In this document: one piece after another, positions 1-64,000 of the stretch
Layout: each line of letters opens with the position of its first letter
How positions within the stretch are numbered: position 1 is the first letter of the stretch
Source of the DNA: Lepiota brunneoincarnata
Taxonomy: Eukaryota; Basidiomycota; Agaricomycetes; Agaricales; Agaricaceae
Assembly: GCA_023014365.1 (NCBI GenBank)
Contig: JAEBUN010000027.1
Location: forward strand, 62,001-126,000
Reading direction: 5' to 3'
DNA: 64,000 bases
The notes under the pieces: generated by a model
Database searches by the model: none
What the model saw: the letters and a program-made list of their open reading frames with translations, nothing else
What the model was told of the DNA's origin: nothing
Made by a program: the position numbers and the translations under genes

Positions 1-2218
1 ACATCTTCAAGAGAGCCAGCTCGTGTTTCTGCCACTCCCCTGCCACCCATGCTTCCAACTGATCCAGCTCCAACTGCTTTCCTTGTTCGTTCGTCATCGG
101 TTCTTCATTTACGAAATGGCAGTCAATCAAGGCATCACTGCGCATCACCTTCATGCCCCCTACAAACCAGTCACCCCAAGTTTCCATGAGCCTTGTTTTG
201 AGGTGGTGCTCATAACCCCGTTGTAGATACTTGTTATCATGCTCCACAAGTGGCCTCGGCATGAGGGAGCCGTGTTGGGTGGCCACCTGGTCCAGGGGCT
301 TGGCTTCAAAACTCCACTTCATGAGCAGCGGGACGGACAGTGGAGGTACAGGCGGGTAGGGAGTGGGGGGAGGGGGTATCACGGGAGGGGGGTGGGGTAG
401 GGTCAGTTGGCCGGGCCGTGACACGAGCGTTTTGGTGGAGTGTTGGGTTCGTCGATGTACTACAGGTTGGTGTGCCTCGGCGCCAGTACGGTCCAAGGCA
501 CGCAACAGAGCGTCGTAATGAGCTGTTAGCTCACGCAGAAGAACAGGATAATTTATCTTCCAGGGGTGTTTGTCACCAATCTCTGAAAGTAACGTAGCTT
601 GCATTTCCACCTTGTCCATGTCAGGGTCGATGGAGCAATTCATGTACACAATCCTCTCCGGGTCTCGGTACACCACAAATGCCATACGCTTGTTTGCATC
701 CAGTACGGTCATAGAGAGGCGCTTCCGTCCTTCGGCCCCAGATAACGTAAAATATAACACGATATTTGGATAACCCTTGAATTGTTCGAGTGGACCCGTA
801 TAACGAGTGATGAACTCGAGGAATCGCTGTTCCGGAACCAAAGGGAGGGTATTGTCAAGTAGCTCCACATCCTTCTCGGTCGTGACCAAAGGTTCATGTT
901 CAGTCAATTCCAGATGTACGGTGAAATCACTCTTCTCGTCCCATCTAGGATTCCACGCCCATATCAAAATGCGCACTATCGAGAGTGCAACCTCTACCCC
1001 CAGCCAGATTGCAGGACCGTTGGATGTGCTGTTCGAAGCAAGTGTAAACGATCCGACGTATCCAGCTATAGCCGCAGGAATTGCAAGTAAAAGGACTATC
1101 CATGAGGATATCATGAAGATCCAGTCTCTGACCGGATTACGAAAGTGCAATTTGTGCTGACCCTGCAAGTGCCCCAAAAGATCATCACGATTGATCACCG
1201 TGAATGGGTTATCAGGGTCTTGGTTTGAGGTAGAAGGTTGCACCGGCATTGGGATGGAGACGTATGGCTGGGCAGGAGGATGGGGTAGAGGGGGCGAACC
1301 ATCGGGTGGCTGCACTGGGAGATGCGATTGGGCCGGGGAATGAGGTGAGGGACCCTGGGGGTTCTTTTCTGGTGCATTCGACGAGGAGGGTATCTGGGGA
1401 GGGTGAGGAGGTTGGACGTATTCAGGCGACTTTGTCAGATAGTTCTCGAGGCTCCAGAGGCACTCCTCAGCAATGAGATCTCCGTCCCACCGAACATGGC
1501 CCTGACTCTGAAGACGCAGCTCAGGCCTATCAATCTCTTTTGCTTGGAGATCATGCAGAATTCGCCGATGCAACGTCATGAAGATGATCCGCTTCTTCAT
1601 GACAGAAATGACACGAGATTGGATAAGGAACTGGGAGCAAACCGAAGCCAGGCAACTGCCTAGCGTGCGCACGAGTGGGAAAACCCACGCCAACCCCCCC
1701 GCACCCAAAACAAGATGGAAATAGGGTGTATAACTCATGCCAGCGGCAATAATGGTACACAGGACGAGATGGATATTCCACCAGAATGATCTCCATTCGA
1801 TTGTAAGGTTCTCGGGATTGTCGATGTGCTTTTCGTTGAGCATCTGTATGAGCCGGCTCTCTGCGGTATAGCGTTTCTTGTCCATTGCAATCATAGGAGC
1901 AACCGTCCCCATAGGCTTGAAACCAGCGTCGTCGAGGACTCTGGCTCCGCACCACCGAAATCCCGAAAATGTGAGCGATAATCTGGGCGAGCGGGAAAGT
2001 TTAATAGATGGAATGGAGATGCTTGCGATGAGGACAGATATCGCGGTCTTGACGATACCTGGACTGCCGAATAGGGAGAGGGGCGCAGCGGCAGCGTAGA
2101 GAAATCCTCCCTCAAGAGCCGAACCAACGTGCTTTTCACATTGTTCAGTCCCGATTAGAGGCAGGAGAGCAGAAAGGTCTTGTATTCCACCAGTCAGTGT
2201 CCCGCCAAAGTCCGACAT
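1..2218 (-). CDS. Multi-membrane-span protein of the SDFGGTLTGG family, copy A (3' end outside the window)
   Basis: The frame opening with MSDFGGTLTGG at 2218 stays open for at least 739 codons and leaves the window without a stop, and I see no intron. Visible parts: hydrophobic segments in the first ~80 residues; a cluster of two or three membrane segments around residues 160-215 (starting WWNIHLV); a proline-rich low-complexity linker around residues 300-365; then two more membrane segments (starting WIFMISSWIVLLLAI and WLGVEVALSIVRILIW), followed by a hydrophilic part with a second proline-rich stretch. I recognise the family as a widespread Agaricomycete hypothetical membrane protein; I know no function for it. 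A truncated paralogue lies at 26480-28186. Reading continues upstream of the chosen ATG, but without an ATG, so 2218 is the best start. The full length suggests this copy is the functional one. Confidence 0.8.
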   Translation of the reverse strand, partial: MSDFGGTLTGGIQDLSALLPLIGTEQCEKHVGSALEGGFLYAAAAPLSLFGSPGIVKTAISVLIASISIPSIKLSRSPRLSLTFSGFRWCGARVLDDAGFKPMGTVAPMIAMDKKRYTAESRLIQMLNEKHIDNPENLTIEWRSFWWNIHLVLCTIIAAGMSYTPYFHLVLGAGGLAWVFPLVRTLGSCLASVCSQFLIQSRVISVMKKRIIFMTLHRRILHDLQAKEIDRPELRLQSQGHVRWDGDLIAEECLWSLENYLTKSPEYVQPPHPPQIPSSSNAPEKNPQGPSPHSPAQSHLPVQPPDGSPPLPHPPAQPYVSIPMPVQPSTSNQDPDNPFTVINRDDLLGHLQGQHKLHFRNPVRDWIFMISSWIVLLLAIPAAIAGYVGSFTLASNSTSNGPAIWLGVEVALSIVRILIWAWNPRWDEKSDFTVHLELTEHEPLVTTEKDVELLDNTLPLVPEQRFLEFITRYTGPLEQFKGYPNIVLYFTLSGAEGRKRLSMTVLDANKRMAFVVYRDPERIVYMNCSIDPDMDKVEMQATLLSEIGDKHPWKINYPVLLRELTAHYDALLRALDRTGAEAHQPVVHRRTQHSTKTLVSRPGQLTLPHPPPVIPPPPTPYPPVPPLSVPLLMKWSFEAKPLDQVATQHGSLMPRPLVEHDNKYLQRGYEHHLKTRLMETWGDWFVGGMKVMRSDALIDCHFVNEEPMTNEQGKQLELDQLEAWVAGEWQKHELALLKM

Positions 2219-2517
2219 CGCTATAGAAGCTGTGAGCAGGCACGATGGGCTGGACAGACATACACCTGACCTTTGTTCGAGGAGCTTTGAATCCAAGTAG
2301 ATGGATCGCAGATAACCGAAAGACAAGAAAAGTCACTATGGTCTGAGGCTAGGATAATGAACAGCGACGGATATTTTAACCTGGGGGTTTGGGACAAGAG
2401 AGCCTCGTGGCGGCCTTGTTTAATTTGTCAAGCCACGTACACTACATGCTTCAAACCAGCCCGAGTCACGTCGGGCGCTCCTTGAAGCTTGAACTTAAGG
2501 TGCTTTTCCCACGTACT
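2219..2517. other. 5' flank of the membrane-protein gene
   Basis: No convincing gene. This is the promoter side of the membrane-protein gene and it is conserved in the second copy (about 28187-28484). Nothing else is recognised. Confidence 0.4.
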
Positions 2518-2616
2518 GCTGCTGCTGCCAGCAAGGGGTCTCGTGGCGTCCATGCTCATGAAGATTATCCTGACATCAGTCCCCCAACATCACCAAGCCC
2601 CTCCCTGTGTGCTCAT
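2518..2616 (+). pseudogene. SDH1 exon 9/intron 9 fragment (copy A)
   Basis: About 99 bp match the end of SDH1 exon 9 and most of its intron (10290-10385) at roughly 85% identity by eye. The coding part still reads like the SDH1 stretch ending HAREDYPD, and the match continues past the splice donor into the intron up to GTGCTCAT, where a SINE-like repeat begins. Because intron sequence is included, this is a DNA-level copy and not a retrocopy of mRNA. It cannot be functional. A second copy is at 28485-28579. Confidence 0.75.
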
Positions 2617-2866
2617 CTTGGTTCGATTCCAAGACCTCGCACTTTCGCAGCTTGCTGCCCTATCTTCGGAGACGGCCAGCCTGATGCTTAAGTAAGGATC
2701 TGGCTAAGGAATTATATATAGATAGATAGATGAAAAAAGTCGTGGTGCAAAAGACTACGCAGTGGGCCGGCCTCTCATCAGGCACCACGCCATGAGGGGT
2801 CCGAGTGGGAGGGATGCCCCAGGCCCAACCCCCTATTCTACCTACCTGTACGGGGTCTTCCTGAGA
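2617..2866 (+). repeat. SINE-like repeat with tRNA T-arm head, 3'-truncated copy
   Basis: It starts with CTTGG TTCGATT CCAAG, a perfect 5-bp stem with a 7-nt loop as in a tRNA T-arm, and containing the Pol III B-box GGTTCGATTCC. The conserved body includes a GATA-type microsatellite. The copy leaves the family consensus just after CTGTACGGGGTC. Related copies: 14734-15135, 26141-26571 (reverse) and 28578-28830. It sits in the intron remnant of the SDH1 fragment. Confidence 0.6.
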
Positions 2867-3358
2867 GGCCTCGGTCCTTCTCGCACCAGTCACACAATCC
2901 ATATCCTCCTAAACGTCGAAGACTAGATAACACTCCCCTACTGTCAGGATCCCGGCACCCCACCTCATTACTAATTCCTCCTCAGCGAGGCCTCGATTCC
3001 ACCAATCACATACCTTCTGAGTCTGCCGAGGAGCCGCAGCTGCAGCCTACTCCAGGAGTACTGTCCCCTCAAGAAAGCTCCACATCATATTCGTCGTACC
3101 CCGCCAATATGACGATAAAAAGGAGGAGGTAGTTTCTCCTTTCCTCGAACGCTCTCCCGAACCACCCAATTTTGCAGCCAAAATCAAGGCTGAAGAGATA
3201 TCCTTCCCTGCCGGGCTTCCGCCGATCAAACAGGAAGCCGTTGAGCCGCCAATTAAACAAGAACCTACCGAGCCTATTACCCTTCAGCGTAGGCTCGTCA
3301 CGCAATCATGTTCTTTTCCAGAGAACTGCTGAAGATCTAAAGTTCTCTTTGCCATAGT
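2867..3358 (+). pseudogene. Fragment of an unidentified host gene with tandem IKQE motifs (copy A)
   Basis: The plus-strand reading looks coding: a basic PPKRRRLD stretch (nuclear-localisation-like), serine/proline-rich sequence, then PPIKQEAVE followed by PPIKQEPTE, two tandem sumoylation-type consensus sites. No start codon is identifiable and this copy has lost about 130 bp present in the duplicate at 28831-29459. I do not recognise the source gene. Minus-strand ORFs over the same bases look like shadows. Confidence 0.4.
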
Positions 3359-3828
3359 GATGACGGTATGGCGATTGAATGGTAAATGTGCCAAATAATC
3401 CTGTTTCACGAAGTCCGTTAATAACTCACCACAGGACAAGTCCCATCCCTGTATGGTCAGACACCTTACTCCCTGAGGTACCGAATTTATCGTCTTACGA
3501 CGCGAATAGACATGACCATAACGCATCAGCTTTTAATTTCCGACGTGAAACCTCCGTAATCATTCAGGGTCCGACTGGGCGAGAGCTGCCAAGTAGGTGA
3601 ACAGAGCCTCTCGCCCTCAAAGTATACATCGTGAATCCCCCTTCTTGGGTGCATAGTCATTGCTCTATGTTTTGGGATTGGGGTTGGTGCTTCATCAGAT
3701 GATGGCATGAGATCTGCTGTTCCTTGCTTCAAGATTTACGAGGGGAAGTGTTTCTGGATAACCGAGGTAACGTGTAAAATTTTCGGGATCATGACTGGGT
3801 GATGTCTCACCCAAGACACCTTTCTGTT
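3359..3828. other. Non-coding duplicated spacer
   Basis: No gene seen. Part of it (about 3673-3732) resembles 7645-7700 upstream of SDH1, so it contains older duplicated intergenic sequence. Confidence 0.35.
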
Positions 3829-4184
3829 TTCATCTGCAGATATATGGTGGTCACAAGTAGCGCATCCCACCACAGCGTAGCGGCCTTCCAGTATCACCAG
3901 ATAGCAGCTAATCGAGACGATCCAGCGCCGTTCGAAGCGATGAGCTAGTGCTTTACGTCGTCCGTAATTGTTGGGGGGCATTCAGCCAAGAATGGCGTGG
4001 CTTGGAGGGTATTAACAATATGATCAGTGAAAAGCACAGCTCACTGATCGTTGTGCATGTAGGATAGCCTGCGAACTCAATAAGGGAAGTTCTCGCATAC
4101 TATTTCGTCCAAATGGCGTGAAGATGGAGCAGATTGGAGACGTATTGAGGGCTCGATTTGGCTTCTGGAACGGCCTCTGTTAGA
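3829..4184 (+). pseudogene. Carboxylesterase 3' remnant (copy A)
   Basis: Pieces correspond to the last exons of the esterase at 11781-14072: a decayed stretch near 3838-3960 (CAGATATATGG, then CATCCCACCACA) and the C-terminal exon near 4065-4184 with the conserved RPNGVKMEQIG block ending in TAG. The first part contains stops and deletions, and everything upstream, including the catalytic serine, is missing. It lies tail-to-tail with the intact GMC gene, the same arrangement as in the other duplicated units. Confidence 0.7.
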
Positions 4185-4741
4185 GAATACAACCGTAGAC
4201 GATCTCAATAGGTAACATGCGGACCCCACTATGAGTACTCCAGCGAACAGTGCTACCTACTCATGAGAATGTGGGGTGTCAAAGCAAATTTCGCTCCTCC
4301 GTTTGCTGCTGGTGCAGACCTGTACTTGGAATCCACCCCTGCTTCGCATTAAAGGAAAGGCCTGCCGAGGTATTTTAAAACAAATGGAACCAGAGCTTGC
4401 ACGTTGCGATTGCCTTGTGGGATGGCCAAGGATCCGGAGAAGTAACAATGACAGTAGAAGTATGCCATTAAGACTCTTCGGACCACCTCTCAGCCAGTCA
4501 CGAACCGAAATCGTGAGATATTCGAACCCTCTCAGGTACATCGCCCGATGTGCCTGTCTTCGGGAAGGGCGGGCCGTTGATCGACGTTATTTGGGCTCGT
4601 TGCATCGTAAGCACCTCAGAAATGTTGTATCGAACGTCATATGCTGAATGTAGTGCAAATTGAGCCCAGACTTCACAAGACATTGGATGTGGCCCTAGGG
4701 TGACACTATCTGGCCCATGATAAAGCTACATATCCCGCATT
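4185..4741. other. Conserved spacer between convergent esterase and GMC ends
   Basis: No gene is supported. The sequence recurs in diverged form at about 14090-14640 and 29850-30409, always between an esterase 3' end and a GMC 3' end, so it marks the duplicated unit. Confidence 0.5.
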
Positions 4742-7081
4742 CTAACCGCAGACTTCCAAGCTCATTTCTCTCCATGCCCGCTTTATCAAGTCGGATGCTC
4801 GTTCGGCAACTGCATACACAGGCGCCTGTGTATTAGCCGCTGGACTGAAGGGCTATGAAGGACGGGATTCAACACATGGTATGTGCCAGTGAAAGTGCTG
4901 CAGACTTACTATGACCGATGCATCCACAATGCGTAATCCCGAGATACCCTTCACCAGCAAGTCTGGATTAACCACACCATACGTCGCATCTCGTGAAGAC
5001 ATTGCAGAGGTTCCAATACCATGAGACGAGGAAGTTGTAGAGTTGCGAATGAATTGCTCAATTTCTTCTTCTGAAGTTGCGCTTGGGGGTGGTGCGATGC
5101 GGTCTAGAGTGAACCCCCTCCAAGCGGGTGAGGTCACGAATCGCTGGGCTGTCTTGACCGCTTCTTTCACTATTGCAATATCAACTGCAGCCGAGTAGAA
5201 CGCAAGGTCGACTAAAGGTAGCTCGAAAGGGTCGTTTGATTTGAGTGTGACTGAACCACCTGAGGTTAGAGTTTGGTGAATGGATGCAAGTAACCAACGA
5301 ATAATATCACTGACGTGAAGCGGGTTCAGCGAGCCCTGCCACAACAGAAAGAATGGGTGTGGGTGACGGTGAGAAATAACCATTCGCCTGAAATTTTTGA
5401 TACAACGTTAGCCACGGTGGACTGAAGTCACATATACCGTCAAACTCACGAGCCCGGAAAGGCAGAAGTGAGGGGTATTAGGCCCAGCAGTAGGATCAAC
5501 ATGACCAGCTAACGCTGGTGAGTCTCTGGGTAACCTAATGTAAGCGGACAGGCCATGTGATCCTCCCGTCATAGGACCCGTTCGCGAAGATATCCACTGT
5601 TGTAGTGCCTCGTCTGATGCTGTCGTATTGGCGTTCAGACTGAGAATAATCCCCCAGTCAGCATTAGATGTGGAGAGGCGGGACGCCCATACTTGACAAA
5701 TGTCGTGTTAGCCCCCCAGCTGGGTGCAATCAACGGCTCATTGCTAAAATTCTTCCCGACGCTAGGGAGGTTAAAGACGGGTTTGACTCCGACTTTTTGC
5801 AATTCAGAAGAGTCACCAATACCCGAATTCATTAGAATTTGGGGTGTACCAATGACTCCAGCGGAAAGGATGAGCTCTTTCGAGGCTGTGAGCTGGTGAC
5901 GAGGCCCTGAGAAACTGTTTATTCATGGGGGCCCATCGTCAACTGAGAAACCGCGTACCTGTCTGGTTTTGTGCGAACTCTACTGTTCTGAAATTGCCTC
6001 TTGATGTTTGCAAAATTCGAGTGACATACGCCCCAACGAGCACTGAGAGGTTAGGTCGATCAAGGACGGGGTCTAAGTAAGCTGTTGCAGCACTGCAACG
6101 GGTTCCATTTGCAATAGAGAACTGGCACCATGCTTGTGGTGCTTGCATGTTAACAGCGGCATTTATGTGAGGAACTCAACACTTACTGACACCAATGGGC
6201 CTCCCAGCATTGGCATCTTCGATAAATGGAAACTCGTCTGGCAGATCTTTTGTGGTTTGGAGCATCAGTGCGTCTATAGGTTGCATAACGTTATTCAATC
6301 CAATGCCCAAGGGACCTCCGAATCCATGGACACGAGGGTCGAAGTCCCCTTCTTCAGAGCCATGGCCTGGGGCTGTGGTCCAACGTTCAGTCTGGTACGT
6401 CTGGTCAGGATAATGCATGTAAGTCATGAACGAACGAGAGACATACTTTCTTCAGGTAAGGTAGCATTTCGTTCCATGACCATCCTTTGTCACCAGTAAC
6501 TTCAGCCCATTTATTATAGTCGTCCAATGATCCCCGAATCCAAATCATCCCATCTACCATTTCATGGTCGTGATCGTGCGCTATTGCCAATAGAGTCATT
6601 AAACGTACTATGAGAGCTGCTGCCGCCGAGGATATGAGCTCTTGGATACACGATTGACCTTCCATTAAGGCCAGGCTGTGGTGTGCTCGGAGTATGCCAG
6701 TCAAAGGGTGCCCCTGCCCGTGCGAATCGGGAAACAAGCCATGGAACCTGTAGATCAAGAATTCCTTGATGCCTGGAGTGTTCAGGTCAGGTATTAGAAT
6801 GTGCCGTCATAAGAGAGAGGGAGAGAAAAGACCGCACGATGGCCCAGCCTCGAGAACGAGAACGTTAACCCTGGGGTCTTCTGTTAATCTGTTAGCGACG
6901 ACGAGTCCTGCAGTTCCGCCTGCGACAAGATCAGCGGGATGGAATCATAAATGCAAGAGCCAAACATGCCTCCTGCAATTATGAAATCGTAAGCTCTGCA
7001 AGGTATTTGCGAGACATTCTGGAAGATTGCTGCGAGACTTGAGCCAGCCCCTAGCAACGACAACACAAAAAACAAGCGCAT
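4742..7081 (-). CDS. Secreted GMC oxidoreductase, aryl-alcohol-oxidase-like
   Basis: Splicing 11 exons (7081-6970, 6919-6844, 6772-6609, 6553-6447, 6400-6187, 6132-5959, 5906-5693, 5639-5450, 5387-5315, 5259-4910, 4852-4742) gives one open frame of 594 residues, normal for the family. N-terminal signal peptide [21 protein letters not shown]-binding [32 protein letters not shown]; second GMC signature [16 protein letters not shown]; catalytic region [10 protein letters not shown], and PAANTQAP where the second active-site residue is Asn rather than His. Family role: FAD-dependent oxidation of aryl or other alcohols outside the cell, producing hydrogen peroxide. An upstream in-frame ATG at 7099 is possible. 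Oddities: introns 1 and 2 would need GC donors (GCATGT is plausible, GCCATC is weak). The 53-nt intron 5692-5640 is required to keep the frame, and a 1-base frameshift there is the alternative. Convergent with the esterase remnant. Confidence 0.85.
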
Positions 7082-8145
7082 GTGTGGCTGGCTACCCAAC
7101 TGTGATATCAGCTCTGTTCCGGGCCTGACAACACGCGAGTTTTATATATTCCAAGAATCAGGACGTAAATAGAAAGCCTATGCCGAAGACCATTGTAAGA
7201 GCTGCCGCAGAGACAGATGGTGTCACCTGATACCGGGAGAGGTGGAAACATTAACACCGCCGCGTTAAGGATAGCTTGTCGCAGTGGAGCTGAGAGCGAC
7301 TTCCCATTCTAATGGGCAGCGGGGGTTGTTGTCAATGTCAAATGTCACAAGTAGAGTCCACATGTTGGAATGTTCAGAACATTCAGCCAACCTATTGATC
7401 CAGCAAGCTTCAATACCGACATGTTCCGGCGGTTTGCACTCAATGCAAACACACGCCTTCTCCAAGAGAGGGTATATACGTGTAGATCCAGTGAAGCACC
7501 TAGAATAACAGGACAGGGACCAGACATGAACACTCAGATCCTACCAACTGCAGCCTGATGGAGTGGCTGACCAGGGTCCCGTGCTCGAGGGAGGTGTCAC
7601 CGATCTCCTCACCTTATGCGTACAGTCATCGCTTTACCTTAAATTGGGATTGGGATTGGCGCTCCTTCACCAAATGATGATTTGTGATCTGTTGCTCCTT
7701 TTTGAATTGCGCCGGAGAGGTGTTGCTGGTCAACCAAGAGTAACCCGTAATTGTTAGGCGAAAGTATGGGGAAGCTGGCTGAAGGAGTAGGTACTGTACA
7801 GTAGCCACTGAAACCGTCGGAAGAGAACAAATCTTTACAAGGGTTCTGCCGACGAAATTGTCCTCGTGATTTCCTTGAACGGACTAAGGTCACCCCACCC
7901 GTGCAGGGTTTCGGAGAAAGGGACCGCTCGGAACGTTTAGGGTGGGATAGGACCCACTGGGAGATCAATGTCCACCGTCAGTATTATGGATCAGACGGAG
8001 CGCAGGTTGATGGAAATGGTGTCAGACGTTTAAACCTCGAGGTAACAGAGACTAGAGAACGAAAGGGGTGAGAATTAGATCACGAGGGGACGTTCTGTTA
8101 ACGATCGTGGGAGGCGTCTGCTATCACACAGTGATGCTCTCTGTC
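7082..8145. other. Divergent intergenic region between GMC gene and SDH1
   Basis: The two genes diverge from here, so both promoters should lie in it. No TATA box close to SDH1 was noticed and no further gene is supported. Confidence 0.4.
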
Positions 8146-10549
<2,404 letters not shown>

Positions 10550-11758
10550 TAACCTCTGCCGCTGTTTTTCGCCCGATTCGAGGGAGGAGAGAGGCTTGGG
10601 CGTGCGTTGGCGAGATCTTGGTGGTTGCAACACTGGTATTGAATTCCTCTAATATAGCTGGTTCGTGATTAGAGTCTCGACCTTGTTTGAGGGAACAATT
10701 TAGTGATTCAATGAGGTTGTAAAACACGGGAATGGTGCCTCAGGAAGAGGATGAGGGATGTAATGGTCACTACGATGTCCAGCCTGCGGGAACCTTGAGG
10801 ATTTTGGGGTGCCTTTATCTCGCAAAGGACTAGAACTCTCCACGTATTTACGATGGGGTTCCTGAGGTGGCGTTGGTAGAAGCAACAGACAGCCGTTCGG
10901 TCGGAGTAACGAAACCCTGCCAGGACAGACACGAGGGGGTGTGTGTGTTGGTTCTGGTTTATCTCACCGTTATCTTTGACGTTCTTATTCGGGGCCCCAG
11001 TCCACGTTTTTCATCGACACTAGGGCAGTGCACGCCAAATAAGACTGGTATCGTTGTGCGCCAACGCGCACTGTAGATGAGCAAATAACATATTTCTAAA
11101 GTCACGAGACAAAACCGGCTAGCACCTGCACAGCTCCCATATGCCCACCTAACGTTCCACGAGACAAAACCGGAACTCCAGCCTTGATAGTGGGTATCGT
11201 ATCTGGACACCTGACATTGATGTGCGGTATTAATGATGACCACATGTATTGAGGTCCATGCAACGCCCTAGCGCACCATTTCCGGTATAGTCCTGGAAAA
11301 CACATCAGATCACCCCCTCACTTCCAACGATAAATTTATCCCAGGTAGTCGAACTGTTAGTAGCGCATGTCCACGGTTCTGTCTGTCATCACTTTTCGGT
11401 TCCCCTGCAGTGAGTCTCGCATACCCCCTTTTATGATCCCTCCTTTACGCAGAAGACACGTACTCTTTAGAAATACTTGGGTCGTTAGCTACCGAGAAAC
11501 GAGTTGCCATTCCCCTTCGCATCGAACTCCCAGTTGTCCCTGCCATAGCTCAGAACTCGCGCTTCTCGCCGCACAATTCTCGATCTGTGCAGCGCCCAGA
11601 ACCGCCTCGTGAGTATTATACCCCAATTTCGCCTACGCTCTATTGATATTTACTGGTTCGATTCTCGTTCGCCCTAAAGTGACATTCAAGTGAGCCACCA
11701 TCATCCAGATGTCTGCAAGCATCCCACTGAGATCATGATCCCCATCACAACTAACAGG
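10550..11758. other. Intergenic region and esterase promoter
   Basis: No gene seen. From about 11300 onward the sequence is duplicated at about 17108-17739 (for example ACACGTACTCTTTAG and GTGAGCCACCATCATC), so this part is the upstream region shared by both esterase copies. Confidence 0.5.
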
Positions 11759-11765
11759 TATATAA
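11759..11765 (+). promoter_or_regulatory. TATA box of the intact carboxylesterase gene
   Basis: TATATAA inside GGTATATAAGG. The first ATG (11781) is only about 20 bp downstream, so transcription probably starts near or after it, favouring the in-frame ATG at 11799. The same box precedes the second copy (23576). Confidence 0.55.
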
Positions 11766-11780
11766 GGTCAATGCGATCCC

Positions 11781-14072
11781 ATGGAAGTCGTCCTCAGTAT
11801 GCTGTTGCGACTCCTTGCCCCTCTTGTTCTCTCCGCGTTGGTTAGCGGGGCTCCAAGGACCATATATAAAACTAGGGTGGTAGAGGCAGAGGCCGTTGGG
11901 TCGACAGTCGAACTCGATTGTGAGATAACAGTTGATCAGATATTGTGGCATCTTCCGTCCTTATATTCACCCTATGCAGATGGCACGTTCCATGGTTTAG
12001 AGGATCAGTCGACTGGCATTATCTACTTCCGTGGGGTGCGCTTCGCAGATCCACCAATTGGCGATCTCCGGTGGAGGGCGCCAGTCTCACCTCCGACCGG
12101 ACACCTTGGAGACGTGGACGCTACTCAGGTACGGATTATTCACGAGGCCAGGCGGATGATCCCTACTTACTCGACAGCAGTTCGCTAGAAATTGCATTAG
12201 AACAGTTCAAACCAGGGTCGCTGATCTCACCTCTGAAGATTGTCTATTCGGAAATGTGCGGTTCGCCAACTAAACCTCGAAGCTTTTAATGAGCGAATTC
12301 CAGGTCTACATTCCCATCAATACACGTGTCGATGAAGGACTTCCAGTCCTGGTGTGGTTCCACGGTCAGCATTATACTTCCATTAATGTGATGGATCTCT
12401 AAATCCCACAGTAGGGGGCGGTTTCCAGGGCGGGAGTACTCATTCTGCTCCCCCTGAGCTTATCATGCATTCCAGTGCAAATCCCCTTATATTTGTTTCA
12501 TTTGCGTACCGAGTTGGGCAATTCGGGTTCCTCGGTACGATTGTGCTAACTCCGGAGCATCCTACTCATGCTAACAGCCTCCCACAGGTGGCACACGGGT
12601 CCGCAGGGACGGTGCGTTGAACGCTGGATTGCTTGATCAGGTATCTATTGTTCTCGATGCATGCCACACCCTTCCTAATTATCTCGATTGCAGCGCGCCG
12701 CGCTCCGGTGGATACAAAGATATATAAGGAAATTCGGTGGGGACAGCAAGTAGGTTGAATTTCTTGACCCCTTCTTATATTATTCTCAGTAAGGAATGCG
12801 TTGATCACAGCAAGGTGACGATCTGGGGCCAGTCGGCTGGGGCCGGCTCCACTATGTATCATGTAAGAGTCAGATGAGTTTCTGTTTAATCTAAAGCTCA
12901 AAGTACATGTAGCTCATCGCAAATGGCGGTGACAACGAACACCTTTTCCGTGCTGCAATGGGTGACAGCCCATCTCTCAACTTTGCACCCCTGTTCAGCG
13001 AAGACTATGACGTGGGCATATATGATCAATTTGCAGATTTTGCGTGAGTAGCCGGCCCGTACCAACTCTTTCAAGTCTTCTCAAATGTGGATTCTAGAGG
13101 TTGCGGCAATGGAGGCCAGAACACGCTCCAATGCCTCCGGGCAGCGGATGTCAATACTCTCGCCCAGGCAGGAAGCCGTGTCTTAGCTGCGCGACCGTCA
13201 ACGCTTTACGTGTTTTCGCCGTTCTTGGATGGAGAATTTATCAGGGAACGCCCAGTTGAAGCGTTCAAGGCAGGACACTTTGCTCAGGTGCCCATCCTTT
13301 TCGGGTGAACGTCTACCATTTCTCAAATTCCTACTGAATCTCATATTCAACTCTAGCTCGAACACAAACGAAGGGGCTCGTTGGTCTGCATCTCTTCCAG
13401 ATCCTTCTGCTAATACCTCGATGCCGAATGCAACGGAAGATACAGTCTTCAACTTTCTCCGCGGTCAATATCCCACCCTCACTCGCTCTTTGGTTAATCG
13501 TGCCTTTGAACTTTATCCCCTTCAATCATTTGATGGATCGGTCAGCCTCCAAGGACAGCAGATGTATGGCGAGGCGAGATTCATATGTACTGCGGCTATG
13601 ATCACAGATAGCACATCCCACCACAATGTGGGGGCCTTCCAGTATCGGTAACCACCTCTTGATCTGCTTGTTATCCAAGTTGACAACCCTTACAGCTATG
13701 ACAATCCCCATCTTGGTTCATCCCACCACAATGAGCTCCATGCATTCTTCAGCCCTCCTGCAGACGCCAATCAAGATGATCTGGCACTATTCGAGGCTAT
13801 GAGAGAGTACTTTACGTCGTTTGTCACCACTGGAACGCCTTCAGCTAAGAATGGCATTGTATGGGAGGTGCGCGTCAATAACATGTTCGCAAATACCAGC
13901 GAAAAAAGAAAAATCACTGATTGTTGCGCGTGTGGGGCAGCCTGTGAGCTCGAATGGCGGAAGTTCTCGCATGCTGCTTCGCCCGAACGGGGTGAAGATG
14001 GAGCAAATTGGAAATGAGTTGAACACTCGATGTGATTTCTGGCACGACCTCAGTCATGAAATGCAAACGTAG
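11781..14072 (+). CDS. Secreted type-B carboxylesterase/lipase (intact copy)
   Basis: Twelve exons (11781-12128, 12181-12255, 12304-12364, 12415-12534, 12588-12640, 12694-12749, 12811-12862, 12913-13043, 13098-13304, 13357-13647, 13696-13867, 13941-14072) give a 565-residue frame with all introns GT-AG. Signal peptide around MLLRLLAPLVLSALVSGAP; FRGVRFADPPIGDLRWRAP; SEDCLFGNVYIP; oxyanion-hole segment WFHGGGFQGGS; nucleophile elbow GQSAGAGS (catalytic Ser); SNTNEG (catalytic Glu); SSHHNELHAFF (catalytic His). The family hydrolyses carboxylic esters, including lipids and aryl esters, outside the cell. The ATG at 11799 fits the TATA spacing better and would give 559 residues. Partial or broken copies lie at 3829, 23584 and 29655. 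Its 3' end faces a GMC stub, matching the esterase-GMC convergent pair. Confidence 0.93.
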
Positions 14073-14640
14073 ATGACATTAATGTGTACTACGAATGCTG
14101 AATGAACCTTGCTATGAATATCCTAGTAAACAGAGTGACCTAACTCGTGGGGATATTGGGTCCCATAAAACAAGTTTGTTCTTTGCCCCTGGTCACAACA
14201 CATACCCGTACCTACCATTCCACTCTGCTTCGCATCGAAAGACTTGCGGAGGTTCTCTGAAGCAAAAGGAGGGTGAGCTTGCATGTTTTGACTGCCTTGT
14301 GAGGAAAGCAACAGTACAAGTATGCCGCTAAGGCTCTTCGGACCACCCCTCAGTCAGTCACAAATTGCTACCTTGAGATATTCAAACCCCTGTCCTCAGG
14401 AATGTGGGGCCGTTGATCGGTGCTACCCGCCAAAGGTCTGGTGTGGCATTGGTCGGCGAGCGCCACGGATGCCCAACTTGATACCGCAACACACCCGACC
14501 GGTTGCATTGTAAAAAGCCTCACATTTTATCGAATGCCATATGACCAGCCTGGGGCCAACCAAACTCAAGTATAACAAGACATTTGATGTGACCCGAGGA
14601 TGTACCGTACATCCAAATACTACATTCAACTTATTTCAGT
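14073..14640. other. Conserved convergent spacer (copy of 4185-4741)
   Basis: Diverged counterpart of the spacer between the esterase and GMC 3' ends, for example the shared stretch CTCTTCGGACCACC. No gene. Confidence 0.5.
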
Positions 14641-14733
14641 ATCCACATCCGCTTTATCATGTCAGATGCCCGTCCAGCAATTGCATATACAGGTGCCTGA
14701 GTTTAGCCGCAGGACTGAAGGGCTGTATTTATA
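14641..14733 (-). pseudogene. GMC oxidoreductase last-exon stub
   Basis: The reverse strand reads PFSPAAK.QAPVYAIAG.ASDMIK-like sequence, matching the last exon of the GMC gene at 4742-4852. A SINE-like repeat begins exactly where the exon's upstream side is lost, so the rest of the GMC gene has been deleted or displaced. Confidence 0.65.
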
Positions 14734-15135
14734 TCTTGGTTCGATTCCAAGACCTCGCACTTTCGCAGCTTGCTGCCCTATCTTCGAAGACGGCCGGCCT
14801 GATGGTTAAGTAAGGATCTGACTAAGGAATTACACACACACACACAGATGAAAAAACCGTGGTGTAAAAGACTACAGAGTAGGCCGGCCTCTCATGGATA
14901 CTCCAGGCCCAGTTCCCCCCCCCCCCCCTTTCTACCTACCTGTACGGGGTCCCGGAGGCACCCCGGCGCGCTAGCCAGTCCGGCAGATCAATTAATATAT
15001 TGATTCATACTCCCCCATAGCCACCCTAAGTTAGGTAGTCTAGTTTTGTCGCTACATGAGCCAAGGCGGGTTAGGGCAGCGGTTAAGCCCTCTGATGAGC
15101 CCCTTCGCAAGGGTAAAACCCACATAAGTCCCCCC
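14734..15135 (+). repeat. SINE-like repeat, full-length copy
   Basis: Begins with the T-arm-like CTTGGTTCGATTCCAAG and ends near ACCCACATAAGTCCCCCC, about 400 bp. It contains an AC microsatellite, a 14-C run (14925-14938) and the tail found at 26141-26571. No coding capacity. The B-box-like head and short length favour a tRNA-derived SINE, but no clear A-box/D-arm half is seen, so a non-autonomous element with a tRNA-like end remains possible. Confidence 0.6.
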
Positions 15136-17107
15136 CCCCAATGTGCAGAAACAATGTCCTGTAGAGCCGCCAAGTTGGCATTAGTCGACTATCCGATATG
15201 GAGGTGTGACTTGTAGACTGACAGAAAGAAAGGGGACGGAGTTGCTCTGTTTCTAAGTAGTAGGCGTAGGGCGTCCCCAACCAAGGATCTCGATAGATGT
15301 CAAATGACTCAAATCCCCGTCGGTCGATGACCCACAGGAGCCCACAGGATCCTTGGTGTATCAGATCATGTAACAACCCTCTTCCTCACCCTAGTCATCA
15401 TCCAGTCTAATCGGAGATTTTGCTGACTCGCTATTATCTACTCATCATCATCAGAAGCCTATTGTTTGCAAACGATTGTGAGTAGATGATCTGGGATGTA
15501 CCATCTTGTCCCATTCCATGGCTCCTCAATCTCCAGTTATCGTCCCTGATGGATTGTCCCTGTAGGAAATCTGGACAAATCTAGGAGCTCAGAAGCTGTT
15601 GAAATTCAAGTCCGTTCTGATTCCCATAGCTTGGCATAGTTTGAGACGTTTCCCACAATTTCCTGTTCTCAATCAACCGTGCATACGGTGGTGCACGCCC
15701 GAAAGAGGCAAGTGTTTTGGAAACCCTGGGCAAAGGGAGGTTTGTCAGGTGATGCCATCTACCATCCTTTTCAAATTGTCTCGGACTGCCTGCGGGTAGT
15801 CACCCGGTTTCCTTTTTCTCCCGCGCCGTTGAGGCATTACTACTAGTATAAAATGTTTCTATACTCGTGGTTTGCACACGCACAGTTCTGCTTTCCACAT
15901 AAACGAGGTGAGTAGTGTACACAGATGACCCGCTCATTATAGTTATGGATTACAGATCCCACCCGAATCGCTATAGAGTCATCACTGCACAACAACTACC
16001 ACCTATAACGCCGGCTCGATGCAATCACCACTCCGGCATAAAGGACAGGGAACAAGCTCAAAGGGAAAAACAGGTAGCCAGACCGGTGAATGGACATGCA
16101 CTGGCAGAAACGGTCAAGAGCACAAGCCGTGTCGCGTCCCCGCAGGCGCAATTTGTATGGTTTTCATTGAGGGGGGGGAGGGCTGGTCGCACACAACGGT
16201 ACAATGTCGTCTCCCGCAACCAGCTTAGGAGGCTTGTATGAAGTCTTTTCGGCGCATCTTCTGGCCTGAACTTCTGAACACAGCACTACATATATGCTAA
16301 ATCCAGACTCCATTCACGACCATACAACTGTCATTCGCACCATCATTTTACCTCTCATTAGTAATCCTAGACATATGTGGGTGCCCTAAGCAGTGGGATT
16401 TGCTTCGATTTTTGGTGCCGAGCCATTCACCTTATATCGAGTTCCTTCGCTATGCTCGCTCGGTTTCATGCAAGAGAGCGAAAGGGAAATGTGTATTAGT
16501 TTGCTTTATTTATATATGACATCCGAATGGCAGGGTGATGGGGTGTGTGATGAAGGAAGATATGGTGGGCAAATGCCTCAAAGGATTTCCTGGCAAGGGG
16601 TGAATTGGGAGAGGACTGGCTGCAATGGACAGGAGGGTCTCACCGCGATGCTGTCCTGTTCTACCAGTGGCGTCACCACCTGCGCAGTGTAAGAATACGA
16701 GTTGTTGGACTATGTTTGTCCCTTCTATCCAGAATAGTCCCATGACCCCCTACCTTCTTTACACACCTATTTAAATTGATGTTTGTGATCTGCACGTCCT
16801 CAGTGGTTATTTCCCATTCACCTCTGAGGATGTGTACTGAGGGGTACCTTTACTACAGGTTATGGGCCCCGTGCTTGCGCGCTCTTGAGGGTTGTATCTT
16901 TGCCTTCATCAGTTTCTATTGAATTCCTCGGAAGCTTTATACGCATATACTCGACTTCCTCAAGTTTCCCTCGACGCATACACGCATATATTCCTTAATC
17001 ATGCCTCACACACAACTGCTTCACCGAATTCACACATCCGACTCTGAACAGCTCATCAAAACTGCAGTCGTACCGGATTCCGGAATCGACCACAACGGCG
17101 TGACAGA
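15136..17107. other. Intergenic region without a secure gene
   Basis: About 2 kb with no recognised domain. Several short ORFs occur; one cysteine-containing ORF is listed separately at low confidence. Confidence 0.35.
16019..16228 (+). CDS. Possible small cysteine-containing protein (69 codons)
   Basis: Reads MQSPLRHKGQ at the start and includes GEWTCTGRNGQEHKPCRV and CMVFIEGGEGW, with four cysteines, an organisation reminiscent of small secreted proteins. There is no signal peptide in this reading; an upstream exon from about 15840 (after a TATAAAA at 15848) could supply one but was not resolved. It may be chance. Confidence 0.2.
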   Translation: MQSPLRHKGQGTSSKGKTGSQTGEWTCTGRNGQEHKPCRVPAGAICMVFIEGGEGWSHTTVQCRLPQPA

Positions 17108-17739
17108 TAAAGACACCAGATCACCCCTTCACTTCCAGCAATAAATTTGTTGTCAAAGACACGTACTCTTTAGCAATACTTGGGTCGTTGGCTACCGGTA
17201 AACGATTTTTCACCCCCCTTCGCGTCAAACCCACAGCTATCCCTGCCACAGTGTGAGGGAGGAAACTCGCCTGCGTGCAGAATCCGTCCTCGCATCATAC
17301 CTTCATTCAGGTATTCAAGTAGCACATTTGTACTTAGATACCTGAGCGCCTAATGATGAGGATGTCTCTGGTCTCTCTCTCTCTCTCAAGTTTCCCTATG
17401 GTCTCTCACTCAACCAGAGTTGTACTTGTACCTGCTTTCATGAGGTCGAGAAGACGAGCCCAGCAACCGTTTCTCCAGTTGCATTCGTTTGTACCATTTT
17501 TGTTGCTAATGCGACACTCGCATTACAACAGCTCAGAACTCACGCTTCTCGCCGCACAATTCTCGATCTATGTAGCACCCAGAGCTGCCTCGTGAGTATA
17601 ATTCCCTAATTTTGCCTATGTTCTATCGACATTTAGTGGTAGGATTCTCGTTCGCCCCGTAAGTGACATTTAGGTGAGCCACCATCATCTAGATGTCTGC
17701 AAGCCTCCCACCGAGATTCTGATCTCCATCATAATTAAC
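17108..17739 (+). repeat. Duplicated esterase upstream region (second copy)
   Basis: Matches about 11300-11757 in order, including ATCACCCC.TCACTTCC, ACACGTACTCTTTAG and GTGAGCCACCATCATC. In the intact unit this sequence runs directly into AGGTATATAAGG; here it stops at ATTAAC and resumes at 23573, which defines the DIRS insertion. Confidence 0.75.
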
Positions 17740-18195
17740 ATCTTTGCTTGTCGCGTCGTCACTGTTAATGAGCATCTATACGATTTGCGGGCTATCGCTA
17801 AGGTACATGAGACTGAGTGTATGGTAGCTCGAAGCCGTTGGTGTGATGGGCGAAAGTCCAGTGGGGACTTTCCTGCCTGGCAGTGTGATTCACAGGCCTG
17901 AGAGGGACCGCGGATCCCAGTGGGTAGGAGCCTCATGACGCGCCGTGGGCCCTCTCGGATCCCCTGTTTCTAGGAGTGAGGTTAGCGCCTGCGTTTGGAG
18001 GGTAATGGTGCAAACTGAGCTGACCGCGTGGCGGGGCCTCTGGTGCGCCTGGGGGGGTGTAGTGAAGCTGGGGTAGAGGGTTGTGCTGTGGGCTCGAATG
18101 CTGTGGTGCTGGGCTGGTTCCGGAAGGCTTGAAGAAGCGGAAGGGGCGTCTGTGGTGGGTTACGAAAAAGGGGGAGGATGGGCTCTCGCCACGTG

Positions 18196-19436
18196 TCAAC
18201 GGGGCTTTGGGATGGTGATCTGAAGGAAGGCGTTGTGAGCTTGCGGGTTGTCTTGCATGTATGGGGCTAGTATCTGGGCATGTCTGGTGAGATAGACTGA
18301 GAAGGCGTCACTCGCCCACCGCCCTTTGGCTTTCATTGCCTCGAAGGGTACCCCCCGAAGCAGGTATTCCAGGGTGGAGCCAATCCGGATACCGTGCCCT
18401 TTCCTCGGGTCCTGGCCTGCCTTCCTCGCTGCTGCCCCTATGGTTTTGAGAATAGGTGTTTGGAGAGGGGACGGACGGTGCCGTTGTGTTTGTATGCAAA
18501 GAGGTGGGCCTCGGGGGAAGGGGAGTTGACCTGGAGGTGATTTTTGAAGGCTGCCTCCGGGTCAGTGCCGCCCTGCTGCCTCGACCAGTAAATGTCCTCG
18601 CCTGTTGGGGAGGCCTTAGTTCTTGGTATGTGGAGGATTACTGAGACGAGCCCATTTCGATCTGTCTCCGAGCGGACATCGGTGGGCTTCATGTGGATGG
18701 TTGGGTCAAAAGCCTTCAGGTTGGGTACTGTGAGCTCACCTAAACGTGCAGTAGCGTAGAAGGCTGTTGTGAGGCAGGCGAAGACTGCGGCGTGTAGGGG
18801 AAGGGAGAGGTCGAGTTGGGAACGGATGGCTAGGATGTAATCGGTGGTGAAGGGGGCCCTCTTGGGTCTCTTGGAGGAGGGAGGGGCCATCTTGCTCGCT
18901 GCTCGAAGGAGGACCTCTAGTTCGCTCTTGTCAACCTTCCACTCCAGACCATGGATGAGGTGCCATGCTCTGAGCCCACAGACGTAGCTGTTGATGGTAC
19001 TGCCTGAGTAAGAGCCTGCCAGCGAGGAGATGAAGGTTGCTAGGAGGTTGGGTGATGTTGGGGCACGCTGGGGGTCAGGAATGTTCCGGGAGTCACAGAA
19101 GACATGAAATACCAGAAGCCCTGAGCCATAGGCTGCACGCGTGGACTCATCCCATGAAATCTCTTTGAGGGTGACTACTCGCTCTATGTCTTCTGAGGAT
19201 ATCTGCCCTGAGACCCCTTTCTCCGTGACTGGGCGCCACCTTTTGAGTCGCTCCTTGGCTAGTACATGTGGACGGAGTTGTGATGGGAGGGGGGTAAGGT
19301 CTGTCTGGTAGGGGGTTGGGGGTTTTGGAGGGTCTGGGGTGGAAGTTTGGGTGTTGAATCTCGAGTGGGAGTTAACTGAAGAGAGCCTGCGCAATAAGCT
19401 CGTCTTCCTGGTGATCTGGGGTGTGCTTTGCTTCAT
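18196..19436 (-). CDS. DIRS tyrosine recombinase (one frameshift)
   Basis: Starts near MKQSTPQITRK, overlapping the end of the RT-RNase H frame, as in DIRS elements. A SAM-like core-binding region (SWDESTRAAYGSGLLVFHVF) is followed by the catalytic domain: box-I arginine in TARLGEL, HGIR (HxxR) and the nucleophile tyrosine in SDAFSVYLTRH. The frame breaks near 18440 just after PLSKHLF and continues without any stop in the neighbouring frame to TGA at 18196, so a single lost base (or a sequencing error) separates this from an intact enzyme. Role: strand exchange that integrates the circular DNA intermediate. Confidence 0.8.
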
Positions 19437-21588
19437 GAAATGGTAGGGGGGTTTCTGGACGAAACTGGGGGGGCCTTGATATTGGTGTCGGGCAATTGTA
19501 CATTGCAGTAAACTGTAGTTCAGATGGGGTGGGGGGGGAATCAAAGTCGACAATGAAGTGCTTGAACTCCGGTGGTAGAGTGAGGGCTGGGAGGAGGAGT
19601 GAGCTATCAGCGAAGATGCCTCGCGATGGTTTGTCAGCTGGATTGGCTTTGCTGGGGATGTATTCTGTGTGGAAGGTTGTATTGGTTGCCAGTGTAGTCT
19701 CATAGACTCGTTTGAAGACTTCGTTAATGTGACGGTTTCGACTACGTCCTCTCCACCAGCCTTCAACCACTCCTGTGTTGTCGCCATAGACTTTGAATTC
19801 TTTTCCTTGGTCCGGATTTGTTTGTAGGATTGTAGCCACCAAGAAGTAGAACCCGACGGCCTCTGCCCATCCAATATCCTTTCCCCCTGTTTTCCATCCT
19901 GGTAGTAGTCTCCAAGCCCTCCATTTGTGTCCAATCGTGATCCCAATGCCCACTTCAGAGCTGGCATCTGAGTAGGCTGCGAGGTCGGTGATGGGGCATG
20001 GGCCTGGGATGGGGGATTTAATTGACTCTTGCGATAGTGTGTTCTCCCACCATTTGAGCTCATCATGAGAGTGTTTAGGAGGGTGACGTGGGAGGAATGG
20101 TCGATCCTGGAATGTCCCAAGGAAGGACTCTAAGCTGGTTATGTAAGCACGCCCTTGAGGTACAATGAGAGAGGCGTGAAGAAGCTTTCCATGGAGTTTT
20201 TGGGCTTCATCGAGGGTGTGTGTTGACTTGGATTGCCAATGTTTCACTGCCTCCAAGTATTTGCACTTTTTGCTTGGGGTAATGGCTACTGTCTGCTTTG
20301 TTAGGTCCCACTCGAAGCCCATGAACGTCACTTTGGTGCTGAATAAGGTGTCTTTGCTTGTTTCCCATGGGATACCCAGCTGATTTGAGATGTCCTCGAT
20401 GTCAGAGAAAGCATATGTGAACTTGGTATCATGTAGTTGTCTTGGAGTGGCTTTGGAGAGGTCTTTTAGTGGGAAAGTTTTGTCTTCATCAAATTCCTCT
20501 ACCCGTCCACAGGGGATTGAGTTTCCTCTGAACCATAGCCTGCCTCCTTTGTGTATTTGCCCTCCGTTTGCTTTGATCCTGGCTGCCCAGATCTGACGTT
20601 GAATATTGTACCTAGCAAGGTGTGCCCGGGGGATTCTTATGAAGAGGTGATCATCGACCCATTTCGAAATTGGTCCGATACCTAAAGCTCGCATCACATC
20701 GGTACCTGCATCCACGACTCTTCCAAAGATACCTGCTCCAGAGGCTAGGCCAAAGGCATCTCTTGTGTCGATGGCGAATGTATCTTCCCCTTCAAGCCTG
20801 ATGACCATCCCTGGCCATTGCGAGGGAGCTAACGGGATAGACCTGTAAGCTTCCTTGACATCCCTTGTTGCTGCTTCGGAGCCTGGTGGGAGAGACAAGA
20901 TGAGGAGTGCAATAGTTGCAAAAGTGCCCCATGTGCAAGGAAATTGTGCCGAGTTAATGGCTGAATTGATTGAACTTATGCCTGCCTTTGGGGAATATGG
21001 GTACGAGTAGTTTTGGATGAGTCGAAATCTTCCTGGTTTTCCTGGTTTAGGGATAATGCTCAGTGGGGAACATTGGAATGGGCCAATGAGGGATTGAACT
21101 TCGTCCTTGGAGAGAGGGCCCAGATACCTGCCCAACCGTAATTCATGTTGCACAATGTCGCGGAATTTATTAATGTGTTTGTTAATAGAGGGTCCATTAA
21201 TGGGGGTATAAGTAGTAGTGATAATCGGAACTCCAGCATCGAAACCGAATTTTAGAGAGTTTAGGAGCTCAGGATATTTTACGATGAGGCCAGTCCTATT
21301 TAACAATGACTCCCATGCTTCAACGTGGTAGGGTATTTCAGGGTTGAGTGCCTTGAGCTTGAGGGCAGCTCTGAGCGCCATGATCCTTTGCTCCGCAGCC
21401 TGAGCATTCGTGCTTACTGCCATGGGTGGTGCTTGTGCAACCCTGCCTGTGTTGCCAATCTGAACAGAGCGTGATGCCCTGTGGGTTGACAAGGCGTTTG
21501 TTTGAGTTTCTCTTGCAGCGTGTGGGTGCACTATTGTCCCATAGGAGCGTAGCTGAGCAATTGGCAACGTCGTGGGGGTGCCTGCCAA
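19372..21588 (-). CDS. DIRS reverse transcriptase-RNase H polyprotein
   Basis: A 738-residue intact ORF. The N-terminal ~100 residues are variable; the RT palm contains RDVKEAYRSIPLAPSQWPG and the catalytic KWVDDHLFIR (V-D-D in place of Y-x-D-D). A thumb/connection region follows, then RNase H with AYSDASSEVGIGI, WAEAVGFYF, GDNTGVVEGWW and EYIPSKANPADKPSR. It copies element RNA into DNA in the cytoplasm. The end overlaps the recombinase frame by about 65 nt. Confidence 0.9.
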   Translation of the reverse strand: MAGTPTTLPIAQLRSYGTIVHPHAARETQTNALSTHRASRSVQIGNTGRVAQAPPMAVSTNAQAAEQRIMALRAALKLKALNPEIPYHVEAWESLLNRTGLIVKYPELLNSLKFGFDAGVPIITTTYTPINGPSINKHINKFRDIVQHELRLGRYLGPLSKDEVQSLIGPFQCSPLSIIPKPGKPGRFRLIQNYSYPYSPKAGISSINSAINSAQFPCTWGTFATIALLILSLPPGSEAATRDVKEAYRSIPLAPSQWPGMVIRLEGEDTFAIDTRDAFGLASGAGIFGRVVDAGTDVMRALGIGPISKWVDDHLFIRIPRAHLARYNIQRQIWAARIKANGGQIHKGGRLWFRGNSIPCGRVEEFDEDKTFPLKDLSKATPRQLHDTKFTYAFSDIEDISNQLGIPWETSKDTLFSTKVTFMGFEWDLTKQTVAITPSKKCKYLEAVKHWQSKSTHTLDEAQKLHGKLLHASLIVPQGRAYITSLESFLGTFQDRPFLPRHPPKHSHDELKWWENTLSQESIKSPIPGPCPITDLAAYSDASSEVGIGITIGHKWRAWRLLPGWKTGGKDIGWAEAVGFYFLVATILQTNPDQGKEFKVYGDNTGVVEGWWRGRSRNRHINEVFKRVYETTLATNTTFHTEYIPSKANPADKPSRGIFADSSLLLPALTLPPEFKHFIVDFDSPPTPSELQFTAMYNCPTPISRPPQFRPETPLPFHEAKHTPDHQEDELIAQALFS

Positions 21589-22234
21589 GACAGATGCAGC
21601 AGGCAGAGAGGATGGTATCGCGTGATGAGGAGTTCCGAAAGCTGTGGTCTCGCCGCTTCTTTCTGGGGGATTGGCCCTGTTCCTTGTCCTCAGAGTCCTG
21701 GCTTGGTGATGGGGAGGTGTGACGTCATCTCCTCCGGGTTTGGAAAGGCTGGTTTTCCTGAGTGGGTGGTGAGTGTCCTCTGCTGGATGGGTATCGCCTG
21801 AATGATTGGGGGGGAACAGTCCTAAGCTTAGAGGATGTATTCATCTCTAGCGAACGGAGTTGTAGAGCTAGGCTGTGCCATCAACATTCGGCATGCCATG
21901 TTTGTGAGTGTTTGTCATGCCAGATGAGGATGTTCGATACGACGTATCGTGCAGTTGCAGCAAGGAGGGGTGTGGAATGTAGATGTGTGAGAATTGGTTG
22001 CATGGAGGTAGGTGGTAGCGTTGCGTAGCATGTTGTAAAGTAGCAAGTTCCCATGGTAAGGATGTGTAGCGTGTCCCAGTGGGGGTAGGGTGAAGTGACC
22101 AGATGTGGGGTCCGTAAAGTAGCATAGGTATGCGAAAGGATGGTAGCATGATGCAGAGCGTCAGGGGTAGCATGATGTAGGATGCGATGTGAAAGGTATT
22201 GTCAGCCTAGGCTTGGTTCATGAGGGAGAATTAC
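21589..22234. other. Spacer between gag-like ORF and RT-RNase H ORF of the DIRS element
   Basis: Contains no supported domain. Holds the only TAAGCTTA (21823) noticed outside the 45.8-60.8 kb array. Confidence 0.4.
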
Positions 22235-23311
22235 TTACCGAGCTGCGATTTCATTTCGCTTGATATCACTTAATTTTTGATCTATTTCCCATATACGCTC
22301 ATCGTTGATGATGCTAATGTTGAAGGTGGATGTGGCGGAGGGGTCTGTGAGCTGCCGGTGCCATTCTCGATGGACTTCTGCCTGGTAGATCACCAGGACT
22401 TGGTCACCGTCTTTGCAAGATGCATCTCGACGGATGGCGTGGTGGTTGAGGAGGATGAAAAACTGGCCCAGGGCCAGTATTAAGTCGTCTGGCCAACTGG
22501 CCTGTTCGATGGCATTTAAGAAAAGTGGCTGAGCGAGGGTGATTTGTTGCCAAGTGAGTTTTTCGTCTGGTACTGCTTTTTGGGAGGGGTTGACAGCTGC
22601 TACGGGCCTCAGTGCGACTGTGTCATTCACTCTGGTAAGTGTGAGGGAGTCTTGGGGGCATGAGAGATCAGCGAAAAGTGCATCTTCGCAGCCTTCTGGG
22701 GTGAAGTACCACATCTCGACGTACTCCCGCTGCCTCAGCTTCTTAAGGGCAAATGTTGATGGCTGGGGATCCCTCTTCGCTGTTACCATTCTCCCTTGGT
22801 CGAGTGGGTTGAGCCTGGGTTTTGACCTGGCCTGTGGCTCCAGATCGTTTTCCAGCTCTCGTTGCGGCTCTGGGGGCTGGGAGTGGTCCCGCCGACGTGG
22901 AGGGATCGGTGGTCTGTCGGGTTCAGCCTCTTGCTGTCTATTTGCCTCTGGCTGCTCGTCTGCTCTGAGCTGTCTATTGTGTCCTTGTTGGTCGTCTCCC
23001 TCGTGGTGTTGGTGACCACCCTGGTGGTCATTACCTGCTTGAGGGTGTCCTCCCCAACGGTTGTTGTCATTTGGTTGCCTATTGTCGATTGGCTGACCCC
23101 CATCGTTCTCCTGTCTGCCCTCCTCCAGCTGCTGGGCCCATTGGGCCTTTTGGGCCTCATTTTCCTTGATCCAGGATTGGAGGAGGATGATGGTTGCTTG
23201 TTGTTCTGAGCAATGTCGAGATTGGGCCAGGGCTTGCCGGGCTAAGTGGAAGTAGTTTGTTGAGAAGTCCGGGGGGAATGCTAGATTTGGGTCGTTGTCT
23301 AATCTTGGCAT
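22235..23311 (-). CDS. DIRS gag-like protein
   Basis: A 358-residue intact ORF starting MPRLDNDPNLAFPP. The central part is very hydrophilic and rich in Q, N, H, D and E; the C-terminal half is more ordered (starting YVEMWYFTPEGCEDALF, later WPDDLILALGQFFILLNHH). There is no zinc knuckle. Position upstream of RT-RNase H on the same strand and its composition support a structural gag-like role; this is inference. Confidence 0.65.
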   Translation of the reverse strand: MPRLDNDPNLAFPPDFSTNYFHLARQALAQSRHCSEQQATIILLQSWIKENEAQKAQWAQQLEEGRQENDGGQPIDNRQPNDNNRWGGHPQAGNDHQGGHQHHEGDDQQGHNRQLRADEQPEANRQQEAEPDRPPIPPRRRDHSQPPEPQRELENDLEPQARSKPRLNPLDQGRMVTAKRDPQPSTFALKKLRQREYVEMWYFTPEGCEDALFADLSCPQDSLTLTRVNDTVALRPVAAVNPSQKAVPDEKLTWQQITLAQPLFLNAIEQASWPDDLILALGQFFILLNHHAIRRDASCKDGDQVLVIYQAEVHREWHRQLTDPSATSTFNISIINDERIWEIDQKLSDIKRNEIAAR

Positions 23312-23572
23312 TTGGGGGACTTGGGTTCGTAGGTGTATCGGACAGATGAAGGGAGAGTAAATGAATGAGATTAAGGTGTTAGATATGAGAGAATGTGAGA
23401 GAATGTGAGATGTAAGGTTCTAACGAGAAAATGAGGGAGCGGGGAGCGGCGGTCAGTTGCCACTGCGGTAGTGGTGGTGCAGGGCCAAACAAGCGCAGTG
23501 GCTGTGACCTTTGCTTGGTCAAAGACTTAACTCTGCTCGCTCGGTCCATTCTGGCCGATTAGCAGACTCTCA
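23312..23572 (-). other. 5' end of the DIRS element
   Basis: Non-coding leader and terminal region. Includes an imperfect AGAATGTGAG repeat near 23392-23411 and ends ACTCTCA at the target junction. Confidence 0.5.
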
Positions 23573-23575
23573 AGG

Positions 23576-23582
23576 TATATAA
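23576..23582 (+). promoter_or_regulatory. TATA box of the second esterase copy
   Basis: TATATAA, same context as 11759. The DIRS element ends 3 bp upstream, separating the box from its original promoter. Confidence 0.5.
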
Positions 23583-23583
23583 G

Positions 23584-24643
23584 GCCGGTGCTGGTTCTCT
23601 CCGCGTTGGTCAGCGGGGCTCCGAGGACCATGTATGAAACTAGAGTATTGGAGGCGGGGGCCGTTGGGTTGACAGTTGAACTCGATTGTGAGATAACAGT
23701 TGATCAGATATTGTGGCATCTTTCATTCTTATATTCACCCTATGCAGACGGCACGTTCCATGGTTTAGAGGATCAGTCGACTGGTATTATCTACTTCCGT
23801 GGGGTGCACTTCGCAGATCCACCTATTGGCGATCTCCGGTGGAGGGCACCAGTCTCACCTCGGAGACGTGAACGCTACTCAGGTACAGATTATTCACGAG
23901 GCCAGGCGGATGATCCCTACTTACTAGACCTCAGTTTGCTAGAAATTGCATTAGAACAGTTCAAACCAGGGTCGCTGGTCTCGCCTCTGAAGATTGTCTA
24001 TTCGGAAATGTGCGGTTCGCCAACTAGACCCCAAATCTTTTAATGAGCGAATTCCAGATCTGCATTCCCATCAATACACGTGTCGATGAAGGACTTCCAG
24101 TCCTGGTGTGGTTCTACGGTCAGTACTATACATACATTAATGTAATGGATCTCTGAATCCCCCAGTAGGGGGCGGTTTCCAGGGCGGGAGTACTCATTCT
24201 GCTCCCCCTGAGCTTATCATGCATTCCAGTGCAAATCCCCTTATATTTGTTTCGTTTGCGTACCGAGTTGGACAATTCGGGTTCCTCGATATGATTGTGC
24301 TAACTCCGGAGCATCCTACTCTGTGCTAATAACAGGCTCCCACAGATGGCGCACAGATCCACAGGGACGGAGCGTTAAACGCAAGATTGCTTGATCAGGT
24401 ATCTATTGTTCTCGATGCATGCAGGTACGCCTTCAACCGAGAACGGAATCACATGGGAGGTGCGTGCTAATAACATGTTTGCAATTACCAGCGAAAAAGA
24501 CAAATCACTGATTGTCGTGCATGTGGAACAGCCTGTGAGCTCAAGTGATGGAAGTTCTCGCATACTGCTTCGCCCAGGCGGGGTGAAGATGGAGCAAATT
24601 GGAAATATGCTGAACACTCGATGTGATTTCTGGCACGACCTCA
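23584..24643 (+). pseudogene. Carboxylesterase pseudogene (second copy)
   Basis: Clear homologue of exons 1-5 and 12 of the intact esterase. The first ~55 bp of coding sequence, including both candidate start codons, are missing (the TATA box runs straight into TTCTCTCCGCG). The splice sites of the first introns remain. Near 24420 the sequence jumps from the intron after exon 5 to the end of exon 11, deleting about 1.17 kb with the catalytic Ser, Glu and His. The last exon (VSSSDGSSRILLRPGGVK) is present. Non-functional. Confidence 0.85.
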
Positions 24644-25445
24644 GGTCAGATGCCTGTCCAGCAATTGCATATACAGGTGCCTGAGTTTTAGCCGCAGGAC
24701 TGAAGGGCTGCATTTATAAATAACCAGTTAGTATTGATAAGATGGGATGTGCCAGCGGAGAGTGTATGCAAACTTGTGATGGCTGATGCATCCACATTGC
24801 GTAACCCCGAAACGTTTTTGACCAGCAGATCTGGATCAACAACACCGTCCGCCACATCTCGTGAAGACATCGCAGACGTTTCGATACTATGAGACGAGGC
24901 ATTTGTAGAGTTGTGGATAAATCACTCAATTTCGTCGTGACGTAATGCGGCCCAGAGAGAATCCCTTCCATGCGGGTGAAGCCACGAACCTCTGGGCTGT
25001 CTTAACTGCCTCCACGGATATTGCAATGTTAAGCGCAGCCGACCGGAAGCGCGAAAGGGTCATTTGATCTGAGTGTCATTGAACCACCTGAGGATAAACT
25101 CTGGCGAATAAGTGAAATGAAACAGCAAATGGTACCAATAACGTGAAGTCAGCTCAGCAAGTTCTGCCAGGACGGAAGGAACGGGAGTTGGTGACAAGGA
25201 AAAATAACCATTCGCCTGAAATTTTTGATACAACATCAGCTATGATGGACCGAAGTCATACATGCCACCAAAATCACGCTCCCAGAAATCTGGAAGTGAG
25301 GAGTGTTGGATCTGGCGGAAGGGCCAGCATGACCGGCCAGCGCCGGCGAGTCTCTGGGTAACCTTAAAAAAGCGGATATACTCTCTCCTCCTCCCATCAT
25401 GGGACATTTTTGGAAGCTATCCATTGCTGTTCAGACTGAAAATAA
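24644..25445 (-). pseudogene. GMC oxidoreductase pseudogene fragment
   Basis: The reverse strand shows the C-terminal part of the GMC gene with stops and frameshifts: [49 protein letters not shown] and ALAGHAGP-type segments in the right order up to about 25440. Convergent with the esterase pseudogene, directly abutting its last exon. Confidence 0.8.
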
Positions 25446-26140
25446 CGTTCATGTAAGCTTTGGGTGCGGAGCGACAAAACTGAAGAGTAATTAACCCTTC
25501 TAAACACGAAATAAATGCGAGCACGATCGAGTCCAACAATTGTTAGGCTTCAAGACCGACCAGGAGTGCCCACGGAGTCAAAGCGATGCAAGGACAAGGT
25601 GAAACGAGTGGTGATTTCGAGAAAATGAGGCAGACAAATATTTTTAGAAGAGTTAAAGTTCGAGAGTTAATGAGAGCGATTTTAGACGAGCTAGAGTGCA
25701 AAGGATGGACAGTAAATTGACTGGTCTTTAACTACAGGTTGTACAGGCCTTAAATACGAAAGATTATGGATTTTTGATGAATATTTCGGAGCAGGAAGAA
25801 GATAAAAGAAGCAATCTCAAAAGCAAAAGTAAAGTACAGTAAGACAACCTAAAACAAACACGAAACAGGGGTTAAATATATAGAGAATACAAGTACATTA
25901 CCATGACAGTGTGCAAGATGTAGAGAGGGACAAGAGAAGGAAATAGATTCATGGTACAACGAGACGAGACAGGAATGAAGAATTAAACATAAATTTCAAA
26001 ACTAGAAGGTTGAAAAGAGGGGGGAATGGAGATCAATAGATACTTAGTTCAAGATACGGATGGGTAGCTCGACGACAGGCACTCCAAACGTCGTTAGCGA
26101 TCCGATTAATTAGAATCACAAGAGATTGATGGGGGGACTT
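25446..26140. other. A-rich spacer with no secure gene
   Basis: A-rich and unlike its neighbours. A short minus-strand reading near 26035-26120 (RIANDVWSACRRATHPYLEL, then stop) looks protein-like and may be the tail of a lost gene, but no family is recognised. Confidence 0.3.
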
Positions 26141-26571
26141 ATGCGGGTTTTGCCCTTGCGAAGGGGCTCATCAGAGGGCTTAACCGCTGCCCTAACCCGC
26201 CTTGGCTCATGTAGCGACAGAATTAGACTACCTAACTTAGGATGGCTGTGGGGGAGTATGAATCAATATATTAATTGATCTGCCGGACCGGCTAGCACGC
26301 TGGGGTGCCTCCGGGACCCCGTACAGGTAGGTAGGAAGGGGGGGCTGGGCCTGGGGCATCCCTCCCACTCGGGACCCCTCACGGCATGGTTACCTGATGA
26401 GAGGCCAGCCCACTGCGTAGTCTTTTACACTACGGCTTTTTTCGTCTGTCTGTCTGTGTGTAATTCCTTAGCCAGATCCTTACTTAAGCATCAGGCCGGC
26501 CGTCTCCGAAGATAGGGCAGCAAGCTGCGAAAGTGCGAGGTCTTGGAATCGAACCAAGACCATACGCTTGT
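26141..26571 (-). repeat. SINE-like repeat, reverse copy at the duplication breakpoint
   Basis: Full-length match to 14734-15135 in reverse, from GGGGGACTTATGCGGG to GAATCGAACCAAGAC. Its T-arm end forms the exact junction with the duplicated block at 26571: membrane-protein coding sequence stops and the repeat begins. Confidence 0.65.
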
Positions 26572-28186
26572 TTGCATCGAGTACGGTCATAGAGAGGCGC
26601 TTCCGTCCTTTGGCCCCATATAACGTAAAATATAACACGATATTTGGATGACCCTTGAATTGTTCCAGTGGACCCGTATAACGAGTGATGAACTCGAGGA
26701 ATCGCTGTTCTGGAATTAAAGGGAGCGTATTGGCAAGTAGCTTCACATCTTTCTCTGTCGTGACCAAAGGTTCATGTTCAGTCAATTCCAGATGTACGGT
26801 GAAATCGGTCTTCTCGTCCCATCTAGGATTCCACGCCCATATCAAAATGCGCACTATTGAGAGTGCAACCTCTATCCCTAGCCAGATTGCAGGACCGTTG
26901 GACGTGCTGTTCGAAGCGAGTGTAAACGATCCAATGTATCCAGCTATAGCCGCAGGAATTGCAAGTAAAAGGACTATCCATGAGGATATCATGAAGATCC
27001 AGTCTCTGACCGGATTATGAAAGTGCAATTCGCGCTGACCCCGCAAGTGCCCCAAAAGATCATCATGATTGATCACCGTGAATGGGTTATCAGGGCCTTG
27101 GTTTGAGGTAGAAGGGTGCACTGGAGATAGGGAACGAGATGCAGAGTCAGGGTCATTGGACGTTTGCACTGGAGGTAGGGAACGAGATACAGAGTCAGGA
27201 TCACTGGATGGTTGCACTGGGATGGAGATGTGCGGTTGAGCAGGAGAATAGGGTGGAGAGGGCGAACCATCGGGTGGCTGCACTGGGAGATGCGATTGGG
27301 CCGGGGAATGAGGTGAGGGACCCTGGGGGTTCCTTTCCAGCGCATTTGGAGAAGAGGGTACCTGTATCAGGGGAGGGAGTTGGGAGCATTGAGGCGACTT
27401 TGTCAGATAGTTTTCGAGGCTCCAGAGGCACTCCTCAGCAATGAGATCTCCATCCCACCGAGCATGGCCCTGACTCTGAAGATGCAGCTCGGGCCTATCA
27501 ACCCCCCCCGCTTGGAGATCATGCAGAATTCGCCGATGCAACGTCATGAAGATGATCCGCTTCTTCATGACCGAAATGACACGGGATTGGATAAGGAACT
27601 GGCAGCAAACCGAAGCCAGGCAACTGCCTAGCGTGTGCACGAGTGGGAAAACCCACGCCAACCCCCCCGCACCAAAAACAAGATGGAAATAGGGTGTATA
27701 ACTCAGGATGGCGGCAATAATGGTACACACGACAAGATGGATATTCCACCAGAATGATCTCCATTCGATCGTAAGGTTCTCGGGATTGTCGATGTGCTTT
27801 TTGTTGAGCATCTGTATGAGCCAGCTCTCTGCGGTATAGCGTTTCTTGTCCATTGCAATCATAGGAGCAACCGTCCCCATAGGCTTGAAACCAGCGTCGT
27901 TGAGGACTCTGGCTCCACACCACCGAAATCCCGAAAACGTGAGCGATAATTTGGGCGAGCGGGAAAGTTTAATGGATGGGATGGAAATACTCGCGATGAG
28001 GACAGATATCCCGGTCTTGACAATACCTGGACTGCCGAATAGGGAGAGGGGCGCAGCGGCAGCGTAGAGAAATCCTCCCTCAAGAGCCAAACCAACGTGC
28101 TTTTCACATTGTTCAGTCCCGATTAGAGGCAGGAGAGCAGAAAGGTCTTGTATTCCACCAGTCAGTGTCCCGCCAAAGTCCGACAT
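26480..28186 (-). CDS. Multi-membrane-span protein, copy B, truncated and fused to a SINE
   Basis: 568 residues from MSDFGGTLTGG, highly similar to copy A up to VLDANKRM. After that the frame enters the reverse SINE and ends after about 26 repeat-encoded residues, so roughly the last 200 or more residues of copy A are absent. Copy B also has a longer proline/serine-rich linker with extra SRSL-type repeats (about 27110-27200). The frame is open, so a shortened membrane protein could be made, but the loss of the conserved C-terminal part makes function doubtful. Confidence 0.6.
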   Translation of the reverse strand: MSDFGGTLTGGIQDLSALLPLIGTEQCEKHVGLALEGGFLYAAAAPLSLFGSPGIVKTGISVLIASISIPSIKLSRSPKLSLTFSGFRWCGARVLNDAGFKPMGTVAPMIAMDKKRYTAESWLIQMLNKKHIDNPENLTIEWRSFWWNIHLVVCTIIAAILSYTPYFHLVFGAGGLAWVFPLVHTLGSCLASVCCQFLIQSRVISVMKKRIIFMTLHRRILHDLQAGGVDRPELHLQSQGHARWDGDLIAEECLWSLENYLTKSPQCSQLPPLIQVPSSPNALERNPQGPSPHSPAQSHLPVQPPDGSPSPPYSPAQPHISIPVQPSSDPDSVSRSLPPVQTSNDPDSASRSLSPVHPSTSNQGPDNPFTVINHDDLLGHLRGQRELHFHNPVRDWIFMISSWIVLLLAIPAAIAGYIGSFTLASNSTSNGPAIWLGIEVALSIVRILIWAWNPRWDEKTDFTVHLELTEHEPLVTTEKDVKLLANTLPLIPEQRFLEFITRYTGPLEQFKGHPNIVLYFTLYGAKGRKRLSMTVLDANKRMVLVRFQDLALSQLAALSSETAGLMLK

Positions 28187-28484
28187 TGCTAAAGAAGCTG
28201 TGAGCAGGCACGATGGGCTGGACAGACATACACCTGACCTTTGTTCGAGGAGCTTTGATTGCAGGTAGATGGATCGCAGGTAACCGAAAGACAAAAAGAG
28301 TCGCTATGGTCTGAGGCTAGGATAGCCGGCGGCGGCGGGTATCTTGGCCTGGGGGTTCAGGACAGGAGGCCCTCGTGGCGGCCTTGTTTAATTTGTCAAG
28401 CCGCGTACACTACATGCTTCAAACCAGCCCGAATCACGTCAGGCGCTCCTTGAAGAACTTAAGCGCTTTCCCTACGCACTGCAA

Positions 28485-28579
28485 CTGCTGCCGGCAAGGA
28501 GTCTCGTGGCGCCCATGCTCATGAAGATTATCCTGGCGTTAGTCCCCCAACATCATCAAGTCTCTCCCTGTGTGCTCAT
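28485..28579 (+). pseudogene. SDH1 exon 9/intron 9 fragment (copy B)
   Basis: Duplicate of 2518-2616 with the same end at GTGCTCAT before a SINE-like repeat. Confidence 0.7.
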
Positions 28580-28830
28580 CTTGGTTGGATTCCAAGACCT
28601 CGCACTTTCACAGCTTGCTGCCCTATCTTCGGAGACGGCCGGCTTGATGCTTAAGTCGGGATCTGGCTAAGGAATTATATATAGATATATAGATGCAAAA
28701 GCCGTGGTGCAAAAGACTACGCAGTGGGCCGGCCTCTCATCAGGCACCACGCCATGAGGGGTCCGAGTGGGAGGGATGCCCCAGGCCCAACCCCCTATTC
28801 TACCTACCTGTACGGGGTCTTCCTGAGAGG
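28578..28830 (+). repeat. SINE-like repeat, 3'-truncated copy B
   Basis: Duplicate of 2617-2866, with one change in the B-box-like loop (GGTTGGATTCC). Confidence 0.6.
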
Positions 28831-29459
28831 CCTCGGTCCTTCTCGCACCAGTCACACAATCCATATCCTCCTAAACGTCGAAGACTAGATAACACTCCCC
28901 TACTGTCAGGATCCCGGCACCCCACCTCATTACTAATTCCTCCTCAGCGAGGCCTCGATTCCACCAATGACATACCTTCTGAGTCTGCCGAGGAGCCGCA
29001 GCTGCAGCCTACTCCAGGAGTACTGTCCCCTCAAGAAAGCTCCACATCATATTCGTCGTACCCCGCCAATATGACGATAAAAAGGAGGAGGTAGTTTCTC
29101 CTTTCCTCGAACACTCCTGAACCACCCAAATTTGCAGCCAAAATCAAGGCTGAAGAGGTATCCTTCCCTGCCGGGCTTCCGCCGATCAAACAGGAAGCCG
29201 TCGAACCGCCAATTAAGCAAGAACCTACCGAGCCTATTACCCTTCAGCGTAGGCTCGTCACGCAATCATGTTCTTTCTTCCCTATTCCAGAGAACTGTCA
29301 AAGATCTTGTCCTGAATATCAGGAGAACCGCATTTCCTTCTTCCAGCAGGAGTATAGGAGACTTCGAAGCTTTGGCCTGAAGAAGCAGTGAGTTGTTTTC
29401 CGGTCCGTCGTCCCTTCACAATTTCCAATCCACGCCGAATTAATGCTCTCTTTGCCATG
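28831..29459 (+). pseudogene. Fragment of an unidentified host gene with tandem IKQE motifs (copy B, longer)
   Basis: The same reading as copy A, but it retains about 130 bp more, continuing past LVTQSCSFFPIPENC into QENRISFFQQEYRRLRSF and a TGA. The extra part looks coding, so copy A is the more eroded one. Source gene not recognised. Confidence 0.4.
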
Positions 29460-29654
29460 GTGATGACAGTATGGCGATTGAATGGTAAGTGTGCCAAATA
29501 ATCCTGTTTCACGAAGTCCCTTAATAACTTGCCACAGGACAAGTCTCATCCCTGTATGGTCAGACACCTTACTCCCTGAGGTACCGAATTTATTGTCTGC
29601 AATAATCACGGCTTACGACGCGAATAGACATGAGCATAACGCATCGGCTTTTAA
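29460..29654. other. Duplicated non-coding spacer
   Basis: Matches about 3359-3540. No gene seen. Confidence 0.35.
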
Positions 29655-29856
29655 TCAGCCAAGAATGGCATGGCTTGGAGGGTGTTAACAATATGATCAG
29701 TGAAAAGCCCAGCTCACTGATCGTTGTGCATGTAGGATAGCCTGCGAACTCAATGAGGGAAGTTCTCGCATACTATTTCGTCCGAATGGCGTGAAGATGG
29801 AGCAGATTGGGGACATATTGAGGGCTCGATTCGACTTCTGGAACGGCCTCTGTTAG
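29655..29856 (+). pseudogene. Carboxylesterase 3' remnant (copy B)
   Basis: Counterpart of the end of 3829-4184; retains only the last-exon region (RPNGVKMEQIG-type block). The more upstream esterase pieces of copy A are missing here. Confidence 0.65.
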
Positions 29857-30409
29857 AGAATACAACTGTAGACGATCTCAATAGGTAACATGGGGACCCC
29901 GCTATGAGCACTCCAGCGAACAGTGCTACCCACTCATGAGAATGTGGGGTGTCAAAGCAAAGTTCGCTCCTCCGTTTGCTGCTGGTGCAGACCTGTACTT
30001 GGAATCCACCCCTGCTTCGCATTAAAGGAAAGGCCTGCCGAGATACTTTAGTACAAATGGAAGCAGAGCTTGCACGTTGCGATTGCCTTGCGGGATGGCC
30101 AACGATCCGGAGAAATAACATTGACGGCAGAAGTATGCCATTAGGACGCTTCGGACCACCTCCCGACCAGTGACGGACTGATATCGTGAGACATTCGGAC
30201 TTCGGGAAGGGCGGGCCATTGATCGACGTTATTTGGTGTGGCATTGTTCGGCACTACACCCTGCTCATTGCACCGTAAACACCTCAGAAATGTTGTATCG
30301 AACGTCATATGCTGAATGTAGTTCAAATTGAGCCCAGACTTCACAAGACATTAGATGTGGCCCCAGGGTGACACTATCTGGCCCATGATAAAGCTACATA
30401 TCCCGCATT

Positions 30410-30897
30410 CTAACCGCAGACTTCCAAGCTCATTTCTCTCCATGCCCGCTTTATCAAGTCGGATGCTCGTTTGGCAACTGCATACACAGGCGCCTGTGTA
30501 TTAGCCACTGGACTGAAGGGCTATGAAGGACGGGATTCAAAAGATGGTATATGCCAGTGAAAGTGCTGCGGACTTACTATGACCGATGCATCCACAGTGC
30601 GTAATCCCGAGATACCCTTCACCAACAAGTCTGGATTAACCACACCATATGTCGCATCTCGTGAAGACATTGCAGAGGTTCCAATACCATGAGACGAGGA
30701 AGTTGTAGAGTTGCGAATGAATTGCTCAATTTCTTCTTCTGAAGTTGCGCTTGGGGGTGGCACGATGCAGTCCAGAGTGAATTCCCTCCAAGCGGGTGAG
30801 GTCAGGAATCGCTGTGCTGTCTTGACCACTTCTTTCACTATTGCAATGTCGACCGCAGCAGAGTAGAACGCAAGGTCGACTAAGGGTAGCTCAAAAG
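30410..30897 (-). pseudogene. GMC oxidoreductase 3' fragment (copy B)
   Basis: The last two exons of the GMC gene are preserved, with a near-identical C-terminus ([11 protein letters not shown], intron, then [15 protein letters not shown]), and the sequence stops abruptly at [11 protein letters not shown] where the duplication ends. Without its FAD-binding half it cannot be an enzyme. Confidence 0.85.
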
Positions 30898-31289
30898 GGA
30901 GGCAACCATGAAACACTGTGTGGGAAAAACAGGTACACTTACATGCTAATACCGATCACACTCCAGTGTGCTCACACTCGCAAGTATTTCAACAGCATAG
31001 ATCAAATGCTTTTATCAGCTCAACCAGCTAACTTGGGTCCTCTCGGCCAACCACGGTGGTTAGAGATTGTGTCTCTTATTCGGTAGGTGGAGACACACCA
31101 GGGACAAATTGGACTGGTGCATTTCTACCATTGCCCGTATGTACCTGAGCAGATCAGATCATCCTGGTTTAATTTCATGGGGGCATGACGCTAGGTCAAG
31201 TGCCAATGATAGACCGACGAATCCTAGTTGGGATGGTGTTATTCCACCAGAATAGTCGGACAGGATAAACAGAGGCCAGGAAAGGAAAA
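30898..31289. other. Junction of duplicated block and CpG-poor transposon block
   Basis: No gene seen. CpG density drops noticeably from about here to the right. Confidence 0.35.
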
Positions 31290-31760
31290 TATGCATCTCG
31301 GTGCTTTTCTACTGAGTCTTTGTTGAGCTGTCAAACACCTTGATACATGTTATCCAGGGATGATGGTGGATGCCCACCAGTGACCAAATGCAGGTAAATC
31401 AGTGGATCAGTGTATTCCTACTGAGTGCCCACAGAAATATCACACATACAGATAGAATTCCACTGGGCGCATTGACAGAGACCCCCCAGTTCCAGAAAAG
31501 GCATCGAGAACATGTGTTGGTGTGTATCCACCAGCTTGTGGTGATCTCGGTGGATTTCTACTGAGTATCCGATGAGCCATCAAATACCTCAATAAATTCT
31601 GACCAGGGATGGTGGTGGAGACCCACCCCTAAATATGGCTCTCAGTAGCAATGAACTGAGTTTCTGACCAGTTGCAACTGATCTCGGTTCGTACTCTCCA
31701 ACCACATTGGTGAATGACGTCCAGCACTATAGAGTTGATAGATAAAATAGAATAACAACA
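31290..31760. repeat. Imperfect tandem repeat, about 250-bp period
   Basis: Two clear units near 31294-31378 and 31544-31630 share ATCTCGGTG, TTCTACTGAGT, a TCAAA-ACCT segment and CCAGGGATG.TGGTGGA in the same order; a weaker relative lies at about 31071-31140. Confidence 0.5.
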
Positions 31761-31961
31761 GTACATATCATTACTGTAATTTTTGGCAGATCTTCCTTCT
31801 GTTCATAATTGAGAGAAAAACCTTTGTGTAAATGATTGCCTGCCATTCCCCCATATAGCTAACTGCTTTCCTGATACAAAGGATCAGGCTGTTGCCACAC
31901 TCTGCAGTGCTGGTATTGATATCCAAGACCTCTGGATCAAGCTGCACATATGTTGATGCAA

Positions 31962-32379
31962 TGTTATCAGGAGTCCCCTTAAACCCCCTTATCAGAAGCC
32001 CCACTGGAAGGAACTCTTATCAGAAGCACCCAATGTACATAAATAGATAGAAGACCTGTCATCCTGAAACCATCAGAAGTACCATCAGAACAATCTATAC
32101 TTAGATGGATAAGGATATGACTCACTTACCTGGGTCCAGATATATATAGTAGGAGCACAGCCACACATAGTAGTCTATAAGGATACTATACTATACCCTT
32201 GTATCCTTATCTTAGTGTTATAAAGTTCTTGCCTCCTATACCTCTTTGCCCTTAAAACTGGCTGGACTATAGTGCTCTGTCATCTCCAAGTCACACCTAG
32301 TAGGACAGGACCAAGTCTGTATAGACATCCTGCCATGAACGCCATGCTACTCAAGAGTGAACCCCTAACTTGGGTAACA
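31962..32379 (+). repeat. 5' LTR of Gypsy 1
   Basis: Starts TGTTATCAG, ends GGGTAACA; about 96% identical to the 3' LTR by eye. Contains a TATATATAG stretch in the promoter position. Confidence 0.92.
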
Positions 32380-33022
32380 AAACACTAAGATACTTTGCTG
32401 CTTATCCTCTTGCTCGCCCTCTGCTCTGCCAACGTACTGAATGCGTTGAGGTACTCTGTTGACTCTTCTGACATACTGAATGTGTCGAGGTACTCTGTGT
32501 TGCCAATTGTGACGTTCTCTGTAGCCATTGCTACGTTCCTACTCTCCACCCCGCCCTTGCCAGCAAACCTGGCTTACCTCCTCATATTTGTCTTTACAAC
32601 AACTGCCACCCTCCTTGCCTACCAAATAATCAACCTAGAACTTGAACAGATCACGTGCCCCTGCCACTGCTGTGTCATCAGATCATGGAATCTGTATTCA
32701 GGAATATCCATAATCGCCACCCAATTCTTCATACTCCTAGCAATAATCGATTGCTAGACAAATATCATCATGCCTCCCAAAAAGTTCTCAGCCCGAGAAT
32801 CCCCATCACCCCCTCCTCCCAAATCAAGGAACAGAATCTCAGGACCAGGTATACAAAACCTGGATCCCAGAAGAAATCCCACACTGTGACCCACTCAAAC
32901 ATCGTTGCCGTTCTATCCTCCATCCCCATTTGATTCACCTACTCCATGTGCATCAACATCTACCCAACTAGTCCCAACAACATCAAGTGTCTCTGCCGCA
33001 CTAGCCAAAAGACAAAGACAAC

Positions 33023-34497
33023 ATGAAGAATAAGAAAAACGTGATATCATCACAAACTAATTCTCCTGCCTCAAACTTAAATGGACTTCAACAAGCCATA
33101 CAACAACCAAGAGAACTCACAGGTTCCGAAGAAAACCTTCTCTCAAGACACAAAGCCTACATTGAACTCAACCTAGGAAAAATCCCAGTTGACAGTGACT
33201 CAGACATCTACATCACAGACAATAACAAATCAGAACCCAACAAACAACCCTTAGCCCTACCAGCACCTCCCATGCCACAGCCACCGCCACCTGGACAACT
33301 ACAAATAATGGGCCACCACACAATCCCCAAAGGAGTTAGGACTCCTCGAACCTATTGCATTTGATGGAACTAGAAGACTTTTTGAAGACTGGATCTTCCA
33401 ATGTGAAGTATACATGCTTGCTAACACAACCACCTACAACACTGACCTTGCCAGGATGCTATTTGTCCTCTTGACAATGCAATCAGGAGATGCCCGAGCC
33501 TGGGCCAGACAATACCTCCATGAGAGGAATGCCCAAACCCAACAGGGACAACCAATAGCCATGGAGTCATGGGATGACTTCACTGCCAGACTCAGAGCCA
33601 ACTTCACCCCAGCAGACTGAATGTGTGTACACGCATACCAAACTCCAGACCCTGCACCAAGTGGGAAAACCAATGACTGAATTCAATTCTCAGTTCAAGA
33701 AACTTGTCCAGTCAATCTGGACTCACAGAAGATCGAACCCTGATCAATCTATACCACAAAGCAATCGACCAGCCGAATTGCCATGAAGATCAATGAATTG
33801 GAGAACCCTCTAACAACCATCACTGCTTGGTACACCTAAGCAAATAAACTCAATGACAATTTCTGCCAAATCAATGCCCTCTATGGCACCCCCAGGAACA
33901 CATTCCCTCAGAGGAACCAATACCAACCCAACTGTGGACCAAACCATCCAAACCACAATGTGCCTTATGCACAATTCTATCAAAGGAGCAATGCTCCATG
34001 TTTCACACCACGTAACCCACATGCCATGGAAATAGACCATGCCACAATGGAAGAAGGATTTGAAGATCCTTACCCAGAAATCCCTCAATTGGACTATGCT
34101 GAAGAAGAACTTCAAGACTCATGAGTTAGATGCTGTTGTCACCGGACAACAAATTAAAGCCTATCAGAACCAAGAATGCTTCCGATGTGGAGCCAAAGAC
34201 CACTGGGTTAGCAAATGCCCTCAACCCTCTCAAGCAAGATGCTTCCCAGGAATGCACACAAATCCCCCTTGCCCTGCGCAAAACCCCAACTGTCCTTTCC
34301 CAGGACAACAAAACACTTGTCCCAGATTCCCAAACCAGAATGCCCAACAATCACCACAACGCAAGTACTCCCTTGCTGTTGCAGAAGTTGCATCTCAGAT
34401 GCACCAAATGGTTGATGATCTCGACCCTGAACTCCAACAAGAACTCTACTCTGTGCTAGCTGAAGACCTGGAGATGCACCCCTTCCAGGATTTTTGA
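33023..34497 (+). pseudogene. Gypsy 1 gag
   Basis: Capsid-like region (MLANTTTYNTDLARMLFVLL, later MESWDDFTARLRANF) and a CCHC zinc knuckle CFRCGAKDHWVSKC near 34177-34218. Broken by a TGA at 33618 and by frameshifts between 33600 and 34040. The knuckle packages element RNA. Confidence 0.8.
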
Positions 34498-37400
34498 AAT
34501 GGAACACAGACCGATGTGCCCCTGCTTGTTCCCAGAAGGACACTATATATTCTCACTCTCAGAAGGACACTTTCTCAATAAATTCTGTACAACTACGACT
34601 CTCCCTGAATAAACAATCTCTCTACCTACCCATTGAGATTTGGAGTGAATGGACATCAAAACCCGTGGCCATCACTGCCCTGATAGACTCAGGAGCCCAA
34701 GGGAACTTTATCTCCCACAAAGTCATTGAATGACATGGTTATCAAACCAAATGGCTGGACCAACCAATCCCTCTCAGCAATGTTGATGGAACTGACAATC
34801 AACATGGCAAAATCCATGAATACATCAAAATCAGAACCATCATCGATGGAAGAGACTGCACACTAGAAGCATACATCACAAACACTGGTGAGAAAGATCT
34901 CATCATCGGATTTCCCTGGTTGGAACAACACAACCCTGACATTAACTGGAAAACCAAGACATTCTCTTGGAAACCCCAAATCAATCACCAAGACTTTTCC
35001 AAACTCCTCAGAACCCTATGACAACCCATTGAACTCAACTCCATTGCCATGGACATAATGGCTGGAAAAACCTCTCAACCTGAGGACAACCCAGAAGAAT
35101 ACGTCAACTTGTCAAATGTTGACCTCAACACCTTCTCTTTAGAAAGAGAAATGAACCCAATGCTTCTAACCCCATTAGAAGTAAATGCCAAAGCTACACA
35201 TGCCACAATGCTCCACAATAAGCAACACAACCCAACAAAATCGGCAAACCAAAAAGGAAAACAACTGGAATCAAACAAGGAACCACCCAAGATCCCTCAG
35301 AGATTTGCCCGATGGGCTAAAATATTCAACAAGAAAGCCTCCAAACAATTCCCACCATCAAGAATATTTGATCACAAAATTGAACTAAAGCCGACATTCG
35401 AAGCAAAATCAATGAAACCTTATCAAGTGGCACCTGCCGAAGAAAAAACACTAAAAGAATTCATAGACAAAAACCTCCAAAAAGGGTACATCCACCCCTC
35501 AAAATCCCCTATGGCATCACCTTTCTTCTTTGTTGCCAAGAAAGGAGGAGACCTCTGACCCTGCCAAGATTATCATTATCTGAATGATCACACTGTCAAA
35601 AACGCATACCCAATCCCCATGATTTCCTCTATCATGAATAAACTTAAAGGAGCTAAGTACTTCACTAAGCTTGACATCTGCCTAGGATACAATAATGTCA
35701 GAATCAAAGATGGCGACCAATGGAAAGCAGCGTTCAAGACTCCCATGGGTCTTTTTGAACCGACTGTAATGTTTTTCAGACTTTGCAACAGTCCTGCAAC
35801 ATTCCAACATATGATGGACACGCTGTTCTCTGAGATAATGGAGAAAGGAGGAATCATCATTTATATGGATGATATCCTAATCTATGGTAAAACCCAAGAA
35901 GAAACCGACTGACTTACAGAAAAAGTACTGCAGATCCTGCAGGAAAACGACCTCTACCTTAAAACAGAGAAATGTGAGTTCAACAAACAATGACTTGAAT
36001 ATCTCAGCATGATCATCACACCAGACAAAATCAAAATGGATCCAGGAAAACTCAAGGGAATAGAAGACTGGCTAGTGCTGAAAACAGTCCAACACATTTG
36101 GAAATTCATCAGATTCTGTAACTTCTACAGGAAGTTCATCTGCAGCTACTCCCACCACACCAAACCCCTCAATCAACTCCTATCCAAATCGAACAAATTT
36201 GAATGGAAAGAAGAAGAACAAAAAGCATTCGAAATGCTCAAGAATGAATTCTTAAAAGAACCAGTACTCCTCATGCCCAACTCCACAAAACCCTTTGAAA
36301 TAGAAGCCAATGCTTCCAAATTTGCATCAGGAGCTGTCCTGTACCAACACAACATCAATGGAATATGGAAACCCATATCATCTCATTCAAAGACATTTGG
36401 ACCAGTGGAATGCAATTATGACATCTACGACAGGGAACTTCTCGCTATTATCCAAGCACTTGAAGAGTGGCACCACTACCTCCTTGGCAGCCCCCATACC
36501 ATCTGTATCAGAATGGACCACCAGAACCTCACATACTGGCGTAAACCCCAGAAAATCAACCACCAACAAGCACGATGGGTCCAGACCCTCACAGACTACA
36601 ACTTCAAACTAGAACACATCCCAGGATCAAAGATCCCTGCACCAGATGCTCTGTCAAGATGCCCAGACCATATCCCTGATGAGGATAACGATAACAAAGA
36701 TGTCACCTATGCTTCCAAACAACCTCTTTGTCACTGCAGCTGACATAGAAGATCAAGACTTAGTCACAGTACTCCCAGAACATCTCTTTATTGCCACCGT
36801 CAATATGAAACTCCAAGAAAGAATCACAGAATCACCTAAATATGATGCTAGAACCACTGAAGTGTTCAAACTCCTAAAAGAAACCCACACTAATGCTGCC
36901 GATAAAGACTTTGGAACAGTTCTGACCCCAAATGGTTCACTCCTCACATTCCAAGAACGTGTCATCATTCCAGAAGACCTCCAACTCAGATGCAATGTCA
37001 TCGCAAGATACCATGACCACCCCACATGTGACCACCCTGGAGAACAAGAAACATACTGCCTCGCCAAGAAAGAAGTATATTGGCCAGGAATGTTGACATT
37101 CATAAAGAATTACATCAAAGGCTGCCCCGAGTGTCAGCAACACAAAATCATATGCAGATTGGATCATGCACCAACTCAACCGATCCCTCCACCATCCTCT
37201 AAATGCCCATTTGCCCAGATCTCATGGGATCTTATCACTGGTCTACCACCTAGTGCCGGCCATAATGCGATATTGTCTGTGGTGGACCACGGCCTTACGA
37301 AGGGGGTAATTTTCATCCCAACCTCAGATTGATCAAATGCCAACAACATCAGACAACTATTAATAGAAAAAGTCTTCACTAGATTCGGATTACCCAACAA

Positions 37401-38300
37401 AATCATATCAGATCAAGACCCCAGATTTGCCACCAACTTCCCTCCGAGAACTAGCCAAATGCTTCAACATCCAACAGGCATTCTCAACCGCATACCATCC
37501 CCAGACAGATGGTTCCACCAAATGATATAATCAAGAAATCAAGACTTACCTCACCATATACTGCACCAGGAATCCCCTTGACTGGTCAGAAACCCTCCCT
37601 ATCACCTGAGTTTGCACACAACTCCAAAATACATGCCTCAAGGCAGAAATCCCCATTCAAACTAATTATGGGATACAACCCTCCGCCAATACCCATGGTA
37701 ATGGAAACATCAAACTTTCCATCAGTAGATGAATGCATCAGACTCCTTGATGATGCCAGAAAAGAAGCACACATGGCACACCAATTCTCTGCCAACATTA
37801 TGAAACAAAGAACCAGAAGAACTGTCAAACCCCTTGAAACACATCAAAAAGTATGGCTAGAAGCCAAGAACCTCAAACTACCCTTCATCTCCAACAAAAT
37901 ATGCCCCAAAACGACTAGGACCATTCCCTATCTTGGAAGTCTTATTGCCACTCACATACAAATTAAAACTTCCGATCAAATGGAAGATACATCTGGTGTT
38001 CCACCGAAACCTTCTAACCCCATACAACGAAACAGAAGCATACAGACCTCATCCGACACCACCGCCACCAGACATCATCAATGAAGAAGAAGAATACAAA
38101 ATAGAAGCCATTCTCAATCACTGCTGATACCATGGAAAACTCCAATACTATGTACATTGGAAAGGATACTCCCACACAGAGAATCAATGGATATCCGAAG
38201 AAGAACTCCGCAATAACACCAATGAATACTTGGAAGAGTATAAAGAAGAACATCAACTTAACAGCAACAACCAGGAACTACCCAGAACCTACCAGAAGCA
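34494..38300 (+). pseudogene. Gypsy 1 pol: protease, RT, RNase H, integrase, chromodomain
   Basis: Protease ALIDSGAQGNFIS near 34680. RT from about 35400 with [15 protein letters not shown] and catalytic [10 protein letters not shown] near 35860. RNase H near 36290-36660 (IEANASKFASGAVLY, DRELLAIIQALEEW). Integrase zinc finger (H, H, then CPECQQHK) near 37010-37145 and core from about 37200 (ISWDLITGLPPSAGHNAIL). Chromodomain LQYYVHWKGYSHTENQW near 38140-38200. Premature TGA codons (for example after KKGGDL, EETD, FNKQ and STK) and a frameshift near 37440 inactivate it. Confidence 0.88.
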
Positions 38301-38330
38301 ACTTCGCTCTACCACCAAACATACTCAACA

Positions 38331-39356
38331 ATGTCCATGAACAACCTTGACCTTGTCTGTCCCCAATCCACTCCCCCCTTCTCCTCTTCCTCCACCACCT
38401 CCTCTGTCATCATCATTGATGATCCCAACGTCGAAAGAAACTCCCTGACTCCAATCCCAAGACCATGCCCATTCACACCCTCCAATGCCTTCATCAACAT
38501 CAGAGATGAAACTCCCAACCCCAATGCTACACCCAAACCAGAACCAGTAGCTGTCCTACTGATCAACTTCCACACAGCTGGAGTAAAAAGTATAGAACCA
38601 GTCACAACAAGCATAGAAGACTTATGCACCATTGCCTCCACCCAATTCCTCACCGACAAAGTAAACAAAGCCCCCATCAGCGATTGTGACTGAGAAGTAT
38701 GGTCAAACTATACCCATCATGTCAGACAAATGAAGCTCCTCCATGACGCCTTCCACACCCAACGAAAGTGGACCAAAAACTATGAGGCATTCCTCCTCAC
38801 TTGCCAAGGACTCATGTCTCAAATGCCAAGAAAGAAACAAACCAATGTGACACCCCCCACCAACAAAAACATTCCAACTCCCACATTGGGAAGAAAGAAC
38901 CCCATCAGAAGTAACAACCCCTTCCATAAAAATACCACCAAACCAACCCCAATACAGAACTCCCCTCCTCCCATTCAACAAATTCCAAACCTGAAACCCA
39001 ATGACAGATCCTGATGCATTCAATGCAAACAAACCAGACACTGGGCTATAGACTGCCCCCAATTTGCATGCCTGGGTTGCAAACAATATGCCCCTGGCCA
39101 CTACTCATACGATTGCATCAAATATAGATGCCCACATTGCGGAGTATTCCAACCCCACCACAAACAAACTGAATGTCCCTCAAAAGGAACAAGACATACA
39201 CCTTACAATAGACCTATGGCAGCTCAACCCCAAAACACTCTGTCGCTCCATTACCAATACTCAGGCCTCAAACACCCTGAAGAAGATGACTTTGATGATG
39301 GATATGATAACATTGCCATATTGAACATGTGTGGAGAACCAGTAGGAGATTTCTAA
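38331..39356 (+). pseudogene. Gypsy 1 additional 3' ORF with three zinc-knuckle-like motifs
   Basis: One frame of about 341 codons between chromodomain and 3' LTR, interrupted only by two TGA codons (38691 and 39012). The first part is proline/serine-rich. The C-terminal part holds CIQCKQTRHWAIDC (CX2CX4HX4C), CLGCKQYAPGHYSYDC and CPHCGVFQPHHKQTEC (both CX2CX6HX4C), then an acidic tail and a stop. It differs from the gag knuckle and is not a repeat of it. Nucleic-acid binding is inferred. Confidence 0.6.
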
Positions 39357-39429
39357 ACTCCACCCAAACACAACAGAAGGAAAAAGATGTAAATGGTTAT
39401 AGTGGAATATAACCTTAGAAATGGGGTAA

Positions 39430-39848
39430 TGTTATCAGAAGTCCCCTTAAACCCCCTTATCAGAAGCCTCACTGGAAGGAACTCTTATCAGAAGCACCCA
39501 ATGTATATAAATAGATAGAAGACCTGTCATCCTGAAACCATCAGAAGTACCATCAGAACAATCTATACTTAGATAGATAAGGATATGACTCACTTACCTG
39601 GGTCCAGATATATATAGTAGGAGCACAGCCACACATAGTAGTATATAAGGATACTGTACCATACCCTTGTATCCTTATCTTAGTGTTATAAAGTTCTTGC
39701 CTCCTATACCTCTTTGCCCTTAAAACTGGCTGGACTATAGTGCTCCATTGTCTCCAAGTCATGCCTAGTAGGACAGGACCAAGTCTGTATAGACATCCTG
39801 CCATGAACTGCCATGCTACTCAAGAGCAAACCCCTAACCTGGGTAACA
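39430..39848 (+). repeat. 3' LTR of Gypsy 1
   Basis: Starts TGTTATCAGAAG, ends GGGTAACA. Preceded by GAAATGGGGTAA as the polypurine-tract candidate. Confidence 0.92.
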
Positions 39849-42800
39849 TGCAAAGCAAGTGGGTGCACATTTTGTGTGGTCCTTAGCATGGAAATTGTCA
39901 ATAATGAATAATGTGTCAGCAAAGAAATTGGGCTCCCAAAGGAGGCAGTATGAACACAGGGCACAGGAAAAGTTGTAAATAACTCTCTTGGGTGCCTTCA
40001 GCCAGCAGGTGATCATTGTTGAAAATATGTCATTCCTCCCTTCACTATCTGGAATACAATGAAACCATAGCTGATGCTATGTGTGCACCAGGCCACCATG
40101 ATGCCACCAGTAAGGCAACATTTGCTATAGGTTGAGCAATGTTTGCTGCATCCTGCTTTTGCCACATTTTTGGGTCCCTCAGTTACCCTCTGATCTGCCT
40201 TCTTGTGCTGATCATGAATGAGGAGGGGATACATGGGGTATTCATGTATTTTGGGCATGCTATAAAAGCATCCAGTCTATGTGAAATCAATCTATACTTT
40301 CCAAGTGTGGCAGGGTACGATCTGTTAAATAAAGTGACAGATCACTTATTAGTTAGTAACGAATTATGATATATAAGTAATTAGTTGTTATGTACACCCA
40401 TCCCTTGGGGATGTCAATTAGTGGACACCGAGTTTCATGCCTTGTGTCCATTTTGACAGGATGGGACCTTAGACTAGCCAAATCCTATTATGTGAAGGGG
40501 AGTTACATATGAAGAACCTTTACACTTGACCAAATCAGTGGGCTTATCAAATCACACTATTATTAACAACGTGTGAATACATCAGTGATTGTTGATCAAC
40601 TCAAGCTAGTGACTAGTGATCAGTGTGTCACTGATACTATTGACTCTACTCAGTTCAATACAATCCACTCACTGTTTCCCAGTGGGTACTTGTGGATTCT
40701 CATATCTCAGCTATCATGCTGACACTGGAGTTTGCGAGAAGATGGTCCAAGACAACTGGAGCATGCTCACATAACTGCATGCATATTGAAATGAGCATGG
40801 AAGGATATCTGTGAGCCTTGTTGTATTCTGACTGGAGTAGCTGGTAGATGTGTGGGACCACAATCAAAAGTGAAATCATCGCAGGTTTTGGCAATTGAAG
40901 GAACACTTCCAGTGCTCAAAGCCCTTGTTGGTTGACCATTTGTAGATTTGACTCTTCAGCCACAATCTAGGGTTGGGTGAGCATAGGCAAATCTGAAGGA
41001 CTCAGTTGGAGGTATACCTGCTTGAAGAACTTTGTGATCATGCCAGGTGGTTTGATACCTCGATGGTAGACATCAATTCCAAAATGTAGCTGAAAAAGAT
41101 TGCCCAAGGCTTGACTGTACTGGATGAGCTGTTTTGTAACCAATGATATGAGGTCCATGTGGTTTGAGACAATGTTGATGGTGTGTTGTGGTGCAGAGGC
41201 TGATTTAGTTGGGGAGATTTGTGTGGTTGCTTTCTTGGTGATTTTGGCTAGAGGTTCCATTGCGATGATCTTTCAAACATGTTTACAAAGACCACTATCT
41301 GGGAGGGCTTGCTGCTTTGGAAAGTATTTTGTGGCAGGACAAACAGGTGATGATGATGAGGTGGTTGTAGGTGGTTTGAGCAATCCTGAAAGCTGTCCCC
41401 AGCTGAATGCAAGGGACACTCCATCCCAGATCACATTATCAGGGTGAGGCCCACAGTTGGGACAGTGAAAGTCACCTTCCAGCCTCTGCAGTCTTGCATA
41501 AGCAAACCAACAAGATCAGAACAGGTCCTTTCCAATAAATCTGGTTCCTAAGGTGTATGCATATCAGCTTGCAACAACCTCACACCAGGCGTCGAAGGGT
41601 GTCTTGGATGATGTATATGTACTTGTGTAGTCATCAAGAAAATCATGAGTGAGTAAGGCTGAATTATTGTAATTGAAGATGCCAAATTCACAGGAGGTTG
41701 GGTCTGATGTATTTTCAATGAGAAGTGGGACAGCTAGGGCATGCTTGGAGTTCTATAAGACAGGGGAAAGAGCTGATGAGGGTGTAAACAATTGTTTGTT
41801 GGGTAGTAGTGGGTCGTGACTCATTATAATACAATTGCTGGGTTGTGGAACAGTTGCAGGATGACGTTGGTGCTAAACAAAAAACATGCCTCTCCAGTAG
41901 CTCTCTGATTGGGGTCAGCTGAGGGTACAAAGCAGGATCAGTTGGTAGGGAAGCCCATATAGGTGGTAGGATTGGTAAGTATGAGACTGCTGTTTCCTCA
42001 TTGATCTTGCAAATGGTAAAATCACCTTTTGTATCATCAGTACATAGTGCTTTCTTTCAGGAGGTATTCACTGACCAGATTGACTTGTAGCATCATTTAA
42101 CTCATCCAAATTTACTTGTAGGAGGCAAGAGAACTCAGCTCTCGACTGCTTGATGTGAGAACAAAAGCTGCCTTGGTGTATCTGATCCTTAGAATCCTTG
42201 GTACATGACCATTGTCCTTCTCCAGCATCAAGTCCTTCATTGATGACAATTGCTCAGTTCATGGGTGTACTTGATGAATTTGTTGTCACTGTAAATATAT
42301 TCTTGTAGATATCCCTGACAACCCACTCATGACAGAACATGACTACAGGTATTTCTTTACTAGTGTCAATAATAAGTCCAAGACCAATGCAGCTGATCAC
42401 ATACTAGAAGGATAATGCATTACCAAGACCATTGAGGAAAACTTTTCCCCATAATACTTGCACATGAAGTGCTGGTGAAGGCAGTGATTCATGGGACATT
42501 GACAAGCAATCCTGACAATGCCTCCAACATCAATGAATTGTAAATGATACCAGTGTGACTAGAAGTGACCATGAGAAAGAAGCAAAAGCTAACATCATGG
42601 TAAGTCACATCATAGTCTGCAACTGCTTTGCATCCCATCCTTGCATGACACACAAGTTTCTCACAATCTGATCATAACTGGCACATCCTCCTAAGACTGC
42701 ATCCACATACTCCACAAATTCTGAGTTGTGTCCCTCTGTAACCTCCAAACTTTGGTGAAAATCAACATCTGACCCAAAGTCAAGGATTGGGTTGATTTCC

Positions 42801-42876
42801 AGGCCATCCAATACTGAAGTCGCAGTTGTATCATTGCTATGTTGAGTAAGTTGGTGTGTCTTTTCCTCTGTGCCAA

Positions 42877-43273
42877 TAACTCACTTGACTGTATTTGCTT
42901 CCTTCTCAGGTGGATTCTGATCCTTCTGATCCTTTCGTTTGCTAACTTTCATCTTTGTTTGCTTGGCACGAGGTTTGCTATCACTGGTCCTCCCTTGTTT
43001 TGTGGGGCTCACAGCCCTGGAGATCTCTGCTACTTTTGAAAAAATAGACAAGTGGGGTTGTTGGCCAGCAGAGAGTGGAAGGCTGGGATATTTCTCTAGG
43101 GATTGACTGCCAGTACCTAGAGTCTTAAGAAATCAATGTTTTGGATGGTCCATGGTGAGTACCAAGTTGCTACAACCAGCATCCCCAGTTCAAATCCACC
43201 AGGATCATCAGACTTGTATGATCCCATTCTTTTTTTTTCTTGACCTTCTCTATCTCATCCTCATACAATCACC
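42877..43273. other. Intergenic, no gene supported
   Basis: Contains short T-rich stretches (for example 43228-43239) and no recognised feature. Confidence 0.3.
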
Positions 43274-44929
43274 ATGCCACCCTCTCCCTCGAAGAAATTA
43301 GCTGCACATCCTCAGCAGAAACCCTGCCAACCATACCATTGCCACAAATGCCCAGATCAGCCTCTTCTCCAGGATTGTGCCCTCCATGGCAAAAAGGTGA
43401 GGAGCAGCTTGTTTGTGAATTTGAGAGCATCTAAGCCAATGATTCTCAACCAGAGGAAGAGTACTGCTGCACATCATGGAGTTTTACCACCCCAGAGTCC
43501 TCAGCCAGGCAGTGCTTCCCCTGGATACTCACCGCAGGGGTTGCAGAATGAAGGGAGTGAATCCACCAACTCTCCTTGAGGGAAGGGCATTCAAGAGGTT
43601 CGATTGCTTCCCAATGTAAGTATTTGACTAGCACAAATCTCTTTGATCATCAGAAAAGCTGACATTTCATAATTGAGGATGACAACATTGATCTCTGTCT
43701 ACACAGACTTTGCACTAATGATACACATGATAACACCAGCCAAGCTGCTCCTGAGGTGCATAGCTCAGTGTCCCAACTTGCCATGGAAGCTGACATTTTG
43801 TAATCAAGGATGTTATCAAATCTTGTTTGCACAGACTTTGCACCGATGGTACATACATGTGACAATGCCAGCCAAGCTGCTCCTGAGGTGCATAGCTCAG
43901 CATCCAGACTTATTTGAAGCTGACATTTTGCATTCAAGGATAATAATATTGACCTTTGTCTACACAGGCTTCATGTGGATGGCACATGTGACAATGCCAG
44001 CCAAGCCACTCCCAAGGTGCAATGTTCAGTGCCTCAACTTATTTGAAGCTGGCATTCTGTCTCCAAGGATGATTATGCTAGTTGTTGTTTACAGCACCTG
44101 CATGTGGATGTGGATGTTACACCTAATAATGTTAGTCAGGCTACTCCTGAGGTGGGTATTTCAGTGCCCTGAGTTCTCATTTTGTACATCTACCATCCTG
44201 TTCATTAGCATACAGCTGAGGGCACTGCCTCAACCAGCAGCAAAAACACAATCTTAATTGATAACAATGATTCAGACTGGACCAGTGATAGTGAAGACAA
44301 TGATGACAGTGGGAAACATGGGCTCATTGAGGGCATCATGAGGGGAAATAATGTATTCAGTAAATCCATAATGATATTCTCTGTGATCCCTCTGATACAT
44401 CAGCCAGAGTGCCTCAAGCAAACACAGGCATTACATTTACCTTGTGAAAATTCTTCTCAGGCTCAAAAACACTTTCATCATGTTATTCAGCAGGTTCTTA
44501 CTTGGGTGAGGGTTGGGCATAAATTTTGATTTCAGCCTTCTGAATAGTTCATTTGCTCTTCAGGTTGAGGGCTTAGCAGCTGAGACAGGCTGCTGGATTT
44601 ATCTTGCAGCCCAACATGCAACTGCTGTAACCCCTTTCATCCACTATATCTTGCCTCAACTCTATGCTGAAGCTGGCCCTGAGCTTGACATCATTCACAC
44701 TAATTTTTCAGTTCTGATGAAGACTCTGGTTATGTCACATTGTTGTCAAGTCATGGACCTCATGCTGGAACTGGAGGACAAGGGCCAAGAACTGAAAGTG
44801 AAGAACCAAGAACTTGAAGTAGCCAAGAGGATGGCCAAGGAGGTGAGTCAGCAGGTGGTGGCACAAAGGGTGGAGGTAGCTCAGAAAGAAGCTATTATTG
44901 CTGAGCTCATGGCCCAGCTCTCAGCATAA
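43274..44929 (+). CDS. Hypothetical protein with acidic region and C-terminal coiled coil (exons uncertain)
   Basis: The 3' end is well supported: an exon reading through SDWTSDSEDNDDSGKHG to HHVIQQVLTW joins, by a GT-AG intron at 44504-44562, to VEGLAAETGCWIYLAAQHAT and then a heptad-like helix (LMLELEDKGQELKVKNQELE, VAQKEAIIAELMAQL, stop). A possible first exon is MPPSPSKKLAAHPQQKPCQP followed by CHKCPDQPLLQDC, a zinc-like pattern. The middle (43659-44175) consists of four degenerate ~130-bp tandem repeats whose open frames contain stops. Family not recognised; it could be a decayed transposon-associated gene. Confidence 0.4.
43659..44175 (+). repeat. Four degenerate ~130-bp tandem repeats
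   Basis: Units begin near 43659, 43790, 43917 and 44047 with GCTGACATTT-type sequence, followed by a TCTACACAG-type segment and CCAGCCAAGCTGCTCC...GAGGTGC. The units diverge progressively. Translations of successive units are alike (AKLLLRCIAQ, AKPLPRCNVQ), so the array may derive from a coding repeat. Confidence 0.7.
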
Positions 44930-45037
44930 ATTTGTCAGCTTGCATTATTTATCTTAAATACATAGAGTTCTAGATTCATGGAGATCTGTACTGTAAGCAA
45001 GGAATGAGGACAACTGAGCAACTCCAACTGCCCAGGT

Positions 45038-45057
45038 CCCCCCCCCCCCCCCCCCCC
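45038..45057. repeat. Homopolymer of 20 C
   Basis: Uninterrupted run of C just downstream of the coiled-coil ORF; length is likely unreliable in assemblies. Confidence 0.9.
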
Positions 45058-45271
45058 AAACTGATGATGTTGTCATGTAGGTTGTAGAGCTGGCATTCAT
45101 ATGAGCTTGTGGCCAAATGAAAAGGTGATTTATATCAGCAAATGATGAATCCTGAGGCCAAACCTTACCAGAGGTAAAGTGCTAAACCCTGTGCTTTCTA
45201 AAAGCAAAAGAAGCTTGTCATCGAATTCACTCATGCTGCATGTTCTGACCAATCACAGAGAGACTATGTCC

Positions 45272-45777
45272 CTAAGATGAGCATCCTGATCTGAGTAGTT
45301 GTATAACAGACCATACTGGCATTTCTAGTGACTGGCATATGAGATCAGGAATAGATTTATGCATCCATACAAGTCCCACAGTGGTCTGGGGAAAGCAGAG
45401 GGAATAGTAGTCAAAGACATGGAGCAGGTGATTTAGGTCTTCATGATAACTGTCACTGATTTGTAACCCACCAAAGTCAAAGACACAGAAGGTTGCATAC
45501 TCAACCATGTTTCTTGATGTGTAATAAAACTGCAGGCACTGCTGGGTGGCATCATTGGGTGAAAGTACATCTAGGACAGAATGGAGTTTGCACAGTGTAG
45601 AAATCACTCCAGGTAATGCCAAGAAGGTTGGAGTGGAACAGTGGGGTGTAGTGGTAGCTGGTTGAACCATCCCCAGTGAGCTTGAGTAGCTGATGTGTGA
45701 CTGGCCATATACTGTCAGGTACTTCAGAGAGGATCTGCATGTAGAGATCATCAAGACCCTCCATTGGACTGTACCAT
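45272..45777 (-). pseudogene. NLR-type (NACHT) gene fragment, downstream part
   Basis: The reverse reading MEGLDDLYMQILSEVPDSIW, followed by NLLGITWSDFYTVQTPF, matches the region after the NACHT core in Agaricomycete NLR-type proteins (LDxLYxQILSxVP and LLGIT..DFY patterns, recalled). Continuation is in another frame with stops. Cut on its upstream side by a reverse LTR at 45778. Confidence 0.6.
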
Positions 45778-47077
45778 TGAAAAGGTAGAAATGTTCGTAG
45801 GTTTTAATATAGGTAGAGGGCTTGTTTTCACTAAGCTTAGCCAAAATTTGATAAGCTTAAGCTACTACAAGTGGTATGAGATAGATAATGAACAGTTTCA
45901 TCTTTTGGGGTGTTCTGGGGGTGCATTCTGACAGTGAAACTCAAGAGAGTAGTGTTTTAGAGGTCAATGAACAGCCGTTCAAGTTATCTTAGCCATACAG
46001 TGCAACAATGAAAGGACAATCCCTGTCAATTCAAAGTGCAGGGTCTCTAGTCTCTAGTCTCTGGTCTTTGAACTCTGTTCTCTGTCTCTGTCTCTGTCTC
46101 TAGTACTCTGGAACTCTAAACTCTGGACTCTATTCTCTGTCTCTGTCTCTGGGTTGGTTGATGACTGAAGAAATCACACTTAACGATGCACACTAAATAG
46201 CCCTCTGATACCACTCTTGATCATGGCTTGCAGACTTGCATGTGGAAGCAGGGGTGAGACCTCTTGCTTCTCCATGAACAAGCACAACTGTATTTATATT
46301 GTTTAGATACATACAAGAGATAGTAAATATGAAATAGAACACAATCAGCTTAATTGTTACAGGTACTGCAGAATATTTTGGAAGGTTTGGCAGCATTTCT
46401 ACCTTGCCCTGGGTTATGGGTTTTTCTCTGATTGATGAATGGCAATCCAGCCAGATGCATTCCGTGCTCATCTGCATTATTCTGCATCCACATGAGCACA
46501 TAAAGCCTCTGGATCAATTATGATTGGAATGTATAGCATATGGACAATCCCTTGATCTGTTGTAATTAATCTCAGTTAGGCAGTATGCCAAGGTGCTGGG
46601 ACCCACAAAGCACTTGTTAATTATGAGTCTTTGATATTTCTAGGGTTTTGGGCATCAGGTGTCACCTCCCAAATGTTGGATGTTCTGTCCCATGGTCCAG
46701 TCATCATTATTGGGCTTGCTATAGGCATAATACACCTGCAACAGCCACTAGGTACATTCTTTATGTTCAAATGCATTCAGGTTCATCAGAAAACTGCTTG
46801 TAAGGTCCCTTGATGTGGCCGGAATATACTTGATAGGCTATGTAGAGTCTTGAATCCCTCCAGGAGAGTGTTCTGATAGCTTGGTTCACTAAGCTTAGTG
46901 ATAATGAGCTGGTTTGAACACTTCTGAGGCTCAAATATCCTCAATTCAGTTGAACTGGCTACTACGGGACATAGTACCAATCCTCTATAGAGTTCTTTAA
47001 TAATATAGCCAATGATTCTATGTAGAGAATTGTTCCAGAGTACAGAATTCATGTATAAGTGTGAAATCAGTATATCA
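45778..47077 (-). repeat. Solo LTR of the Gypsy 2 family, reverse orientation
   Basis: 1300 bp matching the LTR at 47554-48846 in opposite orientation, from TGATATACTG (at 47077) to CCTTTTCA (at 45778). No internal region is attached on either side, so it is a solo LTR inside the NLR-type gene. A target duplication could not be confirmed (GACAG versus ATGGT). Contains the TCTCTGTCTC-type microsatellite (46056-46152). Confidence 0.82.
46056..46152. repeat. TCTCTG/TCTCTA microsatellite within the reverse solo LTR
   Basis: Repeated TCTCTGTC and TCTAGTC units; the mirror-image AGAGACAGAGAC block is at 48478-48583 in the forward LTR, so the repeat belongs to the LTR family. Confidence 0.8.
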
Positions 47078-47553
47078 CTGTCCAAGAACATGCAAGTGTA
47101 CGATTGCTCCCAATACATCAACAAGATGAGTATCAGGCTGTCCAAACTCCACATCTTCAATGTATTTGAGAATCATACTAGCAAATATGAAAAGCCCTGA
47201 AGCCTCTTTGATAATGTGCACAATATCATCCTCCAGCAGCCATGAGCCATCACTAGTTTCCATCACACAGTCCCTGTATTGCTTGTGTATCTCCTTGAAC
47301 TGTGCCCAAATGAACCATGCATTGTCATCCCAGTTGCTCAGATAGAAATTATTCCTGGCTCCAGGTGATGAAAGCCTGGAAGCTACATTAGTGATGATGG
47401 CTGGGTATAATTCCAGCCAAATCATTAAAGGATTAGAAGATGTCAGTCACTTAAAGGGACTTGGAAACATACAGGCATGTTGCCAATTGTCTCCCCTTGG
47501 TGGCTTGGTTGGTTGTCATCATTAAATTTGCCAACTGGTATGCAACAAGTCAT
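47078..47553 (-). pseudogene. NLR-type gene fragment, upstream part
   Basis: Minus-strand frame 47425-47078 contains FIWAQFKEIHKQYRDCVMET, EDDIVHIIKEASGLFIFASM and ILKYIEDVEFG. The EASGLFI(F/W)A motif is characteristic of the region following the NACHT nucleotide-binding core in fungal NLR-type proteins. Cut downstream by the solo LTR and upstream by Gypsy 2; the P-loop part is not in the window. Confidence 0.65.
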
Positions 47554-48846
47554 TGATACACCAATTTCTTGCCAATACATGAATTCTGTACTCCAGAACG
47601 ATTCTCTTCATAGAATCATTGGCTATATCATTAAAGAACCCTATAGAGGATTGGTACTATGTCCCATAGTAGCCAGTTTGACCGAACTGAGGATATTTGA
47701 GCCTCGGAAGTGTTCAAACCAGCTCATTATCACTAAGCTTAGTGAACCAAACTATCAGAACGCTCTCCGGAGGGATTCTGGACTCTACATAGCCTATTGA
47801 GTATACTCCAGTCACATCCAGGGACCTTACAAGCAGTTTTCTGATGAACTCGGATTTGTTGGAACCTAAAGAATGTACATAGCAGCTGTCACAGGTGTAC
47901 TATGCCCATAGCAAGTCCAATAATGATGACTGGACCACAGAACAGAACATCCAATGTTCAGGAGGCGACACCCAATGCCCAAAACCCTAGACATATCAAA
48001 GACTCATAATTAACAAGTGCTTTGTGGGTCCCAGCACCTCGGCATATTGCCTGACTGAGATTAATTACAACGGATCAAGGGATTGTCCATATGCCATACA
48101 TTCTGATCATAATTGATCTGGAGGCTTAACATGCTTGTGTGGATGCAGAATAATGCAGATGAGCATGGAACATGTCTGGCTGGATTGCCATTTGTCAATC
48201 AGAGAAAAACCCATAACCCAGGGCAAGGTAGAAATGCTGCCAAACCTTCCAAAATATTCTGCAGTACCTGTAACAATTAAGCTTATTGTTTTCTATTTCA
48301 TATTTACTATCTCTTGTATGTATCTAAACAATATAAATACAGTCATGCTTGTTCATGGAGAAGCAAGAGGTCTCACCCCCACTTCCACATGCAAGTCTGT
48401 GAGCTGTGATCAAGAACAGTTTCAAAGGACTATTTAGTGTGCATTGTTAAGTGTGATTTCTTTGGTCATCGACCAACCCAGAGACAGAGACAGAGAACAG
48501 TGTCCAGAGTTTAGAGTTCCAGAGTGCTAGAGACAGAGACAGAGACAGAGAACAGAGTTCAGAGACCAGAGACCAGAGACTCCATGCTTTGAATTGACAG
48601 GGATTGTCCTTTCATTGTTGCACCATACAGCTAAGATAACTTCAATGGCTGTTTGTTAACCTCTAAAACACTACTCTCTTGAATTTTGCTGTCAGAATGC
48701 ACCCCCAGAACACCCTAAAAGACAAAACTGTTCATTATCTATCTCATATCACTTGTATTAGCTTAAGCTTATTGAATTTCGGCTAAGCTTAGTGAAAACA
48801 AGCCCTCTATCTATATTAAAAATCCACAAACATTTCCACCTTTTCA
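47554..48846 (+). repeat. 5' LTR of Gypsy 2
   Basis: From TGATACACC to CCTTTTCA, 1293 bp; aligned with the reverse solo LTR (45778-47077) and with 60052-60849. TATAAATAC near 48333 is the promoter candidate. Contains the AGAGACAGAGAC microsatellite (48478-48583). Confidence 0.85.
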
Positions 48847-48848
48847 TC

Positions 48849-48866
48849 TGGAGCCCACCACGAGAG
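48849..48866 (+). promoter_or_regulatory. Primer-binding-site candidate of Gypsy 2
   Basis: TGGAGCCCACCACGAG begins 2 bp after the LTR end. TGG pairs with the CCA end of a tRNA. The same TGGAGCCCACCA lies 2 bp after the 5' LTR of Gypsy 3 (61150), supporting both LTR ends. Confidence 0.6.
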
Positions 48867-49126
48867 GGGTTTTCAGTTGAATTTCACGAGACAAACACCA
48901 AAAGACTTGGACACTGGCCTGCCTTTCACCTGTGAAGCAGAAAAAGGTTCAAGCAAAGACCGTAAAGTCACCCAAAACATCCTTTGAGAGCAGTCTCAGG
49001 AAGGTTGACCCCCCAAAACAGAGAACTACTTGGAATTCTAATCATCCAGAAGGTTCTGAAGGCCTCATCGCCGCTAGTACCTCCCAAAAGTGAAAAGATC
49101 CTACTAGTTCTATAACTGCAAGCATA

Positions 49127-50473
49127 GTGGGCGGTTTAGCAGTTGCAGTATTGAGAGAAGTCGCACCACCAATCTCTACTGCTCCCAGAATTACTATAAG
49201 GCTTCCAGCCTCAGCTTGCAACATAGTGCATATTCTGCACACCAAAAGCCAGGACAGTCAGACTGTTCCTAAGCTAAGCTTAGCGTTTACAAACCAAAAC
49301 TCATTTCATACAAACCCTCCTGGTGCCTCTATGGTACCACAGATATCACAGTCAACTCCGACTGTACAGACAAACCAAACTATGCCGTCTACGATGACAA
49401 TAGCTAGTAAAATGGGACACGAGCATATGCCGATTCCCTTTAGCAATAATGCTCCCAGATGGGATCCATCAAAACCACAGACATTGAGAAATTATCTCTG
49501 GACACTTGAACAGCTCTTCACAATAACGAAGATGATGGATGATGCAGAAAGGATAAATTGGGCAGTATCATATGTGGACCAGGATATCTGTGAAGAGTGG
49601 ATGAGTTTTGCGGAGTTCCTAGCAGGGAGCTGGACAGGCTTCGTAGAGAGATTAAAGAAAGAGTATCCTGAGACTGTGGCAGCTGAGCAGGGCTCAGTGC
49701 AACAATTGAGGGAACTCTGTTCAGAGAGTAGAGGCATTGCAGTGAATGGGGAGCATAAAGTCTTGGACTTCAAAAGGCGATTCATTCTAGAAGCAGAGAA
49801 GTGCCTGAAGTTGCTGGCAGTAGTCTCAAACCAAGAGCTAGTCAAGTTATTTACAAGTGCACTGGACTCCATGTTCCAGGATGTACTCAATGCAAGATTA
49901 GCAATCACCGGGGCATGTAGAACCACGAGCGATGGGTCGGCACTAACTGCAAAGGATTTACACAAAGAGGACCCCTATGATTGGAGGATCATCGTGGATA
50001 AAGCCATTAAAATTTCGATTGGCAAAACACTTATGCGATCCCTTCATCAGGATTCAAGGCCAGTGAACTTGGCATCGATGAGCCATCCACTTGCAACATC
50101 TGGAACAGGGACTTATGACCCTGTAGTAAAGCGAGAGCTACAAAGCTTAAAGCAGAAATTCCAGGATGAAGTCTCGCAGATGGCAGGAGGCCTCACTGAG
50201 CTTAAGGACCTCATGAATATCCAGGGGCATACTTTAAAATCATACTTAGAGAGTTTGGCAAAGGATGGACATAATCATGCTGGCTATAATCATGCTCAGA
50301 GGAATACCAGAAGTGGGCCAGCAGGGTCACTTTCCAATTGCAAGTGTTTCTACTGTTGGTTATTGGGGCATAGTTGGTTATTCTGCCTGGACATGGAGGC
50401 GGATAAACAAGCTGGCCAAATTAGAGTTGAAGGGAACAAAATATATATGGGAGATGGCTTGAGTATCCCTTGA
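49127..50473 (+). CDS. Gypsy 2 gag
   Basis: Open for 448 codons; the first ATG in frame is about 49331, before which only a GTG is available. Capsid-like region with WTLEQLFTITKMMDDAERI, WMSFAEFLAGSW and FKRRFILEAEKCLK, then a CCHC-type knuckle CFYCWLLGHSWLFC near 50345-50386. Forms the element particle and binds RNA. The frame ends at a TGA inside SIP-EGPI, where the family normally reads on. Confidence 0.75.
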   Translation: MGGLAVAVLREVAPPISTAPRITIRLPASACNIVHILHTKSQDSQTVPKLSLAFTNQNSFHTNPPGASMVPQISQSTPTVQTNQTMPSTMTIASKMGHEHMPIPFSNNAPRWDPSKPQTLRNYLWTLEQLFTITKMMDDAERINWAVSYVDQDICEEWMSFAEFLAGSWTGFVERLKKEYPETVAAEQGSVQQLRELCSESRGIAVNGEHKVLDFKRRFILEAEKCLKLLAVVSNQELVKLFTSALDSMFQDVLNARLAITGACRTTSDGSALTAKDLHKEDPYDWRIIVDKAIKISIGKTLMRSLHQDSRPVNLASMSHPLATSGTGTYDPVVKRELQSLKQKFQDEVSQMAGGLTELKDLMNIQGHTLKSYLESLAKDGHNHAGYNHAQRNTRSGPAGSLSNCKCFYCWLLGHSWLFCLDMEADKQAGQIRVEGNKIYMGDGLSIP

Positions 50474-50868
50474 GGAGAAGGGCCTATTAAGGAGAAAGTA
50501 GTGAAGTACTATGCGACAAAGGGACAACTCTTTGTTCAGGTACCAGAACTGCCGGAGGTTAAGCCTGAGTTACTGCAAGTGCCAGCGGCAGCAGTGTTTG
50601 CACAGAAAGCGTTCCTGAGGTCAGAAAACCAAAGGTTGCCAGCAGAAGAAGAAATCCACTGTCTGAAGTAGTGCATGGAAATGTTGGAAACAGCTGCCAT
50701 CCATGCTGGGAGTGCCCCAAAGGTTAAGCTTATGACCAGAAAGGATGATAATGTCGAAATCCAGTCTTTGGCCAAGCAATTGGCCCAGATACAGGCTAAG
50801 CTTAGTGGTTTGACAGATGGTACACCCTTTGCAAGCCAGTATTTGGACACCAGGAGTGGTGCAAAGAC

Positions 50869-53178
50869 TTGGAACTTGGAGTTGGGTTTCTAAAGGGTTT
50901 GAGGAAGGAGCCGGCTCTGAAGAAGAAGGTCGCCTTCGTCAGAGGACAGACTCCTGAGGATGCATTGGATTCCGAGCGATCAGAAGAATCAGAAAATGAG
51001 GAAATAGGGCAGACAACAGAGAAACCAACATGTGCAGCAGCAGGGGGATTACCATATAGGAGTGTGAAACCACTGCACCCAGTCATTGGGGTACCACCAC
51101 TGCCTGTCAGAAGGATGGAATCATCCAAGAAGGAGCCTGCATATAAGCACCAGGCCCCTATAGAGAGGAATGTCAATGTTGAGGAAGTACTCAGCAGGGT
51201 ATTGAAGCAAGAAGCCTCAGTATTGCATGGAGAACTCTTGGCATTGTCACCTTTCTACAGGAATGCTTATAGAGAGCAAATTATGAGAAAACAGGTACCC
51301 ACAAATCAAAGCTTAATAGCAGGAGTTGGACCCTTGGAAGATGATACAGAACATATGGAAATTAATGATGGGCTGGTACAGGTCATGATAATGGAGTTGG
51401 CAGATGGTTCTCGGAAGTATGATACAGTGCTCTGAGAAGGCTTGGCAACCCAAGCCTGGGTAGCTCAGGATCCAATCATGCAGTACTTGGAGTCACTTCC
51501 CAGAAGAGACAGGGGACAGCAAGTGTTTATTGCTAAAGAATGCAAACCATTGAGAGTAGTTCCGACTCTGATAAATGGGATTCGGCAGGAAGTGGCCTTG
51601 CTAGATAGTGGGTCACAGATCATATCCATGAGTCAGGAAGTGGTGATTGCATGTCAAGTTTCTTGGAACCCAGACACTACAATTAATTTGCAGAGTGCAA
51701 ATGGGCAGGTTGAAAAGACTTGTGGGTTGGCAAAGAATGTAGGCTTTACCTGCGGGGGAGTCACAATCTATTTGCAAGTTCACATCGTTCGTAATCCCAC
51801 ATATCAAGTACTCCTGGGATGGCCATTTGATGTAATGACAGCTAGTGAAGTCAGGAATAGTGCCAGTGGCAAGCAAACCTTGGTTTTTATGGACCCAATA
51901 TCAGAGAAAGGGCTGCATTGCCAACTTATGCTTGAGGAGAATGTAATCCTCTTAAGCTTAGAGAAAACAGTCAAAATTTTCAAGAAACCTCGATGAGTTG
52001 ACTAAGGGACAAGGAGAGGTGGCTTGTATAATAGACTATGATGATGAGAAGGGCCCTGTCATTGCACAAACACTAAGCTTAGTGAAAGGAAGCTTCTCAG
52101 AGGCCAAGCTACAGCTAATGTTCATTGACCAAGTCATATGTGATGAGGACTGCCCACAGGAAGATAAAGCAACAGTGTTATTGTGCCTAGGGCGCATAGC
52201 CAATGCGCAGGATATTGAGGGTCAGGGAATAACTGTCTTTGAAACTGAAGGAGATGACAAAGATGTGGTACAATGCCTGGCTGGGAAGAAATATAAACCA
52301 GTCACCTTAAAAGTGAGGCCAGTGTTGGGTGATTTACCAGAGAGATTCAGGATAAAACGAGAAATAAAAGGGGACCCACTGGCAGAAATGCCTAAGCTTA
52401 GCATGCATCCTCCAGAGTTTGCCCTGACAGGCAGATATACTGAGGAGCATAAGCTTAAGCTGGATGAAGCCCATGCAGGGGATTTCTTGTGGCCAGAAGA
52501 AAGAAAGCTGATGCACCAGGTCATGATGCTTCAAGAGGAAGCATTCGCATGGATAGATGAGGAAAAGGGATGTTTTAGGGAGGATTTCTTCCTGCCGATC
52601 AAGATACCAATGGTAGAACATACTCCATGGGTTGAAAAGCCCATTCTGATTCCACCAGCAATCTATGATGAAGTCTGTGCCATTATAAAAAGAAAGATTA
52701 GTGCTGGTGTATATGAGCCATCAAGCTCATCCTATAGATCTAGATAGTTCTGTGTGGTAAAGAAAGATGGAAAAAGTTTGAGACTGGTACACAGCTTGGA
52801 ACCTGCTGAACAGAGTGACGATAGTGCATTCAGGACTGCCAGCCAGCAACAGAAGATTTGGCAATGCACTTTGCAGGCAGAGCTTGCGGAGGCATTCTGG
52901 ACCTGTATGTTGGGTATGACAAGCAATTGTTAGCTGAGTCGTCTTGGGACTTAACAACATTCCAAATACCTTTTGGAGTGCTATGCTTAGTGATGCTACC
53001 TATGGGATGGACCAATTCAGTGCCTATATTTCATGAGGATGTAACAGCAATCCTAGCCAGTGAGATACCAGAATACATGATGCTGTACATAGATGATGTA
53101 CCTATCAGAGGACCGAAAACCAGATACAAGCTGCCAGATGGCACTGAAGAGATGTTGAAAAAGAACCCAGGGATCTGA
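50869..53178 (+). pseudogene. Gypsy 2 protease and reverse transcriptase
   Basis: Protease VALLDSGSQIISMSQE near 51594-51640. RT from about 52330 (PLAEMPKLSMHPPEF, KRKISAGVYEPSSSSYRSR). It is interrupted by TAG at 52745 where a conserved Trp is expected and by frame loss at 52800-52860, then continues with FAGRACGGILDLYVGYDKQ and the catalytic MLYIDDVPIRGP near 53086, ending at TGA after NPGI where Arg is usual. Confidence 0.8.
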
Positions 53179-53196
53179 CAATTTGTATGGGAACAC

Positions 53197-54246
53197 ATGC
53201 AGATGGTCGATAGGATTCTACAGAGGATGAAATACGTAGGGGGAACCTTCTCTGGGCCCAAGACGACTATCTGCACTGATGAAATCACCATAGTGGGTTT
53301 TGAATGCTCATATAAAGGACAGTTGCCTTCCACAGACACCATTGGGAAGATATTAAGATGGGGGGACTGCGAGAATGTCTTTGAGCTAAGGGGTTTTCTA
53401 GGAACAGCTACATGCTGCAGGAATCATATCCTGAAGTTCATAGCCATTGCTGCACCTCTATATGAAAAGCTTAAGAAGGGACAAGAGTTTGAGTGGGGAG
53501 AAAACAAAGGGAAAGTGCAGCAGGAGCTGAAAGATGCGATTCAGCGCTGTTTCCTGACCAGGAACCCTGAATTTCCAAGTAAAAAACCCATAGTAGTAGC
53601 TGTGGATACCTCATGGAGGGTGGTGGGATACTATATATATCAGAGAGATGTAGAAGACGCTAAGCTTATACATTATGCGAAGTTTGGGTCAATATTATTG
53701 GACGAGAGACAGCAGAGGTGTTCTCAGCCCAAGCAAGAGCTATGCAGCTTAAGAATGGTGCTGGAACAGGAGAAATATTTATTGTGGGGATCGAGAAATC
53801 TAGTAGTGGAAACAGACGCGAAGTTTCTCTTTGGGATGCTAAACAACCCAGGAAAACTCCCGAACACTACTGTAAACCATTGGGTGGACTTCATTAGATT
53901 GTTCCACTTCATGCTAGTACACAAAGAAGGGAAGACATTTGGGCCAGATGGACTGTCCAGACGATGTTACTATCCAGGTGATGAGACAGCCTGTCATTTC
54001 AACAATGGATCTGAGGACAAGAGAGAGGAGTTTGAGTTGATCAAAGAAGATCCAGGGGCTGCAGATCCATTACCCTTGGAAGCCTTCTGTGATGAGATTG
54101 ACAGTCACTCTGGCTTCAACCAGGGTCTGGCGCGTGATGTGTATGATTTTGAGTATGAGCTGGATCAAGCTTGGGAAGAGTACTTGGATGAACAACAGGC
54201 TAAGCTTAGGGTTATAGAAGACCCAGCATGCCCAGAAGACCACTGA
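53197..54246 (+). pseudogene. Gypsy 2 RT thumb and RNase H
   Basis: 349 open codons: DRILQRMKYVGGTFSGPKT, RGFLGTATCCRNHI (RT thumb), then RNase H from VAVDTSWRVVGYYIYQ through SQPKQELCSLRMVL, VVETDAKFLFGML and FGPDGLSRR. Ends in TGA after CPEDH. Listed apart from the RT because a stop separates them, although they belong to one polyprotein. Confidence 0.8.
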
Positions 54247-54261
54247 CAGGTACTAAGCTTA

Positions 54262-55822
54262 ATGACAGATGTCAGGCTAGTGCCAGATTTCAAAGAGGAA
54301 AAGTTGACTGAGATAGAGGAAGTGTATGATGAATCATGTAGGACAGATACAGCACAAATACAAGATGGAAGAACACCCAAAGTCAGGGAATTCCTGAAAA
54401 CAGGGGGCAGTAGCGCAGCTGAAGGCTTAGATGAGCCAGATCTGCATAAGCTTAAGTATATGGTGGAGCATTTCTTCTTGGATGAAGAGGGGAGACTGTA
54501 TAGGATGAGTCCTAGCAGTCAACATCAGCTAGTAGTGGATAAGGAGCAGCGTATGTATATGTTGTGAGCCAGCCACAACTTCCTAGGGCACAGAGGAATA
54601 TATGCAACCACTAAGCTTATAACACAGAGGTTCTGGTGGCTGGAAGTTGAAGGAGACATAGCTTGGTATGTGCAATCATGCCATCTATGCCAGCAATGGC
54701 AAAAGGTGATCATCAAGATGCCACCAATAGTAACACCCATGCCATTGATATTCCAAGTGCTACATGTGGACATGCTACATATAACACCAAGTTCTAATGG
54801 GTGTAGTTACATTGTGCATGGAAGATGTGGACTGTTATCCTGGATGGAGGCAAAAGCTTTGAGAAAAGAGAATGCTAGTTTGATTGCGCAGTGGTTATTT
54901 GAAGATATCATTTGCTGATGGGGCTGTATAGTGAAGATTATCACAGACAATGGTTCTCCATTAAGAAAGCTGTTCGATGGCTGGAAGAAAAATATGGGAT
55001 AAAGGGAGTAATGATATCTCCTTACAATTCCAAAGTGAATGGGATTATTGAGAGACCCTACTGGGATGTGTGGCAAATGTTGTACAAAGCTACAGATGGA
55101 GATGTCAAAAAGTGGTATTGGCACCTACTGCACATTATGTGGGCAAATTGGATAACCATTAGAAAAGGAACAGGGTGTTCCCCGTACTTTTTGGTAACCA
55201 GAGCACACCTGACGCTACCTCTGGATATCCAAGAGGCCACTTGGCTAGTATAGCTACCAAATAAGTACTTGACCATGGCCAAGTTGATAGGATACCAAGC
55301 TCAGGCTTTGGCAAAACATGTTTGGCATGTTGAGGAGGTGTGTCAGTGTGCTTCAGACACTAAGCTTAGCAAAGCTTGGGAGATGGAATGACAAGCAGCA
55401 CATAAGATAAAAGATTATTGCTTCAGCCCAGGAGATTTAGTATTAGTGAGAAATACAGCTATAGAGAGCTCAGCAGACAGGAAGATGAACCCCAGTGTTC
55501 AGAGTAATTCCCTACTTAGCCAGAAAACATATGCCGTTGCCACTGAAGTTACAAGAGTTGTTAGATCTGTCACCAGAGGGACTGAAGACCCTGGAGGAGA
55601 CTACTGAGGATGAGCCTAGTGACAGATGGGAGCCAGAAGAGTTGGAGGGATAGAAAAAACCTGATATTGTGGACAGAACTATCTACTTATCAAAGGAAAA
55701 CTATCCTGGGGACTGTAAAAGCGTTAAGCTTAAGAGGGAGAGGACTTGTCCAAGTCAGAGAGGTTGCGCAAAAGGCTTTTGAGATGGATGCACTCTTGAA
55801 TGAGGAATTGGAACCTCTTTAA
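54262..55822 (+). pseudogene. Gypsy 2 integrase and C-terminal tail
   Basis: Zinc finger: H in ASHNFLGHRG, then CHLCQQWQK near 54580-54705. Catalytic core: VLHVDMLHITPSSNG (first Asp), IITDNGSP (second Asp) and GIIERPYW (Glu) near 54760-55060. Stops after YML, EDIIC and WLV interrupt it. A further tail to about 55822 reads ELLDLSPEGLKTLEET. The integrase inserts the element DNA. Confidence 0.78.
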
Positions 55823-56552
55823 GTTGGCTTTGAGTGAGGGAATAGCCTCGATGAAGTCCCAGCTGAGCAAATTGAGGTCGTATTTGACTGACCAAGTGTC
55901 ATCACCATGAGATTTGGACTCATACTCATTGCAAGAGTAAGACAGGAGGTTTTGGAGTTCCTGGAGCAAACGAGCTGCCCAGGATAAGTATCAGAACCAT
56001 TATGCTTAGTGAATAGAAGTGAGAAATTGCCCACTGGATAAGCCTGCAAAGGTGCACTCATTGGAAGTAAACTCAGTATGGGCAGGCTTGGCAGTATTAG
56101 CATTGGCTTTGGCTAGAACCTGTTCAGCCTGGGCATAACAGCAGTGTTTAGTGTTCATATTGGGAACTTGACAATAGGGAAGAAGATGGATGGTGCCTTT
56201 AGATGATGAGGACTTTTTGATGGTCTCCTAAAGAGGGAGGAAGTCAGAATCAGTGGTTAGGGGGAGTGGAGCTGGCGCACCACATTGGAGGTAGACAAAT
56301 GACACTTGTAATAAGGCGAAACTACACAAACCTCTTTGACAATAGCTTGAGAAACCTCCTTGTCAACCATCATGTCCTGAAGGCGAGCAATGATCTCAGC
56401 AAATGTTATAGGTTGAGAAGCAGCTAGATTACTGTGTCAGCACCAGTTGCTTGGGAGTTGGAGGCACTGTTCATACTCTCTGCAGGCTTGGTATCAGTGT
56501 CTACCACAACAGCAGCAGAGACAGGGGCCTTGTGACCTTTGCAAGGCTAAGC

Positions 56553-57480
56553 TTATACATGAGAAGACAACTGGAGCCAAAAGAATGCTAAGCTTGTGTG
56601 TTTGGGGACAGCAGAGCCTTTGGCAATGTTGGAGGAAGTAGAGCCAGTTGTGAACGATGGGTTCTGAGCCTCTTCAGTCCTGGATTTGTGGGATTCTTCA
56701 GAACAAACGTGATTAATGCAGCTACAGCATTCAGAGAGCACCTTATAGATCGCGGGCATCTCATAAGACAAATGGTAGTTGTTTTGGTAAATTTTGTTGA
56801 GCTTGCAGATATGGAAGATGTAGTCCTGGTTGACATGAAGCTTGATAGCCTCATTATCCTCCGATAATGCTTCAATATAAGCAGACTAGAAATGATTTAG
56901 AAATGGTGAGAGAAGCATGAAAAGAGTAGTCATACCCCAGGGGCATCAAATGCAAGAAGAGCCTTCTTGACGAGAGGACAAGCAACTTGGCTGTTTTGCA
57001 GGCGCTGAAGATGACCTTTGGCATTGCTGATGAGATTATCAAGCTTGACCTGGAGATGGGGGATAGAAGAAGCCATTTTCTTGCAAAGGGTGTCTGCTAG
57101 AATGAGATGTTGCTCCCTCGCTTTTATAAGAAAAGGCTGTTGGCAGTGATGACAAATCATAATGAGTGGATGAGAAGCACCCTCCACCCTAAGCTTATGA
57201 CCTGAGAGGCCCAGGAAACCTGTAATCTTGAGTAGCCAGCCTTCAACAGACTTGCTGAACCACAGTTGCCTTATTAGGTAATATGTCGCCAGGGTCTTGC
57301 AGTTATCAGTGTGCACAGGGATTCTGATGGAATGGTGAGGGCACTGATTTCAATTTGGCTAGGGGGGAGATGGGTCCCAAGGGGCACTTCAGTTTGACAG
57401 TTTGCAAAGAGCTTTTTCGAACATTGTGGACAGGCTGGTTCAGGCTTGTAAGTAAACCGGAATGGATGACCAGGTCACTA
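56553..57480 (-). CDS. Antisense hypothetical gene 1 inside Gypsy 2 (exons partly resolved)
   Basis: The minus strand has a clear splice: an exon ending KKALLAFDAPG joins across a GT-AG intron (about 56940-56883) to SAYIEALSEDNEAIKLHVNQ and DYIFHICKLNKIYQNNYH, running to a stop at 56553. The upstream exon carries MICHHCQQPFLIKAREQHL and AKGHLQRLQNSQVACP; a still earlier piece has CPQCSKKLFANC near 57450, but the join was not resolved. A coding-like stretch at about 56310-56400 (ITFAEIIARLQDMMVDKEV) suggests more exons downstream. Family not recognised. Confidence 0.4.
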
Positions 57481-57695
57481 CACATTGTGGATCACAGCAT
57501 GTTGAGGTGTCAATAGACATCGCAGAAGTATCAGAGAAATATCTGATGAGCATATAAGCAGCTGGAAACCTTAGCCTAGCTTGGGATGTTCCAGATGGTC
57601 TTAAGCTTAACTCAGTAGGAGACAAGAAACAAGATAATGATATTGAATGTATATACATGTACATTCAAGAAATAAAAAAAAGATAAAAAGAGACA

Positions 57696-59741
57696 TCAGT
57701 TCAAGTCCTCCAAGATGGCCTCAGGATCCTGAGTCATCAGGAAAGCAAGGAAGAGAAGTGACTTGAGCTCCTCAAATTCCTCGTATGTTGGGACTCCTGG
57801 AAAGTTGTCAGCAAACTCAAAGAATGCCTGAATGTCTTCAAGGGAGTCAGCCATCCCCATCTCAATGAACACGACATTGTTACCTTCCAAGGCCATCCTG
57901 GTAGCTTGCATTTCCTGGACAAACTGATAAACCACCCAATGGTGGTGAAACACCAAAGCCTCATAAGCGACGCAGTTCACCTCCAGGCTGACCAAGCTGG
58001 AGGACACAACACATGCAAAAGTGGCCAGATCTAGAAAATAAAGAGAATAAGAAAAGAGAAAAATAGTGAACAGAGAAAATTATGGTATTCACTGGTCAGT
58101 GAAGACGTGACTAGGGCATTCACAATGCCAGCCAAGACTCACAGATGGTCTGCAAAGGTGCAGGGGTAATTATAGAGGTCGCAGCTGTGACACTTCTTAC
58201 CCTTGCCCAGAGGCTTGCACTCCAACTTACAAGCAGCGCAGGAAGGACACTGAGACTGAGGTGGCACGTACTGGGGTAGATGTCAAAACCTTCAGTAAGG
58301 AAACACAAGAAAACTTGGAGAATGTACTGAAAGCTGGCTAGCTGCCAGCAGCCTAGGAAAGTCCTCATAAAAGAGCGGGACTGGGTGGCAGTATCCATGG
58401 TCCTGAATAATGGCAGCCTCAGAGCGTCGAACATGAGCTCAGGGAATGTATTTCTTCATCTGCATGTTGGAACTCTTCTTGGACGAAAGGATGCATTTTT
58501 GAGGTGACGGGCCAGCATGAGGAGACTCTTGAGGGATCTCTGGAACCACCAGGCTAGGCAAACAAGAAGGGATGGGGGTTGGAGAAGCTAAGAACGCATC
58601 TTGAAAAACAAAAGTCAGTTCTTGAGGGGCAGGGAAAGGCTCCAGAAGGAGCTCCAAATCTGGAGAAGGTGAAATCTCCATGGCGCTTGCAGGAGACTCA
58701 ACTGGAGCACCAGCTAAGTGAGGTGGTGATGGTGTTGGGCACCTAGGTGAAGCCAGCACATGTTGCCCATCCAGAGAAGAGGACCAGCTAAAGATTTTAA
58801 AGAGGTCAGCTTGAGAGACCTCAGGGACTGGAGAATGCAATGACAAGTTAGAACCCGCCAGGAATAAGGGGAGAGGGGGCAGCATTGATAATTTTGCCTT
58901 CTGTTTGCCTTTAAGGGCAGCTGGTATATGCACTAAAGCAGAAGTCAGTGGAAAGAAAAAAAATATATCATGAAAATGACTAAGCTTATGCATTGAAGTA
59001 GCAGAAGAGAGTATGGGGGAAGAAGGCTGGTTTGTTGAAGGGCCCAGTACCTCCAAACCTGATGCAATACCCAGGGGAGGGAGCACCAGCAAGTCTTCCC
59101 CATCCAGGGTGTGCAGAGAGATGGCGAGAGGGGGCAGCGACATTGAGCTGGACAAAGCCTCTGTGGATAATCCACCAGAGGGCCCGCCAATGGGGATACC
59201 TGACAAGGGTTCTGTGGAAAATCTGGCAGAGCGCTCGTCAGTTGGATTGCACAATGACATGATGGAAATCACGTGTCTTGGCACTGGAGCAGTTAAGGGA
59301 GAGGCTGGCAGAGGAGTTGGTTTGTGGGGTGGAGAGTATGGTGGAGGAGGGGTCCTTGCCACACCCACCTGATGATTTCTGCAAGCTCCTCAAGCTCCTT
59401 GCCCTCCTCTAGCCCTCCTAGTACACAGTGCTGGTGGTTCCCATTGAGGCAGGAGGTTGTGACATGCTGGTAGGTGAATAGTGAGACCTAAAAGCAGAGA
59501 AAACATGAGTGATGACAACAAGAACAGGGAAAAATGTGACTTATGTTGTACAATTGATGATGAAGGCACGCCTTGAGAAGCCAGTGAGGCATTGCTTGGC
59601 CCAGCATAGCCTGAAAACAGCGTTAAGAAAACAGAGAAAACTGTAACTCGAACTCTACTTACTGGAAGAAGAGTCTGAGTCCTCTTTGTAGCAAGCACAT
59701 TTGCTGCTGTGCATGTTTCTGTCCATTACTGATAAAAGTGG
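57696..59741 (-). CDS. Antisense hypothetical gene 2 inside Gypsy 2, zinc-cluster-like
   Basis: Exon 1 from ATG near 59733 (MDRNMHSSKCACYKEDSDSS) splices by GT-AG introns into YAGPSNASLASQG and then GGLEEGKELEELAEII. A long proline/serine-rich stretch follows (59368-58439). Then RRSEAAIIQDHGYCHPVPLF and a cysteine cluster CPSCAACKLEC...GKKCHSCDLYNYPC near 58150-58250. After a GT-AG intron the last exon reads from LATFACVVSSSLVSLEVNC to a stop at 57696. The HPVPLFYE(D/N)FP plus C-cluster layout resembles hypothetical proteins often annotated next to Gypsy elements in Agaricomycetes (recalled, not checked). A TGA after KKYIP and unresolved joins leave it uncertain whether this copy is intact. 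Confidence 0.45.
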
Positions 59742-60038
59742 GTGATGAAGAGTGATATGCAAGCAGGATAGATGAGTAAGAAGTGAGAGGGAGAATGAAA
59801 GAGAGGAAAAGAGACCTTGGGACATTTAAAAGACCCAATAATGAGATAAAAATTTAAGCTATAGCAACAAGAAGTTGATCTATACATTTAAACTCAGTGA
59901 CATGACATCATTTTGGAATAAGCTTAGCAAAAGTATGCTACTCTAAAAGCTGGTGAATGTTCTAGAACATAGAGTGCATCAGAGAGACTCAGATACTGTG
60001 AATTTGAAGGAGATAATGACTGAGGACAGTCAGCAATT

Positions 60039-60051
60039 GGTTAGGAGGAGA
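60039..60051 (+). other. Polypurine tract of Gypsy 2
   Basis: Purine-rich GGAGGAGA ends directly at the LTR start TGATATGCTG (60052), as expected for second-strand priming. It fixes the 3' end of the internal region 4.8 kb beyond integrase. Confidence 0.6.
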
Positions 60052-60849
60052 TGATATGCTGATTTCATGCCTATACATGAATTCCATACTCTGGAATGAT
60101 TCTCTACATAGAATCATTGGCTATATCATTAAAGAACCCTATAGAGGATTGGTACTATGTCCTGTAGTAGCCAGTTTGACTGAACTGAGGATATTTGAGC
60201 CTCGGAAGTGTTCAAACCAGCTCATTATCACTAAGCTTAGTGAACCAAACTATCAGAATGCTCTCTGGAGGGATTCTGGACTCTATATAGCCTATCGAGT
60301 ATACTCCGGTCACATCCAGGGACCTTATGAGCAGTTTTCTGATGAACTCGGATTTGTTGGAACCTAAAGAATGTACATAGTGGCTGTTGCAGGTGTATCA
60401 TGCCCATAGCAAGTCCAATAATGATGACTGGACCACGGAACAGAACATCCAACGTTCAGGAGGCAACACCCGATGCCCAAAACCCTAGACATATCAAAGA
60501 CTCATAATAAACAAGTGCTTTGTGGGTCCTGGCACCTTGGCATATTGCCTGACTGAGATTAATTACAATGGATCAAGGGATTGTCCATATGCCATACATT
60601 CTGATCATAATTGATCTGGAGGCTTAACGTGCTCATGTGGACACAGAATAATGCAGATGAGCATGGAACATGTCTGGCTGGATTGCCATTTGTCAATCAG
60701 AGAAAAACCCATAACCCAGGACAAGGTAGAAATGCTGCCAAACCTTCCAAAATATTCTGCAGTACCTGTAACAATTAAGCTTATTGTTTTCTATTTCATA
60801 TTTACTATCTCTTGTATGTATCTAAACAATATAAATACAGTTGCACTTG
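60052..60849 (+). repeat. 3' LTR of Gypsy 2, interrupted
   Basis: Closely matches 47554-48352 up to ATAAATACAGTTGCACTTG, where the Gypsy 3 LTR begins. The remaining ~500 bp of this LTR should lie beyond the window. Confidence 0.8.
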
Positions 60850-61424
60850 TAGGGATGCCCTCTCGGCTACACGAGGACATTGCGATTATCTAGTGTAGAG
60901 TGGTAATTCGGCTCACTCTTTATCTCTCTCTATTTATTCTTATCTTACACATAATTCTTTCACCTTCACACTCATTTTTACGTAGAAAACTCGCTCATTT
61001 ACGCTCTCAGTCTCTCATTTACATACAATAGCACTCCTTTTATTCCTGATTTTCGTAGAAACACAGACACATAGAACCTTTGAAATACGTGCCACATAGT
61101 TACCGAATACACATCTTTTACCCCTGAGAACTTGTGGCAGCCTTACACTTGGAGCCCACCATGAGGGGTGGCTAGCTCATAACCACACTCCTTCTCTATC
61201 CCTACAATCCTTACAACACGGCAGACCAACCAAGAGTCCAGACACGGTCACAGTCGAGGCTTCCATCCCAGCAAAGTCAGTCTTCTGAGAGCACGAAGCG
61301 TCGACGACCATCAGGAGCAGGACCTACAGTGACCACATCATTGTCAGACCAAGAGACATTATGAGGCCACACATGAAAGGCCTTACTCCTCACCTCAACA
61401 CCACCAGTAACACCAACCCCTCAA

Positions 61425-62560
61425 ATGGCCTCAGTATCAACTCCAGGAGGTATGACAGCCATGCCAGCACCAGGAACCAAGCATGCACCAGAGTTCAACC
61501 CCAAACATCCTGAGGAGTTGAAGGAGTTCTTTGAGGAGTTCAAACAGCAGGCGAGAGCATGTGGGTTGGATAAAGTGGAGAAAGTGAAGATGGTGGTGAA
61601 GTATACAGATACCAAGATGAAACAGTTCTGGAAGAGTCTTGAAGGGTATGAACAGGACTACGGAATACTAAAGAAAGAGATTTTAGAGTCATACTCAAAG
61701 ACATCCCTTGGAGGGAAATATTTGGTCAATCGCTTACTCAGGTTCATTGAGGCAGCGGCAGACGAGGATATTGAGGATGAAGATGACCTAAACAAGTATT
61801 ATCATAAGCTCTGGCCTATGGTGTCTGACCTTATCAACTCCAAAAAGATTACCATGGATGAAGGCGATCGCTACTTTTGGAAAGGACTTTCCCTCAGTAC
61901 TCGATGCACCATCCGGGATTGACTCGAAAAGGAGGACAGTAACCTGGACCGTTCACAGATCCCCAAAATCAAGAAAGTACTGAAGGCAGGGTGATTTGTG
62001 TTTTTGAAGGAAGCAGTAGATGAAGAAGAGTTATGGGAATGAAGGACAAGGAAGAGTTTGAAGAAACAAGGGAAGGGAAAGAAGAGACGAGAACGGAGTA
62101 GTAGTGAGGAGTTGGAGGAGTCATCTGTTGAGATGTTGACAGATGAAGAGTCCAGTGAGGAAGAGGGATGATGATGATATAGGCAAAAGGCTGGAAAAAC
62201 AAAGAAGGAGGTGAGAACGAGGAAGGTAAAGGTTGAAGAGGAGAAGGAAAAGAAGAAGGGAGGAGTGATGGATGAGGTTGAAGAACTCATGAGGAAACTA
62301 CATGGGCTAGAGGTAACCGAAGCAACATACATGGCAACTTACGCCCAGCTAGTTTTGGTAGCCCCAACTGTCACCGAACACATTTCACCACCAGCACAAT
62401 GGATACTGACAGCATCAACAACAGCCTTCATGTGAAATCAGCCAGGACGTGGGGTGCCCATGACACCCCAGAACTACACATGCCTCATGTGTAAAGATCC
62501 CTCACATAGGCTTCAAGCATGCCCCATCGCAGCTGAGTATGTTCAAGCAGGTTGATTACT
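61425..62560 (+). pseudogene. Gypsy 3 gag
   Basis: 165 open codons with PEFNPKHPEELKEFFEEFKQ and KMVVKYTDTKMKQFWKSL, typical of Gypsy capsid N-terminal regions. The frame is broken at 61921 and again downstream. Basic/acidic linker, then CLMCKDPSHRLQAC (CX2CX4HX4C) near 62480-62521. Confidence 0.75.
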
Positions 62561-62597
62561 TATCCTAGCTGGAGGGTACCATGTACATGGAGATGGC

Positions 62598-63306
62598 TTG
62601 CATATTGAACAACATCCAGGAGGGTTCAAAGGAGCTATAGATCAGAAGTGGGGGAGACCACTACAGGCAACCCCCAGTGCGAGTATAACACCACTGGTAC
62701 CAGCCCCAACCCCTTCATCTATACCACTTACCTCATATGTTTCAGCACAAGAGATGGAGACTGGAGAAGAAGGATTTGTGTGGGGAGCAATAGTCAAGTT
62801 GGAGGAGTTGGGAAATGAGAAGAAGTCAGAAGTGGAAGGGATGGTGATGACGAGAGCACAAGAGAAGAGAGGAGCTGGGAAGAGTAGTGAAGAGTCAGTA
62901 GAGACTAGGGAAGAAGGACGAAAGGAGGAAGCAGCCAAGACGCACCCAGCATACAAACTCAAGTCAAAAATCTCAAGCACATCAATAATGCAAGGGATCT
63001 ACAAATGCATACTTGAAGCTGAAGTCCCTAAAGTCACCGTAAAGGAGTTACTATCGATCAGTGGGGACCTTCACAAACTCATGATTGACAACACATGTAC
63101 ACAGAAAGCTCTGATGATGGGAGCTGTTGTAGCAGCAGTACCTGGGATGTTGCTCGAGTTTACAACACCACTTTGAGAGGTGGAAGTGACAGTGAAAGGG
63201 ACAGAGGGAAAGAGAGCAGTTGAGATGGGACTGTTGGATGAAGGGTCAGAGATTGTATTGGTGAGACAGGATTTATGTGATGAGTTGGGGATAAAGGTGA
63301 ATTGTT
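62598..63306 (+). pseudogene. Gypsy 3 protease region
   Basis: 192 open codons without a named domain (KEE-rich, then VTVKELLSISGDLHKLM), a TGA, then EMGLLDEGSEIVLVRQDLCD, the retroviral-type aspartic protease site with DEG in place of DSG/DTG. Ends at the junction near 63306. Confidence 0.6.
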
Positions 63307-63675
63307 ATGAACAGTCCAGACCGGGAGGAACAAGAATTACTGTTCGACTTTACAAGATGGGTACAGGAGACTACAGACCAACTACGGGCACAAGAATACG
63401 AAGACGAGGAAGGGGAATACTACACCGCCATGCAGGACCTGGCGAGAGAAGCAGGAATGGAGATAACCTTGGAGGATATATTGGAATACCCCGAGGACGA
63501 AGAAGATAACCATGGATCAACCGATCCAACCTCCGATACGGATGGAAGCACTGAGAGAATGGAGAGCGAGAACGGAGAGGACTCCATGGAGATACAATCG
63601 GGAGAAGGAGATTATGAGTCAGAAGAAAGCGATGGAACATCGCACAGCAGTAGCGAGAGTACTGACTCATTGTAA
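63307..63675 (+). CDS. Acidic 122-residue ORF at the tail of a further retroelement
   Basis: Starts MNSPDREEQELLFDFTRW, continues MQDLAREAGMEITLEDILEY and ends in a strongly acidic, serine-rich tail with its stop at 63675, directly followed by LTR-like sequence. Probably the last ORF, or the end of one, of another LTR element; family not recognised. Confidence 0.4.
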   Translation: MNSPDREEQELLFDFTRWVQETTDQLRAQEYEDEEGEYYTAMQDLAREAGMEITLEDILEYPEDEEDNHGSTDPTSDTDGSTERMESENGEDSMEIQSGEGDYESEESDGTSHSSSESTDSL

Positions 63676-64000
63676 TATAAATAACACTAGGATGCCATCA
63701 GCCAGGATGTGCATCATGGTCAGGACTGCGGACGACCAGTAGAACAGCCAAGTAACCTATAACGAGTATATAGCACCTCATAGGTATATAAGGCCTGTAC
63801 AAGTAGAGATTAAAGCCCTAAGCTTTAATCTTGTTAACAGCGGTCGTTTACCTCTCTGCCTTAACTTGGCGTCTTCCCTCGTTATCTCATTGAGCGCGAT
63901 CCACTAAGCTCTATAAGGCTAACCGTCTCGGACACCTTGTAGAGTGATTGAAGGCCGTCTCCAGTTATCCTCGGATACAGAAGGAGCACGGATCTTAACA
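63676..64000 (+). repeat. LTR-like sequence at the right edge
   Basis: Begins near TGTAATATAAATAAC, contains GGTATATAAGGCC (63783-63795) in a promoter-like position and runs off the window. No second copy is present here to prove the LTR identity. Confidence 0.4.

Follow-up and report, generated by a model that had tools for sequence, protein, structure and literature searches.

A palindromic octamer dispersed through a Ty3/Gypsy-type retrotransposon family of Lepiota brunneoincarnata, and an antisense-encoded Zn2Cys6-pattern protein as its candidate reader

TnpA of En/Spm is a transposon-encoded DNA-binding protein that recognizes repeated subterminal motifs in its own element, a DNA transposon, and its sites are confined to the element ends. 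VANC and VANDAL constitute an anti-silencing system in Arabidopsis, in which the VANC21 motif YAGTATTAY lies in non-coding regions, in one orientation and as tandem repeats (PMC5735166, PMC10398659). Retand and other plant Gypsy elements carry antisense open reading frames between pol and the 3′ LTR that may encode DNA-binding proteins with a suspected regulatory role; the available text mentions no dispersed binding word in these elements (PMC11963269). LTR elements with extra open reading frames are also described in bdelloids, in a paper in which the term “DNA-binding” does not occur (PMC5408684).

Here we analyze a 64-kb stretch of Lepiota brunneoincarnata DNA (the window) in which one retroelement family carries many copies of the palindromic octamer TAAGCTTA. 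As in VANC/VANDAL, a short motif is dense in an element family and sparse elsewhere, the element encodes a candidate DNA-binding protein (here one with a Zn2Cys6 pattern), and related families may use different words, although in our case this is suggestive only. VANDALs are Mutator-like DNA transposons, however, whereas the octamer element is an LTR retrotransposon, and the octamer does not share the arrangement of the VANC21 motif, being palindromic, dispersed, and present 13 times in the gag-pol frames of one copy. Like TnpA of En/Spm, the candidate protein is transposon-encoded and would have many sites within its own element, but these are dispersed rather than end-confined and lie in an LTR retrotransposon rather than a DNA transposon. 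The antisense genes occupy the same place as in Retand-type elements, between pol and the 3′ LTR, while the plant proteins carry TRP28 (PF04195), to which the antisense frames scanned here gave no match. Among open-licence papers, searched by titles and abstract openings, neither the octamer in any retroelement nor an LTR retrotransposon with a Zn2Cys6 gene was found described. The sole paper in that set containing both the octamer and the word “retrotransposon” concerns apple skin.

By its LTRs, primer-binding site and domain order, the octamer-bearing element classifies as a Ty3/Gypsy-type LTR retrotransposon. The 5′ LTR (47554–48846, plus strand; query positions 1753–3045 in matches to other copies) has TG..CA ends and is directly followed by a likely primer-binding site, TGGAGCCCACCACGAG (both by eye). 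It holds octamers at 47734, 48278, 48764 and 48784, and the last two are therefore LTR rather than leader sites. A gag-like open frame (49094–50473, plus strand; octamer 49275), assigned by position only and without a Pfam match, is separated from the next frame by a region with octamers 50725 and 50797. An aspartic protease (51436–51996, plus strand; PF13975, E 3e-8; octamer 51953) precedes reverse transcriptase and RNase H, which lie in pieces in a broken frame (51962–54246, plus strand; octamers 52074, 52393, 52450, 53661 and 54201), with an RT_RNaseH match (E 3.1e-9) and a weak RVT_1 match below the cut-off (E 0.0047). The integrase region follows (54247–55720, plus strand; Integrase_H2C2, E 2.4e-13; octamers 54254, 54447, 54612 and 55361), completing the order protease, reverse transcriptase (weak), RNase H and integrase zinc domain that is typical of Ty3/Gypsy. 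A homology search scored 7997 proteins, of which 1795 were homologues; the 120 listed have RT_RNaseH domains and many have integrase domains, and the relatives P0001–P0012 are 60–70% identical.

Two antisense genes follow pol. The nearer, a set of minus-strand open frames with approximate limits (55725–57390; octamers 55725, 56548 and 57190), had no Pfam match in the frames scanned, and octamer 55725 overlaps its stop codon (by eye), as an earlier sequence-only reading of this DNA had noticed. The second adjoins the 3′ LTR (57696–59726, minus strand, start by eye), with octamer 58981 inside and 57602 just past its end. One further octamer (59919–59926) lies between its start and the truncated 3′ LTR (60052–60850, plus strand; octamers 60232 and 60776), a direct repeat 12498 bp from the 5′ LTR that is cut at about 60850. 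Upstream lies an inverted solo LTR of the same family, recognized by inverted repeats (45778–47077, minus strand, left end by eye; octamers 45832, 45852 and 46890), whose fourth site, at about 46350, has one base changed (TCAGCTTAATTG). The sequence-only reading had listed octamers in the leader as well; the LTR boundaries place these in the 5′ LTR.

The window contains 29 exact matches to TAAGCTTA, 28 of them within 45832–60783 and one at 21823, exactly as that reading had counted, compared to a chance level of 0.66 (mean of 100 dinucleotide shuffles; maximum 3) and to six occurrences of the runner-up 8-mer palindrome. The 28 are not independent, a point the earlier count had missed: they comprise 23 distinct positions in a 12.5-kb element plus LTR duplicates, with 45832, 45852 and 46890 in the inverted solo LTR and 60232 and 60776 repeating the 5′ LTR. 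The word is sharp, as the region holds only 10 one-mismatch neighbors against 28 exact copies, and of 12 window copies of the extended form CTAAGCTTAG, 11 fall in the octamer region. Spacing is irregular, at 20–1450 bp as first described, and is indistinguishable from random placement (spread, P 0.19; largest gap, P 0.17); no regular spacing was found within the element. Density in the antisense-gene region is 1.39 per kb, compared to 1.16–3.09 elsewhere in the element, and among element words that share no overlap with the octamer, none reaches a similar enrichment. CpG is strongly depleted across the family (observed/expected 0.14–0.28 over 46001–60000), possibly a trace of methylation-based silencing or of a RIP-like process. 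A shortage of CpG is not in itself enough to generate the octamer, since CpG-poor DNA at 32001–44000 (0.09–0.28) contains none; the refuting outcome named by the sequence-only reading, equal density in other CpG-poor DNA, is not borne out in this window.

The genome-wide count that the sequence-only reading had called for gave 5370 copies of TAAGCTTA in 55.6 Mb against 842 of the reversed word, and 2011 of CTAAGCTTAG against 39, although the CpG in the reversed words makes them imperfect controls. Window shuffles, genome-wide counts and the word-enrichment scan together rule out chance and base composition as the source of the density. Within 20 stretches of 10 kb, chosen for motif presence, 128 of 130 octamers lie in DNA aligning to the element, one of the 128 being in a 65% identical sister family (family A), and the other element copies examined all carry the word. 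The octamer belongs essentially to one element family. Host-like copies of the antisense Zn2Cys6 gene lie at C35 and C60, and the 10 kb around each copy are free of octamers.

The octamer is selected as DNA and not through the protein. A better-preserved copy has 13 octamers in its four gag-pol open frames (one of them in the LTR part of the stop-to-stop gag frame), compared to a mean of 0.14 and a maximum of 3 in 5000 synonymous shuffles, which rules out protein constraint as the source, as had been argued from its reading phases. Codon use in these frames follows the word, with AAGCTT in 12 of 16 Lys-Leu pairs and AGCTTA in 5 of 12 Ser-Leu pairs. G is found beside the octamer at 0 of 46 ends, which fits a site slightly longer than 8 bp with the consensus HTAAGCTTAD (H, not G; D, not C), while no palindromic extension of the dyad was significant at distances of 1–10.

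Related copies keep the octamer. Under a strict filter, LTR sites are intact in 54 of 54 cases (alignments of 500 bases or more; 65 of 66 with shorter ones) against 0.79 for controls, and internal sites in 90 of 93 against 0.76; a broader count over homologous sites gives 120 of 134 against 0.58. Among about 100 places listed of 500, the LTR sites show one departure, and at a single hand-picked LTR control position the listed places carry no fewer than five different octamers. Three further copies, whose RNase H pieces hold nine, six and three stops, keep the octamer at 34 of 36 sites. Base by base, it is only about twofold more constant than non-hot positions (variable in 7 of 128, against 581 of 4773), with fewer shared variants than expected (1 vs. 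4.9, P 0.04) and copy-private changes that are not clearly fewer (6 vs. 10.7, P 0.08). The 14 departures at homologous sites are seven single substitutions, one double and six unrelated words; the last six sit where the 65–69% identical family A aligns, three with gaps of 1–2 bases. Both departures in the three further copies are single substitutions. None of these 14 plus 2 shows an 8-bp gap, and protein relatives have no gap at two well-aligned octamer sites, so the suggestion that a tiny mobile sequence left its target sites behind does not hold.

A symmetric DNA-binding protein, encoded by element or host, was the first explanation offered and remains the best, and sequence comparison points to a candidate within the element. 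The antisense gene by the 3′ LTR has a proline-rich N-terminal part, an exon with a Zn2Cys6 pattern (about 58143–58270) and a last exon (57696–58028) that has 142 matches genome-wide; the window copy is broken by in-frame stops. Its cysteines, CX2CX6CX8CX2CX6C at 58249 on the minus strand, agree with the Zn2Cys6 criterion CX2CX6CX5-12CX2CX6-8C. The pattern recurs in five other genomic stretches (L011, L019, L022, L027 and L028), has no other match in the window or in L005–L028, and the six cysteines are invariant in all five exons compared. The protein is apparently under purifying selection, with dN/dS between element copies of 0.08–0.23, values from few short pairs (dS 0.33–1.08) that CpG decay may bias.

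Profile and structure searches speak less clearly. The L027 exon scores 16.8 bits against a gathering score of 21 for Pfam PF00172, and Zn_clus matches are sub-threshold in three of five exons (best E 0.0017); two of the five match zf-ChsH2, a zinc-ribbon family, at a lower best E of 9.1e-5. Foldseek searches of the PDB at E up to 10 returned five weak matches, all Zn2Cys6 (HAP1, PPR1, GAL4 twice and AlcR), from a poor fold model (pLDDT 59). The six sequence matches in the PDB up to E 10, five hemoglobins and one import protein, were taken as chance. In a 5.8-billion-sequence set, no homologue reached E 0.001 among 7996 and 3524 candidates, an absence that is weak evidence because the search needs shared 5-mers, and seven pattern matches in viral contigs yielded no confirmed relative.

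The octamer, then, may be the binding site of the element's own antisense-encoded Zn2Cys6 protein, which would coat the element for anti-silencing or activation; we put this forward tentatively, at somewhat less than an even chance. The reading builds on the density, family restriction, DNA-level selection and conservation of the octamer and on the conservation of an antisense gene whose six cysteines do not vary; from these we infer that the protein binds the octamer, dimerizes there and has an anti-silencing or activating effect. A Ty3/Gypsy-type element would have filled its LTRs and coding sequence with about 23 palindromic HTAAGCTTAD sites, most likely read by the Zn2Cys6 protein as a dimer, and a protein coat over the whole element would keep it transcriptionally open despite host silencing, or activate it, in the fashion of VANC on VANDAL. 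Many Zn2Cys6 factors do bind two-fold symmetric sites as dimers, and the candidate shares its cysteine spacing and weak fold matches with fungal factors such as GAL4, PPR1, HAP1 and AlcR. It differs from them in its sub-threshold Pfam score, its antisense position inside a retrotransposon and the position of the cluster, which lies in the C-terminal half (residues 247–280 of 412, L027 reading) rather than near the N-terminus as is usual. Well-studied Zn2Cys6 proteins mostly read CGG-type half-sites, and the absence of CGG from TAAGCTTA counts against such a reader, as do the octamer-free surroundings of the host-like gene copies and the only twofold constancy per base; alternatively, the octamer could be read by a host protein or by the product of the second antisense gene.

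That the octamer is bound by a host nuclear protein (a transcription factor, or a protein of chromatin or centromere type), the element having gained sites to exploit it, is unlikely but deserves serious weight. All evidence for a symmetric site, from density and the codon test to flanks and conservation, fits it equally well, as does the preference of Zn2Cys6 factors for CGG half-sites. Against it, the octamer is rare outside the family in the DNA examined: of the 130 in the 20 stretches, two lie in unaligned DNA and one more in family A, the remainder of the window has one, 20 kb of C21 have one (again the family A site), and L027 and L028 have none. There is therefore no sign of a host regulon, although a few sites would escape notice, and the related family A does not use the word in the same genome.

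Improbable, in our judgment, is a mark for a non-transcription process such as integration-complex targeting, nuclear positioning or recombination between copies. The sites are dispersed through LTR and body, and LTR recombination is frequent, because the stretches examined hold far more LTR matches than full copies; however, the sites are not limited to LTRs. We likewise give little credence to action in RNA, as palindromic contacts for dimerization or packaging of genomic RNA in a dispersed analogue of a kissing loop. The palindromic form of the word, its spread over the full length of the genomic RNA and its conservation in both gag-pol and LTR speak for such a role, but sense-strand octamers are predicted to be less unpaired than 150 words of equal GC (0.41 vs. 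0.51, sd 0.21), the antisense-gene region carries the word as well, and one or few dimer sites suffice in retroviruses. A mutational or copying artefact (a conversion-spread word, a tiny mobile insertion or slow decay of a CpG-free word) is already disfavored and very improbable, since the only twofold constraint per base and the escape of a word without CpG, TpG or CpA from the dominant decay are set against unrelated-looking flanks of distinct sites, departures without an 8-bp gap, the lack of any comparably enriched non-overlapping word and a codon test that calls for selection or for some process specific to the word.

It is unusual for a DNA word to be under selection strong enough to prevail over codon choice along an entire LTR retrotransposon. 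One small candidate protein and one exact site, present in thousands of copies in one genome, make a testable pair. If binding and anti-silencing were confirmed, the reach of sequence-specific counter-silencing would grow from DNA transposons of Arabidopsis to include a fungal LTR retrotransposon, and the Zn2Cys6 protein could serve directly as a sequence-specific tool for chromatin work.

The Zn2Cys6 protein and its palindromic word may also co-evolve as a private address code, in which the word is placed in all parts of the element, conserved codons included, sister families have shifted to other words (in family A, GTTAACTA) and each protein coats and de-silences its own family only; we regard this extension as doubtful. 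Over 11 kb, family A shows a single octamer, at a position where the main family has none, and the Zn2Cys6 cysteine pattern is absent from the family A stretches examined, among which no complete element was seen. A search for dispersed words in DNA outside the family (393 kb, overlaps included; about 33,000 words in some 65 windows) gave four hits of three words below P 1e-6. Its top word, GTTAACTA, is found in both family A copies (8 vs. 0.47, P 4e-8, not significant after word and window multiplicity), is not enriched genome-wide (973 vs. 2087 for the reversed word), and is kept at 6 of 6 sites in two LTR copies against 0.84 for controls, which is uninformative; that family A uses this different word is thus suggestive only. 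The other candidates for dispersed words, GGAGATCC at C1:727844–731656 and TAAGGATA in another LTR, proved to be local repeats or LTR duplicates.

The palindromic octamer TAAGCTTA is a real feature of this DNA and is under selection. The density reported by the sequence-only reading was borne out, with 29 copies in the 64-kb window compared to 0.66 expected from dinucleotide shuffles, and 28 of them within 45832-60783. Of these 28, 23 are distinct sites in the Ty3/Gypsy-type LTR retrotransposon (the element, 47554 to ∼60051); an inverted solo LTR adds three, and a truncated 3′ LTR another two. The runner-up palindromic 8-mer in the window occurs six times, and TAAGCTTA is a sharp word, since only 10 one-mismatch neighbours are found in the octamer region; it is absent from the CpG-poor DNA directly upstream (window 32001-44000). 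The base adjoining the octamer is never G (0 of 46, both strands), and apart from this missing G no strong preference was found at the 46 flanking ends. By eye, the stop codon of the antisense gene nearest pol shares bases with the octamer at 55725.

Across the genome (55.6 Mb, 95 contigs), TAAGCTTA occurs 5370 times compared to 842 for its reversed word, and CTAAGCTTAG 2011 times compared to 39, the reversed words being imperfect controls because they contain CpG. In 20 10-kb stretches picked for presence of the motif, 128 of 130 octamers lie in DNA alignable to the element, whatever the identity (such DNA makes up 63.5 of the 200 kb), including one in the 65% identical sister Gypsy family A (C1:690842) and two in a 68-75% identical relic (C1:701130, 703266). 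Of the two octamers that fall elsewhere, one is carried by a Copia-type element (L010:4415-6461, minus strand) whose integrase and RT open frames were recognized by eye. An RNase H piece used as query gave at least 116 matches, a lower bound with 114 of 1067 first-look candidates scored; most are 77-91% identical, one is 66% and three are 60-61%. The genome is probably that of an agaric-type fungus: Agaricus bisporus is the only organism named for the 120 pol-protein relatives listed, and some genes have readable short introns.

Alignment of copies shows 120 of 134 octamers unchanged, compared to a fraction of 0.58 for matched words that lack CG, TG and CA, and six of the 14 departures are at positions aligned with family A, which does not have the word there. 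Conservation holds in the LTRs (54/54 versus 0.67; 65/66 when shorter alignments are included) and internally (52/58 versus 0.53). With hot dinucleotides removed from both sequences, the values are 54/54 versus 0.79 for the LTR (resampling 0.022) and 90/93 versus 0.76 for internal sites (resampling 0/3000). Three additional copies, whose RNase H pieces contain 9, 6 and 3 stops, kept 34 of 36 octamers, and LTR sites with exact flanks number ∼500 genome-wide, with one departure among ∼100 listed. At the level of single bases the effect is only twofold (7 of 128 octamer positions variable versus 581 of 4773 non-hot positions). Shared variants in octamer bases number 1 versus 4.9 expected (P = 0.04) and copy-private changes 6 versus 10.7 (P = 0.08), a pattern that fits selection on active lineages, not shielding of dead copies.

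Codon usage was examined in a better-preserved element (C1:457606-464584), where four stop-to-stop frames (gag, protease, RT-RNase H and integrase) hold 13 octamers, ten read as Lys-Leu, including one at C1:457623 where the gag frame is still inside the LTR, and three as Leu-Ser-Leu. Synonymous-codon shuffles (5000) of these frames gave a mean of 0.14 octamers and a maximum of 3. AAGCTT encodes 12 of 16 Lys-Leu pairs, and AGCTTA 5 of 12 Ser-Leu pairs. At C1:461233 the element reads KLS, while the serine position is proline in nine and leucine in two of 11 aligned relatives; the octamer may therefore have altered a residue.

Two antisense genes are located between integrase and the 3′ LTR. The one adjoining the LTR contains the Zn2Cys6 (Gal4-type) pattern CX2CX6CX8CX2CX6C, found in the window, L011, L019, L022, L027 and L028, with no other match in six frames of the window or the comparison stretches L005-L028, family A stretches among them. 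All six cysteines are invariant in 5/5 exons. Pfam Zn_clus scored 16.8 bits on the L027 exon, below the cut-off of 21, and gave sub-threshold matches to three of five exons (best E 0.0017), while the zinc-ribbon family zf-ChsH2 matched two of five with a better E-value (9.1e-5). The predicted structure is poor (pLDDT 59), and its five PDB matches are all Zn2Cys6 proteins, none significant alone. Between element copies dN/dS is 0.08-0.23 (six short pairs, dS 0.33-1.08), a range at which the gene seems to have been preserved by purifying selection. A search of a 5.8-billion-protein set, which relies on shared 5-mers, found no homologs at E 0.001 among 7996 and 3524 candidates. Two near-identical host-like gene copies lie outside the family on contigs C35 and C60 (L027:2617-4171 and L028:4582-6136), with open frames and introns. 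The 10-kb stretch surrounding each copy holds no octamers, and a nearby ORF is one we take to be a Nik1-like histidine kinase. These copies may represent the source gene or a domesticated copy.

Strong CpG depletion suggests that the family is subject to silencing, and the octamer has no CpG to lose. The simplest account, a testable proposal, is that a symmetric DNA site is under selection in all parts of the element, with the element's own Zn2Cys6 protein as putative reader. Reading of the octamer by a host protein is a serious rival. For an element-encoded reader, VANC proteins offer a precedent, in which a transposon-encoded protein of Arabidopsis VANDAL elements recognizes short motifs present at high density and brings about loss of methylation (PMC5735166); binding and dimerisation of the element's protein on the octamer, and an effect on silencing, are our proposal. 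Compared with that system as described there, the element is of another class, and its sites are palindromic, dispersed and inside coding sequence. The nearest structural parallel is the antisense genes of plant Retand elements, with a suspected DNA-binding function (PMC11963269).

Family A (L013-L014, C1:684974-696182; L025, C21:465157-467007) is 60-61% identical to the element in RNase H and has one octamer in 11 kb, at a position not used by the element family. In a scan of non-family DNA the top-ranked dispersed word was GTTAACTA in family A (8 in 11 kb versus 0.47 expected), not significant after full correction. The word recurs in a 98% identical family A copy and is not enriched across the genome. 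Three of its sites lie in the family A LTR, and two LTR copies at 94% identity keep them all (6/6 versus 0.84 for controls). We regard GTTAACTA as a lead, not a result, for family A's own dispersed word. GTTACCTA occurs five times in family A, in or near pol.

CpG observed/expected is 0.03-0.28 in the retroelement island (window 32001-60000) versus 0.50-0.93 in 1-32000, as if the transposon islands were methylated and decaying. A 59-nt unit is present in four copies at 43721-44175 (spacing 129-135 bp, 69-85% like the first). The inverted solo LTR lies ∼480 bp from the full element's 5′ LTR, forming a large inverted repeat (45778-48846) that could be a source of hairpin RNA. Elsewhere, GGAGATCC occurs eight times at C1:727844-731656 (L017, L018), downstream of short tandem repeats, with several copies inside longer palindromic repeats at ∼50 bp spacing.
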